In this document: positions 1 through 64,000 of the stretch, one piece after another | Layout: every line of letters begins with the position of its first letter | Position numbering within the stretch: position 1 is the first letter of the stretch | Source: Pseudonocardiales bacterium | Lineage (GTDB): Bacteria; Actinomycetota; Actinomycetes; Mycobacteriales; Pseudonocardiaceae | NCBI GenBank assembly: GCA_023252195.1 | Contig: JAHEXI010000006.1 | Location: 62,001 to 126,000, forward strand | Reading direction: 5' to 3' | Length of the DNA stretch: 64,000 nt | Notes under the pieces: model-generated | Database searches by the model: none | Seen by the model: only the letters and a program-made list of their open reading frames with translations | What the model was told of the DNA's origin: nothing | Position numbers and translations under genes: made by a program

Positions 1-154
1 ACGGGAGTTCAGGCCGCCGCCGTGCGGTCGACCTGACATCGCCCCTCTCGCGCCCGAAGATCATAGCCAGAGCCATCGCCAGTCTTGCCGGATAACGTAA
101 GTTATACCGCGACGTGTTCTATCGAAGATAGTGGCAGGGAAAGGGTCCTGACCG

Positions 155-271
155 ATGTACACCGATGTCGCCGACCACCTCGTCCGTACTGAGCAGCAAC
201 GCATTCAAGCCCTGCTCAACGTTGATAAAGCCAGGTTCAACGAGCTCCACGAAGACGGCTACCTGCTGTGA
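155..271 (+). pseudogene. Truncated SnoaL-like/DUF4440 protein (N-terminal fragment)
   Basis: A 38-codon ATG frame encodes a peptide containing EQQRIQALLNVDKARFNELH and then DGYLL before a TGA. This resembles the first helix of SnoaL-like/DUF4440 (NTF2-fold) proteins, which are usually 110-150 residues. A purine-rich GGGAAAGG lies about 10 nt before the ATG, so the 5' end looks intact while at least two thirds of the domain is missing. No continuation is visible downstream in any frame. The family assignment is from memory of the pattern; a genuine short peptide cannot be excluded. Confidence 0.45.
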
Positions 272-322
272 ACGCCGCCACCGCGTGATTGCCTATCGGC
301 CACGCGACATACTCTATCCTGT

Positions 323-346
323 GGTCTGTCGTTAGCTTGACAGACC
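323..346. repeat. Inverted repeat ahead of the hypothetical gene at 402
   Basis: GGTCTGTC at 323-330 pairs exactly with GACAGACC at 339-346 around an 8-nt loop. The right arm contains a TTGACA hexamer (337-342), and TATCCT (315-320) lies just before the left arm. It may be an operator or a 5'-leader hairpin for the gene starting at 402. No convincing -10 follows the TTGACA at normal spacing. Confidence 0.4.
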
Positions 347-401
347 TGCTGAAAATGAGGACGAGAGAGGAGTGCGGACTGATAAGAGGAGGATGCCGGA
401 C

Positions 402-761
402 GTGGCCAAGCTGAGGGTGCACGGTGACGAGCTGGTGGTCTGGCTCTCCCCGTTGGAGAAGTTGGGTGCGTTTCGCGGTGACGTCCATGTCCCCCTGGCC
501 GCCGTGAGATCGGCTCGGGTCAGCGACCGGCCCTGGTCGGAGCTTCGGGGCATCCGGGCTCCCGGCACCGGCTTCCCAGGAATCATCTCGCTCTGCACTC
601 GCCGGGGATCAAGAGTCGTCGACTTCGCAGCCGTCTACCGAGGCGGCCCCGCTGTCGTGGTGGACCTCGAGGGTGCCCACTTCGACCGCCTTGTTGTCAC
701 CTGCAACGACGCCGACAATGTGGTCCGGTGCATCGAGCAGGCGGTACCACCCAGGGCTTGA
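402..761 (+). CDS. Conserved hypothetical protein, PH-like fold possible
   Basis: The protein has 119 residues and no signal peptide or membrane segment. It is rich in short beta strands (LRVHGDELVVWL, VHVPLAAVRSARV, VVVDLEGAHFDRLVV), which suggests a small beta-barrel such as a bacterial PH-like domain; this is inference from the pattern only. GTG 402 is preferred over GTG 372 and ATG 393 because AAGAGGAGG at 384-392 sits 9 nt upstream, the ideal spacing. It stands alone, after the SnoaL fragment and before a 380-bp stretch without a gene. Function unknown. Confidence 0.65.
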   Translation: MAKLRVHGDELVVWLSPLEKLGAFRGDVHVPLAAVRSARVSDRPWSELRGIRAPGTGFPGIISLCTRRGSRVVDFAAVYRGGPAVVVDLEGAHFDRLVVTCNDADNVVRCIEQAVPPRA

Positions 762-1142
762 GCACAGCCCCGAGCATCCGGACCTCCCACAAACCCACCC
801 AGTAAACAATGAGCGAACACCGGAACGGGTAGCTCGATCTATTCAGATTACTGAATATCCAAGTGCCTCAGAAGTGGGCTGGCGCGGCTGTCGACAATCA
901 TGCCGGGCATTGCTATCGCAGCCGACGTTCCGGCCAGCCCGGAATCGTTTGCGACCCAACCAAGAACGATCTTGGACAATTCAGTTCGCCCAGGTCCCTG
1001 TTGGGTCATAACGGCGTGCGGAAACAACGAGTCGCAACCACGTCGCCGTCGCCCGGCAGAGGTACGACGAGGAAGGCGCGGCCAGTCCGCGGCCAGCAAA
1101 GCCGCTTCCCCACCGTAATGGTCCGCACCGTTCGGCGGCCAG
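762..1142. other. Stretch without a convincing gene
   Basis: No frame looks like a normal gene. A minus-strand frame over about 848-1099 contains SKIVLGWVANDSGLAG, faintly like the C-terminal glycine-rich end of ROK sugar kinases (GNDAGLVGAA). A glucokinase gene neighbours this locus in some actinomycetes, so this could be a relic. The match is too short to annotate. Confidence 0.3.
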
Positions 1143-1856
1143 TCAGGACGCCTTCAGCTCCAACGGCGGCGGAGGCGGCTCGCGGTCTATCACCGAAGTC
1201 GCGTACCTGTCGACGTATTCTTGTCCGGACAGTTCCATCAAGGAGTACATGATCTCGTCAACCATGGATCGTTCGACGAACCGGTCACCAGCCAGACCCG
1301 CGTAGCGAGAGAAGTCCAGCGGCGCGCCGAATCGTATTTCGACTGGATGCGGACGCCACATTTTAGTGCCGCGGGGGCTGACTCTGTCGGTGCCCACCAT
1401 CACGACCGGGATCACCGGGACGCCGGCCTGCAGCGCCGTCCGGGCAACACCGGTCTTTCCCTTGTACAACCGGCCGTCCGGAGACCGAGTTCCTTCCGGA
1501 TAGATGCCGAGCAACTTCCCCTGAGCCAGCAACCGCACTCCAGTGTCCAACGCGGCCTGCGCGGCCGACGCGCTGGAACGGTCGATGGGGATCTGGCCGG
1601 CGGCGCTGAAGAATTGCCGCTTGAGCCATCCCCGCACCCCCGGCGTGGTGAAGTACTCCCGCTTGGCTAAGAACGTCAGCCGGCGACGGATCATTAGGGG
1701 CAGGAAGAAGGAGTCGGCGACCGCGAGGTGATTGCTGGCGAGAATGGCGCCACCGCGATCGGGGATATGCTCGGCACCCTGAACCTTCGGGTTGCAAGTC
1801 AACCGCATCAACGGGCCGAGCAGCAAATGTTTGAGCAGCCAGTAGAACACCGCCAA
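1143..1856 (-). CDS. plsC: 1-acyl-sn-glycerol-3-phosphate acyltransferase (PlsC family)
   Basis: Transfers a fatty acyl group to lysophosphatidic acid at the inner membrane in phospholipid synthesis; orthologue of Rv2182c by position. The 237-residue form has a hydrophobic N-terminus, motif I NHLAVADS (H43 and D48, the HX4D catalytic pair), and motif III YPEGTRSPDGRLYKGK. A proline-rich tail EPPPPPLELKAS ends it. The frame is open 54 codons further upstream, but that extension overlaps the divergent gene at 1980 and lacks family similarity. TTG 1856 (AGGGAAGGA just upstream) or GTG 1850 is the likely start. It could acylate another glycerolipid or a mannosylated phosphatidylinositol, given pimB' nearby. 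Confidence 0.87.
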   Translation of the reverse strand: MAVFYWLLKHLLLGPLMRLTCNPKVQGAEHIPDRGGAILASNHLAVADSFFLPLMIRRRLTFLAKREYFTTPGVRGWLKRQFFSAAGQIPIDRSSASAAQAALDTGVRLLAQGKLLGIYPEGTRSPDGRLYKGKTGVARTALQAGVPVIPVVMVGTDRVSPRGTKMWRPHPVEIRFGAPLDFSRYAGLAGDRFVERSMVDEIMYSLMELSGQEYVDRYATSVIDREPPPPPLELKAS

Positions 1857-1979
1857 CCGATCCTTCCCTTGCCCTCGCGGGCCGCGTTGCCAACCAGCGT
1901 ACGGAGCACGGTATCCGGGGACAACGGCCGCTCTCCACCCTGGCGTACGGAGCTCGTCAGCAGGCGGGTTCGATAGAGC

Positions 1980-2348
1980 ATGCAGTGCATGCCGGACCCG
2001 GTACCACCAGCCCCGCAACGAACCCGCCTGAGCACGGAGAGTGGTGTCTTAGAGTTGTCCTTCACCGAGCCGGAGCAACCACACTGGCCAGCGAGAGACG
2101 CCCATGAGGACCATTTCGAGCCGCCGGAGCCAGCACCACTGCCGATACCGCGGACCCGAACGGTAGCCGGTGTGCTCACGATCATCGTTGGCGTGCTGTT
2201 GCTGGCGTTGCCGAATGTGCTGGATCTCGGTGAGCGGGTGGCGACACCGCTGGGACTGCTCGCCGTCACAGCCGGGATCGGCTGGCTGGTGACCGGGCTG
2301 CGGTCCGACGCGGCACCCGAAGGACCCGACGACGGAGCGCAGCTTTAG
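1980..2348 (+). CDS. Small two-helix membrane protein
   Basis: A protein of 122 residues with a proline-rich, acidic cytoplasmic-type N-terminus (about 1-58), then two hydrophobic segments, AGVLTIIVGVLLLALPNVL and PLGLLAVTAGIGWLVTGL, and a short acidic tail. The layout resembles small DUF308-like actinobacterial membrane proteins. ATG 1980 and ATG 1989 are both possible starts and neither has a clear ribosome site. It is divergent from plsC and convergent with the SRPBCC gene. Role unknown. Confidence 0.6.
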   Translation: MQCMPDPVPPAPQRTRLSTESGVLELSFTEPEQPHWPARDAHEDHFEPPEPAPLPIPRTRTVAGVLTIIVGVLLLALPNVLDLGERVATPLGLLAVTAGIGWLVTGLRSDAAPEGPDDGAQL

Positions 2349-2366
2349 CCCTCACCACCCGGCAAT

Positions 2367-2801
2367 TCACGCCTCCACCCGGCGCTTGAGCTCCTTCAGC
2401 GCGGTGTCCATGATGACCCTCTCGGCCTTTCGCTTGATCATTCCGAGCATGGGAATCGCGAGGTCGACCGTGAGGCTATAGGTCACGTTGGTCGCCGCGC
2501 CGACGGGTTGCAGCACATAAGAGCCGTGCTGCGCCTTCTGTAGCTGGCCCTCGACCAGTTCCCAGGCGACCGTGAGCCCGTCCAAAGACCAGACGTAATC
2601 AAGCACGTACTCGTCCCTCACCAGGCCGGCGTCCAGCGAGAATCTGACCCGCTCCGCGCGATCGTCGGCGCCGAGAATCACCACCTCGGCCGTCTTCACC
2701 GCCAACGCCCATTGCGGGTAAGCGGAGAAATCAGCAATCACATCCATGATCGCCTGAGGAACGGCGTTGATGACGATGGACTGGGTTGAATGGTCGGGCA
2801 T
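2367..2801 (-). CDS. SRPBCC (START-like/polyketide cyclase) family protein
   Basis: A 144-residue hydrophobic-ligand-binding fold protein corresponding by position to Rv2185c. It opens with DHSTQSIVINAVPQAIMDVI and FSAYPQWA, the classic first strand and helix of the SRPBCC helix-grip fold, and ends with a long amphipathic helix (MIKRKAERVIMDTALKELKR). The family binds lipids or aromatic ligands; the ligand here is unknown, but placement next to fadD15 and plsC suggests fatty acids or lipids. ATG 2801 is supported by a TAATCT -10 box 7 nt upstream, so the 47-codon upstream extension is rejected. Confidence 0.85.
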   Translation of the reverse strand: MPDHSTQSIVINAVPQAIMDVIADFSAYPQWALAVKTAEVVILGADDRAERVRFSLDAGLVRDEYVLDYVWSLDGLTVAWELVEGQLQKAQHGSYVLQPVGAATNVTYSLTVDLAIPMLGMIKRKAERVIMDTALKELKRRVEA

Positions 2802-2808
2802 GCCGCGC

Positions 2809-2814
2809 AGATTA
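2809..2814 (-). promoter_or_regulatory. Leaderless -10 box of the SRPBCC gene
   Basis: Minus-strand TAATCT ends 7 nt before the ATG at 2801. This fits the TANNNT/short-gap signature of actinobacterial leaderless transcripts. Confidence 0.5.
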
Positions 2815-2838
2815 CCCGCACATCGCCACCGGGAGTGG

Positions 2839-3627
2839 TCACCATCGCAACACGTGCGGAGACCCGGTCCGCTGGAAATGCCCGACATTGACGCATTCAG
2901 TCCGTCCCACCCGGACCCGCCGGGCCAGCGGCTGATGCACATGCCCGAACACCGCGATCCGCGGCCGGTCCCGACGGATCACCATCAGCAGCTGCTCGGA
3001 GCCGAGCTCGGGCCGTCGGGCCTGCACGTCGTAGAGCAGCTCAGGAACCGCGGGCGGAATGTGGCTGCACAGCATGTCCACCCGCCCGAGCGCAGCGACC
3101 GCCCCTGCGTACTGCTGCGGAGTACGCAGGTAAGAGCGAAAGACCGGGTCGCGCCGCAGGGCGACGCCGTCCGGTAATAGGCCTCCGCCCACGAACCCGC
3201 ATCGCAGGCCGCCGATTTCGACGGTCTGCCCGTCGAGCAGGTGGAGTCCCGAGCGCGCGAACCGCGGCCACAGCTCGGGCAGGTCCACATTGCCGGGGGT
3301 GACGTACGCCGGGCTGGGCAGTACAGCGAACAGCCGCTCATACTGCTCGACGATGGCCTCACGGATGACATCGCGGGAATCCGGGAGCTGGCTCCACAGC
3401 TGCTGCACGAACGCGTACGCCTCGCCCGGTGCTCCGCCGGAGCGCAGTTCCGCGAACCGGCTTACTGCAGCAGGCCCGAACACCGAGCCGAGAATCCCAG
3501 CGGAGTGGTCGTGGTAGTTCACGAAGTCGATCAGGTCCCCGAGCACCAGCAGCGCATCGGCGCCCGCGCCCGCGCGGGCCAGCGCGTCCGCGTTACCGTG
3601 CACGTCGGACACCACGTGGACCCGCAC
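2839..3627 (-). CDS. Metallophosphoesterase
   Basis: A calcineurin-like phosphoesterase of 262 residues. The di-metal site motifs are in order: DVHGNADA (near residue 9, D-x-H-x-N), GDLIDF (GD), TPGNVDLPE (a GNxD form in place of GNHD), SHIPP and FGHVHQP (GHxH). Asp replaces His in the GNH[DE] motif, as happens in some subfamilies. The substrate is not evident. GTG 3627 starts directly before the first strand (MRVHVVSDVHG) and has a TAGCCT box 8 nt upstream, so the 74-codon upstream extension, which crosses the fadD15 start, is rejected. Divergent from fadD15. Confidence 0.87.
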   Translation of the reverse strand: MRVHVVSDVHGNADALARAGAGADALLVLGDLIDFVNYHDHSAGILGSVFGPAAVSRFAELRSGGAPGEAYAFVQQLWSQLPDSRDVIREAIVEQYERLFAVLPSPAYVTPGNVDLPELWPRFARSGLHLLDGQTVEIGGLRCGFVGGGLLPDGVALRRDPVFRSYLRTPQQYAGAVAALGRVDMLCSHIPPAVPELLYDVQARRPELGSEQLLMVIRRDRPRIAVFGHVHQPLARRVRVGRTECVNVGHFQRTGSPHVLRW

Positions 3628-3635
3628 GATCAGGC

Positions 3636-3641
3636 AGGCTA
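3636..3641 (-). promoter_or_regulatory. Leaderless -10 box of the metallophosphoesterase gene
   Basis: Minus-strand TAGCCT lies 8 nt before GTG 3627. Confidence 0.42.
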
Positions 3642-3709
3642 CCCGGCGCTGGTATAGGCGCGATACGTTGCCGAGTAGTACTGGGCAAGGCCGAGCTGCG
3701 GAGGTACCC

Positions 3710-5521
3710 GTGCGGGAGTTCACGGTTCCCGCCACCACTACGGTGGATGACGAGGAGAACCTCACCGATGCGGTGTGGGCCAATGCCGAGCGCTTCGCCG
3801 GCAGCGCCAGCTTCCGCCGCCGGATCGACGGTGGCTGGATAGACGTCACAGCGCGGGAATTCGCCGGTCAAGTGACCGCCGTGGCCAAGGGCCTCATCGC
3901 AGCGGGCATCGAGCGCGGGGATCGTATCGCGCTAATGTCCAAAACCCGCTACGAGTGGACCCTGCTGGACTACGCGATCTGGGCCGCCGGGGGGTCCACG
4001 GTGCCGATCTATGAGACGTCTTCGGCCGAGCAGGTGGAGTGGATTCTTTCCGATTCGGGCGCCAAGGCGGTCGTAGTCGAAAGCCCCGCTCACCACGAGA
4101 TGGTCCAGGGTCTGGTTGACCGGTTGGGCGCGCCGGCTTTGGTGTGGCAGATCGACCCGGAGACGGGCACTGGCAAGCCGGCTGCAGCGATCGACCAGCT
4201 CATCTCGCTGGGCGCTGAGGTCAGCGAGAGCGCTGTGCGTGAACGCGCTACCACGGTGGGCGCCGAAGACCTCGCAACATTGATTTACACCTCAGGGACC
4301 ACGGGCCGCCCGAAGGGCTGTGAAATCACTCACCGCAACCTGCTCGCCGTAACCCGGTCCGCGGTGTCAGAGTTCACCGGCTTGATGCAACCGGCGAACT
4401 CACTGCTGCTGTTCCTTCCGCTGGCACACGTGTTCGCCCGGATCATCCAGTGCTGCTGTGTGTACGCTCGGATCACCCTCGGCCACACCCCGGATGTGAA
4501 GAACGTGGTCGCCGAGTTGGCTGATTTCCGGCCCACGTTAGTGCTGGCCGTGCCTCGAGTCTTTGAAAAAGTTTACAACTCGGCGAGGCAGACGGCACAT
4601 GCCGATGGCAGGGGCCGCATCTTCGACATCGCCGCTGCCACCGCCGTCGAATGGAGCCGTGCCCAGGAAACGGGCGGAGCTGGGCTGGCCCTGCGCGCCA
4701 AGCACGCCCTGTTCGACCAACTGGTCTACTCCAAGCTCCGGGCAGTACTCGGCGGCCGGTGTCTCGCAGCCGTCTCCGGTGGCGCCCCCTTGGGCGAGCG
4801 GCTCGGACACTTCTTCCGCGGTGTCGGGGTGCTGGTGTTCGAGGGCTACGGGCTGACTGAGACCAGCGCACCCGCCACGGCGAACACCGAGAAACACGTC
4901 AAGATCGGCACCGTGGGTCAACCGTTGCCCGGCGTCACGATCAGGATCGATGACGACGGCGAGGTGCTGGTCAAAAGCCCCGGTGTGCTGCGCCGGTATT
5001 GGCACAACGATCAGGAGACCCAAGAAGCTCTCATCGACGGCTGGTTCCACACTGGCGACCTCGGGGAGCTCGATGAGGACGGCTTTCTACGGATCACCGG
5101 TCGCAAAAAGGAGATCATCGTCACGGCGACAGGCAAGAACGTCTCCCCGGCGGCGTTGGAGGACCGGATCCGGGCCCATCGCCTGGTCAGCCAGTGCATG
5201 GTCCTGGGCGACAAGCAGCGCTTTATCGCCGCGCTCATCACCCTCGACGCCGAGACTCTCCCGGCCTGGCGCGCCGAACACCGCAAGTCGGTTGGTAGCT
5301 CGGTCACAGATCTGATCGATGACCCAGATCTGCGCGCCGAGGTGCAGCGCGCGGTCGACGATGCGAACAAGACCGTTTCCAGGGCCGAGGCGATCCGCAA
5401 GTTCCGCATCCTGCCAGGTGACTTCACCGAGGCCGGTGGCCAACTCACCCCGAGTCTGAAGGTCAAGCGTGCCGTAGTGGCCAAGGAGTTCGCCGCCGAC
5501 ATCGAGGCGCTTTACGCCTAA
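3710..5521 (+). CDS. fadD15: Long-chain fatty-acid-CoA ligase (FadD15 type)
   Basis: Activates long-chain fatty acids to acyl-CoA via an acyl-adenylate; cytosolic, membrane-associated. The protein has 603 residues (Mtb FadD15 has 600). The AMP-binding P-loop YTSGTTGRPKG is near residue 195, followed by EGYGLTETS, TGDLGELDEDGFL and GRKKEIIVTATGKNVSP, which carry the adenylate-binding Asp and the hinge, and a C-terminal catalytic lysine region (LTPSLKVKRAVV). GTG 3710 has GGAGG 5 nt upstream. The protein begins MREFTVPA, matching the family start MREISVPA. Its last 4 bp overlap the end of the convergent mannosyltransferase gene. Confidence 0.95.
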   Translation: MREFTVPATTTVDDEENLTDAVWANAERFAGSASFRRRIDGGWIDVTAREFAGQVTAVAKGLIAAGIERGDRIALMSKTRYEWTLLDYAIWAAGGSTVPIYETSSAEQVEWILSDSGAKAVVVESPAHHEMVQGLVDRLGAPALVWQIDPETGTGKPAAAIDQLISLGAEVSESAVRERATTVGAEDLATLIYTSGTTGRPKGCEITHRNLLAVTRSAVSEFTGLMQPANSLLLFLPLAHVFARIIQCCCVYARITLGHTPDVKNVVAELADFRPTLVLAVPRVFEKVYNSARQTAHADGRGRIFDIAAATAVEWSRAQETGGAGLALRAKHALFDQLVYSKLRAVLGGRCLAAVSGGAPLGERLGHFFRGVGVLVFEGYGLTETSAPATANTEKHVKIGTVGQPLPGVTIRIDDDGEVLVKSPGVLRRYWHNDQETQEALIDGWFHTGDLGELDEDGFLRITGRKKEIIVTATGKNVSPAALEDRIRAHRLVSQCMVLGDKQRFIAALITLDAETLPAWRAEHRKSVGSSVTDLIDDPDLRAEVQRAVDDANKTVSRAEAIRKFRILPGDFTEAGGQLTPSLKVKRAVVAKEFAADIEALYA

Positions 5522-6645
5522 CCGCCCAGCAGCAGCTGCTGCAACTGCTGCTGGCGGCAACCCCAGTCCCAGCTCTGCAGCATCCAGCGTCGTCCGCGGC
5601 GGCCCATCGCCGCAGCCGCCTCGGGATCAGCAAGCAGGGTCGCTACGGCCCGAGTTACCTCCGCTAGGTCACGGCCGTTCACCAACTTGCCGGTGTCGCC
5701 TACGCGGACCGTCTCTGCCGCCCCGCCGGCGTTGCCAACCACCAGCGGCAAGCCGGTAGCCGAGGCCTCGAGGAACACCAGACCGAACCCCTCGACATCC
5801 AGCCCGTGCCCACGCGTCCGGCAGGGCATCGCGAAGACGTCGCCAGCGGCGTAGTACGCGGGCAACTCCGCCCACGACACCGCTCCTGTGCACACCACGG
5901 CGTCAGCGACGCCGCCCGACTCCGCCAGCCGGTGCAAAGCTGATCGCCGGGGTCCGTCCCCAACGAGCAGGAGTATTGTCCCCGGTACCTGCCTCCGGAT
6001 TGCAGGCAATGCCCGCACCAGCATGTCTTGCCCCTTGCGGGCCACCAGCCGAGACACGCACAGCACTACCGGGGCATCGCCCAGCCGGTGGCGTCGTCGG
6101 ATCTCCGCGCGCGCCCCGGGGTCCGGGTGAAACGCTGCGCAGTCCACGCCCGGCGACAGGATCTCCAGGGCAGCCCGGGGCCCAAACGCCGACGCAACCC
6201 GGCGACGGGTGTACTGGCTCACGGCCGTGACCACGTCGGCGTCCACGCCGATCCGGCGAAGTGCCATCCGTCCAGGCGGCAACATCGACCAGCCCACCTC
6301 GTGTCCGTGGCTGCTAGCCACCACTCGTCGTGCTCCGGCGCGGCGCAAGGCCGGCCCCAGTAGGGCCAGCGGGGCTGCTGCGCCGAACCATGCGGTTTCG
6401 CAGTGCAGCTCCCGGAGCAACCCGGCGGCTCGTCGAAGTACCGCGGGCGTGGGAATCATGAGAGGTCCGTGATGCCGGAAAACCGGAAACGGCAATCGCG
6501 CGTCGAAAGCCGCCGCGTCCGGCCAGTCCGGCGCGTAGACGGCGATCTCGCCCGGGGGCAGCGCCAGCGCCAGTTGGTGCAGGTACGCCTGGATCCCACC
6601 GGGTCGGGGTGGAAAGTCGTTGCTCACCAGCAGGATCCGTGGCAT
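5518..6645 (-). CDS. pimB: GDP-mannose-dependent phosphatidylinositol monomannoside mannosyltransferase (PimB')
   Basis: Adds the second mannose (alpha-1,6) to phosphatidylinositol monomannoside, an early step of PIM/lipomannan/LAM synthesis at the cytoplasmic face of the membrane. The protein has 375 residues and a GT-B fold of the GT4 family. The N-terminal loop is SNDFPPRPGGIQAYLHQLA. GHEVGWSMLPPGR and LSPGVDCAAFHP join the two halves. VSRLVARKGQDMLVRAL, GDGPRRSAL and the donor-site segment RGHGLDVEGFGLVFLEASA (E-x7-E) follow. Position next to fadD15 matches Rv2188c. A TACTCT box 7 nt before ATG 6645 supports the start. Confidence 0.92.
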   Translation of the reverse strand: MPRILLVSNDFPPRPGGIQAYLHQLALALPPGEIAVYAPDWPDAAAFDARLPFPVFRHHGPLMIPTPAVLRRAAGLLRELHCETAWFGAAAPLALLGPALRRAGARRVVASSHGHEVGWSMLPPGRMALRRIGVDADVVTAVSQYTRRRVASAFGPRAALEILSPGVDCAAFHPDPGARAEIRRRHRLGDAPVVLCVSRLVARKGQDMLVRALPAIRRQVPGTILLLVGDGPRRSALHRLAESGGVADAVVCTGAVSWAELPAYYAAGDVFAMPCRTRGHGLDVEGFGLVFLEASATGLPLVVGNAGGAAETVRVGDTGKLVNGRDLAEVTRAVATLLADPEAAAAMGRRGRRWMLQSWDWGCRQQQLQQLLLGG

Positions 6646-6652
6646 CAGTCGG

Positions 6653-6658
6653 AGAGTA
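6653..6658 (-). promoter_or_regulatory. Leaderless -10 box of pimB'
   Basis: Minus-strand TACTCT lies 7 nt before ATG 6645. Confidence 0.5.
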
Positions 6659-6694
6659 GCGGTGACGTCGCGCGCGGTATGCAGCTGGTGCAGG

Positions 6695-7759
6695 TCAGCC
6701 GATGCGGCTCATCGCGGTGACTTGCCTCCACGGCACCGGGACGACTTTCACCACGTCACCGCTTTGTGGTGCGTTCACATAGAAGCCGTCACCAACGTAG
6801 ATGCCGATGTGGCTGATCGGGGAATACAGCGCAATGAGATCGCCCGGCCGCAGATCGGGACGATCGACGCTACGACCCATCCGCGCCTGTTCCTCAGCTG
6901 AGTGCGGCAGTCCGGGCATCCCCGCCTGCTCGAACGCCCACTTCACCAGTCCCGAGCAGTCGAATGTGATCGGGCCGTCGCCGCCCCAGACGTAGGCCGA
7001 GCCTTGCTTGGTCAGCGCAATCCGCGCCGCTTGGACCGCGGTACCGGTGCCGACCAGGTTGATCGGGAAATGGATGTTGCCGCCGAAGAGGTAAACGGCG
7101 CGCTCTTGACGGGTCAGCTCCGCGAGGCGTTTCGTGACAACTTGAATCTGGCGGTCCATCTCGACGCGGGAACGGGTGAGATCGCCTTCGAGCCGTGCGG
7201 CATCTCGTTCAGCTTGAGCCGCCCGCACCGCTGCGTCGCTCGTCGAGTGCTCTGCATGCTGGGTTTGCGCGACGGCGCCGGTGAGCCGGTCTAGGGCCTG
7301 CTTGTTATCCATCGCCAGCATATCCAGCGCCGACATCTGGTCCAGGAAGTCCTGGGGAGAGTCACTGACCAGCAGAGCGGACAGCCGGTTGAGTCGCGCA
7401 CCCTGAAATGAGGCTTTGGTCAGCAGGTCAACTTGACCGCGGTACTGGCCCTGGACCGCCTTGGCGCGATCTGCGGCGGACTGGGCCGCGGTGGCGTCCG
7501 CCCTGGCCTGTTCGAGGTCGGCACGGCGGGCGTTCAACTGATCGCGGGCGTAGTGCCACCGTTCTGTGAGCACCTCAGCCTGCCGATTCAGCTCGGAAAG
7601 CTGCTGCGCGGCATCTCCGGGAACCGCGGGGTCGGCCGTGGCTGGGGTGGGCGCCAGAGTGACCAGCGCAACCACGGTGGCGGTGGCCATCACGGCCGAG
7701 ACGCTGCGCTTGACAACACTGCGCTTGCCTACACCGCGCTTCCGATGATGCGGCCACAC
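6695..7759 (-). CDS. Secreted NlpC/P60 peptidoglycan hydrolase (RipC-like, Rv2190c position)
   Basis: A 354-residue exported D,L-endopeptidase type enzyme that cleaves peptidoglycan stem peptides. A basic, hydrophobic signal peptide ends near ATADPAVPGD. A coiled-coil region (about 45-220, rich in Ala, Glu and Arg) follows and is typical of RipC, where it mediates regulation by FtsEX. The C-terminal NlpC/P60 domain has the catalytic Cys in GPITFDCSGLVKWAF, the His in ISHIGIYVGDG, and NAPQSGDVVKV near the end. The start is GTG 7759 with AGGAGAGGAGA upstream. A GTNAC direct repeat at 7836-7851 lies in its upstream region. A paralogue lies at 8374-9417. Confidence 0.92.
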   Translation of the reverse strand: MWPHHRKRGVGKRSVVKRSVSAVMATATVVALVTLAPTPATADPAVPGDAAQQLSELNRQAEVLTERWHYARDQLNARRADLEQARADATAAQSAADRAKAVQGQYRGQVDLLTKASFQGARLNRLSALLVSDSPQDFLDQMSALDMLAMDNKQALDRLTGAVAQTQHAEHSTSDAAVRAAQAERDAARLEGDLTRSRVEMDRQIQVVTKRLAELTRQERAVYLFGGNIHFPINLVGTGTAVQAARIALTKQGSAYVWGGDGPITFDCSGLVKWAFEQAGMPGLPHSAEEQARMGRSVDRPDLRPGDLIALYSPISHIGIYVGDGFYVNAPQSGDVVKVVPVPWRQVTAMSRIG

Positions 7760-7835
7760 GTCGCGGCTATCTCCTCTCCTAGACCGCCTACCGTGCCGTC
7801 CAGGTCGAACGGCACCTACCGCAAAGTCTCGGGAA

Positions 7836-7851
7836 GATTACGAAAGGTCAC
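7836..7851 (-). promoter_or_regulatory. Candidate MtrA-type direct repeat upstream of NlpC/P60 gene 1
   Basis: On the minus strand GTGACCTTTCGTAATC has two GTNAC-like half-sites 10 bp apart, about 80 bp before GTG 7759. MtrA, an actinobacterial response regulator controlling cell-wall hydrolase genes, binds direct repeats of about this type. The second NlpC/P60 gene has a similar repeat at 9579-9594. Confidence 0.4.
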
Positions 7852-7946
7852 CAACGTTGTCACCACCAGCGAGCGAGGTATGGGGCAGAGCGGCAGCTGG
7901 GCACGATAGGCGTCTCCGTGACCAGCGCGATGTTCGGCTCGGCCGA

Positions 7947-8231
7947 TCAGCCAACGTGTCGTCCTGACCGTTCACAGTCAGTTGCGGACCGCTCAGCGCC
8001 ATCGCGCAGGTGACCCTGAACACGGGTGTCCCTTCCCGTCATGTGGCGATCTCCGTCCCGATCCACCAGCTGCAGGTGGGGCACCATGCCGGCCTCGGCC
8101 AAGGTGTCCAGGGCTAACCGTTCGGTGCCGTCCAACTCCACGCCGCTCGGTGGGGCTCCGAGTAATACGGTGATGACGCAGTCCTGGCAGGCAAGGCCGC
8201 GCACCTCGCACCGGTCGCAATCGACGATCAT
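7947..8231 (-). CDS. Small cysteine-rich conserved protein
   Basis: A 94-residue protein whose N-terminal half is compact and looks conserved in related actinomycetes: CDRCEVRGLACQDCVITVLL with four Cys in a CxxC-x6-CxxC pattern, then GVELDGTERLALDTLAEAGMVPHL. Four cysteines spaced this way suggest a zinc ribbon or an Fe-S/thiol site, but the ligand cannot be deduced. The last 35 residues (RDTRVQGHLRDGAERSAT onward) look low in constraint. It sits between the two NlpC/P60 paralogues on the same strand, a placement I recall in other Pseudonocardiaceae. Function unknown. Confidence 0.75.
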   Translation of the reverse strand: MIVDCDRCEVRGLACQDCVITVLLGAPPSGVELDGTERLALDTLAEAGMVPHLQLVDRDGDRHMTGRDTRVQGHLRDGAERSATDCERSGRHVG

Positions 8232-8310
8232 GTCGGGCTCCGTCTCTGTCGTGATCTAGTCACTACCGACGGTAGACGGCGACCCTGACAATGCCGGATG
8301 ACGCGACGTT

Positions 8311-8334
8311 CCGAGGTGCCGAGGTGCCGAGGTG
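8311..8334. repeat. Three tandem copies of CCGAGGTG
   Basis: An 8-bp unit is repeated exactly three times with no gaps, between the stop of NlpC/P60 gene 2 and the start of the small Cys gene. The length is not a multiple of three, and the site is noncoding, so it may vary in copy number between strains. Confidence 0.8.
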
Positions 8335-8373
8335 CCGGTTGCGCCCCTTGTTCCGGTATCCGGGACGCTGGCA

Positions 8374-9417
8374 TCAACCAATCCGGCGGACTGCCGTGAC
8401 ATCCCGCCACGGGACTCTGGAGACTTTGACGACATCGCCGCTCTGCGGAGCGTTGAGGTAGAGCCCGTTGCCTACGTAGATACCGATGTGGCTTACCGGC
8501 GAGTACAGCGCAATGAGGTCTCCTGGTAGCAGGCCGGAAACCACCGGGGTACCCACTCTGGACTGGTCATAGGCCACTCGCGGCAGGCTGACTCCGACCT
8601 GACGGTAGGCCCACATCACCAAACCTGAGCAATCGAAGGTGGTCGGGCCCTCCGCTCCCCAGATGTACGGTGCTCCCTGTCGGGTCAGGGCAACCCGAAG
8701 GGCCCTGATACCGATGGTGTCACCGGCTATGTCGAGCGGATAGTCGGTGAATCCTTCGGCGGCATAGTGGGAGAACTCGTCAGCAGTGAGCTTGCCGAGG
8801 CGCTCCTGCACCAGATTGATCTGGCGACCCATCTCAAGCCGCGCTTGAGCGACGTCACCCGCTATTCGAGCGGCGTCGAGTTCGGCGACGGCCGCACGTG
8901 TCTCGGCGTCGGTGGCGGCAAGCTTGGCCTGCTCGGTGCGGGATACGGCGGCTGCGAGCTTGTCCATCGCTGCCCTGTTGCTCGCCGCCAGCACGTCCAA
9001 GGCGGACATCTGGTCCATGAATTGCTGTGGCGAGTCGCTGATCAGCATCGCGGTCAGGCTGCTGACCCGAACACCCTCGAAGGTGGCGCTGGTCAGCCTA
9101 TCCACCTGCGCACGGAACGAACTCTGAGCCGCCCGGGCCTGATCGGCGATAGCCGTGGCGCCAGCTGCGTCGCTGTGCGCTCGGTCCGCATCGGCCCGAC
9201 GGGCTTCCAGCCGGTCGGTGGCCAACTTCCACTGCTCGGTGATCACTTCGGCCTGGCGGCTCAATGCCCGAACCTGAGCAACGGTGCCGCCAGGATCGGG
9301 CGCAGGGCCAGGGGCTGGATCGGCAGCTGCGAGTGCTGGTGGCATGCTCAGCACGGCAGCGAAGGCCACCGCAGCCGCCACGCTTTGAAGCACGCGGTTC
9401 CGACGATGAGACACCAC
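8374..9417 (-). CDS. Secreted NlpC/P60 peptidoglycan hydrolase, second paralogue
   Basis: A 347-residue paralogue of the enzyme at 6695-7759 with the same layout: signal peptide (VAAAVAFAAVLSMPPALAAA), coiled coil with near-identical blocks (SRQAEVITEQWKLATDRLEA; MLISDSPQQFMDQMSALDVL), and NlpC/P60 domain with Cys in GPTTFDCSGLVMWAY, His in VSHIGIYVGNG, and NAPQSGDVVKV. The shared blocks show a tandem duplication now separated by the small Cys gene. A GTNAC direct repeat lies about 160 bp upstream, implying a long leader. Which paralogue is the RipC functional equivalent cannot be told from sequence. Confidence 0.92.
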   Translation of the reverse strand: MVSHRRNRVLQSVAAAVAFAAVLSMPPALAAADPAPGPAPDPGGTVAQVRALSRQAEVITEQWKLATDRLEARRADADRAHSDAAGATAIADQARAAQSSFRAQVDRLTSATFEGVRVSSLTAMLISDSPQQFMDQMSALDVLAASNRAAMDKLAAAVSRTEQAKLAATDAETRAAVAELDAARIAGDVAQARLEMGRQINLVQERLGKLTADEFSHYAAEGFTDYPLDIAGDTIGIRALRVALTRQGAPYIWGAEGPTTFDCSGLVMWAYRQVGVSLPRVAYDQSRVGTPVVSGLLPGDLIALYSPVSHIGIYVGNGLYLNAPQSGDVVKVSRVPWRDVTAVRRIG

Positions 9418-9424
9418 CCGCGGC

Positions 9425-9560
9425 CATCTCCTGTTCTCGGACCATCACGTCCGGCGGCGTGACTGCAAACGGGAGAGGTCCCCCCGCATGCCACCTAACG
9501 GTCCCCAGGATGCATCGGCCCGGATCTTCACTCCAACGACGGCGGTAAGCCGCCCAGCCG
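9425..9560 (-). promoter_or_regulatory. Long GC-rich leader of NlpC/P60 gene 2, possible structured RNA
   Basis: Between the direct repeat at 9579-9594 and the start at 9417 there are about 160 nt without a gene. They contain complementary blocks (GGGCGG/CCGCC and GGGGGG/CTCCC) and a GGAGTGAAGATCC segment. Actinobacterial wall-hydrolase genes often carry c-di-AMP (ydaO-type) riboswitches, but the consensus blocks are matched only loosely here. Confidence 0.25.
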
Positions 9561-9578
9561 TGCGATTTCGCCGCAGTC

Positions 9579-9594
9579 GGTTACTTTGCGTTAC
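9579..9594 (-). promoter_or_regulatory. Candidate MtrA-type direct repeat upstream of NlpC/P60 gene 2
   Basis: Minus-strand GTAACGCAAAGTAACC is a near-perfect direct repeat (GTAAC twice, period 10 bp), matching in layout the repeat before the first NlpC/P60 paralogue. Confidence 0.5.
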
Positions 9595-9644
9595 CATCCT
9601 CGGGATTCCCGGTACGGGCAGTGACAGCGCGGCCGGCGTCCGGG

Positions 9645-10706
9645 TTAGCGAACAGCGTCGGACAGCTCGGTGGTCAGCCTAGTCCAGCGCTGCAACATCG
9701 CGGCCGCAGCGCCAGAGTCAACAGCCTCGGTGGCGCGCTGGACCATCTCGCGAACATCGGCGACTAGATCACCTGTCGAACCTCGGTAGGCGACAAGCGC
9801 CGCGCTGGCGTTGAGCAGCACGGCGTCTCGCACCGGTCCGGGATCGCCGGCCAACAGACGCCGCACCGCATCGGCATTGACCGCCGCATCGCCACCGCGC
9901 AGGTCCTCGCCGCCGGCCACCGGCACGCCCAGCGCGGCGGGGTCCAACTGGTCACGCCGCACCGTGCCGCCGTCGACCACCCACACCGAAGTGGTGGTCG
10001 TGGTAGTGATCTCGTCGAGCCCATCGTCGCCACGGACCACCAGGGCGCTTACTCCACGATCGGCGAGCACCTGGGCCATCACCGGCGCCATCCGAAGATC
10101 CGCACAGCCCACCAGAGCCGCACCCGGCTGCGCCGGATTGATCAATGGGCCGAGAAAGTTGAAGGCAGTCGGGACCCCGATTTCCCGACGCACCGCCGCT
10201 GCGTGCCGCATTGCGGGGTGATAAAGCGGTGCGAAGCAAAATCCGATGCCCGCCTCGGCGACGCACTGCGCTACCTGATCCGGTCCTAGATCAATCGCCA
10301 CACCGAGCGCCTCGAGCACGTCCGCAGCGCCGCACTGTGATGAGGCCGCGCGGTTGCCGTGTTTGATCACCGGTGCACCGGCAGCGGCAGTCACCAGCGC
10401 GGCCATAGTGGAGATGTTCACCGTCTGCGCTTGGTCGCCACCGGTGCCGACCACATCGACTGCCCGCTGTGCGACCTGCACCCGGTGCGAATGCGACAGC
10501 ATGCCGTTGGCCAGACCGGCTATCTCCGCCGGAGTCTCGCCCTTGATCCGCAGCGCTACCACGAACGCGGCCAACTGCGCCGGCGTGGCCAGACCTGACA
10601 TGACTTCGTCCATCGCCCACGTGGCGTCGTGGGCGTCCAGATCTGTGCCGGCGATCAGTTGGCCGAGCAGTCCTGGCCAACTGCGGGAACGGGTCGGCGC
10701 CACCAT
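9645..10706 (-). CDS. trpD: Anthranilate phosphoribosyltransferase
   Basis: Joins anthranilate to PRPP in tryptophan synthesis. The protein has 353 residues. The PRPP-binding signature is [22 protein letters not shown], followed by [21 protein letters not shown], the metal-binding DGLDE segment, and [17 protein letters not shown] 10706 starts a normal family N-terminus ([17 protein letters not shown]); the 40-codon upstream extension would run into the receiver-like gene. It corresponds to Rv2192c and is not in an operon with other trp genes here. Confidence 0.95.
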
Positions 10707-10717
10707 GCTGCGCGGCC

Positions 10718-11134
10718 TCAGCCGTTCGCTGCCTGCGGCCGGCGGGTGCGAAGCACCTCGGCCACCGTCTCGGCTGCGATCAACGGATCCAGCGGATGGA
10801 CGATCACCGCGTCGGCCTGCGACCACACTGCCAACCAGCGGTCGTCCCTACGCCGTACGGCGATGATCACCGGCGGACAGTGCGCGATCTCGTTCTTAAG
10901 CTGGCGGGAAAGGCCCATCCCCCCCGTCGGTTGTGCCTCACCGTCAAGGATCGCCAGGTCCACGCGACCCGCGTCGACCTCGGTCAGCACCTCAGCGATC
11001 GTTGCCGCCTCGACGTAGCTCACCCGGCCGACGTCCGCCGCAGGGCGCCGTCCAACAGCGTTGATGATCGCCTCGCGCACCTCTGACCGGTGACTGAAAA
11101 CCAGCACGGTGGTGGTCTCGCTCGGGGAGTTCAT
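10718..11134 (-). CDS. Receiver-domain-like protein
   Basis: A 138-residue stand-alone protein resembling a CheY-type receiver: [14 protein letters not shown] (strand 1, but without the acidic pair), [18 protein letters not shown] (strand 3 with D at the phosphoacceptor position), [12 protein letters not shown] and [11 protein letters not shown] (strand 5, with His or Val where the conserved Lys would be). No DNA-binding domain follows. The missing acidic pocket and Lys suggest an atypical or pseudo-receiver. Just upstream of trpD on the same strand (11-nt gap) and divergent from ctaE, so it could link trpD and respiration expression; this is speculative. Confidence 0.8.
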
Positions 11135-11393
11135 GAATTGGTCGAGGTCCTCGGTGTCGGGTGTCCCCGGACGGCCTCGCAGGTGCCCGGGTGCACCACG
11201 CGGCATCAGCGGGTCGGATGGCTCGCTAATGGTATACGGGCACTGTCGCACGCAACGGCCGGCTCGCGTGCCGTGACTCTGTGTGCCACGATGTGCGGTT
11301 GTATACCGCCGTTCGAAGGGCGGCCTGCGTTAGCCTCGTCACTCTTCGCCGTAACCCGTCGGCCCCGGTCCCGGCGCTGCCGAGACCGTTCGT

Positions 11394-11399
11394 CATAAT
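11394..11399 (+). promoter_or_regulatory. -10 box of ctaE (leaderless type)
   Basis: CATAAT lies 7 nt before GTG 11407. This supports the GTG over the nearby ATG 11398, which overlaps the box. Confidence 0.45.
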
Positions 11400-11406
11400 G
11401 CTTAGC

Positions 11407-12036
11407 GTGCCCCCCTCGTCCAGCCTAGCTGCGCCCTCTATCAGCCAACGGGTGCACTCGCTGAACCGGCCCAACATGGTCAGCGTGGGCACGATCGTCT
11501 GGCTGTCCAGCGAGCTGATGTTCTTCGCCGGTCTGTTCGCGATGTTCTTCACGGTGAAGGCGCAGCATGACGGCCCGTGGCCGCCGATCCTGGCATCCAC
11601 TGGGGAGCCGATCCACCTCGACGTGCCCTACGCGCTAGTGATCACAATTATACTGGTCGCCTCGTCGTTCACTTGTCAGTGGGGCGTGTTCAAGGCGGAG
11701 CAGGGCGATGTCTTCGGGCTACGGCTGTGGTACTCGATCACGTTCGCCATGGGCCTGTTCTTCGTGCTCGGCGCCGCCAACGAGTACCGCATGATGATCG
11801 GTGAGGGCATCACCATCCCGTCAGGAGCCTTTGGGACGGTGTTCTACCTGCTCACCGGGTTTCACGCGTTGCATGTGACCGGTGGGTTGATCGCATTCAT
11901 CTTCCTGATCGTCCGGACGAAGCTGAGCAAGTTCAGCCCGGCACAGGCCACCTCGGCGATCGTTGTGTCGTACTACTGGCACTTCGTCGACGTGGTGTGG
12001 ATCGGGTTGTTCGCCGTTATCTATATCTTGCCCTGA
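11407..12036 (+). CDS. ctaE: Cytochrome c oxidase subunit III
   Basis: Subunit III of the aa3 terminal oxidase in the bcc-aa3 supercomplex, an inner-membrane protein with about five helices. The 209-residue protein has the actinobacterial CtaE start [21 protein letters not shown] followed by [13 protein letters not shown], then [24 protein letters not shown] and [18 protein letters not shown], the family signatures. Position directly before qcrCAB is conserved (Rv2193). A GTG start is chosen from the -10 box; ATG 11398 would add three residues. Confidence 0.95.
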
Positions 12037-12118
12037 TACCGGAGTGAGGGGCGCTGGGGAGGCCCCGATCCGGCTAGCGCACCGAACCGGAACGAGACAG
12101 CAGGGGTAGCCGAGACCG

Positions 12119-12976
12119 ATGAGCAGCGACACACCCGACGGCCGATCGGGCCCCACTGGATCGAACCTACCTAGGGCCTCGGACCAAGGCGCGCAACGGG
12201 GGGGACATAGCCGCTTGCGTCGGAGGTTGTCGGCGATGCTCGCACTCGCCGTGGCGCTGCTGTCTGCCGGCGCCCTGTATGCGGTATTCGCTCCGCAGGC
12301 CCAGACCGCGCACGCCCAGGAGGATCCTGCGTTGGTGCGCCAGGGTGAGCAGCTCTTTAACAACGCCTGCATCAGCTGCCACGGAATGAACCTGCAGGGT
12401 GTCAATGCTCGCGGACCAAGCCTGATAGGTGTCGGCGAGGCTGCGGTCTACTTCCAGGTATCCACCGGGCGGATGCCAGCAACCCGGCAGGAGGCGCAGA
12501 TCGGCGAGAAGCCGGTCCGGTACACCCCTGAAGAGATCGACGCGCTGGGCGCCTTCGTGCAGGCCAACGGCGGTGGCCCGGTGGTGCCGTCGAAGGGCAG
12601 CCTCGCCGGCGGTGACCTGGCTCACGGTGGTGATCTCTTCCGGCTCAACTGCGCGTCCTGCCACAACTTCACTGGACGCGGGATCGCACTGTCCTCTGGC
12701 AAGTACGCTCCAGCGCTCAAGAACGTGGAACCCCAGCAGATCTACAGTGCGATGATCAGCGGACCGCAGAGCATGCCCAGGTTCTCCGACCGGCAGCTGA
12801 CTCCGCAGGACAAGCGAGACATCATCGCCTACGTGCAGTCGGTCACCGGCGACCGAAATAACCCGGGTGGCTACTCCCTCGGTGGCTTCGGGCCGGTCCC
12901 GGAGGGTCTGATCTCCTGGATTGTGGGTATCTCGGCGCTGGTCGGAGTGACCCTGTGGATCGGATCGAAGGCATGA
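12119..12976 (+). CDS. qcrC: Cytochrome bc1 complex diheme cytochrome c subunit
   Basis: The 285-residue cytochrome cc subunit passes electrons from the bcc complex to aa3 oxidase without a soluble cytochrome c. It has a basic N-terminus and a helix ([18 protein letters not shown]), two class I cytochrome c domains with heme motifs CISCH and CASCH, and a C-terminal anchor ([19 protein letters not shown]). Axial Met candidates are in GRMPA and SMPRF. Its TGA overlaps the qcrA ATG (ATGA), so translation is coupled. Confidence 0.96.
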
Positions 12977-14112
12977 GCGACCACGGGAGCGCTAGCGGTG
13001 GGTCAGCTGGGCAGCGAAAGCTCCCGAGCGGTGCCGACCTGTCGACGGCCAGCCGTGAAGAGCTGGTCCGGCTGGGCTCGGCGCTAGACGGAGTGACTAT
13101 CGAGCACCGGGAGGACCCCTTCCCGGTGCCGGGTACCCGTGCGGAGAAGCGCACCGAACGCAAGGTCGCGCAGTGGTTCTTCATCGCTGCGTTGGCCGGA
13201 TTGGGTTTCCTGGCGGCCTACCTGTTCTTGCCCTTCGAGTACGCCCCGCCCGGACCGGGCAGCCGGCACCTGCTGTACCAGCTCTACACGCCGATCATCG
13301 GGGTGCTCTTCGGGTTGACCGTATTCGCCATCGGCGCCGGGACGATCACTTACGCGAAGGATCTGCTGCCGCACGAGACCGCGGTGCAGGAGCGCCACAT
13401 CGGTGGCTCCGCAGAGGTCGACCGGCTGACCACCACCGCGATCCTGGCCGACTCCGCCGCCACCAGCCACATCGGCCGGCGATCCATGATCAAACGAGCG
13501 GCCGCGCTCGGTGGCGGAGTTTTCGGTATAGGACTGGGAGTCTTCTCCCTGGGCGGTCTAGTGCGAAACCCGTGGAAGGGTGGGGACCGCGCCGCGCTCT
13601 GGGTCACGCCGTGGGCCTCCTACAACGGTGAGCCGGTGTTCCTTCGCTATGACTCCGAGCAGGTCACCCTGGCGCGTCCCGAAGACCTCGCCGCCGGCTC
13701 CATTGCGACTGTCTTTCCGTACAAGCGATCCTGGTCGGAGCAGCAGGCGCACGATGCGCTGCGCGCATCCGACAGCCCAGTGATGCTTATCCGGTTGCAC
13801 CCTGAGCAGGCAACCCAAGTAATCCAACGCAAGGGCCAGGTCGACTTCCACTACGGCGACTACTACGCGTACTCGAAGATCTGCACCCACCTGGGCTGTC
13901 CCGCCTCGCTGTACGAATCTCAGGACGCTCGGTTGCTATGCCCATGCCACCAGTCGCAGTTCAACATGCTTGAGTACGCGAAGCCGATCTTCGGTCCAGC
14001 TACCAGGGCCTTGCCACAGCTGCACATCGCCGTGAACGATGAGGGTTACTTCTACGCAAAGGGCGACTTCATCGAGCCCATAGGACCAGCGTTCTGGGAG
14101 CGGAGGTCATGA
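12973..14112 (+). CDS. qcrA: Cytochrome bc1 complex Rieske iron-sulfur subunit
   Basis: A 379-residue Rieske protein of the actinobacterial type, with three N-terminal membrane helices ([54 protein letters not shown]). The [12 protein letters not shown] block before the third helix resembles a Tat motif. The [2Fe-2S] ligands are in [10 protein letters not shown] and CPCHQSQFN. It takes electrons from menaquinol. It overlaps qcrC and qcrB by 4 bp on either side. Confidence 0.96.
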
Positions 14113-15761
14113 GCGCGATGACGACGCCGACTAAGGCGGGCAAGGCAGCCGACGAGCTCGATCAGCGATTTCACCTGGCGGCCGGCATGCGCCGGCAGGT
14201 CAACAAGGTCTTCCCGACGCACTGGTCGTTCATGCTCGGCGAGATCGCCCTGAACACCTTCATCGTGCTGCTGCTGTCCGGGACGTACCTCACACTGTTC
14301 TTTGACCCCTCCATGGAGGACGTCAAGTACAACGGCGTCTACCCGGGCCTCCGTGGGATCGAGATGTCCCGGGCGTTCGAGTCGACCCTGCAGCTGTCCT
14401 TCGACGTGCGCGGTGGACTGTTCATCCGCCAGGTTCATCACTGGGCGGCCTTGCTGTTCGTCGCCGCCATCGTGGCCCACATGTTCCGCACCTTCTTCAC
14501 CGGCGCCTTCCGCAAGCCCCGGGAGACGAACTGGACGATCGGCGTCCTCATCGCGATCCTGGCCGGGCTGGAGGGGCTCACCGGCTACTCACTGCCCGAC
14601 GACCTGCTCTCGGGCACCGGGCTGCGGATCATCTCGGCAATCATCATGTCGCCACCGGTGATCGGCACCTGGATGCAGTGGGCGATCTTCGGCGGCGAGT
14701 TCCCCGGTACCTTGATCATTCCTCGGTTCTTCATCGTCCATGTACTGCTCATCCCGGGCATCCTGCTGGCGCTCATCGCTGTGCACCTCGGGCTGGTCTG
14801 GTACCAGAAGCACACGCAGTTCCCAGGGCCCGGACGAACCGAGCGCAATGTGGTCGGTGTCCGCATCCTGCCGGTCTTCGCGACGAAGGCCGGCGGCTTC
14901 GCGCTGACGAACATCGGTGTGATCTGCCTCATGGCGGGATTGTTCCAGATCAACCCGATATGGAACTTCGGTCCGTATAACCCTGCTCAAGTTTCGGCGG
15001 CCTCGCAGCCAGACTGGTATGTCGGGTGGCTCGACGGCTCGACCCGGTTGTGGCCGGCCTGGGAGATCTACCTCGGCAACTACATGATCCCCGCGTCTTT
15101 CTGGCCGACGATGGTGATCCCCGGCATCATGTTCGGCCTAGCCTTCGCGTATCCAGGGATTGAGCGCAAGCTCACCAAGGACAACGCCTCGCACAACCTG
15201 CTGCAGCGGCCGCGGGATGTGCCGGTGCGAACGGGCTTGGGCATGATGGCGGCCTCGTTCATGTTCGTGCTACTGCTTTCCGGTGGCAACGACGTCATCG
15301 CGTACACGTTCGATATCTCGTTGAATGCCACCACCTGGGCCGGTCGGATCGGTTTGCTGTTGCTACCACCGATCGCGTACTACATCACCTACCGGATCTG
15401 CCTTGGTCTGCAGCGCGCCGACCGATCGATCCTGGAACACGGTATTGAGACCGGCATCATCAAGCGCCTGCCACACGGTGAGTTCATCGAACTTCACCAG
15501 CCCCTCGGCGGAGTCGACGCGCACGGCCATCCCCTTCCGCTGGACTACCAGGGTGCGCGGGTGCCCAAACGGATGAACCAACTGGGCTCCGCTGGGGCTC
15601 CGGTACCTGGATCCACCTTCCGCCCAGATCCTGCGGAGCAGACCAGGGCGCTGGAGGAGGCTCGTCACAACGCCGCCACCGGCAACGGGGTCAGCCCCAA
15701 CGGCAGCAAAAACGGCGCCGGGCGAAAGGCGTCCAGCCGTCCCCGCCAGCTCAACGACTAA
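14109..15761 (+). CDS. qcrB: Cytochrome bc1 complex cytochrome b subunit
   Basis: A 550-residue cytochrome b with the b6/N-terminal domain and C-terminal domain, plus the actinobacterial C-terminal extension (about the last 110 residues, hydrophilic). Heme-ligating histidines lie in [20 protein letters not shown] and in [20 protein letters not shown]. The quinol-site loop region is [18 protein letters not shown] and its neighbours; the menaquinol oxidation site is the target of Q203-type inhibitors in mycobacteria. Last gene of the ctaE-qcrCAB cluster, ATGA-coupled to qcrA. Confidence 0.96.
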
Positions 15762-15762
15762 C

Positions 15763-16404
15763 CTATCCCATGGCGGTTTCGCGATGGCCCGCCTGGGCCA
15801 GCCGACGACACAAGGTGGCCTTTGTGGTCGGCCACTCGGAGGCAATTACCGAGAACATCGCGGAGTCGCGCAGGAGCCCCTCCTCCCCGGGCGTGTGCGA
15901 CTGCGACCAGTGCCGAAGGACCCCCTCGAATTGCGCCCCCAGGCACTCGATGGCGCGCCGGGATCGCTCGTTGCGGGCGTCGGTCTTCAGGTCGACCCTG
16001 ACCACGCCCAATGTCTCGAACGCATACTCAAGGAGCAGCAGCTTCGCCTCAACATTGATGCCCGTTCGCTGAGCCGACGCAGCCAGCCAGGTCCAGCCAA
16101 TCTCAATGGCATACAGCTGCGAGCGGCCCGGCCAAAACCGGGGATCCCAGTACGCCGTGCACCCGACGGCGCGCCCATCGCCTCGGCGGATCAGGGCAAA
16201 CGGTGCCAGCTCGCCGCCTTGTGCCCGTTCGAAATGGGCGGCGAGGTACTTCTCTACCTCCCACGAACGAGGAACGCGGGTGAAGCCGTACGCGCCGCGA
16301 TCTTCTTCCGCTGCGACCGCCAAGTCCTCACCATGACTCATCGACAGCGGTTCCAGCCGGACCAGGGGCCCGTGGAGTACCGGAACGTCAGGCAGAAAAT
16401 TCAT
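15763..16404 (-). CDS. GNAT family N-acetyltransferase (RimJ/RimL-like)
   Basis: A 213-residue acetyltransferase: [18 protein letters not shown] at the N-terminus, [39 protein letters not shown] (acetyl-CoA-binding region in a RimJ-type form), and [25 protein letters not shown]. The substrate is unknown (ribosomal-protein N-terminus, antibiotic or small amine are all possible). It ends 1 bp after qcrB and separates it from ctaF, a place where Mtb carries Rv2197c and mmpS3. Confidence 0.9.
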
Positions 16405-16501
16405 GACTGTTCCTCATCGATCCTGGCATTGGCACCTTGCGGCAAGCGCAGGTTGCCGGACCGTCACCGGGCCAGGTCCCTCAGGTCCTCTGGATGATTG
16501 C

Positions 16502-16903
16502 TTACTCTGATCTGGGACTGACGTGGTACTCGAAGACCAGGCCACCGACCGTGCCGAGGATCAGTGCGATGCCGATAGCCACCATCCACCACAGGTCGAA
16601 AGCCAGTGCGAGCCCGATCACGCTGGCCGACCCGGCCATCCCTATTGGCCAGTAGCTGCCTGGTGAGAAGAAGCCGAGCTCACCGGCACCGTCCGAAATC
16701 TCGGCTTCGATGTTGTCTTCGGGGCGCATCCGGACTCGTCGGGAGACGAATCGGAAGTAGGTGCCGACAATGAGCGTCAACCCGCCGGTCAGCGCCAGCG
16801 CCACAGAGCCGACGGCCTCGCCATGCGACCACAGACCGTAGATCACCGCGGACAGGAAGAAGAACGCTGTGATGATCTCGAAGATCCGCGCCTCGACCTT
16901 CAT
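16502..16903 (-). CDS. ctaF: Cytochrome c oxidase subunit IV
   Basis: The actinobacterial-specific small subunit of aa3 oxidase, 133 residues with four helices (ITAFFFLSAVIYGLW, GSVALALTGGLTLIVGTYF, MAGSASVIGLALAFDLWW, VAIGIALILGTVGGLVFEY). The MRPEDNIEAEISDGAGELGF block between helices 2 and 3 is the family signature. Same strand and next to ctaC, as in Rv2199c-Rv2200c. Confidence 0.95.
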   Translation of the reverse strand: MKVEARIFEIITAFFFLSAVIYGLWSHGEAVGSVALALTGGLTLIVGTYFRFVSRRVRMRPEDNIEAEISDGAGELGFFSPGSYWPIGMAGSASVIGLALAFDLWWMVAIGIALILGTVGGLVFEYHVSPRSE

Positions 16904-16953
16904 GGTGCTGCCTCACTCTCGACGCTGCCGATGGACCCGTTCGATACTGAAAT

Positions 16954-17919
16954 TTAATGGCCCTCCTGGGCCTGGTGAACCTCGCGGACGCCGCGGTCGG
17001 TGTTGAACGGGAAGGTCGTCACTGCCTCGGGGGCGCACAGTGCGCCACAGTTCAGCTGCGCGAGCGCCTCACCAGCCGTGTATGACCGGTGGGTCTGCAG
17101 ATTAGTCTGGGCCCGCAAGGCCAGGTAACGGTCGAAGAGGTCCGGGGGCAATGCCCGAAGCTCGAAGTTCATCATCGAGTGGTAGGTGCCACACAGCTCG
17201 GCGCAGCGGCCCACGAAAGCGCCTTGACGCTGCACTGTGGTCTGGAAAACGTTGTCGGTATCGTTTTTCTCAGGGCGCGGGAAAACGTCACGCTTGAACA
17301 GGAAATCTGGGATGTAGAACGAGTGCAGCACGTCTGTGGACTCGACCCGGTACTCCACAACCCGATTGGTCGGCACTACCAGCAGCGGGATGATGCTTGA
17401 CGAGCCGACGGTGGACAACGGTTCGCCGTCGGCGGTCCGCCGGACCTGGTAGTTGCCACCCCTACCCGGTTTGTCCTGGAGGTACTGGAATTCCCAGTTC
17501 CACTGGAAGCCGACCACCTTTACCCGCAAGGCGGGGTTATCGACTTTGGCCATGACGAAATTCTGCGCTGTGACCGTGTAGTAAAAAAGCACTGCGACAA
17601 TAACGAAGGGGATGACCGTGTAGATGATCTCCAGAGGCAGATTGTACTGGGTCTGCCGGGGCATATCGTCAGACTTCTTGCGGTGAAAGATAACCGTCCA
17701 GGCAATCAGCCCCGCGACGATCGCTCCGACCGCCAGCGCGGCCACGGTCGCCCAGATCCACAGGTCGCGCATCCGCTCGGCCTGGGGAGTCACCCCCTCC
17801 GGCCATCCGAACGAGAAGGCCTGATATACCGAACACCCGCTAGACAGGAAGGCAACCATCCCGGCAAGCGCGGCTACCTTCAGTAGCCGAACCGCTCGGG
17901 ACCGGACCACACCGATCAC
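16954..17919 (-). CDS. ctaC: Cytochrome c oxidase subunit II
   Basis: A 321-residue CuA subunit of aa3 oxidase and a predicted lipoprotein: LSSGC lipobox with Cys29. Two helices follow (LWIWATVAALAVGAIVAGLIAW; LEIIYTVIPFVIVAVLFYY), then the cupredoxin domain with GFQWNWEFQYL (electron entry), DVLHSFYIPDF (CuA His) and CAELCGTYHSMM (two Cys, His, Met). GTG 17919 is chosen because GAGGAGGAA lies upstream and the upstream 63 codons lack any family feature. Followed by ctaF after a 50-bp gap. Confidence 0.95.
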   Translation of the reverse strand: MIGVVRSRAVRLLKVAALAGMVAFLSSGCSVYQAFSFGWPEGVTPQAERMRDLWIWATVAALAVGAIVAGLIAWTVIFHRKKSDDMPRQTQYNLPLEIIYTVIPFVIVAVLFYYTVTAQNFVMAKVDNPALRVKVVGFQWNWEFQYLQDKPGRGGNYQVRRTADGEPLSTVGSSSIIPLLVVPTNRVVEYRVESTDVLHSFYIPDFLFKRDVFPRPEKNDTDNVFQTTVQRQGAFVGRCAELCGTYHSMMNFELRALPPDLFDRYLALRAQTNLQTHRSYTAGEALAQLNCGALCAPEAVTTFPFNTDRGVREVHQAQEGH

Positions 17920-18089
17920 GCTTCGTTCCTCCTCGTCGCCCCATGCGGCCAGGCATCCCACTCGCTGGAGCCTAAACCAGCGCGGCCGCCAGAGCTCGCC
18001 CGGGGCGCACGGTTCGACGACCCAACGCCATACTGGGCCGCCGTGGCTTGCTGGCCGAACGACGGGTCGCTGATGAGAGGGCGGAACGC

Positions 18090-18287
18090 GTATGCGGGTT
18101 GCTGGCACTACTCACGGCGCGGCAGGACGCGGCACAGTGGCCGGCGGACGTGATCGCTGCGCTGCGCTGCCAGCGGCATCGCGGACCCGACGAGACCGGG
18201 ACCTGGCACGACGCTGACGTCGTACTCGGCTTCAACCGCCTGTCCATCATGGTCGTGCCCGAGCCGCGCTATCCCGTGCACGTATAG
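18090..18287 (+). pseudogene. asnB: Truncated asparagine synthetase B remnant
   Basis: The frame reads VCGLLALL, then RHRGPDETGTW and VVLGFNRLSI, clear matches to the first 60 residues of actinobacterial AsnB (MCGLLAF, RHRGPDESGTWH, GFNRLSI). The start position is GTA instead of ATG/GTG. Similarity stops after FNRLSI, 9 codons before a TAG. About 580 residues, including most of the glutaminase and all of the synthetase domain, are gone. In Mtb, asnB (Rv2201) lies divergent from ctaC at exactly this place, followed by cbhK, which is also missing here. A deletion relic. Confidence 0.88.
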
Positions 18288-18299
18288 CGCGTGCACGGG
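18273..18299. terminator. Hairpin at the erpA/asnB-relic junction
   Basis: CCCGTGCACG (18273-18282) and CGTGCACGGG (18290-18299) form a perfect 10-bp stem with a 7-nt loop. It lies 15 nt after the stop of the minus-strand Fe-S gene and spans the relic's stop codon. No U-tract follows on either strand, as usual in high-GC actinobacteria. Confidence 0.6.
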
Positions 18300-18314
18300 A
18301 GCCCGACAGTCGAA

Positions 18315-18677
18315 TTAGTTGAACGAGTCCCCGCACGCACAGGAACCACCTGCGTTGGGATTGTCGATGGTGAAGCCCTGCTTCTCGATCGTGTCCACGA
18401 AATCGATCACAGCACCCTGCAGGTACGGCACGCTCATCCGGTCGACAACGACGCCGAGACCATTGAAGTCCCGCATGGCATCGCCGTCCAGCGAGCGCTC
18501 ATCGAAGAAAAGCTGGTAGCGAAGACCGGCACAGCCACCCGGCTGCACCGCGATGCGTAAGTGCATGTCGGCGCGGCCCTCTTGGTCGAGCAGCGCCTTC
18601 GCCTTGGCGGCAGCAGCGGTGGTGAGCTCGACACCATGAGTAGACACCTCGGTGCCGACGGTGTTCTCGACGGTCAT
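18315..18677 (-). CDS. erpA: Iron-sulfur cluster insertion protein (HesB/IscA/ErpA family)
   Basis: A-type Fe-S carrier, 120 residues. The three conserved cysteines are in PGGCAGLRYQLFF and SCACGDSFN at the C-terminus (CxC). It delivers [4Fe-4S] clusters to apo-enzymes such as LipA, encoded 13 kb away. Orthologue of Rv2204c by position. An AGGGAGAG ribosome site precedes ATG 18677. Confidence 0.94.
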   Translation of the reverse strand: MTVENTVGTEVSTHGVELTTAAAAKAKALLDQEGRADMHLRIAVQPGGCAGLRYQLFFDERSLDGDAMRDFNGLGVVVDRMSVPYLQGAVIDFVDTIEKQGFTIDNPNAGGSCACGDSFN

Positions 18678-18831
18678 GACTCTCCCTGGGGATTTCGGCG
18701 CTCGGCACGGACGGGTGTTTCTACCCTACTCGAACGTCCGCAACCGACGGGTGATTCCGTGCCCCCCATGGTGGCACAGTCCGCGTTCATCGCCCGCCCC
18801 AGCAGATGAAGGCTTACTCCGGTACTTGGCC

Positions 18832-18837
18832 TAGGCT
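18832..18837 (+). promoter_or_regulatory. Leaderless -10 box of the DUF3043 gene
   Basis: TAGGCT lies 7 nt before GTG 18845. Confidence 0.5.
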
Positions 18838-18844
18838 GGCCCCC

Positions 18845-19486
18845 GTGAGGTTCCTGCGCGGCAACACCGGCTCTGAAGCCGCCGAGCCTGAGCCGGAGCC
18901 AGCGGTGGAGGCAGAGGCCGACCCAGATGACATAGGCCCGCGAGCCCGCAACGCCGGCAAGGGCAGGCCCACCCCGAGCCGCCGAGAGGCCGAGGGCCGC
19001 AAGCGCGGCCCGGCGCCTCCCCCACCGCGTACTCAGCGGGAAGCGTTACGCCGGATGCGCGGATCCAAGGAAGAACGGCGCAACGCCGCGGCGGACCGCC
19101 GGGAACGCATGATGGCGGGGGACGAGAAGTATCTGCTGGCTCGCGACCGCGGCCCGGTCAAGGCCTACGTGCGGGATCTGGTGGATTCTCGGCGCCATCT
19201 CGCTGGCGCGTTCATGCCGCTGGCCCTGCTGGTGATCGTGGTGATCCTGGTGCCGGCGCCGATAGTGCAACAGTATGTGTCGCTAGTGTCGATGGCGATG
19301 CTCCTTGCCATCATCGTCGAGGGAGTACTGCTGGGCCGGACAGTCACGCGTCGCGTCCGCGAACGGTTCCCCAACACGTCGGAGTCCGCGACGAGCCTCG
19401 GTTTTTATGCGATGACCCGAGCGACCCAGCTGCGCCGGCTGCGAGTGCCCAAGCCTCGCATCGGTCGCGGGGACCCGATCCCGTAA
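18845..19486 (+). CDS. DUF3043 family membrane protein
   Basis: A 213-residue protein equivalent to Rv2206. A charged N-terminal half contains the family block GKGRPTPSRREAEGRKRGP, then a DEKYLLARDRGPVKAYVRDLVDSRR-type segment. Two closely spaced helices follow (AGAFMPLALLVIVVILV; LVSMAMLLAIIVEGVLLG), and a basic tail. Conserved through actinomycetes with unknown function. GTG 18845 is supported by the TAGGCT box. Confidence 0.9.
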   Translation: MRFLRGNTGSEAAEPEPEPAVEAEADPDDIGPRARNAGKGRPTPSRREAEGRKRGPAPPPPRTQREALRRMRGSKEERRNAAADRRERMMAGDEKYLLARDRGPVKAYVRDLVDSRRHLAGAFMPLALLVIVVILVPAPIVQQYVSLVSMAMLLAIIVEGVLLGRTVTRRVRERFPNTSESATSLGFYAMTRATQLRRLRVPKPRIGRGDPIP

Positions 19487-19521
19487 CGGGCTCCGCGCTC
19501 GGGTCCGCCGTGCTGGGCTGA

Positions 19522-19716
19522 CTACGGTCGCAAGCTCATCGGACCGTAAACGACAGACTCTCCGTCGAGCAGGGTGACCACCCCAACGCCACCGTCGAGC
19601 AGGTTTTGCCATTCGAGGCTGAGCCACTCCTCGGCATCGGCCTGGTCGCTGAAGGTGATTTCCGGGCCGGGTGCCTGACCGCCGTGCATGCCCTGGTACC
19701 GCCACCGCAGGGTCAT
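19522..19716 (-). CDS. Small conserved hypothetical protein
   Basis: A 64-residue soluble protein (TLRWRYQGMHGG, TFSDQADAEEWLSLEWQNLL, VTLLDGESVVYGPMSL) with a beta-alpha-beta-beta look. The same pattern occurs in other Pseudonocardiaceae by memory. It is convergent with the DUF3043 gene and divergent from cobU, whose promoter region it borders. Function unknown. Confidence 0.72.
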   Translation of the reverse strand: MTLRWRYQGMHGGQAPGPEITFSDQADAEEWLSLEWQNLLDGGVGVVTLLDGESVVYGPMSLRP

Positions 19717-19759
19717 CGCATACTCCCGTCTGCTGCCGTCGATTCAGGAGGTTTGACGG

Positions 19760-19765
19760 TAGCGT
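19760..19765 (+). promoter_or_regulatory. Leaderless -10 box of cobU
   Basis: TAGCGT lies 7 nt before GTG 19773. Confidence 0.5.
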
Positions 19766-19772
19766 CAGGCAG

Positions 19773-20297
19773 GTGCGGACGCTGGTGCTCGGTGGTGCGC
19801 GATCAGGCAAGTCCGGCTACGCTGAGAGATTACTGCGCGATTCGCAGGTGGACTACCTGGCAACCGCCCGGCGCCAGCCTGACGACGATGACTGGGAAGC
19901 GCGAATCTCCGCGCACGTGGCCCGCAGACCGCCGGGCTGGCACACCGTTGAGCCGGCCGACCTTCCCGCCGTCCTCCGCGCCGCCAGCGGGGTCCCGGTG
20001 TTGGTTGACGACATCTCCACCTGGCTGACTGGAGAACTGGACGACGCGGGCGCCTGGGAGGGCGCCGCGCAACCGCTGCTGGCCTGCCGCGCGCGGTGTG
20101 CTGAGCTGGTGTCGGCGGTGGCGGGATGCCGAGTCCGGCTGGTGCTGGTCAGCGCGGAGGTCGGGCTTGGCGTCGTACCGCCGACCCGCGCCGGGCGGCT
20201 GTTCCGCGACGAGCTGGGTGCGCTCAACGCCGAACTCGCCGCGGTGTGTGACGAGGTCGTGCTCGTGGTGGCTGGGCTGACCGTCAAGCTGCGCTGA
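19773..20297 (+). CDS. cobU: Adenosylcobinamide kinase/adenosylcobinamide-phosphate guanylyltransferase
   Basis: Phosphorylates and then guanylylates adenosylcobinamide to AdoCbi-GDP in nucleotide-loop assembly. The 174-residue protein starts RTLVLGGARSGKSGYAE (P-loop at the very N-terminus), has LVDDISTWLTGEL (Walker B) and VSAEVGLGVVPPTRAGRLFRDELGALN, all family hallmarks. The GTG start follows the TAGCGT box. The last part TVKLR differs from longer homologues only in length. First gene of cobU-cobT-cobS. Confidence 0.93.
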   Translation: MRTLVLGGARSGKSGYAERLLRDSQVDYLATARRQPDDDDWEARISAHVARRPPGWHTVEPADLPAVLRAASGVPVLVDDISTWLTGELDDAGAWEGAAQPLLACRARCAELVSAVAGCRVRLVLVSAEVGLGVVPPTRAGRLFRDELGALNAELAAVCDEVVLVVAGLTVKLR

Positions 20298-20381
20298 CGG
20301 GTATCGCCCGGGACCGCCAGAACCAAGAGGGATGGGGAAGGATGGGCCGGGCGACGGACCCCGAACACCCAGGAGAACCGA

Positions 20382-21455
20382 GTGCAGTTCCCCGTGATCA
20401 CGCCACCCGACCAACAGGCACATCGGGAAGCGGTGGCCCGCCATGGGCAGCTCACCAAGCCGCCGGGCTCGTTGGGCCGCCTGGAGGAGTTGGGAGTGTG
20501 GGCGACCGCCTGCCAGGGGGCCTGCCCACCGCACCCGTTCGTCCGCCCGCAGGTCGTGGTGTTCGCCGGAGACCACGGTGTCGCCGCGCACGGAGTGTCC
20601 GCCTACCCCAGTGAGGTCACCCAGCAGATGGTGGGCAACTTCCTCGGCGGTGGGGCGGCGGTAAACGTGCTCGCCGCGGTGGCCGGGGCGGCGGTGCGGG
20701 TGGTCGATGTGGCGGTGGACTGCGACCCGGCCGCTGTGAGCGCACCGCCGCTGGTCGCGGGACACAAGGTTCGCCGGGGCAGCGGTGCGATCCACCTGCA
20801 GGATGCGCTCACCGACGCCGAAGTGGCTGAGGCATTGGACGCCGGCGTGGCGATCGCCGACGAGGAGGTCGACCGCGGCGCCGACCTGCTGATCGCGGGT
20901 GACATGGGTATCGGCAACACCACCCCTGCTGCGGTACTTATCGCGGCACTCACCGGGACCGAACCGGTGGCGGTCGTGGGCCGCGGCACCGGAATCGACG
21001 ATGCCGGCTGGATGCGCAAAGCTGCGGCGATCCGCGACGCATTGCGCCGGGCCCGCCCGTTCATCGATAATCCGATCGCGCTGGTGCGCACCGCCGGCGG
21101 TGCCGATATAGCGGCAATGGCCGGGTTCTTGGCCCAGGCCGCGGTCCGGCGCACCCCGGTGATTCTCGACGGCGTGGTCGTGGGGGCAGCAGCGATGCTC
21201 GCCGAGGAGCTCGCGCCGGGAGCGCGGCAGTGGTGGGTTGCCGGGCACCGGTCCGCCGAACCCGCGCACACCTTGGCGCTGGAGCATCTGGAGTTGACAC
21301 CCGTCCTCGACCTGGGAATGCGATTGGGCGAGGGTTCGGGGGCGGTGGTCGCGTTCCCACTGGTGCAGATGGCGGTGCGGGTGCTCGCCGAGATGGCCAC
21401 GTTCGCCGACGCCGGCGTCTCCGGGCCTGCGGGTGCGCCGTTGCCCACGGGGTGA
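20382..21455 (+). CDS. cobT: Nicotinate-nucleotide-dimethylbenzimidazole phosphoribosyltransferase
   Basis: Activates the lower-ligand base as its alpha-ribotide for cobamide assembly. A 357-residue Cob[16 protein letters not shown] near the N-terminus, [48 protein letters not shown], and the catalytic-Glu region [20 protein letters not shown] near the C-terminus. GTG 20382 has AGGAGAA upstream. ATG/GTG coupling to cobS by a 4-bp overlap. Confidence 0.96.
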
Positions 21456-22201
21456 GCAGTGGATTGCGACTCGCCGTGTCCTGGTTGACGATCTTTCCAA
21501 CCGGTACGTCTGTCGAGGTGGATAGGGCAGTGGCGCGCCGGGCGCTGTACTGGGCACCCGTGGTGGGTGCCGCGTTGGGCGTGCTGGCCGTGGGGCTGCT
21601 GACCGCGCTGCATGCGGTGGGCACTCCGTCGTTGCTGAGCGGGCTGGTCGTGGTGGCGGCGCTAGCCGGGCTGACTCGGGCAATGCATCTGGATGGGCTG
21701 GCGGACACCGCTGACGGACTGGGCTGCTACGGCGCGCCGCAGCGGGCTCTGGAGGTCATGCGCGACGGGGCGACCGGGCCGTTCGGAGTGACCGCGCTGG
21801 TACTGGTGCTGATGACACAGGCAGCCGCGCTGGGCGTACTCGCCCAGACCGGCCGGCCGATCGCGGTGGTGCTGGCGCTGGTCGCCGGGCGGGCCGCCTT
21901 CGGCTGGTGCGCCCGGATCGGGGTGCCACCGGCCCGTCCCACCGGGTTGGGAGCGTTGGTGGCAGACAGCCAGCCACCCGCCGTCCCAGCGGCCTGGGCG
22001 GCAGTCCTGCTGGCCGTCGGTCTGGTAACCGTCCCAGGACGCCCCTGGCAGGGCGCGCTTGCCGTCGCCGTCGCCGCCCTGGTGGTCGCAGCAACCTCAG
22101 CACACACCCGCCGCAGATTCGGCGGAGTCACCGGCGACGTACTAGGCGCCGCCGCGGAACTAACCACCACCCTGATCCTCGCCATCTGCGCGATGGGCTG
22201 A
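21452..22201 (+). CDS. cobS: Adenosylcobinamide-GDP ribazoletransferase (cobalamin synthase)
   Basis: Joins AdoCbi-GDP with alpha-ribazole, the last assembly step; integral membrane protein with six or seven helices over 249 residues. Family marks: [12 protein letters not shown] at the start, [34 protein letters not shown] (Asp-rich metal site), and [22 protein letters not shown] at the end. The GTG start overlaps the cobT stop (GTGA). Confidence 0.95.
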
Positions 22202-22202
22202 T

Positions 22203-22275
22203 CCCGACATGGAGACATATAGGGCCTATTCGTACGCCGTTTACCCCGATATGTCTCCATGTCGGGGTAAACGGC
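22203..22275. terminator. Two overlapping, mutually exclusive long hairpins between convergent cobS and ilvE
   Basis: Repeat 1: an 18-bp perfect inverted repeat, 22203-22220 with 22249-22266, around a 28-nt spacer. Repeat 2: a 14-bp perfect inverted repeat, 22236-22249 with 22262-22275, around 12 nt. They share 22249 and 22262-22266, so they compete. The site lies exactly between two convergent genes and may be a bidirectional terminator or a mobile repeat. The AT-rich arms stand out against the surrounding GC-rich sequence. Confidence 0.75.
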
Positions 22276-22282
22276 AGCAGGT

Positions 22283-23386
22283 TTAGGTGAGGGAGACCAT
22301 CCAGTTGTGCATGTCCGGTGCGGCGCCGCGTTGGATTGCGGTGAGCGAGGCACGCAGCGCGGTGGTGATGGGGCCGGGTGTGCCGTTGCCGATGGTGAAC
22401 TCGCCGCTGGCGTGCGCGACGCGCCCGACCGGCGTAATGACCGCGGCGGTGCCGCAGGCGAAGACCTCCGAGATGTCCCCGGTCTGGACGCCCTTCTCCC
22501 ATTCCTCAGTGGAGATCCGTCGCTCCTCGGCGGATAGCCCGTGGTCTCGGGCCAGGGTGAGCAGGGAGTCGCGGGTGATCCCGGGCAGCAACGCGCCGGT
22601 GAGCTCAGGGGTCACCAGCCGGGCTTGGCTGCCCTCTCCGAATACGAAGTAGAGGTTCATCCCGCCCATTTCCTCCACCCAGCGCCGCTCCACCGCGTCG
22701 AGCCATACGACCTGGTCGCAGCCCTTGTCAGCGGCTTGCTGCTGGGCCAGCAGCGAGGCGGCGTAGTTCCCGGCGAACTTGGCGGCGCCGGTGCCGCCGG
22801 GGGCGGCCCGGACATACTCGCTGCACAGCCACACGCTCACCGGCTTGAGCCCCCCGCGGAAGTACGGTCCGGCCGGGGAGGCGATCAGCAGGTACCGGTA
22901 GGACGTCGCAGGGCGAACCCCGAGACTCACCTCCGTGGCGAACAGCATCGGCCGCAAGTACAAGGAGTCCTCACCGCCGGCAGCCGGCACCCAGCCGATG
23001 TCGGCGCGCACCAGTTCCTGCAGTGAACCGAGGAACAGCTCGTCAGGCAGCTCTGGCATCGCCATCCTGCGGGCTGAGGCGCGGAGCCGGGCGGCGTTGG
23101 CCAGCGGCCGGAAGCAGGCCACGGTGTCATCCGGCTGCCGGTAGGCCTTAAGACCCTCGAAGACCGCCTGCCCGTAGTGCAACACCATGGTGGCCGGGTC
23201 CATCACAAGCTGCCGGTAGGGGCCGATCTGAAGGTCGTGCCAGCCACGCCCGGCAGTCCAGCAGATCTCGACCATGTGGTCGGTGAAGTAGCGCCCGAAA
23301 CCTGGCGCGGCGAGCATCTCCGCCCGCTGTTGCTGCGTCGTCGGAGCCGGGTGCGGCAGCCGGGTGAACAGTGGTGCGGCGCTCAT
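22283..23386 (-). CDS. ilvE: Branched-chain amino acid aminotransferase
   Basis: PLP enzyme interconverting Leu, Ile and Val with their keto acids. The 367-residue form shows [65 protein letters not shown] (with the PLP Lys in AAKFAGNYA), [12 protein letters not shown] and [18 protein letters not shown] 23386 has a TACCGT box 7 nt upstream; ATG 23395 would overlap that box. Matches Rv2210c. Confidence 0.95.
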
Positions 23387-23393
23387 GACCAGC

Positions 23394-23399
23394 ACGGTA
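23394..23399 (-). promoter_or_regulatory. Leaderless -10 box of ilvE
   Basis: Minus-strand TACCGT lies 7 nt before ATG 23386. Confidence 0.5.
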
Positions 23400-23485
23400 T
23401 CCCGTCGTGCGCAGGAATGGTAGGACGTCCCACTACTTTACTGCGGATGGTCGGAGTACCGCACTCCACGCGCTGGACAGGCTGG

Positions 23486-24589
23486 TCAGCGCACGTGGGA
23501 AGCGACGAAGGGGGGTTTGATGATCTCGCACGGCAGCGCCCGGCCACGGACGTCGACCTCGACGCGGTCCCCGAGTCGCACGCCGGGATCGAGTAGCGCT
23601 AGCGCGATTCCGGTGCTCAGAGTCGGCGAGAAGGTTCCCGAGGTGGTCTCCCCCACTGGCACACCCGCCGCAGACCGCACCGCCATGTGCGGCCGCGGCA
23701 CGCCGCGCCCAGTGGCACGCAGGCCGCGCAGCCGCCGCGACGGACCCCGCTCTCGCTCGGCGAGTAACGCCTCCCGTCCCCAGAAGGTCGGCTTGTGCCA
23801 GCCGATCGCCCACGGGACACCACCCTGCAGCGGGGTGACGTCGGGTCCCAGGTCCAGGCCATGTAGGGGGTAACCCATCTCGGTGCGTAGGGTGTCCCGG
23901 GCGCCGAGACCGCACGCCCGGCCACCGAGCGGGCCGGCGGCGGCGAGCAGCGCCTCCCACAGGGCTGGCGCGTGTTCCCAGGACGGCAACACTTCATAGC
24001 CCCGCTCGCCGGTGTAGCCGGTGCGGCCCACGCGCAACACCGCGCCGTCGTGGTCGACGTCGGCGAAGGCCATGTAGTCCAGGCCGGCGACGGTCAACCC
24101 CACGGTGGCGAGTAACTCGGCCGAACGTGGTCCCTGCACGGCCAGCACCGCGTACTCCTGGTGCTGGCCGAGTACCCGCACCGGCCGGGGCGCGGCGGCG
24201 GCCAGCCGTCGGCCGACCTCCATGGTGTTCCTGGCATTCGGCACGCAGAACACCTCATCCGGACCGACCAGGTAGACGATGAGATCATCCACCACGCCGC
24301 CGTCCTCGGCGCAGCACAAGGTGTAAAGGGCCTGCCCTGGGGCGATTTTGGCGAGGTCGGCGGTGAGACAGGAGTTGACGAACTCCGCCGCGCCCGGCCC
24401 GACGACATTGATCTTGCCCAGGTGGGTGACGTCGAACACACCTACTGCCTCACGTACCACGGTGTGCTCGGCGACGACGCCTCCACCGGGGTAACTGATC
24501 GGCATTTCCCATCCGCCGAACGCTCCCATGGTGGCGCCGCCCTCGACGTGCGAGGCGTGCAGGGGTCCGCGGTGCAGGTCGGTAGTCAC
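23486..24589 (-). CDS. gcvT: Glycine cleavage system aminomethyltransferase (T protein)
   Basis: Transfers the methylene group from aminomethyl-lipoyl H protein to tetrahydrofolate. The protein has 367 residues: [42 protein letters not shown] (folate site, with the catalytic-type Asp in FDVTH), [31 protein letters not shown], and the C-terminal barrel [25 protein letters not shown]. The start is GTG 24589. It depends on lipoylated H protein encoded elsewhere. It matches Rv2211c and is divergent from pepA. Confidence 0.95.
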
Positions 24590-24672
24590 GGCTATGGAAC
24601 GCTACCTCTACTGGGACACCGCTCCACACCCGATGCGTTCAATCCTCTGACGAGATCAACGAGGAGATCACC

Positions 24673-26160
24673 GTGACCACCCCGACGCTGCGCCTCGCCG
24701 ATGACTCGGTGACCACCGCGACCGTCGATGCCCTTGTGGTCGGAACCATGTCCGGCAAAGGGGGTCCCCGACTCCTACCGGGTAGCGCTGAGGTCGATGC
24801 AGCGTTCGACGGGGCGCTCACCGACCTGCTGGCCATGCTCGGTGCCAAAGGCAAGGCCGACGAGGTGATCAAGGTACCGACTCGCGGAGCCATCAGTGCT
24901 CCGTTGCTGATCGCCACCGGCCTCGGCGAGGTCGACGGCCAGCCCACCAGCGAGCAGGTGCGCCGAGCCGCTGGCGCGGCATCCCGGGCGCTGGCCGGCA
25001 CCGCTCGGGCCGTCACCACGTTGTCCCGGATCGACCTGGCCGCCGCCGCGGAGGGCACTGCGCTGGGCAGCTACGCGTTCACCGCCTACCGGTCCCGCAA
25101 CGGCGACGGGCCGCTAGGCCAGATGGACCTGTCGGTGCCGTCGGCCAGCAGCGCAGGGGCGAGAGCGGACCTTGCCCGAGCCGTCGCCATTGCCGAAGCG
25201 GTGACCGCCGCCCGGGACCTGGTCAACACCCCGCCCAACGACCTCTACCCGGCCTCGTTCGCCGATCGCGCCGTGACGATGGCACAGGCGGCCGGCCTGC
25301 GCACCGAGGTGCTTGACGAGAAGGCCCTGCGGCGCCACGGATACGGTGGCATCCTCGGCGTCGGCGGCGGCTCGTCTCGTCCGCCGCGGCTGGTCCGACT
25401 GCACTACGCGCCGGCCACGTCGAAAGCGAAGGTGGCCCTGGTCGGCAAGGGAGTCACCTTCGACACCGGCGGCATCTCGATTAAGCCGGCGGCGAAGATG
25501 GAAGAGATGACCATGGACATGGCGGGCGCGGCCGCTGTAGTCGTCACCACGGTGCTCGCCGCCCGGCTGGAACTCCCGGTGGAAGTGATCGCCACCGTAC
25601 CGATGGCTGAGAACATGCCCTCGGCCACCGCTTACCGGCCCGGAGACGTCCTCACGATGTACGGCGGCACCACCGTCGAAGTGCTCAACACCGACGCCGA
25701 GGGCCGCCTGATTCTCGCTGACGCACTGGTTCGAGCGGCGCAGGACGCCCCGGACTATCTCATCGACACCGCTACCCTCACCGGCGCTCAGATCGTCGCA
25801 CTGGGCAACCGCACCCAGGGGATCATGGGCACTCCAGAGTTTCGCGACCGGATCACCGCGATCTCCCAGCAGGTCGGCGAGAACGGCTGGGCGATGCCGC
25901 TACCCGAACACCTGCGTTCCGATCTGGACTCCAAGCTCGCTGACATCGCCAACGTGGCGAGCCATCGCTGGGGCGGCATGCTCACCGCCGGGGTATTCCT
26001 GTCCGAGTTCGTCGCCGATGACATCCCCTGGGCACATCTCGACATCGCCGGCCCCGCCTACAACAGCGGCTCACCGTGGGGATACACCGGCAAAGGCGGC
26101 ACCGGCGTACCGGTGCGCACTCTGGCCGCTGTCCTCGCCGATATCGCCGACCGAGGCTGA
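24673..26160 (+). CDS. pepA: Leucyl aminopeptidase (M17)
   Basis: A 495-residue cytosolic di-zinc aminopeptidase. N-terminal macro-like domain, then catalytic domain: [36 protein letters not shown] (zinc-ligand region with Lys and Asp), [12 protein letters not shown], and the signature [14 protein letters not shown] with the Arg of the active site. GTG 24673 follows GAGGAGA at good spacing. Corresponds to Rv2213. Confidence 0.95.
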
Positions 26161-26335
26161 TCTGGTTCCCGAGGTGCTGCAGATGCGCCTTGCGCGCCAA
26201 TCCCGCCAGCTCAAAGCACCTAGCGAGGCCCATCACCGGTGATATCGCCCACGTCTGCGGCGGTCGAGCTGTGGTGACAAGATGGCCGTGGCGCGCAATT
26301 ACGACCTCACCGACGTCTGTCCCAGGAGTATCTCA

Positions 26336-27715
26336 GTGACAGAGACTTCAGCAAGCACCGCCGATCTGGTGATCCTCGGTGGCGGCTCGGGCGGCTACGC
26401 GTGCGCCTTGCGTGCTGCCCAGCTCGGTCTGTCCGTCGTCCTGGTGGAGAAGGACAAGCTGGGCGGCACCTGCCTGCACCGTGGCTGCATCCCCACCAAG
26501 GCGCTGTTGCAGGCTGCTGAGGTCGCCGACGCTGCTCGCGACGGCCATAAGTTCGGGGTGAAAACCGCCCTGGAGGGCATCGACATGGGAGGCGTCAACA
26601 AGTACAAGGATGGCGTCGTCGCCAAGATGTTCAAGGGCCTGCAGGGGTTGGTGTCCTCCCGAGGGATCCGCTACGTCGAGGGCACCGGCAAGTTCGTCGC
26701 GCCAGACACCGTCGACGTCGATGGGCAGCGCTATACCGGCCACAGCATCGTGCTGGCAACCGGTTCCTATGCCAAGTCCCTACCCGACCTCGAGATCGGC
26801 GGCCGCTTCATCACCAGCGATCAGGCGCTGAACCTCGACTTTGTGCCGGACCGCGTGGTGGTGTTGGGCGGCGGCGTCATCGGTGTCGAGTTCGCCAGCG
26901 TGTGGCGCTCCTTCGGGGCCGAGGTGACCGTCGTCGAGGCGCTGCCACGGCTTGTCCCCGCCGAGGACGATTTCTGTTCCAAGCAACTGGAGAGAGCTTT
27001 CCGGCGTCGCGGAATCACCTTCAAGACCGGAGTTCGGTTCACAGGTGCGACCCAATCCGCATCCGGGGTCACCGTGAGCCTGGAGTCCGGGGAGCAGCTC
27101 GAGGCCGATTTGCTGTTGATCGCCGTGGGCCGCGGACCGAATACCGCGGAGGCCGGGTATGCGGAGGCCAGCCTGGCGATGGACCGCGGTTTCGTGCTCA
27201 CCGACGAGCGGCTGCGTACCAACCTTCCGGGGGTGTATGCGCTGGGGGACATCGTGCCCGGGCTACAACTCGCCCATCGGGGGTTCGCTCAGGGCATCTT
27301 TCTCGCCGAAGACATCGCTGGGCGTACCCCTGCCCCGATCGACGAGGACGGTATCCCGCGGGTGACCTACTGCGAGCCGCAGGTAGCTTCGGTGGGCCTC
27401 ACCGAAACGCTGGCCAAGGACCGCCACGGAGACATCGAGACGATCATTTACGACCTGGCCGGCAACGGACGCAGCCAGATCTTGCAGACCAGGGGCGCGA
27501 TCAAGCTGGTACGCGCCAAGAACGGTCCGGTAGTGGGAGTGCATATGGTCGGCGACCGAGTCGGCGAGCTGATCGGCGAGGCCCAGTTGATCGTCAACTG
27601 GGAGGCCTACCCGGAGGACGTCGCTGCGCTGGTGCATGCCCACCCCACGCAGAACGAGGCGCTCGGTGAGGCGCACCTCGCCCTGGCCGGCAAGCCGCTG
27701 CACGCGCACGGCTGA
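26336..27715 (+). CDS. lpdA: Dihydrolipoyl dehydrogenase
   Basis: E3 subunit shared by 2-oxoacid dehydrogenase complexes and possibly the glycine cleavage system. The 459-residue flavoprotein has the FAD motif LVILGGGSGGYACALRA, the redox disulfide GGTCLHRGCIPTK, the NAD motif VVVLGGGVIGVEFASVW, GVYALGDIV, and the C-terminal His-Glu pair HAHPTQNEAL. GTG 26336 is preceded by CCAGGAG. It lies 48 bp before sucB, so E2 and E3 are probably co-transcribed. Mtb has ephD at this place. Confidence 0.95.
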   Translation: MTETSASTADLVILGGGSGGYACALRAAQLGLSVVLVEKDKLGGTCLHRGCIPTKALLQAAEVADAARDGHKFGVKTALEGIDMGGVNKYKDGVVAKMFKGLQGLVSSRGIRYVEGTGKFVAPDTVDVDGQRYTGHSIVLATGSYAKSLPDLEIGGRFITSDQALNLDFVPDRVVVLGGGVIGVEFASVWRSFGAEVTVVEALPRLVPAEDDFCSKQLERAFRRRGITFKTGVRFTGATQSASGVTVSLESGEQLEADLLLIAVGRGPNTAEAGYAEASLAMDRGFVLTDERLRTNLPGVYALGDIVPGLQLAHRGFAQGIFLAEDIAGRTPAPIDEDGIPRVTYCEPQVASVGLTETLAKDRHGDIETIIYDLAGNGRSQILQTRGAIKLVRAKNGPVVGVHMVGDRVGELIGEAQLIVNWEAYPEDVAALVHAHPTQNEALGEAHLALAGKPLHAHG

Positions 27716-27763
27716 ACAATTACCCGCGGATACCTGCGGAAAACTGAGGAGTCGAGGCAACCG

Positions 27764-29416
27764 ATGGCGTACTCCGTGGCGATGCCTGCGCTAGGCGAGA
27801 GCGTCACCGAAGGAACGGTGACGCGCTGGCTCAAAAACGAAGGTGACACCGTTGAGGTGGACGAGCCTTTGGTCGAGGTGTCCACCGACAAGGTCGACAC
27901 CGAGATCCCCTCGCCGGCGGCCGGCGTGCTGCAGCGGATCGTAGTACCCGCGGACGAGACCGTTGAGGTCGGCACGGAGCTCGCCGTGATCGGTGATTCC
28001 GCCGATCAGCCCAAGTCCGCACCGGCCGAGTCCTCTCAGCCAGAGAGTCGTCCCCCGTCGACGCAATCACCCCCCCGACCCGCCGCGCCGCCACCGCCGT
28101 CGACTGGCTGCGGGACAGCCGTGACGATGCCCGCGCTGGGCGAAAGCGTCACCGCGGGAACGGTGACCCGGTGGCTCAAGCAGGTCGGTGACACCGTGGC
28201 AATGGATGAACCTCTCGTCGAGGTATCCACCGACAAGGTCGACACCGAGATTCCCTCGCCGGTTGCGGGCACCGTACTGGAGATCATCGCTGCGCAAGAC
28301 GAGACCGTTGCCATCGGCGCCACCCTGGCCACGGTGGGCGACAGTGACGCTCCGAGCGGGGCGCCCGCACCAAACACGCCGGATCCGTCCCCACAAAGCG
28401 CCGAGCCAGAGCAGCCCGCCGACCGCGCCGCCGCATCAGGGATCGGTGGATACGACGGAGCGGCGGGAGGCGCGCCGTATGTGACACCCCTGGTCCGCAA
28501 GCTCGCGAATGAGCACGGTGTTGACCTGTCGACAGTGCAGGGCACCGGGGTCGGTGGCCGAATCCGGAAACAGGACGTACTCGCTGCGGTCGAAACGCCC
28601 GACCCCGAGCCGGCTGCGCCGCAACCACCGCCGGCCACGCCCGAACCGCAGCAGCCGCCGGCCGCCGCGACACCGCGCTCGGCCCAGCCACCCGCGACAG
28701 CCTCCGAGCCGCGTGGCAGAACCGAGAAGATGTCCCGGATGCGCAGCGTCATCGCCAAACGGATGGTTGAGTCGCTCCAGATCTCCGCGCAGCTCACCAG
28801 CGTGGTGGAGGCTGACATCACCCGTCTCGCCCGGCTGCGCGATCGGACCAAACGGGACTTTGAGGTCCGCGAGGGCGCCAAGCTGTCGTTCCTGCCGTTC
28901 TTCGCCCAAGCCACCGTCGAGGCGCTCAAGGCACACCCGAAGGTCAACGCCTCGATTGACACCGATAAGGGCGAAATCACCTACCACGGTGCGGAGCATC
29001 TCGGCATCGCCGTGGACACCGAGCGCGGCCTGCTTGTGCCGGTGATCCACGACGCGGGTGATCTCAACATTGCCGGGCTGGCCCGCCGGATCGCCGACCT
29101 CGCCGAGCGGACCAGGACGAACAAGATCACCCCAGATGAGATGAGCGGCGGCACGTTCACCCTCAGCAACACCGGCTCGCGAGGGGCTCTGTTCGACACC
29201 CCGATCATCCTGCAACCGCAGGTCGGGATCCTCGGTACGGGCAGTGTGGTCAAACGGCCGGTCGTCCTCACCGGCGAGGACGGCGACACGATCGCGGTTC
29301 GCTCGATCATCTACCTGGCGCTGTCCTACGATCACCGGCTCGTCGACGGCGCCGACGCCGCCCGATTCCTCAACACCATCAAACAGCGCCTTACCGACGC
29401 CATATTCGAGTTGTAA
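27764..29416 (+). CDS. sucB: Dihydrolipoamide acyltransferase (E2) with two lipoyl domains
   Basis: E2 core of the pyruvate/2-oxoglutarate dehydrogenase complex (Mtb DlaT, Rv2215). 550 residues: lipoyl domain 1 (about 1-75) and lipoyl domain 2 (about 120-195), each with [14 protein letters not shown] carrying the lipoyl Lys, joined by Pro/Ala-rich linkers. A peripheral-subunit-binding domain follows ([33 protein letters not shown]), then the acyltransferase domain with the catalytic motif [13 protein letters not shown]. The two lipoyl domains are near-identical at the DNA level over their core, which may permit recombination. An AGGAG lies upstream of ATG 27764. Confidence 0.95.
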
Positions 29417-29436
29417 CCCTCCCCTGCACAAGAACC

Positions 29437-29501
29437 CCGCCATTCGGCTCCGAATCGCGGTTTTGGGCTCTTCAGGACCACCATTCGGAGCCGAATGGCG
29501 G
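29437..29501. terminator. 19-bp inverted repeat after sucB
   Basis: A perfect 19-bp inverted repeat, 29437-29455 with 29483-29501, around a 27-nt spacer. Each arm is itself nearly palindromic (ATTCGGCTCCGAAT; CATTCGGAGCCGAATG), so it can fold as one long hairpin or two small ones. It lies 20 bp after sucB and ends 20 bp before the next start, so it could terminate or attenuate sucB transcription. Confidence 0.7.
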
Positions 29502-29521
29502 TCGGGTAGGAGAAGATGCAC

Positions 29522-30412
29522 ATGCGCGTTGCGATCGCGGGGTCGTCGGGGTTGATTGGTAGTGCGTTGGTGGGGTTGCTGCGGCAGGCTGGTCATGACG
29601 TGGTTCGGTTGGTGCGGGGGCGGGCGCGTAATCCGGACGAGCGGGCTTGGGACCCGTCGGCGGCAACGATGGATGCGGGCACGTTGGATGGCGTCGACGC
29701 GGTAGTCAACCTGTGCGGCTCGGCGATGGCCGACCGGCGCTGGTCCGGGGAGTTCAAGCAGGCCATCCGGGACAGCCGGATCGCACCCACCGAGGTACTC
29801 GCCGCCGCGGTCGCCGAGCATCGGGTTCCGGTGCTGGTCAATGCCTCCGGGGTGGGTTACTACGGCGACACCGGAGACCGGGAGGTCGACGAGACCGCCC
29901 CGGCAGGTGCGGGGTTTCTCGCTGGAGTCTGCCGCGACTGGGAAGCAGCCACGGCGACCGCGGAACGGGCCGGGGCACGGGTGGTGCGACTACGCACCGG
30001 CCTGGTGATCTCTCCATCCGGCGGCTTGATGGGGCAGCTCAAGCCCCTGTTCGCGGTCGGGCTGGGCGGCCGGCTGGGCAGCGGAGCGCAGTACATGCCG
30101 TGGATTTCGCTGGACGACGAAGTCGGTGCGATCCGCTTCGCCGTGGAACACGACGAGCTGTCGGGTCCGGTCAATCTCAGCGGCCCAGAGCCGGTGACCA
30201 ACCAGGAGTTCACCAAGGCGGTAGGCGAGGCGATGCACCGGCCGGCCCCGCTGGTGGTGCCTGGTTTTGCGCTGCGTCTGATCCGCGGTGCAGAACTCGT
30301 GGACGAGATGGTGCTCACGGGGCAGCGCGCGGTGCCTGCGGTACTGCGCAGACACCGCTACCCGTTCCAGCATCCGACCCTGCCGGCGGCGCTGGCAGCT
30401 GCGCTGAAGTAG
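29522..30412 (+). CDS. TIGR01777 family NAD-dependent epimerase-like protein
   Basis: A 296-residue extended-SDR protein equivalent to Rv2216. NAD(P) motif RVAIAGSSGLIGSAL at the N-terminus, VDAVVNLCGSAMADRRW, VPVLVNASGVGYYGD (SxxGxYG-type motif), PWISLDDEVGAIRFAVE, and a DUF1731 C-terminal segment (PAPLVVPGFALRLIRG, FQHPTLPAALAAAL). Its reaction is unknown. ATG 29522 is chosen over ATG 29516 because the AGGAGA ends 8 nt upstream of it but only 2 nt from the other. Confidence 0.92.
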   Translation: MRVAIAGSSGLIGSALVGLLRQAGHDVVRLVRGRARNPDERAWDPSAATMDAGTLDGVDAVVNLCGSAMADRRWSGEFKQAIRDSRIAPTEVLAAAVAEHRVPVLVNASGVGYYGDTGDREVDETAPAGAGFLAGVCRDWEAATATAERAGARVVRLRTGLVISPSGGLMGQLKPLFAVGLGGRLGSGAQYMPWISLDDEVGAIRFAVEHDELSGPVNLSGPEPVTNQEFTKAVGEAMHRPAPLVVPGFALRLIRGAELVDEMVLTGQRAVPAVLRRHRYPFQHPTLPAALAAALK

Positions 30413-30494
30413 CCGATGGATACCCCTGACCGGCGTAACCTCACGTCCACGACGTCGCTACCCAATGGTCAGGTACACATGGAAGGTGCCGGCA

Positions 30495-31424
30495 GTGAGC
30501 GGATGGAGCGCGGCCGATGTGCCCGATCAGGCCGGCCGCACAGTGCTTGTTACCGGAGCCAACTCGGGTCTGGGCCTGCAGACCGCCATGGTGCTCGCCG
30601 GGCGCGGAGCGACGGTGCTGATGGCCTGCCGCGATCCGCAACGCGGGCAGGCGGCGGTGGACCGGGTGCGGGCCAAGTCCGGCCGGGCGGATGCCACGCT
30701 GATCCAGCTCGACCTGGCGGACCTCACCTCCGTCCGCAAGGCCGCAGACGAGGTCCGCGCAATCACCGGGGACCGGTTGGACGTGCTGGTGAACAACGCC
30801 GGAGTGATGGCGTCTCCGCCGCGGCTCACCGTGGACGGCTTCGAGTTGCAGATCGGCACCAACCACCTCGGGCATGCCGCACTGACCTGGTTGCTGGCCC
30901 CGGCCCTGCAACCCGGTGCCCGGGTAGTCACGGTATCCAGCCTCGCGCACCGGGGCGGTGGCCTGGACGTCGGGGATCTGAACTTCGAGCACCGGCGATA
31001 TAACTCGGTCGCCGCGTACAGCGCGTCGAAACTAGCCAACCTGCTGTTCACCTTCGAGCTGGACCGGCGGGCTCAAGGAGCCCGGCGGGACCTGTGCGTG
31101 GTCGCAGCCCATCCCGGCCTCACCGACACTGAGTTGGTGCCCAACGCCGCCCGGATGCGGCGAGCCCGGCGGTTCGCCGAAGTCGCGCGGTGGGCCAACA
31201 AGCTGATCAGTCAGGGCGTCGTCGCGGGTACGTTGCCGCAGCTCTACGCGGCCACTGCGGCCGACGTCCGCAGCGGGGAGTACTTCGGTCCGACCAGCCT
31301 CGGGCAGACCCGGGGAGCCCCCGGCCGGGTTGCGGCGAGCCACGCCGCGCGCAACGAGCACACCGCCTGGCTGCTCTGGGAACGCACCGCGGAGCTGACC
31401 GGCGTGACACCGGACCCCGCGTAG
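30495..31424 (+). CDS. Short-chain dehydrogenase/reductase
   Basis: A 309-residue classical SDR of the retinol-dehydrogenase-like type: cofactor motif [27 protein letters not shown] (Arg suggesting NADPH), [11 protein letters not shown], and the catalytic pair in [13 protein letters not shown]-like YSASK with Ser in [11 protein letters not shown]. The substrate is unknown. GTG 30495 has GGAAGG 8 nt upstream. It occupies the interval where lipB lies in Mtb (between Rv2216 and lipA). Its TAG stop overlaps the lipA -10 box. Confidence 0.9.
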
Positions 31425-31427
31425 GGT
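31422..31427 (+). promoter_or_regulatory. Leaderless -10 box of lipA
   Basis: TAGGGT lies 7 nt before GTG 31435 and overlaps the SDR stop codon. It supports GTG 31435 over GTG 31426. Confidence 0.5.
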
Positions 31428-31434
31428 GGCACTG

Positions 31435-32394
31435 GTGACCACGGCACCCTCAAAACCCGACCCCGGTGGGCGCAAACTGCTGCGTCTGGAAGTTCGCAAC
31501 AGCGCAACACCGATCGAGCGCAAGCCGCCGTGGATCCGGACCCGGGCCACGATGGGCCCGTCGTTTCGCGAGCTGAAGAGCCTGGTGCGCAGGGAGGGGC
31601 TGCACACGGTCTGCGAAGCCGCCGGCTGCCCCAATATCTACGAGTGCTGGGAGGACCGGGAGGCCACTTTTCTCATCGGCGGCGATCAGTGCACCCGGCG
31701 CTGCGACTTCTGCCAGATCGACACCGGCCGCCCCGCCCCGCTGGACCGCGACGAGCCACGACGGGTCGCCGAATCGGTGCAGGCGATGGGGCTCCGGTAC
31801 TCGACAGTGACCGGGGTAGCCCGGGACGATCTGCCCGACGGTGCTGCCTGGCTGTACGCCGAAACCGTCCGGCAGATCCACGCGCTCAACCCCGGCACCG
31901 GGGTGGAGCTGCTCATCCCGGACTTCACCGGCCGACCCGAGCAGCTGCGCGAAGTGTTCGACGCCGCACCCGAGGTGTTGGCGCACAACCTGGAGACGGT
32001 GCCCCGGATCTTCAAGCGGATCCGGCCGGCGTTTCGCTACCAGCGATCGCTGGACGTGCTGCGGGCTGCTCGCGATGCCGGGTTGGTCACCAAGTCCAAC
32101 CTGATCCTCGGTCTTGGTGAGGAGGGCGAGGAGGTCACCGCCGCGATGGCCGACCTGCATGCCGCGGGATGCGAGCTGCTGACCCTCACCCAGTATCTGC
32201 GTCCCTCGGTTCGGCACCATCCGGTGGCGCGCTGGATCCCGCCCGCGGAGTTCGTCGAGCATGCCCGCGCCGCTGAGCTGATGGGTTTTACCGGGGTGCT
32301 GGCAGGACCTCTGGTCCGATCGTCCTACCGGGCCGGCCGGCTCTATGCGCAGGCCGTCGCGCACCGTGGAGGTCGGGTATCCACGCCTCGGTGA
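31435..32394 (+). CDS. lipA: Lipoyl synthase
   Basis: Radical SAM enzyme that inserts two sulfurs into protein-bound octanoyl groups. The 319-residue protein has the auxiliary-cluster motif [12 protein letters not shown] (CX4CX5C), the radical-SAM cluster motif CTRRCDFC (CX3CX2C), [13 protein letters not shown], and the C-terminal RSSYRAG Ser that ligates the auxiliary cluster. Substrates encoded nearby are sucB here and the glycine cleavage H protein elsewhere. No octanoyltransferase gene is adjacent. Confidence 0.96.
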
Positions 32395-32402
32395 TCTGCA
32401 CG

Positions 32403-32408
32403 TATTCT
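32403..32408 (+). promoter_or_regulatory. Leaderless -10 box of the DUF4191 gene
   Basis: TATTCT lies 7 nt before ATG 32416. Confidence 0.5.
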
Positions 32409-32415
32409 AAGAGCC

Positions 32416-33171
32416 ATGCCCGCCAAACCGCCCCCAAAGCCGGCAGCCGCGACTAAGAACAAAGAAGCGGCGAAGGCCGCCAAGCAGGAGGCCCGCGCCG
32501 CGTCCAAGCAACGCCGGGCACAGGTCCTGGAAGCCTTCACTATTCAGCGCCGCGAGGACAAGGTCCTGCTGCCATTGATGATCGGGGTGTTCCTGGGCAT
32601 CACTGCGGTGGCGTTCGGCGTGGGTTTCGTGTTCGGTCAGCAGTGGATCTCCCTACCGCTGGGAGTCACGCTCGGCGTGTTCGGCGCGATACTGATCTTC
32701 GGGCGGCGCGTTCAACGCAACGTGTTCGCCAAGGCGGAAGGTCAGCCAGGCGCTGCGGCCTGGGCACTGGAGAATTTGCGCGGTGGGTGGAAGGTGACAC
32801 CCGCGGTGGCGGGCACCACGCAACTCGACGCCGTGCACCGTGCCATTGGGCGCCCCGGAGTCGTACTGGTCGCCGAGGGAGCCCCGCACCGGCTCAAGCC
32901 ACTCCTGGCGCAGGAGAAGAAGCGAGTAGCGCGACTGATCGGCGACGTTCCGATCTATGACGTCACGGTGGGCAGCGGCGAAAACCAGGTTCCGCTCGCC
33001 AAACTGCCCCGGCATCTGGCCAAACTGCCGCGCAATGTCGAGAAGGCGCAGATCGCCGTGCTGGAGAACAAGCTGGCGATCCTGGCCACCCGTGGCGCCG
33101 CGATGCCCAAGGGACCAATGCCACCGGGCGCCAAGATGCGCAACGTGCAGCGCACTGTGCGCCGACGCTGA
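32416..33171 (+). CDS. DUF4191 family membrane protein
   Basis: A 251-residue protein equivalent to Rv2219. Lys/Ala-rich cytoplasmic N-terminus, two helices (VLLPLMIGVFLGITAVAFGVGF and ISLPLGVTLGVFGAILIFG), then a cytoplasmic domain with LRGGWKVTPAVAGTTQLDAVHRAIGRPGVVLVAEG and KLPRHLAKLPRNVEKAQIAV. The conserved position beside lipA and RDD suggests a link, but the function is unknown. Confidence 0.92.
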   Translation: MPAKPPPKPAAATKNKEAAKAAKQEARAASKQRRAQVLEAFTIQRREDKVLLPLMIGVFLGITAVAFGVGFVFGQQWISLPLGVTLGVFGAILIFGRRVQRNVFAKAEGQPGAAAWALENLRGGWKVTPAVAGTTQLDAVHRAIGRPGVVLVAEGAPHRLKPLLAQEKKRVARLIGDVPIYDVTVGSGENQVPLAKLPRHLAKLPRNVEKAQIAVLENKLAILATRGAAMPKGPMPPGAKMRNVQRTVRRR

Positions 33172-33175
33172 ACGC

Positions 33176-33637
33176 TCAGCGAGTCCGCAGCACAACTGTC
33201 CCCGCAGCGCGGTCGTGCAGGCCGCGGCCATCGATGTTGTACACCACCGGGGGAATCAACAGGCACAGCAGCACCGTGCGGATCACCGCGGCACCGAATC
33301 CGGCTCGGCGCCCGTCCAGCAGCGCCACCCTTATCCCCGCCGCGGCGTGCCCAACGGTACGACCGGCGATCGCGACCGAGACCACGGTGATAACCGCAAA
33401 CAGCGCCATGGCGGAGAACGCCGGATTCTTCGTGAGCAGTTGCGCCGCCACCGAGCAGGGCAGCCAGTCGATCACGATGGCCACGATGCGGGGGCCGAAG
33501 CCGGCAGCCGAGCCTGGTCCGCGCTCGGGCAGCCCGAGCCGCTGACCGGGGTAGCCCGGTCCGTCGGTGTCGGTGGTCGGGTTCTCCGGGACTTGCTCGG
33601 CCGGGCCGGTCAGCCAGCTCTGGGTCCATCTACTCAC
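33176..33637 (-). CDS. RDD family membrane protein
   Basis: A 153-residue RDD-domain protein equivalent to Rv2219A. After a 50-residue soluble lead comes GFGPRIVAIVIDWLPCSV (the R-x6-D of the RDD motif), FSAMALFAVITVVSVAIAG, RTVGHAAAGIRVALLDG and AVIRTVLLCLLIPPVVY. Three helices. GTG 33637 is supported by a TACCCT box 6 nt upstream. Convergent with the DUF4191 gene (4-bp gap) and divergent from glnA. Confidence 0.9.
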   Translation of the reverse strand: MSRWTQSWLTGPAEQVPENPTTDTDGPGYPGQRLGLPERGPGSAAGFGPRIVAIVIDWLPCSVAAQLLTKNPAFSAMALFAVITVVSVAIAGRTVGHAAAGIRVALLDGRRAGFGAAVIRTVLLCLLIPPVVYNIDGRGLHDRAAGTVVLRTR

Positions 33638-33643
33638 TCGACT

Positions 33644-33649
33644 AGGGTA
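33644..33649 (-). promoter_or_regulatory. Leaderless -10 box of the RDD gene
   Basis: Minus-strand TACCCT lies 6 nt before GTG 33637. Confidence 0.5.
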
Positions 33650-33686
33650 TGCCGTCGATGGGCTAGCGTCGCCCACCACCTGCCCT

Positions 33687-33724
33687 TTAACCTTGGCGAA
33701 ACATCGAGGTAATGGTCGCGCAAC
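33687..33724 (+). promoter_or_regulatory. GlnR-type operator upstream of glnA
   Basis: Four half-sites TTAAC, GAAAC, GTAAT and GCAAC are separated by exactly 6 nt each. This is the GTNAC-n6-GAAAC layout, twice, that actinobacterial GlnR recognises. It lies 80 bp before the glnA start. Two mismatches to the consensus core are present. It predicts nitrogen-dependent control of glnA. Confidence 0.7.
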
Positions 33725-33803
33725 ACCGCGCTCTTAGGTTCTCCGCGAGCGACCTGACCGATCACGCCGATCCACCACACAGCGCACGAAGGAGTGAACG
33801 ACG

Positions 33804-35228
33804 GTGTTCTCCAACTCCGATGAGGTCCTGCGCTTCATCGCCGATGAGGATGTCGAGTTCATCGACGTCCGCTTCTGCGACCTGCCGGGCGTCATGCAGC
33901 ACTTCACGGTCCCGGCCGCGTACCTCGACGCCGACGTCATCGAAGAGGGCCTGGCCTTCGACGGCTCCTCGGTGCGCGGGTTCCAGTCGATTCACGAGTC
34001 GGACATGCTGCTCATGCCCGATCCCGCGACCGCACGTATTGATCCGTTCCGGGTGCAGAAGACGCTGAACATCAACTTCTTCGTGCATGATCCGTTCACC
34101 CGGGAGGCCTACAGCCGGGACCCCCGTAACGTCGCCCGCAAGGCCGAGGAGTTCCTGGCCTCCACCGGTATCGCCGACACCGCCTACTTCGGTCCTGAGG
34201 CCGAGTTCTACTGCTTCGACTCGGTGCGCTTCGACACCACGCCCAACAGCGCGTTCCACGAGATCGACTCTGTCGCCGGCTGGTGGAACACCGGCGCCGA
34301 AGAAGACGGGCGCAACCAAGGCTACAAGGTCAACTACAAGAGCGGCTACTTCCCGGTGCCGCCGACCGACCATTTCGCCGATCTGCGTAACGCGATGGTG
34401 ACGCATCTCATCGGATGCGGTTTCAGCGTGGAGAAGGCACACCACGAGGTGGGCACCGCGGGTCAGGCGGAGATCAACTACAAGTACAACACGCTGCTGC
34501 ACGCCGCCGACGACCTGCAGCTCTACAAATACATCATCAAGAACACCGCATGGGCCGCCGGGAAGACCGTGACATTCATGCCCAAGCCGCTGTTCGGGGA
34601 CAACGGTTCCGGGATGCACACTCACCAGTCGCTGTGGACCGACGGTAAACCGCTGTTCCACGACGAGTCCGGCTATGGCGGCCTGTCCGACCTCGGGCGG
34701 CACTACATTGGCGGCATCCTGCACCACGCGCCGTCGCTGCTGGCGTTCACCAACCCGACGGTCAACTCCTACCACCGCCTGGTGCCCGGGTACGAAGCAC
34801 CGGTGAATCTGGTGTACTCGCAGCGCAACCGGTCGGCCTGCATCCGGATCCCGATCACCGGCAACAACCCCAAGGCCAAGCGCATCGAGTTCCGTTGCCC
34901 GGACGCCTCAGGCAACCCCTACCTGGCCTTCTCCGCGATGATGATGGCAGGGCTGGACGGGATCAAGAACGCCTACGAGCCCGCCGCACCGATCGACAAG
35001 GACCTCTACGAGCTGCCGCCCGAGGAAGCCAAGGACGTGGCGCAGGTGCCGGCGAGTCTGGGCGCAGTGATCGACCGCCTCGAGGCCGACCACGACTACC
35101 TGCTCGAAGGTGGCGTCTTCACCCCGGACCTCATCGAGACCTGGATCGCCATCAAGCGAGAGAACGAGATCGATCCCCTGCGACTGCGCCCGCACCCCTT
35201 CGAGTTCGCCTTGTACTACGACGTCTGA
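33804..35228 (+). CDS. glnA: Glutamine synthetase type I (beta), ammonia-assimilating
   Basis: A 474-residue dodecameric GS equivalent to Mtb GlnA1 (Rv2220). Metal/ATP sites: [16 protein letters not shown] near residue 50, [15 protein letters not shown], the [14 protein letters not shown] loop, NRSACIRIP, and the C-terminal [13 protein letters not shown]. The adenylylation-site Tyr is in [11 protein letters not shown], the target of GlnE encoded next door. The start GTG 33804 has AAGGAG 9 nt upstream. A GlnR-type box precedes it, so both transcriptional and covalent control are expected. Confidence 0.97.
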
Positions 35229-35412
35229 CCACTGAGGCGTTCTGACCTGCGGTTTTGGGTCGGCAACACATGATCAGGCCGTCACCAGGCCGTCGAAGGT
35301 CCGGAGTCCTCGCCTTCCAGCGCGGGTTCCGGGCCTTTCGACCGTTGGCGTCTCGCCACCGACGCGGGTCACCGCCGGCATTGAGACAACGTCGGTGTGT
35401 ATGAGTGGTGGT

Positions 35413-38400
35413 TCAGGCGCCGAAGGAGCGCTCTACGACGGCGCGGGCTCTGCGGGTCGTGCGGCGGTACTCGTCGACTACCTCGCCGGGGTCGCTATCG
35501 GCGGAGCGCCCTAGCGCCCTGGCCACGGCAGCCAATTCCCGGCCGGATGTGGGCAGTTGGTCGACCTGCTTGCCTCGCACCAGGGTGAGAACGTTGCGGG
35601 TCTTGGTGACGAGCTTCCAGGCGGCCAGCAGAACCCCGGCATCGGCCTCGGCAAGCAGCCCGGCATCGGCTGCTGCCTGCAGGGCGATCGTAGTGGATGG
35701 GGTGCGTAGCGCCGCGATCTCGTGAGCATGCTGCAACTGCAGCAGCTGGATGGTCCACTCCACGTCGGCCAGGCCGCCGCGGCCGAGCTTGGTATGGGTC
35801 GTGGGGTCGGCGCCGCGGGGTAGTCGCTCCGAGTCGACTCTGGCCTTGATCCGCCGGATCTCGGTGGCTTGGCTCGCACTCAACCCGCCGGCGGGGTAGC
35901 GCACCGGGTTGATCATCGAGATGAACCGCTCCCCCAACTCCCTATCGCCAGCTATTGGGCTGGCCCGCAGCAACGCCTGCGCCTCCCACGTCTGGGCCCA
36001 CTGGGTGTAGTAGGACCGATACGACGACAGGGTGCGTACCACCGCGCCTGAACGCCCCTCCGGACGTAGCCCGGTGTCGATTACCAGCGGTGGATCCTGG
36101 CTGGGTGAGCCAAGCAGGTTGCGCACCGACTCGGCGACTGAAGAGGCGAAACGCACCGCGTCGGTCTCCGAGGACCCAGCTAGCGCCTCACAGACGAACA
36201 GCACGTCGGCGTCGGAGTTGTAGCCCAGCTCCGCCCCGCCGAGCCGACCCATCGCGATCACCGCGATCCGGGCCGGCTCGGCCTGCCTGCGTTCGATCTC
36301 AGCACGCACCGCGACGTCGAGGGCCGCTGCCAGCACCGCCGCCCACACCGAAGACAGCGCAGCGCATACCGCGTCGACGTCGAGCAGCCCCAGCAGGTCG
36401 GCGCTGGCGATCCGGAACAGCTCGTAGCGGCGCAGCGCCCGGGCGGCCGTCACCGCGGCGCCAGGGTCGCGGTGACGGCATGCGGCGGAGCGCAGCGATG
36501 TCGCCACCTCGGCCGGATCGCGGCCTGCCAACTCCTGCGGGTCGGCCAGTAGCTGTAGCGCCTCCGGCGCCCGCACCAGCAGGTCAGCCACCATCCGTGA
36601 GGTGCCGAGCAGGGCCATCAGCCGCTGCGCCACGGCACCCTCGTCGCGCAGCAACCGCAGATACCACGGGGTATCGTCGAGCGCCTCAGACACCCGGCGG
36701 TAAGCGGCCAGCCCACGGTCGGGATCTGGGGTGTCGGCGAGGTACTCCAGCAGGACGGGCAGCAGCGCGGACTGGATCGCCGCGCGCCGCGAGACCCCGT
36801 CGGTGAGCGCTCGCAGATGCCCCAGCGCACCCTGCGGCGAGGCATAACCGAGCGCCGCCAACCGCGCCTTCGCCGAGGTCTCCGTCAACCGGTACGCCTC
36901 GGTGGGCACCCTGGCCACAGCTTCCAGCAACGGCCGGTAGAACAGCTTCTGGTGCAGCCGGCGGGCCCGGTGCGACTGCCGGGTGTGCTCGATTCGCAAC
37001 ACCTCGAGCGCATCGTGGCGACCGTCGGGCCGCATCCCCGCGGCGCGGGCTAGCCAGCGCCACGCCGCGGTGTCATCGTCGGCCGGGAGCAGGTGGGTGC
37101 GGCGCAGCTTCTGCAGCTGCAACCGGTGCTCCAGCAGGCGCAGAAAACGGTAGGAGGCCGCCAGGTTCGCTGCGTCGTCGCGACCGACATACCCGCCTTC
37201 GGCCAACGCGGCCAACGCCGCCACGGTGGGCGCGACCCGCAGCGACTCGTCGGTGCGACCGTGCACCAGCTGCATCAGTTGCACGGCGAACTCCACGTCG
37301 CGCAGGCCCCCGGGACCCAACTTCAGCTCTCGGTCGACCAGCTCAGCGGGCACGTGCTCGGCGACCCGGCGGCGCATCGCCTGAACCTCGGACACGAAGT
37401 TCTCCCGCTCCGCCGCGGTCCACACCATCGGCCCGACGGCCTCCAGATAACGCCCGCCGAGCTCGACGTCGCCAGCGACCGGACGGGCTTTGAGCAGCGC
37501 TTGGAACTCCCAGGTCTTGGCCCACCGGCGGTAGTAGGCCAGGTGCCCTTGCAGGGTGCGCACCAGCGCGCCGGCCTTGCCCTCGGGACGCAGCGCCGCG
37601 TCGACCTCGAAGCATGCCGACGCCACCCGCATCGTCGCCGAAGCCAGCTTGGTGGCGGCACCCAGTTCGTCCTCGGAGTCACCCACGAAGATCACGTCAA
37701 CGTCCGAGACGTAATTGAGTTCGGCCGCACCGCACTTGCCCATCCCGATCACAGCGAGTCGGGGTGGTTGACAGCCCGGAGTCACCTCCGCCATCCCGAC
37801 TGCCACGGCAGCACGCAGCACCCCAGCGGCGAGTTCGGCGAGCGCCGCTGCGACCTGTTCGAAGGGCACCACCGGCAATTCCGGCTCCACCACGGCAGCT
37901 AGGTCGGCGGCCGCGAGCTCGGTGATCAGCTCGCGGTAGGTTACCCGCAACGCTCGCTGGGCCGAGACGCCAGTCAGCGTCGCGCGGTTGGCTGCAGATA
38001 TGGGATCCGCACCGACCGCAACGAGCAACCGCTGCGCCGCCTGCTCTGCCCAGTCCGGGCTGACCGCCTCTGGACTGGCCAGCGCATGCCAACCCTGCGG
38101 GTTGGCGACCAGATGATCCCCGAGCGCGGTCGACGAACCCAACACCCCGAGCAACCGCCCACGCACCCCACTGTCCCGGCGCATCAAGCCGTCGAGCTCG
38201 ACCCAGCCGTCCCCGACGGCATGGCCAAGCCGGGCCAGGCTGCGCAACGCCAGGTTCGGGTCTGGCGCCCGGGACAACGCCCACAGGGTGTCCTCGGCAT
38301 CTCGGCGGACCTGACCGTTATGCCACCAGCCCAACCGCGTCAGCGTCTCGGCGGCGCGGCCGTCCGTAATCCCCAGCCGCGCCAGGGAAACTGCCGTCCG

Positions 38401-38415
38401 CCTGCCTTCGGTCAC
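35413..38415 (-). CDS. glnE: Bifunctional glutamine synthetase adenylyltransferase/deadenylylase
   Basis: A 1000-residue enzyme (Mtb 994) that adenylylates and deadenylylates GlnA. Two nucleotidyltransferase domains are visible: the N-terminal deadenylylase with LNYVSDVDVIFVGDSEDE, FEVDAALRPEGKAGALVRTL and AKTWEFQALLKARPVAGD, and the C-terminal adenylylase with LGYNSDADVLFVCEALAG, DTGLRPEGRSGAVVRTL and THTKLGRGGLADVEW. Each has the GxDxD-type metal motif. GTG 38415 avoids the overlap with the amidotransferase gene that an upstream ATG would produce. The gene follows glnA convergently with a 184-bp gap that shows no clear terminator. Confidence 0.95.
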   Translation of the reverse strand: MTEGRRTAVSLARLGITDGRAAETLTRLGWWHNGQVRRDAEDTLWALSRAPDPNLALRSLARLGHAVGDGWVELDGLMRRDSGVRGRLLGVLGSSTALGDHLVANPQGWHALASPEAVSPDWAEQAAQRLLVAVGADPISAANRATLTGVSAQRALRVTYRELITELAAADLAAVVEPELPVVPFEQVAAALAELAAGVLRAAVAVGMAEVTPGCQPPRLAVIGMGKCGAAELNYVSDVDVIFVGDSEDELGAATKLASATMRVASACFEVDAALRPEGKAGALVRTLQGHLAYYRRWAKTWEFQALLKARPVAGDVELGGRYLEAVGPMVWTAAERENFVSEVQAMRRRVAEHVPAELVDRELKLGPGGLRDVEFAVQLMQLVHGRTDESLRVAPTVAALAALAEGGYVGRDDAANLAASYRFLRLLEHRLQLQKLRRTHLLPADDDTAAWRWLARAAGMRPDGRHDALEVLRIEHTRQSHRARRLHQKLFYRPLLEAVARVPTEAYRLTETSAKARLAALGYASPQGALGHLRALTDGVSRRAAIQSALLPVLLEYLADTPDPDRGLAAYRRVSEALDDTPWYLRLLRDEGAVAQRLMALLGTSRMVADLLVRAPEALQLLADPQELAGRDPAEVATSLRSAACRHRDPGAAVTAARALRRYELFRIASADLLGLLDVDAVCAALSSVWAAVLAAALDVAVRAEIERRQAEPARIAVIAMGRLGGAELGYNSDADVLFVCEALAGSSETDAVRFASSVAESVRNLLGSPSQDPPLVIDTGLRPEGRSGAVVRTLSSYRSYYTQWAQTWEAQALLRASPIAGDRELGERFISMINPVRYPAGGLSASQATEIRRIKARVDSERLPRGADPTTHTKLGRGGLADVEWTIQLLQLQHAHEIAALRTPSTTIALQAAADAGLLAEADAGVLLAAWKLVTKTRNVLTLVRGKQVDQLPTSGRELAAVARALGRSADSDPGEVVDEYRRTTRRARAVVERSFGA

Positions 38416-38431
38416 CAGCGCGCTCCAGACG

Positions 38432-39181
38432 CTAGTGGCCCAGCAGCGGCAGAGCCGCACGGTCCCCGGCTGGGGCCAGCTCACCTGCGGCCAACGCCAC
38501 GAACCGAGTCACCAACGGCTGCCATGTCTCCGCGATATCGGCGTGCACCTGCTCCAGATGATCAGCGTCGAGCTGCCACATTGGGAAAACCCCCGCGCCG
38601 TCACGGCGAGCCCAGGACAGCACAGTGGCCGGCGAGGTCTCGATATGAAACTGGAGGCCATAACCGGCGGTCCCGACGCGGAAAACCTGGTTCACATGCC
38701 GTGGGGAAGACGCGAGCAGGGTGGCTCCCGGCGGCAGCCGGTGTATCTCGTCGTGGTGGAACTGGATGACGTCGGGGGTCAGGGGCAGCTGCGCGAACAG
38801 CGGGTCATGTGCGGCAGCGTCCCGCTTGGCGATGAGGAGCGTGCCGGCCTCAGGACCGTCAACCGCCCGGCGTACCGCGCCACCTGTGGCCGCCGCCAGC
38901 AGTTGACCGCCAAGGCAGACCCCGAGCACCGGCAGCCGGCGAGCGACCGCGCCCGCGAGCAACCACCGCAACCCGGCCAACCACGGATGATCGGCGTCGT
39001 CGTGCGCGCCCATCTCCCCACCCATGCAGACCACCCCGTCGAAACCATCGAGGCTCTGCGGAACCCCGTCGGCCGCGGGGCGACACCCCATGAGATGCGC
39101 GCCGGCGTCGGTCAGCCAATCGCCCAGCCGCTCCGGCGGGTCGACTTCGGAGGGCTGCAACACGAGCAGGCGGGTCGTCAC
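38432..39181 (-). CDS. Class I glutamine amidotransferase (GMP-synthase/PuuD-like)
   Basis: A 249-residue stand-alone amidotransferase or gamma-glutamyl hydrolase. The nucleophile Cys is in PVLGVCLGGQLLAAATGG, the His in GLQFHIETSPATVLSW (HxE dyad), and GFDGVVCMGGEMGAHDDADHPW forms the oxyanion side. No synthetase domain is fused. It lies between glnE and glnA2 on the same strand, a place empty in Mtb. Because a Streptomyces GlnA2 is reported as a gamma-glutamylpolyamine synthetase, hydrolysis of gamma-glutamyl adducts is an attractive role; this is inference. GTG 39181 has a TAGCCT box 7 nt upstream. Confidence 0.88.
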   Translation of the reverse strand: MTTRLLVLQPSEVDPPERLGDWLTDAGAHLMGCRPAADGVPQSLDGFDGVVCMGGEMGAHDDADHPWLAGLRWLLAGAVARRLPVLGVCLGGQLLAAATGGAVRRAVDGPEAGTLLIAKRDAAAHDPLFAQLPLTPDVIQFHHDEIHRLPPGATLLASSPRHVNQVFRVGTAGYGLQFHIETSPATVLSWARRDGAGVFPMWQLDADHLEQVHADIAETWQPLVTRFVALAAGELAPAGDRAALPLLGH

Positions 39182-39188
39182 CTTCGCC

Positions 39189-39194
39189 AGGCTA
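39189..39194 (-). promoter_or_regulatory. Leaderless -10 box of the amidotransferase gene
   Basis: Minus-strand TAGCCT lies 7 nt before GTG 39181. Confidence 0.5.
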
Positions 39195-39267
39195 GCCGCG
39201 GTCTGGCGACAGAACGCAGAAAACCTTCCCGGATCGTCGGCGATCTCTCCGCGCGACAGCTCTGATT

Positions 39268-39331
39268 CTCCCGAACTCCACAGCGGAGTAGTTGGGGTGC
39301 GCTTCCACAGCTCTGCTGTGGAGTTCGGGAG
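39268..39331. terminator. 17-bp inverted repeat upstream of the amidotransferase gene
   Basis: A perfect 17-bp inverted repeat, 39268-39284 with 39315-39331, around a 30-nt spacer. The right side can instead fold on itself (TCCACAGC-TCT-GCTGTGGA, 39304-39322). The geometry matches the repeats at 22203 and 29437. Together with the acetyltransferase scrap beside it, it fills the glnA2-amidotransferase gap. Confidence 0.7.
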
Positions 39332-39339
39332 CCTGAGCG

Positions 39340-39435
39340 TCACGGGGCGGGTGTGAAGGCGATCTCTGCGGTGTCATGTACTGGGCGGAAGCCGATCCTC
39401 GGGTAGATCGCATTGCTGATCGGGTTCGCCACAGT
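39340..39435 (-). pseudogene. C-terminal scrap of a GNAT acetyltransferase
   Basis: Read on the minus strand, the frame ending at TGA 39340-39342 gives VANPISNAIYPRIGFRPVHD then TAEIAFTPAP. ANP-SN-IY-RIGFRPV is the typical last helix and strand of GNAT enzymes. No start or upstream domain exists: the frame runs into the glnA2 end. A relic of about 32 residues. Confidence 0.7.
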
Positions 39436-39452
39436 CCGCCGCGTCGACCGAG

Positions 39453-40796
39453 TTAGAGCACGGGCAGGTAGGTGCGTAGCTCGTAGGCCGTGACGTGACG
39501 TCGGTAATTGTCCCACTCGGCACGCTTGTTGCGCAGGAAGAACTCGAACACGTGTTCGCCGAGGGTCTCGGCGACCAGCTCGGAGTTCTCCATCTCGACG
39601 AGCGCTTCGGAGAGGTTCTGCGGCAGCGGCGCGTAGCCTGCGGCCCGGCGCTCACGCTCGGACAACGACCAGACGTCGTCCTCGGCGGGGGGCGGTAGCT
39701 GATAGCCCTGCTGCACGCCACGCAACCCAGCGGCGAGAATCACCGCATAGGCGAGGTAAGGGTTGCACGCCGAATCCGGGGTCCGGATCTCCACCCGCCG
39801 GCTGGATGCTTTGCCTGGCGAGTACATCGGTACCCGGACCAGGGCCGAGCGGTTGCGGTGCCCCCAGCACACCGCGGTGGGGGCTTCCCCGCCGATGATC
39901 AGCCGCTTGTAGGAGTTCACCCACTGGTTGGTCACCGCAGTGATCTCTCTGGCATGCGCCAGTACTCCCGCGACGAACGCCCGACCGGTGTCGGAAAGCT
40001 CGAAGGGGTCGTCGTCGTCGTGGAAGGCGTTGCGGTCGCCCTCGAACAGGCTCATATGGGTGTGCATCGCGGACCCAGGATGCGCGGTGTAGGGCTTGGG
40101 CATGAACGAGGCGCGCACGCCCTGGGTGATCGCGACTTCCTTCACCACATACCGGAAGGTCATGATGTTGTCGGCCATGGTGAGCGCGTCGGCGTAGCGC
40201 AGGTCGATCTCCTGCTGCCCCGGTGCGCCCTCGTGGTGACTGAACTCCACCGAGATACCCACCTGTTCCAGCGCCTCGATGGTGTGTCGGCGGAAGTGCG
40301 GAGCGACATCGTGGCTGGCCTGATCGAAGTACCCGCCCGAGTCGGCGGGCACCGGTTCGGAACCGTTGTCGGGCAGGTCCCGCAGCAGGTAGAACTCGAT
40401 CTCGGGGTGCACATAGCAGGTGAAACCCGCCTCGGCCGCTCTGGACAGGGTCCGAGTCAGCACGTGCCGCGGGTCGGCCCACGACGGCGAGCCGTCAGGC
40501 ATCGTGATGTCACAGAACATCCGGGCCGAGTAGTGCTCGCCCTTGGGGTTCTCCCACGGCAGCACCTGGAAGGTGGAGGGGTCCGGCTTGGCGATCATGT
40601 CGGATTCGTATGCGCGTGCGAAGCCCTGGATCGCTGATCCGTCGAAGCCGATGCCGTCGGCGAAGGCTCCTTCCAGCTCAGCCGGTGCAACAGACACCGA
40701 CTTCAGGTATCCCAGCACGTCGGTGAACCACAACCGAACGAACCGGATGTCGCGTTCTTCCAGCGTGCGCAGCACGAACTCCTGCTGGCGATCCAT
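39453..40796 (-). CDS. glnA2: Glutamine synthetase-like enzyme GlnA2
   Basis: A 447-residue GSI-alpha-type protein equivalent to Rv2222c. Sites: DGSAIQGFARAYESDM, HPEIEFYLLRDLP, EFSHHEGAPGQQEIDLRYADAL, GSAMHTHMSLFEGD, GHRNRSALVRVP. The adenylylation Tyr region is replaced (QLPPPAEDDVWSLSERERRA), so GlnE is not expected to modify it. In Streptomyces coelicolor the corresponding GlnA2 acts on polyamines, so glutamine synthesis is not certain. The adjacent class I amidotransferase fits either role. Confidence 0.94.
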   Translation of the reverse strand: MDRQQEFVLRTLEERDIRFVRLWFTDVLGYLKSVSVAPAELEGAFADGIGFDGSAIQGFARAYESDMIAKPDPSTFQVLPWENPKGEHYSARMFCDITMPDGSPSWADPRHVLTRTLSRAAEAGFTCYVHPEIEFYLLRDLPDNGSEPVPADSGGYFDQASHDVAPHFRRHTIEALEQVGISVEFSHHEGAPGQQEIDLRYADALTMADNIMTFRYVVKEVAITQGVRASFMPKPYTAHPGSAMHTHMSLFEGDRNAFHDDDDPFELSDTGRAFVAGVLAHAREITAVTNQWVNSYKRLIIGGEAPTAVCWGHRNRSALVRVPMYSPGKASSRRVEIRTPDSACNPYLAYAVILAAGLRGVQQGYQLPPPAEDDVWSLSERERRAAGYAPLPQNLSEALVEMENSELVAETLGEHVFEFFLRNKRAEWDNYRRHVTAYELRTYLPVL

Positions 40797-40842
40797 GGGC
40801 GAAGGGTAGTGGACTGTCGGTGACTGCGCTGTGGCCTGCCCC

Positions 40843-40848
40843 TACGAT
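40843..40848 (+). promoter_or_regulatory. Leaderless -10 box of the lprG-like gene
   Basis: TACGAT lies 6 nt before ATG 40855. Confidence 0.5.
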
Positions 40849-40854
40849 GACGGG

Positions 40855-41520
40855 ATGCGATTTTCCGTCTTCATCGCCGCGCTGATCATCGCGCTGGTCA
40901 CGTCGTGTAGCAGCGGCGGCGGGCAGCAGGCCGACCTACCCCAAGGCGCCGCAGTACTGGCCGATTCCGCCAAGGCGATGCGGGAGGTGACCAGCACCCA
41001 CTTCACTCTCGACGTCGAGGGCAACTCCCCCGGTGTGCAGCTGCGCTCCGCCGAGGGTCAGCTCACCCGCGCGGGTTCGGCGAAGGGTGTCGCCAAGGTG
41101 GACGAGGGCGCACAGCTCCTCGAACTACAGTTCGTGATCATCGGCCAGGACCTCTACCTGCGGCCCCCGACGGGCCCGATCCAGAAACTGCCGCTGTCCT
41201 TCGCCGGTACGGTGTACGACCCGTCTGTGATCCTCAACCCGGACCGCGGCATCGCGGGGGCGCTCGCCAGCGGTACGGGGCCCACCACCGAGACCCGCGA
41301 GCAGGTCGACGGCGTGGACACCTACCGGTTACAGGTGAAGTTCCCAGCGCAGCCGCTCGGCTCGCTGGTACCTGAACTGGCTCAGGACAAGACCAGCGAG
41401 ATCTGGGTCGCGGCGCAAGGCTCGCGGCTGATCAAGGCGCAGTTCCCGACCACCTACGGTTCGGCCACCGTCCATTTCTCTGACTTCGACGCCCCGGTCG
41501 ACATCACCCCACCGTCCTGA
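40855..41520 (+). CDS. lprG: LppX/LprAFG family lipoprotein (LprG-like)
   Basis: A 221-residue lipoprotein with an N-terminal signal and lipobox LVTSC (Cys18), then the LppX_LprAFG fold: [83 protein letters not shown]. In mycobacteria LprG carries triacylglycerides and lipoarabinomannan across the periplasm together with the transporter P55, whose homologue follows 16 bp downstream. ATG 40855 follows a TACGAT box. Confidence 0.92.
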
Positions 41521-41536
41521 TCTCAGGTCTGATCCG

Positions 41537-43072
41537 ATGATCGCGACGGCGACCACGGTCCGGCGCCGCGGGTTGGCGCTGGGCGCTGGCGCGCTGGTCA
41601 CTCTCCTTGCCGCCCTGGATGCTTATGTAGTCGTCAGCCTGTTGGTCGACATCGTCCGCGACCTGCAAGTGCCGATCAATCATCTGGAGCGGGCCACCCC
41701 GATCGTCACCGGCTTCCTGCTGGGCTACGTCGCTGCGATGCCGCTGCTGGGTCAGGCGTCTGATCGCTTCGGCCGGCGGGCGTTGCTGCAGGCTTGCCTG
41801 GTCACCTTCGCGGCCGCGTCGGTGGTCACCGCCGTCGCGGCGACCCTGCCGGTACTCGTGACGGGGCGGACCCTGCAAGGAATCGCCGGTGGCGCTTTGC
41901 TACCGGTATCCATGGCGCTGGCCGCTGACCTGTGGCCCGACCGTGGCCGGTCCACCGCACTGGGCGCGCTGGGTGCTGCTCAGGAGCTGGGCAGTGTGTT
42001 GGGACCGCTCTACGGGGCAGGGCTGGCCGCGCTGGTCGGCTGGCGCGGCGTCTTCTGGGTGAACGTCCCCCTGGCGGTCGCCGCTGTGCTGGCGGTCCAA
42101 CTGGCCGTTCCGGCTAAGGCTCGGTCCGAAGATATCCCCCGGCCACCGCTGGACCTGGTTGGCGGCGGCCTACTGGCACTCACCCTAGGACTGCTGGTGG
42201 TCGGGCTGTACAACCCCGATCCTGACCGTGGGGCGCTGCCGACCTGGGGATGGCCGGTGCTGGGCGCGGCGGCGGCCACTGGGGTGGCGTTCGTCATGTG
42301 GGAACGCCGGGCAACGGTGCGGCTGCTCGATCCCGTCGGCGTGCACTGGCGGGTCTTCCTTGGTTCGCTGGGGGTCAGTTTGGCGGCGGGGGCGGCATTG
42401 ATGGTGACCCTCGTCGACGTCGAGCTTTACGCGCAGACGGTGCTGGGTCGCAACCCCGCCGGGGCGACCGCGATCCTGGTCCGGTTCCTGGTCGCGCTGC
42501 CGGTAGGTGCACTGGTGGGGGGTTTGGCGGCGAGCAGGCTGCGCGAGACGGTGGTGACGCTGTTCGGGATGCTGCTGGCCGCCGCTGGCTACCTGCTGAT
42601 CGCGGGATGGCCCGCCGATATCATGGCTGCCCGGCATGACTTCGGTCTGTTCACCCTGCCCAGACTCGACACCGATCTGGCGCTAGCCGGCCTGGGCCTC
42701 GGTCTGGTGATCGCGCCGCTGTCCACTGCGGCGTTGCGCGCGACCCCGCCCGACCGACATGGAGTGGCGTCCGCCGCGGTAGTGGTCGCCCGGATGACCG
42801 GGATGCTGGTAGGTGTCGCCGCGCTGTCCGCGTGGGGCCTGCACCGCTTTCGCGAGCTCACCGCCGAACTCGCTACCCCACTGCCCTTCGGCGTCAGTAC
42901 TCAGATTTATCAACAGCAGCTTGCCAACTACCAGCTCGCGCTGCAGGTGGCGCTGCGCATTCAGTACAAAGAGATCTTTTTGCTCACCTCGGGGATATGC
43001 GTGATCGGCGCGGTGGGCGCCCTGCTGATCAAAACTAAGCGGCGCACAGTGTCGACCGCTTCGGCAGAATGA
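41537..43072 (+). CDS. MFS lipid/drug exporter, P55 (Rv1410c) homologue
   Basis: A 511-residue 14-helix MFS transporter. It has the motif A-type loop [56 protein letters not shown] (motif C) and [25 protein letters not shown]. The segments [17 protein letters not shown] and [26 protein letters not shown] match Mtb P55 closely from memory. It is probably co-transcribed with the lprG-like gene (16-bp gap). Expected to export lipids to the outer envelope, with drug efflux as a side activity. The last 38 bp overlap the convergent hydrolase gene. Confidence 0.92.
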
Positions 43073-44639
43073 GCCGCAGCAGATAATTCGACACTGCGTC
43101 GTCCACGCACTTCACGCCCTGCAGGACGACAGTGTGCTGGTTGCCCTCAAAGGTGACCAACTTGCCGCGAAGCCGGTGGGCCAGCTCCACTCCAGACTGG
43201 TACGGCGTGGCCGGATCACCCGTCGTGGACACCACGAGCACCGGTGGCAGACCGTCCACCTGCGGGTCGCCGGAATCGCCGGTCGGCGGCACCGGCCAGA
43301 AAGCGCAGGCATCCCGGGCCGCCGACGGTGGGTGTCCGTCATCGAGGAAGGGCGCGGCCTCCCGGTAGAGCCGGTCGGCCTCCTGCACCATCGCCGGATC
43401 TGTCACGGGAGGGTCGTCCACACACCGGACCGCTTCGAAGGCATCCTGGCTACCGGAGTAGCCGTGCTCATCGCGCTGGTAATAGATGTCAGCCAATCTC
43501 AACAGGGTGGAACCGTTCCCGTGGGCCAGTTCGGACAGACCCCGATTGAGCACCGGCCAGAGCTGGTCGGTGTACAGCGCCTGAATCGTGCCGATCGTAG
43601 CGTCGGTATAGGACAGCTTGCGGTCGCCGACGGGCCGCGCCGCGGTAGTCAACGGCAGCAATAGCAGCTGGAAGGCCTGGTTGGCCTGATCTTTCGGGAT
43701 GGTGCCCAACCAGCACTGGGATTGTGCGAGACACCAGCCGACGAACGCGTCGAACGACTGCTGGAACCCGGCACCCTGGTTCACCAAACTTTGCACCAGG
43801 TTCTCATTCGGATCCAGTGCGCCGTCGAGCACCATTGCCCGCACATTGCCCGGGAACTGCTCGGCGTAGGAGGTCCCGAGCCGGGTGCCGTAGGAGTAGC
43901 CGAGGAAATTGAGCTTCGCGTCCCCGAGAGCGGACCGCAACACGTCCATGTCCCGCGCGACGTCCCGGGTGCCGGCGTTGGCGAGCATGTCCTTGCCCAC
44001 CCGCTGGGCACACAGCTGCGCGTAGGCTCGGTTCTCGCTCTCGGTCTGCGCAATCCCTGCGGGCGAGGTATCCAGGTCAACATCGAGCCGCTCGGCGTCC
44101 TCCTCCCGAGTGTTCCGGCAAATAATCTTCGGCTGGCTGGCGCCGATTCCGCGGGGGTCGAAACCGACCAGGTCGAACCGGCGGCCCAGGTCAGTTCCGG
44201 CTACCGCACCGGCTCGCGATGCGACTGCCGTCATCCCCGAAGCGCCGGGACCGCCGGGATTGACCAGCAGCGAGCCCAGCCGCTCTTGCTGGTTGTCGGC
44301 GGGGCGGCGGAGCACTCCGATCCGCGCGGTGGGCCCCTGCGGGTGGGCATAGTCCAGTGGCACCTCCACCCGGGTACAGCGCAGCGTGGGGTCGGTGAAG
44401 GACTGCCGGTCGTAGTCTGTGGTGGCAAAGTCCTTGCAGCCGCTCCAGGTCAGTTGCTGGGCGTAGAACCGTTCGAGGCCCGGGGGCACCGATCCCGCCG
44501 GGCCAGCCTGGTACCGCGAAACGTCCGCGCCGAGTTGCGACCCCCCAATGGTGACAGCCGGGCGGCTGCTCGCGACAGTGCAACCACTGAGGGCAAGCAC
44601 GATCGCCAGGGCAGCGGTCGGGCGCAAGGGGCGCGACAT
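43035..44639 (-). CDS. Lipoprotein alpha/beta hydrolase (Hip1/CaeA-like, TAP-like C-terminus)
   Basis: A 534-residue exported serine hydrolase equivalent to Rv2224c/Rv2223c. Signal with lipobox ALSGC (Cys20), then [32 protein letters not shown] (oxyanion loop), [22 protein letters not shown] (nucleophile Ser), [12 protein letters not shown] (Asp) and [11 protein letters not shown] (His) in the TAP-like C-terminal region. Related enzymes are proteases or esterases that modify the envelope. A TAGGCT box 7 nt before ATG 44639 supports the start. Confidence 0.92.
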
Positions 44640-44646
44640 CCGGCAG

Positions 44647-44652
44647 AGCCTA
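44647..44652 (-). promoter_or_regulatory. Leaderless -10 box of the Hip1-like gene
   Basis: Minus-strand TAGGCT lies 7 nt before ATG 44639. Confidence 0.5.
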
Positions 44653-44710
44653 GTGATCCCCCGGATGGCTCTGAGCGGGCGCTCCGCGCCCAGAGGCGGA
44701 TGATGAGCGC

Positions 44711-46459
44711 ATGCCGCAGTTGCGTCTGGCCCTAGCCCAGGTGAATCCGTGTGTCGGTGACATCGTGGGTAATGCCACGATGATCGCCAACCGCTGCCGG
44801 GAAGCCACCGCTGCCGGTGCGCACATCGTGGTGTTCGGCGAGATGGCGCTGACCGGCTACCCGGTGGAGGATCTGGCGCTGCGGGAATCTTTCGTCGCCG
44901 GGTCGGTGCAAGCGCTCGAGACGCTGGCCACGCGACTCGCGCAGGACGGCTGTGCGGAGCTGGCCGTTGTCGTCGGATACCTCGACTCTGACACCCACGG
45001 CTCTCGCGACGCCGCGGCGGTCTTGTACCGCGGGCGAGTGGTCGCCCGCCAGTTCAAGCACCACCTGCCCAACTACGGGGTGTTCGACGAACGCCGCTAC
45101 TTCATCCCCGGCACCACCTTGACCGTGTTCCGGCTGCACGGCCTGGAGATCGGGATGGTGATCTGCGAGGACATCTGGCAGGTGGGCGGTCCGATCACCG
45201 CGCTGGCCCAGGCCGGGGTGGACCTGGTGGTCGCGCCCAACGCGTCGCCCTACGAACGCAACAAGGACGACACGCGGTTGGCGCTGGTGGTGCGCCGGGC
45301 GATCGAGGTGGGCGCGCCGCTGGCCTACGCGAATTTGGTGGGTGGACAAGACGAGCTGGTCTTCGACGGCGACTCAATGGTGGTCGGCGGACGCGGGGAG
45401 CTGCTGTTGCGGGCGCCGCAGTTCACCGAGCACATCGTGACGCTTGACCTGGATCTGCCCGGCGGCTCGCCCAGGGCGGTGGGCCACTACGCCGGACTCG
45501 ACGTGCACCGGATCATCCTGAGCAACGATTCGCTGCCGCCCTACCCGGCTGCTGCCACTGGGCCTCCCACCGGGCCGGCGACCGAGCCGCTGTCCGACGA
45601 GGCCGAAGTGTGGGGCGCGCTGGTGACGGGCCTGCGGGACTACGCGCGCAAGAACGGATTCCGCTCGGTGGTGCTGGGGCTATCCGGCGGGATCGACTCC
45701 GCGGTGTGCGCGGCGCTCGCGGTGGACGCGCTGGGCGCTGATGCGGTGTATGGAATCTCGATGCCCTCGTCGTATTCCTCGGCGCACTCCCGGTCCGATG
45801 CTGCCGACCTCGCCGAGCGCACCGGGCTGCATTACCAGGTACAGCCGATCGGAGACATGGTCGACGTCTTCGTGCACCAGCTCGAGCTGTTCGGACTCGC
45901 TGAGGAGAACGTGCAGGCCCGCTGCCGTGGTGTGACTCTGATGGGGCTGTCCAACCAGTACGGACATCTGGTGCTGGCGACCGGCAACAAATCCGAGCTC
46001 GCCGTGGGGTACTCGACGATCTACGGTGACGCCGTCGGTGGCTTCGCGCCGATTAAAGACCTACCGAAGACGGCAGTGTGGGCGCTGGCTCGGTGGCGCA
46101 ACGCGCTGGCCGAGAAGCGGGGTGAGACCGCACCGATCCCGCCGAGCTCGATCAGCAAGCCGCCTTCGGCCGAGCTTCGTCCCGACCAACTCGACACCGA
46201 CTCGCTGCCCGATTATCAGCAGCTTGACGAGGTGCTTGACGACTATGTGGAAGGCGACCGCGGGTTCACCGACCTAGTGGCGGCTGGGTTCGCGCCCGAG
46301 CTGGTCGAGCACATCGTCCGGCTGGTGGACGCCGCGGAGTACAAACGACGACAGTATCCGCCCGGCACGAAGATCACCTTGAAGGCTTTCGGCCGGGACC
46401 GGCGACTGCCGATCACCAACCGCTGGCGCGAACGCGGCCTCACCGACGACGAACATTAG
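44711..46459 (+). CDS. nadE: Glutamine-dependent NAD+ synthetase
   Basis: Converts nicotinic acid adenine dinucleotide to NAD+ using glutamine. The 582-residue protein has an N-terminal nitrilase-type glutaminase domain (VFGEMALTGYPVEDL with Glu, KHHLPNYGVFDERRYF with Lys, GMVICEDIWQ with Cys) and a C-terminal synthetase domain with the P-loop LGLSGGIDSAVCAAL and KDLPKTAVW. Mtb uses a longer 679-residue type; this shorter one resembles that of Streptomyces. ATG 44711 has no strong ribosome site. Confidence 0.95.
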   Translation: MPQLRLALAQVNPCVGDIVGNATMIANRCREATAAGAHIVVFGEMALTGYPVEDLALRESFVAGSVQALETLATRLAQDGCAELAVVVGYLDSDTHGSRDAAAVLYRGRVVARQFKHHLPNYGVFDERRYFIPGTTLTVFRLHGLEIGMVICEDIWQVGGPITALAQAGVDLVVAPNASPYERNKDDTRLALVVRRAIEVGAPLAYANLVGGQDELVFDGDSMVVGGRGELLLRAPQFTEHIVTLDLDLPGGSPRAVGHYAGLDVHRIILSNDSLPPYPAAATGPPTGPATEPLSDEAEVWGALVTGLRDYARKNGFRSVVLGLSGGIDSAVCAALAVDALGADAVYGISMPSSYSSAHSRSDAADLAERTGLHYQVQPIGDMVDVFVHQLELFGLAEENVQARCRGVTLMGLSNQYGHLVLATGNKSELAVGYSTIYGDAVGGFAPIKDLPKTAVWALARWRNALAEKRGETAPIPPSSISKPPSAELRPDQLDTDSLPDYQQLDEVLDDYVEGDRGFTDLVAAGFAPELVEHIVRLVDAAEYKRRQYPPGTKITLKAFGRDRRLPITNRWRERGLTDDEH

Positions 46460-46670
46460 CCACCTCTTGATCATCGAAACTGAGCCGTAGCGGTGCGGGG
46501 TTGCCCGGCTATGCCTCGATTTCGGCGATCACCCGGGATCTTTGACGCGTGGCTGTGAGTCTCGTCGCACACTAATGCCAGGTCCTCACTTCGGTGCCAG
46601 GCTGTATACCAGCGATCCGACATGACCCGGGGACCGGCGAACAGAGGCCGGCCTCGAGGGAGGACGGTCG
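46460..46670. other. nadE-panB intergenic region
   Basis: About 210 bp with no gene seen. AGGGAGGA close to the end is the panB ribosome site (6 nt before ATG 46671). No clear terminator or operator was recognised. Confidence 0.5.
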
Positions 46671-47537
46671 ATGATGGCCGCAGCTCGTGACCAACCCGCG
46701 CTATACGGCGGGCCGGTGGGATCCGACCAGAAAATGAGACGCGTCCGCGTCCAAGAGCTCACGGCGGCCAAATCCCGCGGCGAGAAGTGGGCGATGCTCA
46801 CCGCGTACGACTACTCGACGGCCAGGCTGCTCGACGCCGCAGGAATCCCGGTGTTGCTGGTCGGCGACTCGGCGGCCAATGTCGTCTACGGCTACGACAC
46901 GACGCTACCGGTGACCGTCGACGAACTGGTGCCCTTGGCACGCGGCGTGGTCCGCGGGGCCCGTCGTGCGATGGTCGTCGCCGACCTGCCATTCGGCTCC
47001 TATCAATCCTCCCCAACCCAGGCCCTGGAGACTGCGACCCGTTTCCTCAAAGAGGCCGGTGCGCACGCCGTGAAGCTGGAAGGCGGTCGCCGAGTGCTGC
47101 CCCAGGTGGAGGCGCTGGTCGCGGCGGGAGTGCCGGTGATGGCGCACCTCGGGCTCACCCCACAGTCTGTGCACGCGATGAGCGGCTACCAGGTGCAAGG
47201 CCGGGGCGAGCAGGGCGAACGGCTGCTCGACGACGCGAAGGCCCTGGAAGCCGCCGGAGCGTTCGCCATCGTGCTTGAAGTGATTCCGGCCGAGCTGGCT
47301 GCGCGGATCACCGCGGCGGCGAGTGTGCCCACCATCGGGATCGGTGCCGGACCGGCATGCGACGCGCAGGTCATGGTGTGGCAGGACATGGTGGCCTTCC
47401 ACGCTGCCAGCGGCCCGGTGCCGAAGTTCGTCAAGATCTACGCCCAGCTCGGCAACGGGCTGCGGGACGCCGCGAGCCACTTCGCCGACGATGTCCGCTC
47501 AGGCGCCTACCCCGGGCTGGAGCACACCTACAGCTGA
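46671..47537 (+). CDS. panB: 3-methyl-2-oxobutanoate hydroxymethyltransferase
   Basis: First step of pantothenate synthesis: transfers a one-carbon unit from methylenetetrahydrofolate to ketoisovalerate. The 288-residue barrel protein has [44 protein letters not shown] (metal Asp), [34 protein letters not shown] and [18 protein letters not shown]. Corresponds to Rv2225. No panC or panD is adjacent. Ketoisovalerate links it to ilvE at 22 kb. Confidence 0.95.
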
Positions 47538-47601
47538 GCAGTCCCGCTACACCGGGCGAACAGATCGCGCGATGGGACGTGTGATCGGGGTTGGGGCAGC
47601 G

Positions 47602-47660
47602 ATCACGGTTTGTGTGCACTACGCGACAAAGATTGTCGTCTAAGGCACACAAGCGGTGAT
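47602..47660. terminator. Imperfect long hairpin after panB with inner stem
   Basis: ATCACGGTTTGTGTGC (47602-47617) pairs with GCACACAAGCGGTGAT (47645-47660), 14 of 16 positions matching. Inside lies a second perfect stem, CGACAA/TTGTCG (47624-47629, 47633-47638), with a 3-nt loop. It lies 65 bp after panB and 200 bp before cydA, and could be the panB terminator. Confidence 0.55.
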
Positions 47661-47860
47661 CACAAGCAGGCTTCGTCGATCAGCTCGGGAATCATCTTCG
47701 GTTTGCGGCCGATGTAGCGGGCCCGGTCCGTGCGGGGCCGGTGAAGGTGCGTTCCGGGACCAGGGCTCGGCGGCGATCCAGTCGCCCCTGTTGGGCAAGG
47801 GGCCTACGGTCGAAGCACGAGCAGGTGATCACCGATCGGGGAACGGAAAGGTTGGCGCTC

Positions 47861-49264
47861 GTGCTCGCTTTGAACGTGTACGTGCTGCTTTCCACGCACG
47901 TGAGCTATCGCGGGGTAGCCGCAGCGGCGTCTCCGATCAACCTGTGGGCTGCCAGAGAGCAGATGGCGATCTCACTGGGTTGGCACATCATTCTGGCTTG
48001 TCTGGGAGTCGGGATGCCCGCACTGACCCTGTTCGCCGAGTGGCGGGGCTTGCGCACCGGCGAGGATGCCTACCGGCTGCTGGCCCACCGGTGGGCCAAG
48101 GCCATGGGGGTGCTGTTCGCCGTCGGCGCGGTGTCGGGGACCATCCTCAGCTTCGAAATGGGGTTGTTGTGGCCGGGCATGATGAGCCGCTACGGCCAGG
48201 TCATCGGGCTCCCGTTCGCGTTGGAGGGGATCGCGTTCTTCATCGAAGCGATCTTTTTGGGCATCTACCTCTACGCCTGGGATCGGCTACCACCGCGCCA
48301 GCACCTGCTCTCCGGTATCCCGATCGTGGTGGCCGGGGTGTGTTCGGCGTTCTTCGTGGTCACCGCCAACGCCTGGATGAACCAACCGCGGGGATTCGAC
48401 CTCACTAACGGCACCGTCACCGCAGTCGACCCGTGGGCGGCGATGTTCAACCCGGCTACCCCGCCGGAAACCACTCACATGATCCTGGCTGCGTTCATGG
48501 TCACCGGGTTCATCATCGCCAGCGTCTACGCGGTAGCCCTGCTGCGGGGCCGCCGGGATCGCTACCATCGGCTCGGTTTCCTGATCCCGTTCACCGCCGC
48601 CGCGATCATCACGCCAGTTCAGATCGCCGTCGGTGACTACGCAGCCCGGTTCCTGGCCACCAACCAGCCCACCAAACTCGCCGCCATCGAGGGCGTCTAC
48701 CACACCGGCTCACACATTCCACTGACCGTCGCGGGCATCCCGATGGATGGGCAGCTGCGCTACGGGCTGGAGATCCCCAACGGACTGTCGCTACTGGTGG
48801 GCTACAGCCCGAACACCGTGATCGCCGGCTTGGACCGGGTACCCGTAGCCGACCGACCGCCTGTCGGAGTCGTACATCTGTCCTTCGACATCATGGTCGG
48901 CATCGGCTCCGCTTTCCTGCTGCTGGGTATCTGGCTCGGACTGAGCTGGTGGCGGCGCCGCGACCTGCCCCGGACCCGGTGGTTTCTGCGGGTCGCCAGC
49001 GTCACCGGGATCGCGGCCTGCTGCGCTCTGGAAGCGGGGTGGGTCACCACCGAGGTCGGCCGCCAACCTTGGATCGTGTGGGGCCAGATGAGAACCGCCG
49101 ACGCGGTCAACCCCGCGCCAGGTCTGTTCGTCGGCCTTATTGCGGTGCTCGCGGTCTACCTCGTGATGACCATCGGTACGGTCTACGTCCTGCGCCGGAT
49201 GGCCCGCTATCACCGGCTGATGGCTCCGCAAGAGCACGACGCCGGAGCCGGAGGTGCACGGTGA
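47861..49264 (+). CDS. cydA: Cytochrome bd-type quinol oxidase subunit I
   Basis: A 467-residue heme-bearing subunit with about nine helices. AREQMAISLGWHIILACLGVGMP (heme b595 His), LPFALEGIAFFIEAIFLGIYLYAW (Glu pair, heme/proton site) and GRQPWIVWGQMRTADAV (a short Q-loop, as in cyanide-insensitive CioA/short-loop types) are visible. It provides the second, low-energy but high-affinity terminal oxidase beside bcc-aa3. The start is uncertain: GTG 47861 has GGAAAGG about 9 nt upstream; the frame is open to 47741. Coupled by GTGA overlap to cydB. Confidence 0.93.
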   Translation: MLALNVYVLLSTHVSYRGVAAAASPINLWAAREQMAISLGWHIILACLGVGMPALTLFAEWRGLRTGEDAYRLLAHRWAKAMGVLFAVGAVSGTILSFEMGLLWPGMMSRYGQVIGLPFALEGIAFFIEAIFLGIYLYAWDRLPPRQHLLSGIPIVVAGVCSAFFVVTANAWMNQPRGFDLTNGTVTAVDPWAAMFNPATPPETTHMILAAFMVTGFIIASVYAVALLRGRRDRYHRLGFLIPFTAAAIITPVQIAVGDYAARFLATNQPTKLAAIEGVYHTGSHIPLTVAGIPMDGQLRYGLEIPNGLSLLVGYSPNTVIAGLDRVPVADRPPVGVVHLSFDIMVGIGSAFLLLGIWLGLSWWRRRDLPRTRWFLRVASVTGIAACCALEAGWVTTEVGRQPWIVWGQMRTADAVNPAPGLFVGLIAVLAVYLVMTIGTVYVLRRMARYHRLMAPQEHDAGAGGAR

Positions 49265-50304
49265 GCCTCGCCCAGTGGTCGATCGCCGTGCTGTGGATCG
49301 GACTGACGCTCTACGCGCTGCTGGCCGGAGCAGACTTCGGCGCCGGCTTCTGGGATCTGTTCGCCGGGGGAAGCCAGCGAGGTCGTCCGCAGCGGGACCT
49401 GATCGAGCATTCCATCGGGCCGGTGTGGGAGGCCAACCACGTCTGGCTGATCTTCGTCATCGTGCTGCTGTGGACGGCTTTCCCGACTGTGTTCGCGTCC
49501 GTGATGTCCACCTTGTACATTCCCTTGACGCTGGTGGCACTCGGCATCATCGTGCGGGGCGCGGCGTTCGCCTTTCGCAAGGCCAGCGACCAACTTGGGC
49601 AGCAACGCCTGTTCGGCGCCGCCTTCGCGCTGTCCTCGGTGCTCACCCCGTTTTTCCTCGGCACCGTGGCCGGCGGCATCGCGTCGGGCCGCGTTCCGCT
49701 CGGGTTGGCCGCCGGTGACCTGTTCACCAGTTGGTGCAACCCCACCTCGGTGCTGGGCGGCACGATCGCGGTGGGTATTGCCGCCTATCTCGCGGCGACC
49801 TACCTGTGCGCGGACGCCATGCGCGAAGGCCACAGTGAGCTTGCCGAGGCATTCCGACGCCGCGCGCTGATCACCGGCATCGTGCTCGGTGTCGTGGCAT
49901 TGAGCGGGATCGCGGTGCTGCACGCCGACGCGCCCCGGCTGTTCGACGGTCTGACACACCGCGCGTTGCCGCTGGTCATTGTCTCGGCCATCGCGGGCGT
50001 GGCCTCGCTGCTGCTGGTGCTACGCCGCCGCTACCTGCTGGTACGGGTCACTGCGGCGCTGGCGGTCACCGCGGTGTTGTGGGGATGGGCGCTGGCCCAG
50101 TACCCATATCTACTCCCACCCCCCGCGACGGCGAATGTCACCATCACTGCCAGCGCAGCGACTCCGGCCGTACTCTTGGCCACGCTCATCGCACTGGCCG
50201 TCGGCGCAGCGCTGCTCATCCCCTCGCTGCTGTGGCTGTTCGTGCTCTTTCAGCGAGGCCAACGCGCTGACGAGCAGAAGCAACTGAGTGTCAGAGGCCG
50301 GTGA
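49261..50304 (+). CDS. cydB: Cytochrome bd-type quinol oxidase subunit II
   Basis: A 347-residue membrane partner of CydA. It opens with WIGLTLYALLAGADFGAGFWDL, then IGPVWEANHVWLIFVIVLLWTAFP, SWCNPTSVLGGTIAVGIAAYL and a C-terminal helix with LLIPSLLWLFVLFQRG, all typical of CydB. The GTG start overlaps the cydA stop. No cydDC follows; the next genes are on the other strand and overlap its 3' end by 14 bp. Confidence 0.94.
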   Translation: MSLAQWSIAVLWIGLTLYALLAGADFGAGFWDLFAGGSQRGRPQRDLIEHSIGPVWEANHVWLIFVIVLLWTAFPTVFASVMSTLYIPLTLVALGIIVRGAAFAFRKASDQLGQQRLFGAAFALSSVLTPFFLGTVAGGIASGRVPLGLAAGDLFTSWCNPTSVLGGTIAVGIAAYLAATYLCADAMREGHSELAEAFRRRALITGIVLGVVALSGIAVLHADAPRLFDGLTHRALPLVIVSAIAGVASLLLVLRRRYLLVRVTAALAVTAVLWGWALAQYPYLLPPPATANVTITASAATPAVLLATLIALAVGAALLIPSLLWLFVLFQRGQRADEQKQLSVRGR

Positions 50305-50965
50305 TGCGGATCCCGGCGTGCGTATGGTGTCGGCGGTTGACCGCGATCAGGTTGGCGACCAGCGCCTCCACTTGCCCGGCGTTGCGTAACCGCCCGCCGT
50401 AGATACCACGCATGCCAGGTACCGCGTCGGCTAAGGCACTTACCAGGTCCGTGGCTTCCCGGTCGTCGCCCAGCACCAGCACGTCCGTGTCCAGCCGGCT
50501 CACCTCGGGGTCATCGAGAAGCACCGCGGAGACATGGTGGAACGCGGCGATCACCCGGGACTGCGGCAGCAGCGTCTGGGCCTGCTCGGCGGCGCTGCCA
50601 GCAGGCACGTCGAGCGGGTACGGACCCCGACTGTCGAAGCCGAGCGGGTTCGCACAGTCGATCACGATCTTGCCAGCCAACGCCGGACGGAGCGAGGTCA
50701 GCAGCGCGGCGTGGCCGTCGAAGGGCACCGCCACCACGACCAGGTCTGCCTCGGCCGCGCAGCCGGCGTTGCCCGCACCGCGCACCCGCAGGGAACCGGC
50801 CCGCTCCCCCACTAAGGCCGCCGTCTCCTCGGCCCGATGAAGTTCCCGGGAGCCAATCACCACCCGCAGCCCACACAGTGCCCATCGGTAGGCCAGCCCC
50901 CGACCCTGCGGACCAGTGCCGCCGAGCACGCCGATCGTCAGCTGGGACAGGTCCGCCTGGATCAC
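50291..50965 (-). CDS. NADPH-dependent F420 reductase (Fno-like)
   Basis: A 224-residue coenzyme F420:NADP oxidoreductase. Dinucleotide motif IGVLGGTGPQGRGLAYRWA at the N-terminus, VVIGSRELHRAEETA (NADPH 2'-phosphate-binding Ser-Arg), VVVAVPFDGH, IDCANPLGFDSRGPYP, VIAAFHHVSAVLLDDP and GIYGGRLRNAGQVEALVANLIAVN. It equilibrates F420 and NADP pools. The GTG start overlaps the stop of the upstream hypothetical gene by GTGA, so the two are coupled. Confidence 0.92.
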   Translation of the reverse strand: MIQADLSQLTIGVLGGTGPQGRGLAYRWALCGLRVVIGSRELHRAEETAALVGERAGSLRVRGAGNAGCAAEADLVVVAVPFDGHAALLTSLRPALAGKIVIDCANPLGFDSRGPYPLDVPAGSAAEQAQTLLPQSRVIAAFHHVSAVLLDDPEVSRLDTDVLVLGDDREATDLVSALADAVPGMRGIYGGRLRNAGQVEALVANLIAVNRRHHTHAGIRITGL

Positions 50966-51387
50966 GGGCTGATGGCCGGAGGATGGCGAGGTATCGGATC
51001 CAGGCACGACACCAGAACCTCCCGGCACTGCGGATCCGGTACCACCACGTCGTTGCGGTCCCGGTACACCAGCTCTCCAGTGGTGTCGATCTCGAGCAGG
51101 TAACCGGCCTCGGCCAGCTGGCCTTCGTCCAGGTCAACCAACCGTTCGATGCGGCTGGGCACCACTCGATAGATGGGCCACGCCAGATCGCCATAGGTCC
51201 GATGTAGCTCATCGATGAGGTAGGCCATCTGCTGCTGCCAGGGCAAGGGCATCTCTTCGGCCAGTGACCGGGGCAACACCACATAGCCCTCGTCGACCCC
51301 CAGCTTGGCCCCCTCGAGGTGGTCCCGTAGCGGAGTGGCCGAAGCCGGCCGACGGGTTGGCCGCGGGATCGGTTCTGACGCGTACAC
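50962..51387 (-). CDS. Conserved hypothetical protein coupled to the F420 reductase
   Basis: A 141-residue soluble protein with GAKLGVDEGYVVLPRSLAEEMPLPWQQQMAYLIDELHRTYGDLAWPIYRVVPSRIERLVDLDE in its core and DPQCREVLVSCLDPIP near the end. The pattern looks conserved but I do not recognise a named domain. It lies between the wall-hydrolase gene of the secretion-like locus (15 bp) and the F420 reductase (GTGA overlap), so it probably belongs to one transcript with both. Confidence 0.82.
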   Translation of the reverse strand: MYASEPIPRPTRRPASATPLRDHLEGAKLGVDEGYVVLPRSLAEEMPLPWQQQMAYLIDELHRTYGDLAWPIYRVVPSRIERLVDLDEGQLAEAGYLLEIDTTGELVYRDRNDVVVPDPQCREVLVSCLDPIPRHPPAISP

Positions 51388-51402
51388 CTACACCTCCGGA
51401 TC

Positions 51403-52407
51403 TCAGGCCTTCGCGACCGGCACCCCTGGCCGGACCGCGAGCGGCATCAGTTCGTGCTCATCGAAGTTCACCGCTCGTTGCCGCAGCGGCACCGTTTGAT
51501 TAGCCGCCTCGACCATGCGGCCGTTACCCAGGTACATCGCAACGTGGTGGATGGTATCCGGGTTCGACGTGTCATAACCCCAGAACAGCAGGTCTCCGGG
51601 TTGTGCCTGGCGCACCGGCAGCTGGGTGCCGGCCCAGTACTGCTGTGCCGCCACTCGGGGCAGCGTGACCCCGGCAGACTGGTAGGCCCGCAGCATCAGC
51701 CCTGAGCAGTCGTAGGAATTAGGGCCGGTGGCGCCCCAGACGTAGGGCTTGCCGACTTCGCCCAGCGCGTACTGAATTGCCCGTCCGGCAATCTCGGATG
51801 GCGCCGGCAGCGGTGTGGAACAGGAGGCTTTGACGAACTCCGTGACGTCCCCGCCGACGGCGCCGATCACATTGACGGCCAGCGGTTCCCATTGGTGGTA
51901 GCGCGCCGGGAAGGCCGATCTCTCGATATCCTGCGCCGAATCCCCGGGACGCTGGGTTTCCCAGCCGGGAACCATCAGCAGCTTGTCGTAGAACTTGTTG
52001 ATCTCGTAGACCGGATCGGTGACCTGGGCGACGCTGCCCCAGCCTTGGGAGGGACGCATCTGGAAGATGCCCAGCGAATCCCGGTCGCCGTAGTGCAGGT
52101 TATGCAACCGGGACTCGGTCATCCCAGCTTGGATGGCGATCTGCCAGGCCCGTGGCGGCAGCCGACGCTGCTTGCCGATCGCGATGATCTGCTCGACGAT
52201 GGCGCGCTGCTCGGTATCGAGGTCGCTGACCCGGACGGCCACTCGCGGCGCTTCCCGCGGGTCGGTTGTCGCGAGAACCGAGCCGCACGGCGCTCCGAAC
52301 ATGAAATCGTCGGAACCGACACCGCCGAGCAGCGTGGAGATCGCGGCCAGCGCGATGAGACCGCCGAGCACGCCGATCACCAGGAGCCCGACCAGCCAGC
52401 GGCGCAT
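51403..52407 (-). CDS. Membrane-anchored lytic transglycosylase/NlpC-P60 wall hydrolase
   Basis: A 334-residue two-domain wall enzyme. One N-terminal helix (LVGLLVIGVLGGLIALAAIS) anchors it. About residues 60-190 resemble the lysozyme-like transglycosylase fold (IAIQAGMTESRLHNL with the Glu, SLGIFQMRPSQGWG). About 205-334 form the NlpC/P60 domain (TGPNSYDCSGLMLRAYQ with Cys, TIHHVAMYLGNG with His). In gram-positive conjugation systems such proteins (VirB1/TcpG/Orf14 type) open the wall for the channel. Downstream-most gene of the secretion-like locus; 3-bp gap to the TcpC-like gene. Confidence 0.92.
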   Translation of the reverse strand: MRRWLVGLLVIGVLGGLIALAAISTLLGGVGSDDFMFGAPCGSVLATTDPREAPRVAVRVSDLDTEQRAIVEQIIAIGKQRRLPPRAWQIAIQAGMTESRLHNLHYGDRDSLGIFQMRPSQGWGSVAQVTDPVYEINKFYDKLLMVPGWETQRPGDSAQDIERSAFPARYHQWEPLAVNVIGAVGGDVTEFVKASCSTPLPAPSEIAGRAIQYALGEVGKPYVWGATGPNSYDCSGLMLRAYQSAGVTLPRVAAQQYWAGTQLPVRQAQPGDLLFWGYDTSNPDTIHHVAMYLGNGRMVEAANQTVPLRQRAVNFDEHELMPLAVRPGVPVAKA

Positions 52408-52410
52408 GCC

Positions 52411-53004
52411 TCAACCCGCCCGCTCGTAACTGGCAACCCGCCAGCCAGCGGGCGTGGACACCAGCAGCAGCCGCACCACTACCGCGGTGGTGGCCACGTC
52501 GACCTCAGCCGAGCTCGCCCCCGCGCTGACGGTCCGCGGCGCGTCGATGATCTGCGCCGCGGGGACGTTCGCCGGGTCAATCGACTGAAGTTGGGGAAAC
52601 AGGTCGTCAGTGGTGTAGGGCCGCAGCTGCTCAACCCAACGCGCAGCGGTGATGCCCTTTGGGACGGTAAGAAACCCAGTGACCCAGGAGCGCGCGACGG
52701 TGAGTGCGGCGGCTGGCGCCGGGGCGCTCGGGGCCAAAGCGGGAGCCTGCCGGGCAATGCCAGCGTCGGCTGGCGCCGAGCGTGACCCCGTACCGAACGG
52801 GCTCGCTGCGGCCTTACGCTCAGCGCTGATCGACGGCGCCGCGAAAGTCGCACCACTGCGGTTGTCAGGCAACACCCGTCCGAGTCCGAGACCGATCGCG
52901 ACGAGCGCCAACACGGTACCGGCGAGGTGCTTGGGAGAACGCACCGGCCAGCCCCAGAACCTGCGGTAGACGGCTGCGCGGCCGCGGTGGGTCCGGATCG
53001 GCAC
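52411..53004 (-). CDS. TcpC/VirB8-like membrane protein
   Basis: A 197-residue protein with a basic cytoplasmic start, one helix (HLAGTVLALVAIGLGLGRVL), an Ala/Pro-rich linker (about 60-100) and an NTF2-like C-terminal domain: ALTVARSWVTGFLTVPKGI, WVEQLRPYTTDDLFPQLQS, VDVATTAVVVRLLLVST, GWRVASYERAG. This is the layout of TcpC/conjugal transfer proteins of the VirB8 superfamily, which sit in the gram-positive channel core. Assignment rests on architecture and position. Confidence 0.75.
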   Translation of the reverse strand: MPIRTHRGRAAVYRRFWGWPVRSPKHLAGTVLALVAIGLGLGRVLPDNRSGATFAAPSISAERKAAASPFGTGSRSAPADAGIARQAPALAPSAPAPAAALTVARSWVTGFLTVPKGITAARWVEQLRPYTTDDLFPQLQSIDPANVPAAQIIDAPRTVSAGASSAEVDVATTAVVVRLLLVSTPAGWRVASYERAG

Positions 53005-53018
53005 GGCGCGTCCCCCGG

Positions 53019-54968
53019 TCAGTCCACGAACCGGGCGTTGGCACCGTCAGTGGTTTCCAGGCGGGCTTCAGAGCCGGCTTCCGAGCCGACTTCCAGGCCG
53101 GCCGACGGCCGGTACACCACCCACACCGGGCGCCCGGCCACCTCGTCCAGCCCCGCCTCCTGCGGTGCGCCCCGGGAACTGCTGACCGCCGAGGGCACAT
53201 ACACCGGATCCTCGCCGACGCGGGTGCGGCCGCGTGCAGGCGCGCTGAATCCGGTCGGCACCGCAGCCAACCCATCGGGCCGTAACACGCTGCTGCTCGC
53301 CCCGGTCAACACCGCCTCGTCGTACCCCAGGCCAGGACCACCAAGGGCGGTAGGACGGCCCGCGCCGAGCGCCGGCGTGGCCGCCGAGCCAGCACCTCTG
53401 CGATCCATTCGCCCGGCCGTGACGATCACCGGTGCGTCAGCCTCTGGACGCACCCGGCTGCCAGCCACCGAGCCTGCCGCAGCTGCCGCCGGATCACTCT
53501 CAGCGCCGCGGGCCTCCTCCCAGAACCGCTCCGAGGGACTGGCGTCGACATCTGCCCCGCGCCGGCGCAGCCGGGCCAGTACACCCGGCGGGGGTGCGGG
53601 TAGCGCACCACCTACCGCACCGACCGCGAGCTCGGTCATCTGCCACATCCGCCGAACCGGCCGAGCCACCAGCAACAACACCACGGTGATCATCCCGGCG
53701 AGCAGCATCTGCGCGAGCACCGACATGTTGCGGGTGGGGTCGAAAACCCACACCATGACCAACGTGTGCAGTGCGGCCAGCGCTGACAGCATCACGATGT
53801 TGAGCAGCGCGGCGCCGACCGCGCGGCCGACGCCGCGCAAAATGTCGTGGTACAAGATTGCGATCAGACCGATGATCGGGCCGAGCAGGATCACCACCCG
53901 CAGCAGCACCTGAGCCAGCAGCAATGCCGCCTGCGCGAGCAGTTGGAACAGTCCGAACATCACCGCCTGCAGGGCAGCCAGGAATCCGACGCCGATCCGG
54001 TTGCCGTCCACCCCCTGGAAGTAGCCGTAGGCGCTGCCGGTCCGGTCGGCGATCGCCTTGTACTCCTGCTTCTTGCGATCCGCAACACCGGATTTCGGAT
54101 CGTCCGCGCCGTTGGCGATCTCTTGCTTGGTGTAGGCCTGCGCCCGAAGTAGGTCACGGCCGAGCTGGGCAGCCTGCGGACCGTCCGGAGAACCGAATTC
54201 CCCGCGTAGCCAGTTGCGGTAGATGATCTGGTCGTGCAGCAGGGTCGGTAGCGCATCGCGCTGCTCGATACCGACCTCGTGCAGGAACCCGCTGCGCACG
54301 TCATTGCTGCCCTCGACGAGAACGCCATCGAGCACCTGGGTGTACAGCAGTGGGGTCAGGTAGGTCGCGGCCGCCAACCAGATGCCAGCCAGCGCCCACG
54401 CCGCGCGTTTGCTGACCGCGGCGAGGTCGCCGCGCCAGATCGATCGGAATAGCACGATTGCCAGCAGCACCGCGACCAGCCCGAACCACGGTGCGTAGAC
54501 GCTGTCGTACAGCGCGACCGTGCCCGAGACGATCAGATCGTTCAACGGAGCCAGCAGGCCCCCATCGGACAGCGCGTAGTGCAGCCCGTTAGTAGCGCCG
54601 ACGATCGCCTTGCCGATGTCGAACAGCAGGTTGCCGGTCCAGGTGTCGATCACCGCATTCGGGTTGCGCAGGCCCGAAGGACCACAGCCGAGGTCATAGG
54701 TGTGCCACACCAGTCCGGCGTAGCCGACCTCGTGGTACGCGCTGTTCGGCGCGCCGGCCTGCAGCGGTGTCGGATCGATCGCACCGACCATGCCGGACCC
54801 GGGCCGCTCCGGGTTGGGTGCCTGTTTGCAGTCGTCGGCTCCGGGGACCTGCGCCAGCGCTGAGGACCCCCAGGCACTCGACGGACTGAGCAGCGCGATG
54901 GCCGCCATCAGCCCGAGCAGCGCCAACAACGCCGCGATCCGCCGGCCGCGCAGCACCTGGAGGATCAT
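53019..54968 (-). CDS. TrbL/VirB6-like polytopic membrane protein
   Basis: A 649-residue protein. A signal-like N-terminal helix (ALLALLGLMAAIALLSP) is followed by an external region with Cys pairs (DDCKQAPNP; YDLGCGPSG), then helices at about 155-180 and 190-215. After a soluble loop, four to five helices lie at about 330-450 (LLAQAALLLAQVLLRVVILLG, IIGLIAILYHDIL, ALLNIVMLSALAALHTLVMV, MLLAGMITVVLLLVA). The 180-residue cytoplasmic tail is Ala/Gly-rich and low in complexity, ending with LEVGSEAGSEARLE repeats. This is typical of the inner-membrane channel subunit. Its ATG overlaps the VirB4-like gene's stop (ATGA). Confidence 0.85.
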   Translation of the reverse strand: MILQVLRGRRIAALLALLGLMAAIALLSPSSAWGSSALAQVPGADDCKQAPNPERPGSGMVGAIDPTPLQAGAPNSAYHEVGYAGLVWHTYDLGCGPSGLRNPNAVIDTWTGNLLFDIGKAIVGATNGLHYALSDGGLLAPLNDLIVSGTVALYDSVYAPWFGLVAVLLAIVLFRSIWRGDLAAVSKRAAWALAGIWLAAATYLTPLLYTQVLDGVLVEGSNDVRSGFLHEVGIEQRDALPTLLHDQIIYRNWLRGEFGSPDGPQAAQLGRDLLRAQAYTKQEIANGADDPKSGVADRKKQEYKAIADRTGSAYGYFQGVDGNRIGVGFLAALQAVMFGLFQLLAQAALLLAQVLLRVVILLGPIIGLIAILYHDILRGVGRAVGAALLNIVMLSALAALHTLVMVWVFDPTRNMSVLAQMLLAGMITVVLLLVARPVRRMWQMTELAVGAVGGALPAPPPGVLARLRRRGADVDASPSERFWEEARGAESDPAAAAAGSVAGSRVRPEADAPVIVTAGRMDRRGAGSAATPALGAGRPTALGGPGLGYDEAVLTGASSSVLRPDGLAAVPTGFSAPARGRTRVGEDPVYVPSAVSSSRGAPQEAGLDEVAGRPVWVVYRPSAGLEVGSEAGSEARLETTDGANARFVD

Positions 54969-57715
54969 GCTCGGGTCCTGGCTGCGGCCGCCGGACCGAT
55001 CCCACTGGGTCCTGGGCTGCGGCCCTCTTCAGGCGCAAGATCAGCTGTGCTGGGCAGCTCCACAGCCGCCGGACCGCCGCGCAGCGCATCCGGAGTGGTG
55101 TCCAGCGCGGTGCACAGATGCTCCAAATGCGCGCCTGAAAGGTCCACCCGTACCCGCTCGACGCCGCCAGCGCCATCACCGAAGATGAACTGCCGGGGTG
55201 CCCGGTCTCGTTCCGTGGCCATCCGGTCACCCCCTGGGCGACGCCCCAGCGAGGCCACCACCTGCTCATATCCGACCCCGATGGGAACCTTCAGCAGGCG
55301 CAGCGCGTCGGCCTGTGCGGGCCCGTCGTCGAGCCTGCCGACGAAGACCGAGTCCAGCAGCGATACGAAACCTTGGATTTTCAGGAAGTCCGCCGGGACC
55401 TGCGACGACAGCAGCACCCGCACGTTCCACTTGCGGGAGTCCCGGGCGAAGCGGTTCATCAACACCCGACCGGTGGGGACCTCAGACAGGAAGAACGCCT
55501 CATCGATCCATACGCCTTTGCGCTCGTCACGGGGGCGCTCGTAGATCGACCGTTGGGTCAGCCAAGCGGCCAGGTTGAGCAGCTCCACGCCGAGCGACTC
55601 GGCGTCGGTCCAGTGCTCCCGACCGATGGCGTCCTTGGGCAAAGTCAGGCCGGACATCGTGAGCACGGTCAGCCGGTCATCGCGTACCTCGGTGTAGGGG
55701 TCGGCGCCCTTGTCCGGAATGAGCAACGACATGCGTTCCCGCATCTCGTCGAGGAAGTCGGCGACCACGATGGCGTGCTCATGGTGCTCGGAGGGATCAC
55801 GACGCAGCATCTCGAAGACCTGCCCGGGATGCGCGTCAGGACGCCCACCCACCGCCCGGACCGCACGGAGCAGCACGATGCGGGTCTTCGCCATCCGGGC
55901 GACCTCGAACGGGAGCACTCCGGTAAGGACGTCAAGTACCAGCCGGCGCCGGGTGGCTGCGGTGAGCGCCTTCTCCCGCCGCCAGGCTCGCTCCGGATCC
56001 TCCTCGTCGAGGAAATGCGAAAGCTCGGGCTCACCGACCACCCGGTAAGGATTGAGGATGCCGGGCTGGGCGTTGAGCAGGTTGATCGGCCGCGCGTAGG
56101 GCCGCAGCTCGGGCAGCTCACACAGCTTGGCCAGCGGACCGGAGGGGTCCAACAGGGTCCAGTACGCGCCGGACCGCAGCGTTTTGTACACGATGCCGCC
56201 GCCCAGAAAGGACTTGCCGCCACCGAGCCCGGCCACCAACGCCGTTAGCCCGGAGGAGTCCCGGATCTCCTGGGCCATCCACGGATCCCAGGCGACCGGG
56301 CGCCGGGTGGCGGTGCACGTCTCGCCGAGCAGGATGCCGCGCCGGTCCCCCACCTCCGCGGTGGCGGTGGGCACCGCGGAAGCCGCCCAGATCACCGAGC
56401 CGCGGCGCAGGTAGGCACCCGAGGACAGCGGCTCGCCCGGGATGAACTCGCGGGCCAGTGCGTACTGCGACTCCGGATGCTCGATGGCGATCTTGGGCTT
56501 GTACAGATCCAGTAGCTGCTGCGCCAACCGGAGTGCGTCCCGCTCGGTAGGTCCCGAGACCGCTACCCGCCACCAGGACCGGACCCGGGTGCCCAGCGCG
56601 GTGAAGCCCGAGGTCATCTCGTCGTCGATCTCCAGCACCCTGGTGGCTTGGCGGACCAGGCTCTGCGGCGGCTCGAGGTCGTGCTCGTCGGTGTAGTGCC
56701 GCACCTGCGAACGCACCTTGTTCATCTGCCGCTGCAGTTCGCCGGCCACCTCCTCTGGCCGGCGCACATAGAGACGCGCCGACCATTCAACCCCGGCCGG
56801 CAGGCGGTCCGAGCGCTGTACCCACGGATCGTCGATCTCCGGGATCCGCAACCCGTGCATCTGCCCCACGGTGAGGACTACGACGTGCCGTGCGACGCCG
56901 GCGTTGGAGCCGGTGCGGCCGCGAACGGTGAGGGTGGGAGCGTAGGGCTCGGTGTGGAAGTCCGCGGCGTCGGTGAAACTGGCCAGATCCTCGGGTTCCC
57001 AGGTGGCGCCGGGGGTCGCGGGCAGGTTGCGTGGCGCGGGCAGACCAAGCGAGCACGATCGGTGCATCAGCCAGGACATCTCCCCGGCGGTCACCGGCCG
57101 ACCCTCCAGCCCGGCCACACCGATCACGCCGTCGAGGTGCTCCACTTCGGCGTCGATCGCGACCAGCTCGGCATCGACGGCGGTGGGAAAAACTCGCCGC
57201 AGCATCGGCGCGGCCCGCTCCACGACCCGGTCGACCATGGAACGGGTCTGCACCTGCACGCCGAGATAGACTTCCTTCTCGGCCATCGAATGCCCGAGCA
57301 GTTGCTGCTGCTCACCGATCATGTAGTCGTCGAAGGACAGCGCTCCGGGAGTGTCGGGCAGCCTGCCTACCGCGTTGCGCACGTGGGCTTCGGCCCACAT
57401 CCGGATCGGGTATGGGCGGGCGGTGACCCGCAGGTGCATCCACCGGCCCTGCAACTCCGCGTACTGGCCTGCGATGGCATGAATCAGGTCTTGACGTTGC
57501 GAGTCCGAGCGGAACGACCAGCGCTGCGACGCGAGCCGGTACCAGGCGTAGACCTCCTGCCCGTTGCGGACCAGGTGGCCGTCAATGGAGCGCAGCGCGA
57601 TGGACGGGGTGTACGTGGGGGCGACAAGCTCGCCCGGGAGCTTGTGGCCGCGCCGGTTGGAGCCCTGGTGCTGGTCGTCTTCACTGCTGCTGGGAGGACG
57701 TCGGAGCCCGAACAC
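54965..57715 (-). CDS. VirB4/TraC-like secretion ATPase
   Basis: A 916-residue cytoplasmic ATPase that would energise substrate or pilus transport. The N-terminal half carries a VirB4-type region (SIALRSIDGHLVRNGQEVYAWYRL, ARLYVRRPEEVAGELQRQMNKV). The C-terminal half is a RecA-like motor: Walker A VAGLGGGKSFLGGG near residue 500, TLLDPSGPLAKLCELPE, Walker B KGVWIDEAFFL near 735, and VRVLLSSQVPADF (arginine-finger/motif C region). GTG 57715 is favoured by GGAAGGAG 7 nt upstream and overlaps the PrgI-like gene by 35 bp. Confidence 0.88.
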   Translation of the reverse strand: MFGLRRPPSSSEDDQHQGSNRRGHKLPGELVAPTYTPSIALRSIDGHLVRNGQEVYAWYRLASQRWSFRSDSQRQDLIHAIAGQYAELQGRWMHLRVTARPYPIRMWAEAHVRNAVGRLPDTPGALSFDDYMIGEQQQLLGHSMAEKEVYLGVQVQTRSMVDRVVERAAPMLRRVFPTAVDAELVAIDAEVEHLDGVIGVAGLEGRPVTAGEMSWLMHRSCSLGLPAPRNLPATPGATWEPEDLASFTDAADFHTEPYAPTLTVRGRTGSNAGVARHVVVLTVGQMHGLRIPEIDDPWVQRSDRLPAGVEWSARLYVRRPEEVAGELQRQMNKVRSQVRHYTDEHDLEPPQSLVRQATRVLEIDDEMTSGFTALGTRVRSWWRVAVSGPTERDALRLAQQLLDLYKPKIAIEHPESQYALAREFIPGEPLSSGAYLRRGSVIWAASAVPTATAEVGDRRGILLGETCTATRRPVAWDPWMAQEIRDSSGLTALVAGLGGGKSFLGGGIVYKTLRSGAYWTLLDPSGPLAKLCELPELRPYARPINLLNAQPGILNPYRVVGEPELSHFLDEEDPERAWRREKALTAATRRRLVLDVLTGVLPFEVARMAKTRIVLLRAVRAVGGRPDAHPGQVFEMLRRDPSEHHEHAIVVADFLDEMRERMSLLIPDKGADPYTEVRDDRLTVLTMSGLTLPKDAIGREHWTDAESLGVELLNLAAWLTQRSIYERPRDERKGVWIDEAFFLSEVPTGRVLMNRFARDSRKWNVRVLLSSQVPADFLKIQGFVSLLDSVFVGRLDDGPAQADALRLLKVPIGVGYEQVVASLGRRPGGDRMATERDRAPRQFIFGDGAGGVERVRVDLSGAHLEHLCTALDTTPDALRGGPAAVELPSTADLAPEEGRSPGPSGIGPAAAARTRA

Positions 57716-58127
57716 CTGTGCGCTCCTTCCTGCGACCCCAGCGACGGCTCGGCCGTTGGCCGGGCCGAGGGCGGTCGCGTTCGACCCGGACCCGCGATGC
57801 GGTGGCGGCGCCACCGCGCCCCGCGGTCACCTTCCGGGGGGCCGTAAGCTCCCGCACCCACATCGCCGCAACGGCGGTCAGCGGGCGCTCGTGGGTAATC
57901 CGAGAGCCGATCACCCGGGTGAGCAGGATGGTGATGAGCAGGGCCCAGCCGGTGGAGAAGAAGCCAAAGCCGATGCCCAGCTGACGCTCAAGGCCTAGAA
58001 CAACCAGAAACGTCACCATCCCGACACCCCAGGCCACGTACCGTGCCCGCCACGGGAACGTCGCCTTGGGGGGGCCGAGCCAGACCGCGTCTACTCGGTA
58101 AACATCGTCATCAGTGCGGATCCGCAA
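57681..58127 (-). CDS. PrgI/SCO6880-N-terminal-like small membrane protein
   Basis: A 148-residue protein: RVDAVWLGPPKATFPWRARYV, two helices (VAWGVGMVTFLVVLGLE; FFSTGWALLITILLTRVIG), then SRITHERPLTAVAAMWVRELTAP and a basic, disordered tail. Two close helices followed by a short cytoplasmic ATPase-facing segment is the pattern of PrgI/VirB3/TcpE proteins, which partner VirB4. It overlaps the VirB4-like gene by 35 bp, an arrangement that suggests translational coupling. Confidence 0.8.
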   Translation of the reverse strand: MRIRTDDDVYRVDAVWLGPPKATFPWRARYVAWGVGMVTFLVVLGLERQLGIGFGFFSTGWALLITILLTRVIGSRITHERPLTAVAAMWVRELTAPRKVTAGRGGAATASRVRVERDRPRPGQRPSRRWGRRKERTGVRAPTSSQQQ

Positions 58128-58145
58128 CGTCGCGTCACCCCCCGC

Positions 58146-58406
58146 TCAGCCGGTGAACAAGCCGGCGATCCACGTCCCGAGGTTCACCCCTGCGCCGGAC
58201 ACTGCTAGCCCGACGACGCCCAACGCGATGATCACACCTCCGACCCGTCGCATGACCCCGGCGTTGTCTCCCTTACCGCCGCCCAACCACAGCAGCAACA
58301 CCGCCACCGCCAGCAGGAGCAGCGGCACGACGTTGTCCAACATCCAGGTACGCAGGTTGTGCGTGCCCAGTTCGGTTGCCTGGGCGACTACGGTCAACGC
58401 CGTCAT
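58146..58406 (-). CDS. Small two-helix protein, VirB2/TcpF-like position
   Basis: An 86-residue protein with helices NVVPLLLLAVAVLLLWLGGG and VGGVIIALGVVGLAVSGAGV separated by a short basic loop (DNAGVMRR). First gene of the secretion-like operon. Size and layout match VirB2-type pilin precursors or other small T4SS membrane subunits, but no cleavage site is evident. The gap to the next gene is 18 bp. Confidence 0.75.
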   Translation of the reverse strand: MTALTVVAQATELGTHNLRTWMLDNVVPLLLLAVAVLLLWLGGGKGDNAGVMRRVGGVIIALGVVGLAVSGAGVNLGTWIAGLFTG

Positions 58407-58815
58407 CGCAACCCCCTGGGGGTCTGATCATGGTTGCGCGCCGAGCGGCCGCCCGGCGGGTTGTGAGTAGACCATGCCAGGGTTGCCGCACAGTACCCGG
58501 CTCGCCACGCCCAGTGGTCACTCGGACAGTTGAACGGACGTCATCGCAACCCAGGTAGCCGCCAGAGCAGCACTCTGGGCCGTCCTCCTTACTCCGTTTA
58601 CACACCCTTGCGGAGTGCGCGCGCCGCCGTCCGTGGCAGTCGCAGCGTGCGCCGATTACGTACTGTAAACCGCCCAGTCGGCGCAGCGTCACTGCCGGTG
58701 GCAGTGCGGCTGTTGCCTTGGGTCGGCGTGGGCGACCGAGTAGTCTCGGGACGACGGCTGGGCCAGCTTTCGAGAGTTGGTTCTGGCGCCGTGTATTCGG
58801 GAGGGACTGGTTGAC
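58407..58815. other. Divergent intergenic region between the secretion-like operon and the HicB-like gene
   Basis: About 410 bp with no convincing gene on either strand. GTTTAC (58597-58602) and GTAAAC (58667-58672) are complementary hexamers 64 nt apart, possibly half of an operator pair. The promoter of the secretion-like operon must lie here. Confidence 0.45.
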
Positions 58816-59289
58816 GTGAGCGATAGCTACACCGCGGTATACGAACGAGACGGCGAAGCTTGGGTGGTGGAAATCGCCGAGGAGCCTGGAGTCCGTTGCC
58901 TGTGCCCAAGCGTGGCCGAGGCGCGGGAGAGCATCCGAGGAGCTCTCGGCCGCTGGCTCAAGACAGATCCGGCACAGCTTCACGTCGTCGATGATTTCCG
59001 TTTTCCGGCCCAAATTAGAACCGTCCAGCAGTCGGTGAAAGCGACCCGGACAGACGATGATCGCAACCAGATGATGGCCAGCATGACCGATTCCAAATCG
59101 GCTATGAGCTGGGCCGAGGATCTCGGACTGTCCATGCGGGATCCCGTGACCGTCGAGGCGCTCAAGAGCCTAGGCGGCCGAGAGGTCTCGATCGACACAT
59201 TCTGTCATACGATTACGATGGCGGAAGAACTGTCGAGGCTCACTGCGGCCGAGGATCGCGTTTCGGACCGCGTCGGCCAAGAGGACTAA
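58816..59289 (+). CDS. HicB-like antitoxin-family protein, orphan
   Basis: A 157-residue protein whose N-terminus SYTAVYERDGEAWVVEIAEE and SVAEARESIRGALGRWL has the partial RNase-H-like fold of HicB antitoxins. The C-terminal part (SAMSWAEDLGLSMRDP onward) is helical and would be the place of a DNA-binding domain, but I recognise none. No HicA-type toxin (a 60-85 residue dsRBD protein) is found on either side. GTG 58816 has GGAGGGA upstream. It may be a regulator or a leftover of a toxin-antitoxin pair. Confidence 0.75.
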   Translation: MSDSYTAVYERDGEAWVVEIAEEPGVRCLCPSVAEARESIRGALGRWLKTDPAQLHVVDDFRFPAQIRTVQQSVKATRTDDDRNQMMASMTDSKSAMSWAEDLGLSMRDPVTVEALKSLGGREVSIDTFCHTITMAEELSRLTAAEDRVSDRVGQED

Positions 59290-59520
59290 GAACTCCGCTA
59301 TACGGTCGCGCACGTTGTCCGACAGATACCTGAGCCTGCGAGCTGACGGCCTGCGTTGTGTTGTGTCGTGCCGGCCTTCTCAGCCTCTGCGGACTTCGCG
59401 ATCAACGAGCACGCCGGGCGGGCCTGTCCCAATCTGAAGCACTGACGCTGCAAGCAGCTTGCTCGATCCACGGTGAGCTCAGCCTCGCGCTGGACGAGAT
59501 TCACGAGATGATGGGGTCTG

Positions 59521-60022
59521 CATCCCAATCTGCCGTTGCTGGAGTTCGATGACGACTCGCCAGCGCTCATTGACCCTTTGCCGCTCACTACGACGGGTGA
59601 GGTGCCCGAACATGCGGTGATCTGTTTCTTCCAGGAGGTCATCGCCGAGGCATGCGGGGAAGGTCGGGCCGATCGCATCGGGATCTTCAAATGGGAGCAT
59701 GGCCACCACCCCCTCTACCGGCTGCACCGTTCCGGGATTGGCGCTCGGTCACGTCGTTGTTCCCAGCGCGGCAATACGCGACGAAGGCACTTCCTGTCAC
59801 TACCTTCCAGCGGGTCGGGAGATCAGCGCCGACGTCGATGCGGTCACCGCCGGGTGGCGGTGCTCCAGGAACGCGGCGGCCCACATGTCATGGGCAAGAC
59901 CTGGACCACCGATGCGCCATACCGCGAGACGCGATCCAAGATCCGGGCCCGCCGCGGCGAGGGATGTCTCACGGTGGAGATGGAGACAGCGGCGTTCCTT
60001 GCGGTCGCCCAACATCGAGCGG
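59521..60022 (+). pseudogene. Broken nucleoside phosphorylase (uridine phosphorylase family)
   Basis: Family segments appear in the right order but in two frames. Frame from 59536: LEFDDDSPALIDP, VPEHAVICFFQEVI. A second frame: LALGHVVVPSAAIRDEGTSC and HYLPAGREISADVDAVTA. Then the first frame again: VMGKTWTTDAPYRETRSK, GEGCLTVEMETAAFLAVAQ. About 45 residues are missing between the first two blocks, a frameshift follows the second, and the C-terminal end is lost after AVAQHRAVR. The motif VEMETAAF is the substrate-binding signature of these phosphorylases. The gene cannot make an intact enzyme. Confidence 0.82.
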
Positions 60023-60373
60023 TGCGCTTACGGTGCGGCACTGTCTACTGTACTAGCTATCCTGCTATTCCCGACGCTAGCTCGCGAGCGTCGTCCAGCC
60101 GTATTAGTGTCCGTTGCGCTCGCCACCGCAGCGGGACCAGTTGCGTGGAACGCGATCCTGCGAGCCACCAGGGCCGACCAGTTCTTCACCGACGCGCCGA
60201 TTCCGGTGTTCCCGATCAGCTGGCAAGACACCGGATCACTGGTGTTCGCGGTAGCCACCGTCGCCTTGGTACTCGGCCTTGGTGCGCTTCGAGCGGATAC
60301 CGGGCACCGCGTCGGCATGCTCTGTGCACTGGGCGGTATCAGCGCACTGCTTGTGGATATCTACCTGTACTGA
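60020..60373 (+). pseudogene. Membrane protein lacking its start, fused to the phosphorylase relic
   Basis: The frame reads AYGAALSTVLAILLFPTLAR, AVLVSVALATAAGPVAWNAI, FPISWQDTGSLVFAVATVAL and GMLCALGGISALLVDIYLY, four likely helices ending in a normal stop. There is no in-frame start codon at the expected place; the frame continues into the phosphorylase relic. Homologues that I recall start a few residues before AYGA. So the 3' part looks intact but the start was removed by the deletion that ended the phosphorylase gene. It could still be expressed from an upstream frame. Confidence 0.6.
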
Positions 60374-60448
60374 CCAGTCGCATCGTACGGCTCGATGCGC
60401 GTTCAGCCAGTGGGTTGATCGGAAATGTGATCAACTATCAACACCGGG

Positions 60449-61027
60449 CTAAGCCGGGTCGACGATCTCATCGGAGGACAGTGTCGTCTGCGGCACCGAA
60501 GCGAGCACTCCATCGCGGGTCAACTCCCGCACCGCCGGGACCGGGTTGGGGTCGGAGAACAGCGTGGGGTCGCTGTAGTCGGCCATCCGCCCCGTCGGGT
60601 CGACGACCCACCACGAGGCCTCCAGCGCGATCCCGTTGGGATCGTTGAAGTAGATGGAGCGCACAAAGCCGTGGTCGATGACGTCGGTTACCCCGCAACT
60701 ATGCGACTTCAGCCGGCTCTGCAGCTCCTCCAAGGCGTGCTCATCGGGAAGGTTGAACGACAGATGATCGAACTGCATCTTGCGCTGGTCCGGCACCCCG
60801 GCCGGTACCTGAAACCGTTCCACGACGACGTCTCGGTACTCGAAAAACGCCACGGTCTGCTCATCACCGAACTCGAAGAAGTAGTGCCGGAAGGATTCGT
60901 TGCCCAGGTGCGCGACGAGCCGCGCCCCGAGCACGCCGTGCCAGAACCGCGTGGTGGCGTCCATGTCGTTCGTGATCAGGGCGAGGTGGTTGATGCCCCG
61001 CCAGAAGGGCCTAGCGATCTCGGTCAT
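60449..61027 (-). CDS. VOC family protein (glyoxalase/dioxygenase-like)
   Basis: A 192-residue vicinal-oxygen-chelate protein with two beta-alpha-beta3 modules: GINHLALITNDMDATTRFWHGVLGARLVAHLG (metal His), FFEFGDEQTVAFFEY, QFDHLSFNLPDEHALEELQSRL (second metal His) and SIYFNDPNGIALEASWW (Glu ligand). A 35-residue tail follows. The substrate cannot be predicted: dioxygenase, isomerase and resistance proteins share the fold. It appears intact although its neighbours are decayed. Confidence 0.9.
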   Translation of the reverse strand: MTEIARPFWRGINHLALITNDMDATTRFWHGVLGARLVAHLGNESFRHYFFEFGDEQTVAFFEYRDVVVERFQVPAGVPDQRKMQFDHLSFNLPDEHALEELQSRLKSHSCGVTDVIDHGFVRSIYFNDPNGIALEASWWVVDPTGRMADYSDPTLFSDPNPVPAVRELTRDGVLASVPQTTLSSDEIVDPA

Positions 61028-61429
61028 AGGCCAAGTCTAGAAAGCACACCACACCTATGTCGAGATCGACGCCTGTGGATCTACGCCGAGGAGGCTGACC
61101 GGAAAATAGGTACCGCTTGGCCTCATGGTGTTGGTGTGGCGAATTTTCACCGCGGAACGCGCGGCCACACAGGGCCATCAGATGCTGTTGCCTAATCGCC
61201 CTTCTCGCGTTCTCAAGATCGCCAATAGTGAGCGGTCACCGTGCAGGATCGCACGGCCATCGCTCGGCTTCGGCGATCATGGCAGGTCGTTGAGCCGTCG
61301 GCCGGATCCATGAGCGGATCCTCCCAGAACACGAGGTCCGCAACCGGCCCCAACTATGCGGGCGTCTCGCGTTCGCCTGGCGGACCGAAGGCGAGCCGGG
61401 TCGATGTACTCCGGCGGCACCGACGACGA
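61028..61429. other. Degenerate intergenic stretch in the accessory zone
   Basis: No intact gene. A minus-strand frame includes LTIGDLENARRAIRQQH, which looks like a short scrap of an actinobacterial hypothetical protein. Nothing here can be annotated with confidence. Confidence 0.3.
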
Positions 61430-61633
61430 AAACAGTGTCCGAGACAGCCTCCGGGGAGCCATTAACGCGTCCCGGATCGCCGGAACGTCGTCATGCTTAT
61501 CTTCGTCCTCCAGCAGGACGGGCTCACCAAGCAGATCGCTGAGCGTGACTCGGAGCTCCCGCGCCACGTCCGCGAGCACATCAAGCCGGCGAACTCCGAT
61601 CTTCCTGACCGCCTGTTCGGCCGAGGCACGGCT
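61430..61633 (-). pseudogene. Fragment of an XRE-family helix-turn-helix regulator
   Basis: A minus-strand frame contains RRLDVLADVARELRVTLSDL, LGEPVLLEDEDKHDDVPAIR and DALMAPRRLSRTLF. This matches the last HTH helix and the linker of actinobacterial XRE regulators (LGEPVLLE..DVPAIRDALMAPRRLSR). The first HTH helices and the C-terminal domain of over 200 residues are missing. The frame continues for long distances on both sides as non-family sequence. Confidence 0.75.
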
Positions 61634-61640
61634 GCTAGTG

Positions 61641-61700
61641 GGTCCAGATAGATGAGCAGGGTGGTGTCGACGATGTGAACGGTGACTTCCCGGTGGCGTG
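61641..61700 (-). pseudogene. Possible transposase C-terminal scrap
   Basis: A minus-strand frame reads REVTVHIVDTTLLIYLDP, resembling the C-terminal strands of IS481/IS3-type transposases (TVTIHI-DTTL-I-L). Only about 20 residues remain. Confidence 0.3.
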
Positions 61701-61877
61701 CATACGACCGAGAGCGACTTCTGTCCGGCGGCCATGATCACGCAGGTATTGCCGTCTCGGCGTGGGCGGTGCCGCCTTGCGGTGGGGTCTTCGCACTTCC
61801 GCTGCTGCTTGTCCGGGCGCTGCTCCGGGACCGTTTCCGGCAACTGAGCTGACCTGCGTCGTGTTGACCTCGCGGTT

Positions 61878-62246
61878 CTATGCCGTTCTGCGGCTGGCAG
61901 CTCGCTTTCTGCGTACCTCGTCGATGTCCAGTGCGGTGGCCTGATCCACGAGGTCCTCCAGGTCTCCCAGCGGAAGGGTGCCCGATCGGGCATAGATCAC
62001 GAAACCTTCTTTCATGATCACTAGGGTGGGAAGGGACATGACGCGGAACATGGCGGCAAGCTGGCTATGCGCTTCAGCGTCGACCTTGCCGAACACCGCA
62101 TCGGGGTGGCGCTGCGATGCTTGTCCGAAAACAGCTTCGAACATGCGGCACAGTCGACACCGCGGTCCCCAGAAGTCGACCAGCGCCAATTTGGCGCCGC
62201 CCACGACGTCGGAGAAGGTCTCCTTTGTCAGCTCAATCGTCGCCAT
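61878..62246 (-). CDS. Thioredoxin-like protein with CRLC active site
   Basis: A 122-residue thioredoxin fold: ALVDFWGPRCRLCRMFEAVF with the active-site pair Cys30-Arg-Leu-Cys33 in place of the usual CGPC, FGKVDAEAHSQLAAMF, and the cis-Pro segment VMSLPTLVIMKEGF. The C-terminal 20 residues are basic. The Trp-Gly-Pro before the first Cys is preserved from WAPWCGPC-like sequence. A changed CXXC dipeptide shifts redox potential, so it may be an oxidant or a specialised reductase. No reductase gene is adjacent. It is 110 bp from the integrative element's att-like site. Confidence 0.9.
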   Translation of the reverse strand: MATIELTKETFSDVVGGAKLALVDFWGPRCRLCRMFEAVFGQASQRHPDAVFGKVDAEAHSQLAAMFRVMSLPTLVIMKEGFVIYARSGTLPLGDLEDLVDQATALDIDEVRRKRAASRRTA

Positions 62247-62357
62247 CTTCCCCTTCGTTGAACCCTTCGGTGATATCGAGAAGGCATCTGCTGTTTCCGC
62301 GGTTTTGTGAAATTCGTCTTGTCCGCGTCCGCCCGCTGGCGCAGGTGGTGAAGTGCG

Positions 62358-62388
62358 GGGCGGACGAGCTGGCCTGTAAGCCGGATAC
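62358..62388 (-). other. RNase P RNA 3'-end-like sequence, candidate attachment site
   Basis: The minus strand carries ATCCGGCTTACAGGCCAGCT followed by CGTCCGCCC. This closely follows the 3' end of actinobacterial rnpB (ACAGAACCCGGC-TACAG--CGACTCGTCTGCC) preceded by a GGGACA block as in rnpB. The rest of rnpB is absent here. It lies 16 bp beyond the end of int, as expected of an att site formed when an element integrates in the 3' end of an RNA gene. Confidence 0.6.
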
Positions 62389-62403
62389 AGCCGTTGTCCC
62401 TGA

Positions 62404-63654
62404 TTAGAGGCCCGTATCGTGGTCTTGGGCCGTCACGGGGCCGTCAACGTCCGCTTCCCCGTTACCGAATAGACCGTCGATCGCGCGTTGAGTTCGGGCC
62501 GTGCTGGTCGGCATGAGGTGGGTGTAGGTCCGGAGGGTGAAGCCGGGGTCGTGGTGGCCGAGGTACTCCGACAGGGCCTTGATGCTCTCCCCTGCATCGA
62601 GCAGCACCGAGGCGTAGTGGTGCCGTAGCGCGTGCGTCCCGTCCTGCCGGGTCGGGTGAGTGATACCGGCCGCCCTCCTGGCCGGTGCCCAGACCCGGTC
62701 ATTGAAGCGGCTGCGCAGGAGCGCTCCACCCACGGGAGTGGTCAGGAGCAAGCGCACCGTGACGGGATCCCCACTCGGGATGCGCCATGGCAGCGTCACC
62801 GGCACAGGCGGGAAGCGCTCCATATGCTCATCGAGCAGCCGTAACAAACTGCGCGGAAGCGGGACGTCCCGAGTCTTGTTGCGCTTGGGCAGGGCGTACA
62901 CCTGCTGACCGTCGATGATCCGCACTTGCCGAACGACATGCACGACCAGGCCCTCGCGGTCGAGATCCGCTGGAGCAAGCCCGAAAAACTCCCCTTGCCG
63001 CAGCCCACAACCAGCGCCGAGCGGAATGGCGATCTTGTAGCGGTCGGCCAACGCCAATCGCATCGCGTTGACCCGAGCACGCGACCAAGGCACAACTTTC
63101 TGTGAGACGGGCCGAGGTCGGACCACTGTCCGGGCATGGCACGGGTTCTCACGGATCAACTTGTCATCAACGGCCGCGCTGAGGATTGAGGACAGGTGCG
63201 CGAAGCAGCCCGATTGGTAGCTCGCGGCCACGTTGCGTTCCTGCATGCTCCGGATCCACGCCCGGACGTCGGTGGGCCTTATCGATCCGAGCTCGCGTCG
63301 TTCGAAAAAAGGCAGGATCTGCGCGTTGAGCCGCCACGTCACGCTGTTCCGCGTGGAGGCATCAAACGTTTGACTATCGAGCCAAGTTCGCACGAATCCG
63401 CCGAAAGTAAGCCTGCCCGCCTTCGGGTCGATGTAGGCCCCCTGGCGCTTATCGCCCTCGACTCTGACGAGGAAGTCCTCTGCCGCCTTCTTCTGGCGGT
63501 CGGGGAAGCTAACGCTGCGCTCGTGGCCCTCGGGGTCGAGGTAGCGCACCCGATAACGCTGGCCCGTGCCGTGCCGCGCCGCCTTGACCCGGGCTCGCTT
63601 CTTCGTCACCGGGTCCGCGACGACCTTACACCAGCGATCCTCGATGTGGCCCAT
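62404..63654 (-). CDS. int: Tyrosine-type site-specific integrase
   Basis: A 416-residue phage/AICE-type integrase. N-terminal DNA-binding arm (RYRVRYLDPEGHERSVSFPDR, an AP2-like arm), SAM-like core-binding domain (LTFGGFVRTWLDSQTF, AQILPFFERRELGSIRPTDVRAW), and catalytic domain with Arg in GAGCGLRQGEFFGL, His-x-x-Arg in THALRHHYAS, His in YLGHHDPGFTLRTYTH and the nucleophile Tyr in that same segment. ATG 63654 lies 5 bp after the xis stop; an upstream start would overlap xis. Unidirectional with xis, so int and xis are co-expressed. Confidence 0.94.
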   Translation of the reverse strand: MGHIEDRWCKVVADPVTKKRARVKAARHGTGQRYRVRYLDPEGHERSVSFPDRQKKAAEDFLVRVEGDKRQGAYIDPKAGRLTFGGFVRTWLDSQTFDASTRNSVTWRLNAQILPFFERRELGSIRPTDVRAWIRSMQERNVAASYQSGCFAHLSSILSAAVDDKLIRENPCHARTVVRPRPVSQKVVPWSRARVNAMRLALADRYKIAIPLGAGCGLRQGEFFGLAPADLDREGLVVHVVRQVRIIDGQQVYALPKRNKTRDVPLPRSLLRLLDEHMERFPPVPVTLPWRIPSGDPVTVRLLLTTPVGGALLRSRFNDRVWAPARRAAGITHPTRQDGTHALRHHYASVLLDAGESIKALSEYLGHHDPGFTLRTYTHLMPTSTARTQRAIDGLFGNGEADVDGPVTAQDHDTGL

Positions 63655-63658
63655 GAGG

Positions 63659-63856
63659 TCAGGCCACCTCGGAGCTGAGGCCAGCAAACCAGTTCCGAAC
63701 CTCAGCCGGGTCGTACCGAAGATGCCTGCCGACCTTGCGAACCGGCGGACCCTCGCCCCGCCACTTCCACTGATAGAGCGTCTTCACCGGCACGCGGAGA
63801 TACAGCGCCGCATCATCGACCGTCCACAACAGATCGATCCTCGCTACATCACCCAT
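63659..63856 (-). CDS. xis: Excisionase-like helix-turn-helix protein
   Basis: A 65-residue MerR-like winged-helix protein: LLWTVDDAALYLRVPVKTLYQWKWRGEGPPVRKVGRHLRYDPAEVRNWFAGL, the classical excisionase domain that assists the integrase in excision. ATG 63856 is preceded by GAGGAGG 7 nt upstream and overlaps the stop of the upstream gene (TGATG), so it is coupled to it. The order rep, xis, int is that of pSAM2-like integrative elements. Confidence 0.92.
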   Translation of the reverse strand: MGDVARIDLLWTVDDAALYLRVPVKTLYQWKWRGEGPPVRKVGRHLRYDPAEVRNWFAGLSSEVA

Positions 63857-64000
63857 CACGCTGCCTCCTCGATTGCCGAACGGTTCTCGGGTGGTGATCC
63901 GCTCGCGGCGAGTTGGGCGGCGGTGTATTCGGCGTGCCATCGCTGTCGTTCGGCCACGGCCTGCAGTAGCAAGACGGGACGTGGTGGGACGTCGGGGTCG
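63856..64000 (-). CDS. C-terminal end of an element gene, probably replication initiator (partial)
   Basis: An open frame enters from beyond the window and ends at TGA 63856-63858. Its last 47 residues include LLLQAVAERQRWHAEYTAAQ and ENRSAIEEAA. The gene is on the same strand as xis and overlaps it by one base. In actinomycete integrative elements the gene before xis is usually rep, and the hydrophilic helical tail is compatible, but there is too little sequence to be sure. Confidence 0.6.
   Translation of the reverse strand, partial: DPDVPPRPVLLLQAVAERQRWHAEYTAAQLAASGSPPENRSAIEEAA

Follow-up and report, generated by a model that had tools for sequence, protein, structure and literature searches.

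A seven-gene conjugation-type channel module without a linked VirD4 is a core chromosomal locus of the Pseudonocardiaceae

What is the role of a conjugation-type channel that is encoded on a chromosome, with no coupling protein of its own? The question is raised by a gene cluster on the minus strand of a 64,000-nucleotide stretch of DNA from a Pseudonocardiales bacterium (contig JAHEXI010000006.1, positions 62,001 to 126,000; the whole stretch is the window). The cluster is a seven-gene module, and it is a core chromosomal locus of the Pseudonocardiaceae without a linked VirD4.

The seven adjoining genes are arranged in the order P6, P5 (PrgI-like), VirB4-like, TrbL-like, P2, P1 (NlpC/P60) and P8. 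Together they encode VirB1-, VirB3-, VirB4-, VirB6- and VirB8-like proteins, a small protein with two transmembrane (TM) helices, and P8, the VirB3 and VirB6 labels being the weaker ones. The six genes described in the initial annotation are all confirmed in their positions, and the seventh conserved gene, P8 (50962–51387), had been missed. Most of the junctions have the overlaps or gaps of 3–18 bp given there: the P6 and PrgI-like genes are 18 bp apart, the VirB4 and TrbL genes overlap by 4 nt, and the spacings are 14 bp between TrbL and P2 and 3 bp between P2 and the NlpC/P60 gene. The PrgI-VirB4 junction does not follow this pattern. The longest open reading frame of VirB4 (949 aa, GTG at 57814) has an overlap of 134 nt with the PrgI-like gene, and a candidate start, the GTG at 57715 behind GGAAGGAG, shortens it to 35 nt. 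The start is uncertain, as the homologue alignments open anywhere between residues 1 and 72.

The npdG gene (50291–50965, minus strand; NADPH-dependent F420 reductase) overlaps P8 by 4 nt from a candidate GTG start and is regarded here as a neighbor rather than a part of the module. It matches the NpdG equivalog model of NCBIfam (TIGR01915, score 227 bits, cut-off 149.8) and was found in 45 of the 80 named family loci, at varying places. P8 has no match to F420 families, and the F420 reductase pair proposed earlier is thus reduced to npdG. The named neighbors of the module are panB, an RNB-domain RNase and npdG. Scans for promoters (one sigma-70-like site, on the opposite strand) and terminators (six terminator-like sites, with 3.0 expected) were uninformative.

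The VirB4-like ATPase (54965–57715, about 916 aa from the candidate start) matches Pfam AAA_10 (E = 1.3e-17) and, under the cut-off of that model, NCBIfam TcpF (E = 9.4e-16). Its Walker motifs are intact, as first annotated: residues G529, G533, K534 and S535 of Walker A and D771 and E772 of Walker B are invariant in all 80 named homologues. The dN/dS ratio of VirB4 is 0.05–0.09 (9 pairs).

P1 (51403–52407, 334 aa) is a wall hydrolase similar to VirB1/CwlT. It has an N-terminal hydrophobic segment, a muramidase-like domain (63–184) matching muramidase 8b2e (E = 3.3e-10), and an NlpC/P60 domain (219–307; Pfam NLPC_P60, E = 3.5e-24). The protein is matched in 73 of the 80 named loci, and the residues that we take to be catalytic are conserved in nearly all of these (E98 in 73, C234 in 72, H288 in 72). 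Between some members of the genus P1 evolves as slowly as VirB4, with a dN of 0.015 for P1 (against locus L100) and of 0.022 for VirB4 (against L011, in the same genome). VirB4 is not the slowest-evolving protein of the module in every comparison. P2 (52411–53004, 197 aa) is VirB8-like, with one TM helix followed by one NTF2-like domain; its fold is closest to that of TraM from pIP501, and TcpC (3ub1) is found at rank 4.

The VirB6/TrbL-like protein (53019–54968, 649 aa) is polytopic, with about seven hydrophobic segments by hydropathy and a long C-terminal tail, and its match to NCBIfam CD3337/EF1877 (E = 5.4e-6) is under the cut-off. P5 (57681–58127, 148 aa, TTG start) has two TM helices. 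Its VirB3/PrgI label is based on size, topology and the place beside VirB4, and comparison with the Pfam TcpE-domain set gave no sequence link (hhalign probability 2.8%). P6 (58146–58406, 86 aa, two predicted TM helices) is a small channel- or pilin-like subunit with no Pfam match, which we liken to VirB2/PrgF/TcpD by size and position only. TrbL, P5 and P6 (the last with a profile HMM) are each matched in 79 of the 80 named loci. P8 (141 aa, minus strand) has no predicted TM helix, belongs to no known family, and has no match in loci L075–L077.

The module is conserved throughout the family. VirB4 was found in all 150 family genomes, representing 46 of 46 genera, with a single match in 142 of them, and in 11 of 11 genomes of the genus. 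The order of the seven genes is kept in 71 of the 73 named loci with full flanks; together with the Pfam matches of VirB4 and P1, this excludes chance. The module is under purifying selection, the dN/dS values of the genes other than VirB4 being 0.06–0.35. The contig of the window has 282,684 bases, and 14 of 20 family stretches examined are located on contigs of 4.2–11.8 Mb. In the VirB4 tree (a quick search, with long-branch warnings), all 46 family rows form one clade with an SH-aLRT of 100, beside the linear-plasmid rows. The proposal of a chromosomal, domesticated T4SS-type channel is therefore upheld by the distribution, synteny and selection.

The nearest mobile relatives that we found lie on actinomycete linear plasmids, as collinear modules near an FtsK/SpoIIIE-like protein, with the order PrgI-VirB4-TrbL-P2-NlpC (for example NZ_CP050694, NZ_CP029542, NZ_AP018367 and NZ_CP107854). 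Of 92 plasmid records, 11 were inspected, all of them linear. VirB4, PrgI and TrbL are present in all 11, P2 and NlpC in 10, P6 in 6, and P8 in 1. The plasmids thus share the gene order and add an FtsK/SpoIIIE-like protein, mostly without P8; the module of the window is chromosomal and fixed in the family, whereas these relatives are plasmid-borne. VirB4 has 38–42% identity to the copies on Streptomyces, Nonomuraea NBC_00507 and Pseudonocardia plasmids, and about 34% to those of Gordonia and Rhodococcus. The FtsK/SpoIIIE-like HMM has a match in 11 of 11 plasmid regions, 7 of these plasmids being its own seeds, and in none of the 80 chromosomal loci. For the four non-seed plasmids, one match is strong (2.7e-91) and three are weak (1.7e-10, 1.1e-9 and 1.3e-6). 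Of the weak matches, one is separated from VirB4 by about 9 kb, and another carries the annotation of a T4SS DNA-transfer protein. The 11 plasmid regions contain no relative of the genome's VirD4 or MobF. Typing assigns MOBP relaxases to two of the 11 plasmids (both from Rhodococcus) and classes 37 of the 92 records as mobilizable.

We propose, and give it an even chance, that the module is a host channel of plasmid-like origin, with its motor encoded elsewhere, which aids DNA or septal-envelope passage. It would have been fixed in the ancestor of the family, from a relaxase-free plasmid module or sharing an origin with one, and would now have a host job; as the tree was quick and has long-branch warnings, derivation from plasmids rather than a shared ancestor is an inference. 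The muramidase/endopeptidase P1 would open the wall, the VirB3-, VirB6- and VirB8-like proteins and the two-TM protein would form a membrane conduit, VirB4 would power the assembly or gating of this conduit, and P8 may be a cytosolic adaptor. The motor that brings the substrate would be encoded outside the module, the likeliest candidate being a dsDNA translocase of the FtsK family, a link suggested by the plasmid neighborhood. The channel would most likely help DNA or septal-envelope passage in hyphal growth and sporulation, by analogy with the Cmd proteins of Streptomyces, which appear to do so. The nearest relatives suggest DNA handling no less than protein secretion.

Other roles of the channel can be considered. 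It is possible, though unlikely, that the machine is contact-dependent or serves for the export of proteins, perhaps effectors or enzymes of the wall, using VirB4 alone or with P8 as the receptor and no VirD4, like T4SSs that were co-opted once they had lost the relaxase. Matches to PF02534 (VirD4) are found in 57 of the 150 family genomes and relatives of the genome's own VirD4 in 49, while 91 match neither, which fits with export and makes VirD4 loading unlikely as the general role of the channel. There is also the chromosomal T4SS of Patescibacteria, which is clade-wide, has VirB2-like pilins, lacks a relaxase in most clusters and is thought to be co-opted (PMC12102498). On the other hand, the nearest mobile relatives have FtsK-like proteins in their vicinity, and unsystematic inspection of the neighborhoods read turned up no effector, chaperone or toxin/immunity gene. 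We consider it unlikely that the module is an envelope or wall-remodelling complex, in which the muramidase-NlpC/P60 enzyme does the work, positioned and gated by the T4SS proteins at septa or hyphal tips, with no translocation. The slow evolution of P1 and the retention of its presumed catalytic residues are in favor of such a role. In addition, S. coelicolor mutants of tgdA (lytic transglycosylase), cmdBCDEF and SCO5677 share envelope-linked phenotypes, according to the authors (PMC6585502). However, the complete channel set is kept in order, and the invariant ATPase motif residues and low dN/dS of VirB4 indicate that its activity matters too.

Elements with only VirD4 and a MobF relaxase could conjugate through the core channel, as a host-owned mating pore in trans. 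A genome-wide check did reveal one VirD4-like protein with a TrwC/MobF relaxase near it, on the separate contig C34. All 12 inspected VirD4-like loci have a MobF-type match within the 20 kb read, and 10 of them, with at least 59% identity to the genome's VirD4, have no module gene in this region. Moreover, the core VirB4 is the sole AAA_10 match in the source genome and in 14 of 20 genomes selected for a VirD4 with 54% or more identity to its own. We nevertheless find this quite unlikely: the other 6 have extra AAA_10 matches of 23–33 bits, two genomes outside the family (G188 and G297) have 55–60% identical VirD4 and no recorded VirB4 match, and VirD4 relatives in only 49 of 150 genomes cannot explain the universal retention of the channel. 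Also unlikely is a general DNA port, a vertically inherited, VirD4-independent conjugation-type channel from linear-plasmid machinery, owned by this whole family of filamentous actinomycetes, through which FtsK-family translocases (those of the host, or TraB-type ones of linear plasmids/AICEs) would pass dsDNA between hyphal compartments, and which channel-less MobF and VirD4 elements would borrow to conjugate as single strands. T4SS channels and FtsK/TraB transfer, which are usually seen as separate modes, would in that case belong to one system. An ordinary integrative conjugative element or a decaying remnant is extremely improbable and was rejected. A tyrosine integrase (62404–63687; Phage_integrase, E = 6.2e-13) is located 4 kb upstream of the module, and a 63% identical integrase adjoins it in genome G023 (locus L070), but integrase relatives (E ≤ 1e-10) are found in only 3 of the 80 named loci, and no direct repeat of at least 25 bp is present at 58400–63999, on this side of the module only. 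The initial annotation had reported no adjoining VirD4 or relaxase, and had named a relaxase and VirD4 just outside the window, with patchy distribution, as the signs of such an element. Neither the 104 kb around the module (the window and 20 kb on each side) nor the 80 named loci contain a relative of the VirD4 or MobF of this genome, the search being confined to this MobF among relaxase families, and the distribution (150 of 150 genomes), fixed order and purifying selection also speak against it.

With a host channel of plasmid-like origin, a conjugation pore would have become a permanent component of its host in evolution, which apparently happened more than once (in Pseudonocardiaceae, in a family labeled f18 here, and with Streptomyces cmd). 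A 2025 review leaves to further work the question whether TraB/Spd complexes are assembled in the manner of VirD4/T4SS complexes (PMC12857230). A core Pseudonocardiaceae channel, with its closest mobile relatives found here near FtsK/SpoIIIE-like proteins on linear plasmids, makes this question testable in laboratory strains of antibiotic producers.

Among the matches listed in a search of open-access titles and abstract openings, no paper names this locus. The system is not undescribed in the full sense, as initially suggested, since public records of linear plasmids contain this module too, and a distant Streptomyces counterpart, CmdABCDEF (SCO4126–4131), has been published. The six cmd genes are chromosomal, are conserved in several Streptomyces and encode a VirB4-type ATPase and membrane proteins, three members being related to transfer genes of the linear plasmid SLP2 (PMC2782261). 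The S. coelicolor cmd mutants sporulate poorly, with 6–8% anucleate spores compared to 0.1%, and pQC542 transfer is unchanged; sporulation of the cmdA null is at the wild-type level (PMC2782261). As the presumed CmdA is the VirD4-like member, a VirD4-free role has precedent. The presumed cmd loci (L198–L201) were recognized from the published description, by gene sizes, gene order and the presence of an SCO6880-like member rather than by locus tags. Their ATPase is short (476 aa in L198) and adjoins an SCO6880-like protein of 519 aa, and a VirD4-like CmdA was called in all but L201. In comparison, the VirB4 of the window is full length, and its cluster has no VirD4 relative within 104 kb. The SCO6880-family subunit (NCBIfam NF042935) has no match above the cut-off in the source genome, the sole sub-threshold match being on contig C48. 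Both the CmdB-like protein and the window VirB4 match Pfam AAA_10, but the family VirB4 HMM does not match the CmdB-like protein at E ≤ 0.1, and the Cmd phenotype therefore carries over by analogy only. Orthology with cmd was unsupported by the tests, and cmd is kept as an analogy.

In family f18 (probably Streptosporangiaceae), a core VirB4 cluster is found in 79 of 80 genomes, the single miss being a 74%-complete genome. As in the module of the window, TrbL-like, P2-like and NlpC/P60 genes are present in most of the 10 loci read, but the VirB4 is only 25–30% identical and forms a separate clade; locus L081 has two proteins upstream, one matching Pfam TcpC and the other, of 1607 aa, with a TcpE domain. 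By description only, the Patescibacteria T4SS, from another phylum with an epibiont life style, can be likened to the module. The same applies to the hybrid type VII/IV locus on Mycobacterium avium linear plasmids, for which the authors describe VirB4 and TcpC/VirB8 genes and no relaxase, and note the FtsK domain of EccC (PMC12803027). A virB4 gene of unknown role is noted in a report on Micromonospora lupini (PMC4182475). The gram-positive conjugation channels of pIP501, pCF10, Tn916, ICEBs1 and pCW3 have a VirB1/B3/B4/B6/B8-type make-up, described in part in the 2025 review (PMC12857230). The module of the window is similar to them in this set of proteins, less firmly so for the VirB3- and VirB6-like members, but it has no adjoining VirD4/MobF relative and is inherited vertically.

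The module is present throughout the sampled Pseudonocardiaceae. VirB4 is matched in all genomes of the genus (11/11) and of the family sample (150/150, in 46 of 46 genera), the window's own included in both counts, and 142 of the 150 have a single match. The named loci (the best 80 of 311) come from Lentzea, Saccharothrix, Kutzneria, Amycolatopsis, Saccharopolyspora, Prauserella and others. In 71 of the 73 with sufficient flank, seven genes lie on one strand in the same order. The two exceptions are L105, without an NlpC match, and L170, without TrbL, P2, NlpC and P8 matches, where the contig ends about 8.7 kb past VirB4. The dN/dS ratios are 0.05–0.09 for VirB4 (nine pairs of genus members) and 0.06–0.35 for the remaining module genes (against four named loci). 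The family-wide VirB4 and the collinearity bear out the suggestion of the initial annotation that this could be a conserved chromosomal core locus, and the module is very likely a core channel, not a mobile one.

In the class sample, VirB4 is matched in 40 of 296 genomes. Family f2, of the same order, is absent among these 40, and the 20 VirB4-negative genomes among those listed are all f2. A quick maximum-likelihood tree of VirB4 (75 rows) places all 46 Pseudonocardiaceae rows other than one plasmid copy in one clade (SH-aLRT 100), inside which several named genera group together. Its neighbors are linear-plasmid rows (96), the branching order of which is unsure due to a long-branch warning from the tree program. 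One genome has a second, divergent VirB4 locus (L077, G151 C15; 71% identical) as well as an 84% identical copy. A record titled Rhodococcus rhodnii (L160, JOAA01000056), possibly a misnamed or contaminated assembly, has a VirB4 87% identical to the Pseudonocardiaceae type of the window.

The six genes initially described are confirmed, but a seventh conserved gene, P8 (minus strand, 50962–51387), had been overlooked. P8 is part of the module. Its HMM has a match in 72 of the 73 full-flank loci (from the best 80 of 311), and it is 55–94% identical to 29 aligned homologs. Searches of Pfam and NCBIfam give no match for it, and no fold match is confident. The supposedly co-transcribed F420 reductase pair is a single gene, npdG (minus strand, 50291–50965), adjoining the module. 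It is matched in 45 of the 80 named loci (best 80 of 311), in variable positions. The interval between it and the module holds, in several genera, a small gene and one for an RNB-domain RNase (Pfam RNB at E=2.9e-47 in the single protein scanned).

No relative of the VirD4 or MobF of the window's own genome (G000) is found in 104 kb around the module, in agreement with the initial observation that no coupling ATPase or relaxase adjoins it, or in the 80 named loci (best 80 of 311). The genome-wide look proposed there finds one VirD4 in G000, a 607-aa VirD4-like coupling protein, followed after 1.9 kb by a 1466-aa TrwC/MobF relaxase (contig C34, 28783–36890; L001 and L003); the one AAA_10 match is the window VirB4. 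In contrast to the universal VirB4, PF02534 (VirD4) is matched in 57 of the 150 family genomes. Relatives of the G000 VirD4 occur in 49 of the 150, and 91 have neither. A tyrosine integrase (Pfam; 62404–63687) lies 4 kb upstream of the module, followed by a gene for a putative replication-initiator-like protein of 560 aa (63856–65538 in window numbering, extending into L005). In G023 (L070) the module is likewise flanked by such a pair (63% and 57% identical), which hints that the two loci share an insertion neighborhood.

A bolder reading is that mobile elements which bring no channel of their own may make use of the core pore. A MobF-type match is located within the 20 kb read at all 12 inspected family VirD4 loci, and the 10 inspected loci with the closer VirD4 type (at least 59%) have no module gene in the 20 kb read. 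Twenty genomes were selected for a VirD4 of at least 54% (G037, another such case, was not among them); 14 have no AAA_10 match besides the core VirB4, and the other six (G023, G115, G089, G058, G079 and G138) have further matches of 23–33 bits. However, G188 and G297, outside the family, carry a 55–60% VirD4 with no VirB4 match listed for either, which argues against borrowing.

Among 72,556 plasmid records, 92 have a VirB4 match, all below 60% identity (55 typed non-mobilizable, 37 mobilizable). The 11 inspected (fetched regions of 21–35 kb each) are all linear; nine are typed non-mobilizable, and the other two, both from Rhodococcus, have MOBP relaxases by typing. With HMMs of the chromosomal family, VirB4, PrgI and TrbL are matched in 11/11, P2 and NlpC in 10/11 (L216 has IS genes in their place), P6 in 6/11 and P8 in 1/11. 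This P8 (L213, 18846–19292, Streptomyces sp. NBC_01304 plasmid) directly follows the NlpC/P60 gene, so L213 may represent the complete seven-gene module in mobile form. Neither the G000 VirD4 nor its MobF has a relative in these 11 regions. An FtsK HMM, built from seven FtsK/SpoIIIE-domain proteins of these plasmids, has a match in all 11 regions (seven being seeds) and none in the 80 chromosomal loci (best 80 of 311). The four non-seed matches are one strong (2.7e-91) and three weak (1.7e-10, 1.1e-9 and 1.3e-6). For one weak match the annotation reads T4SS conjugative DNA transfer protein, so FtsK-like motors cannot be sharply separated from VirD4-like ones there.

From the composition of the module, its conservation, the lack of a linked VirD4 and the presence of relatives near FtsK-like proteins, we infer a working model. 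The wall enzyme (P1) would open the peptidoglycan, and VirB3/B6/B8 and the 2-TM protein would form a conduit powered by VirB4. During hyphal development, DNA would be fed in by a motor encoded elsewhere, for which an FtsK-family protein is the likeliest candidate. We give this DNA/septum function roughly even odds. The same channel parts could instead export proteins, which we consider unlikely, and a pure wall device, centered on P1, appears slightly less likely still.

Other actinobacterial families have core clusters of their own. Family f18, probably Streptosporangiaceae based on 79–83% VirB4 identity to a Nonomuraea gerenzanensis record (11.85 Mb), has a VirB4 of its own (79 of 80 genomes), in a separate clade of the tree. 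Its family-wide cluster (L081, L088, L229) includes, in L081, a Pfam TcpC protein and another of 1607 aa, which has a TcpE domain at its start and, toward its end, a weak sub-threshold similarity to CbiA/ParA (E=0.0012). In f20, which we infer to be Streptomyces, L198 encodes proteins of 529, 476, 519, 446 and 321 aa, including an SCO6880-like member, and fits the published cmd operon; L199–L201 are similar, with some genes uncalled. Two f20 genomes have a third, distant chromosomal T4SS-like cluster (L095, L096; in L096 a TcpC-domain protein, an 86-aa 2-TM-like protein, VirB4 and TrbL), with a VirD4-like match close by (G265:C1:4367794, G413:C1:4418604).

The cmd report (PMC2782261) describes CmdABCDEF as co-transcribed, with a membrane-bound ATPase. 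The deletions gave aberrant branching, poor septation, actinorhodin overproduction and 6–8% anucleate spores versus 0.1%, with pQC542 transfer unchanged, and the cmdA null sporulated like wild type. A later transposon screen recovered cmdBCDEF again, with tgdA (PMC6585502). The window VirB4 and the CmdB-like protein both match AAA_10, but the family VirB4 HMM has no match to the latter, and Cmd is therefore an analogy, short of demonstrated orthology. The presumed CmdA is VirD4-like. We found no paper on the family-wide locus in the open-access listings searched. As its parts are of known kinds, published plasmid sequences already include its mobile form, and Patescibacteria are described as having chromosomal T4SSs without a relaxase (PMC12102498), the module is a variant of known systems, not a wholly new one.
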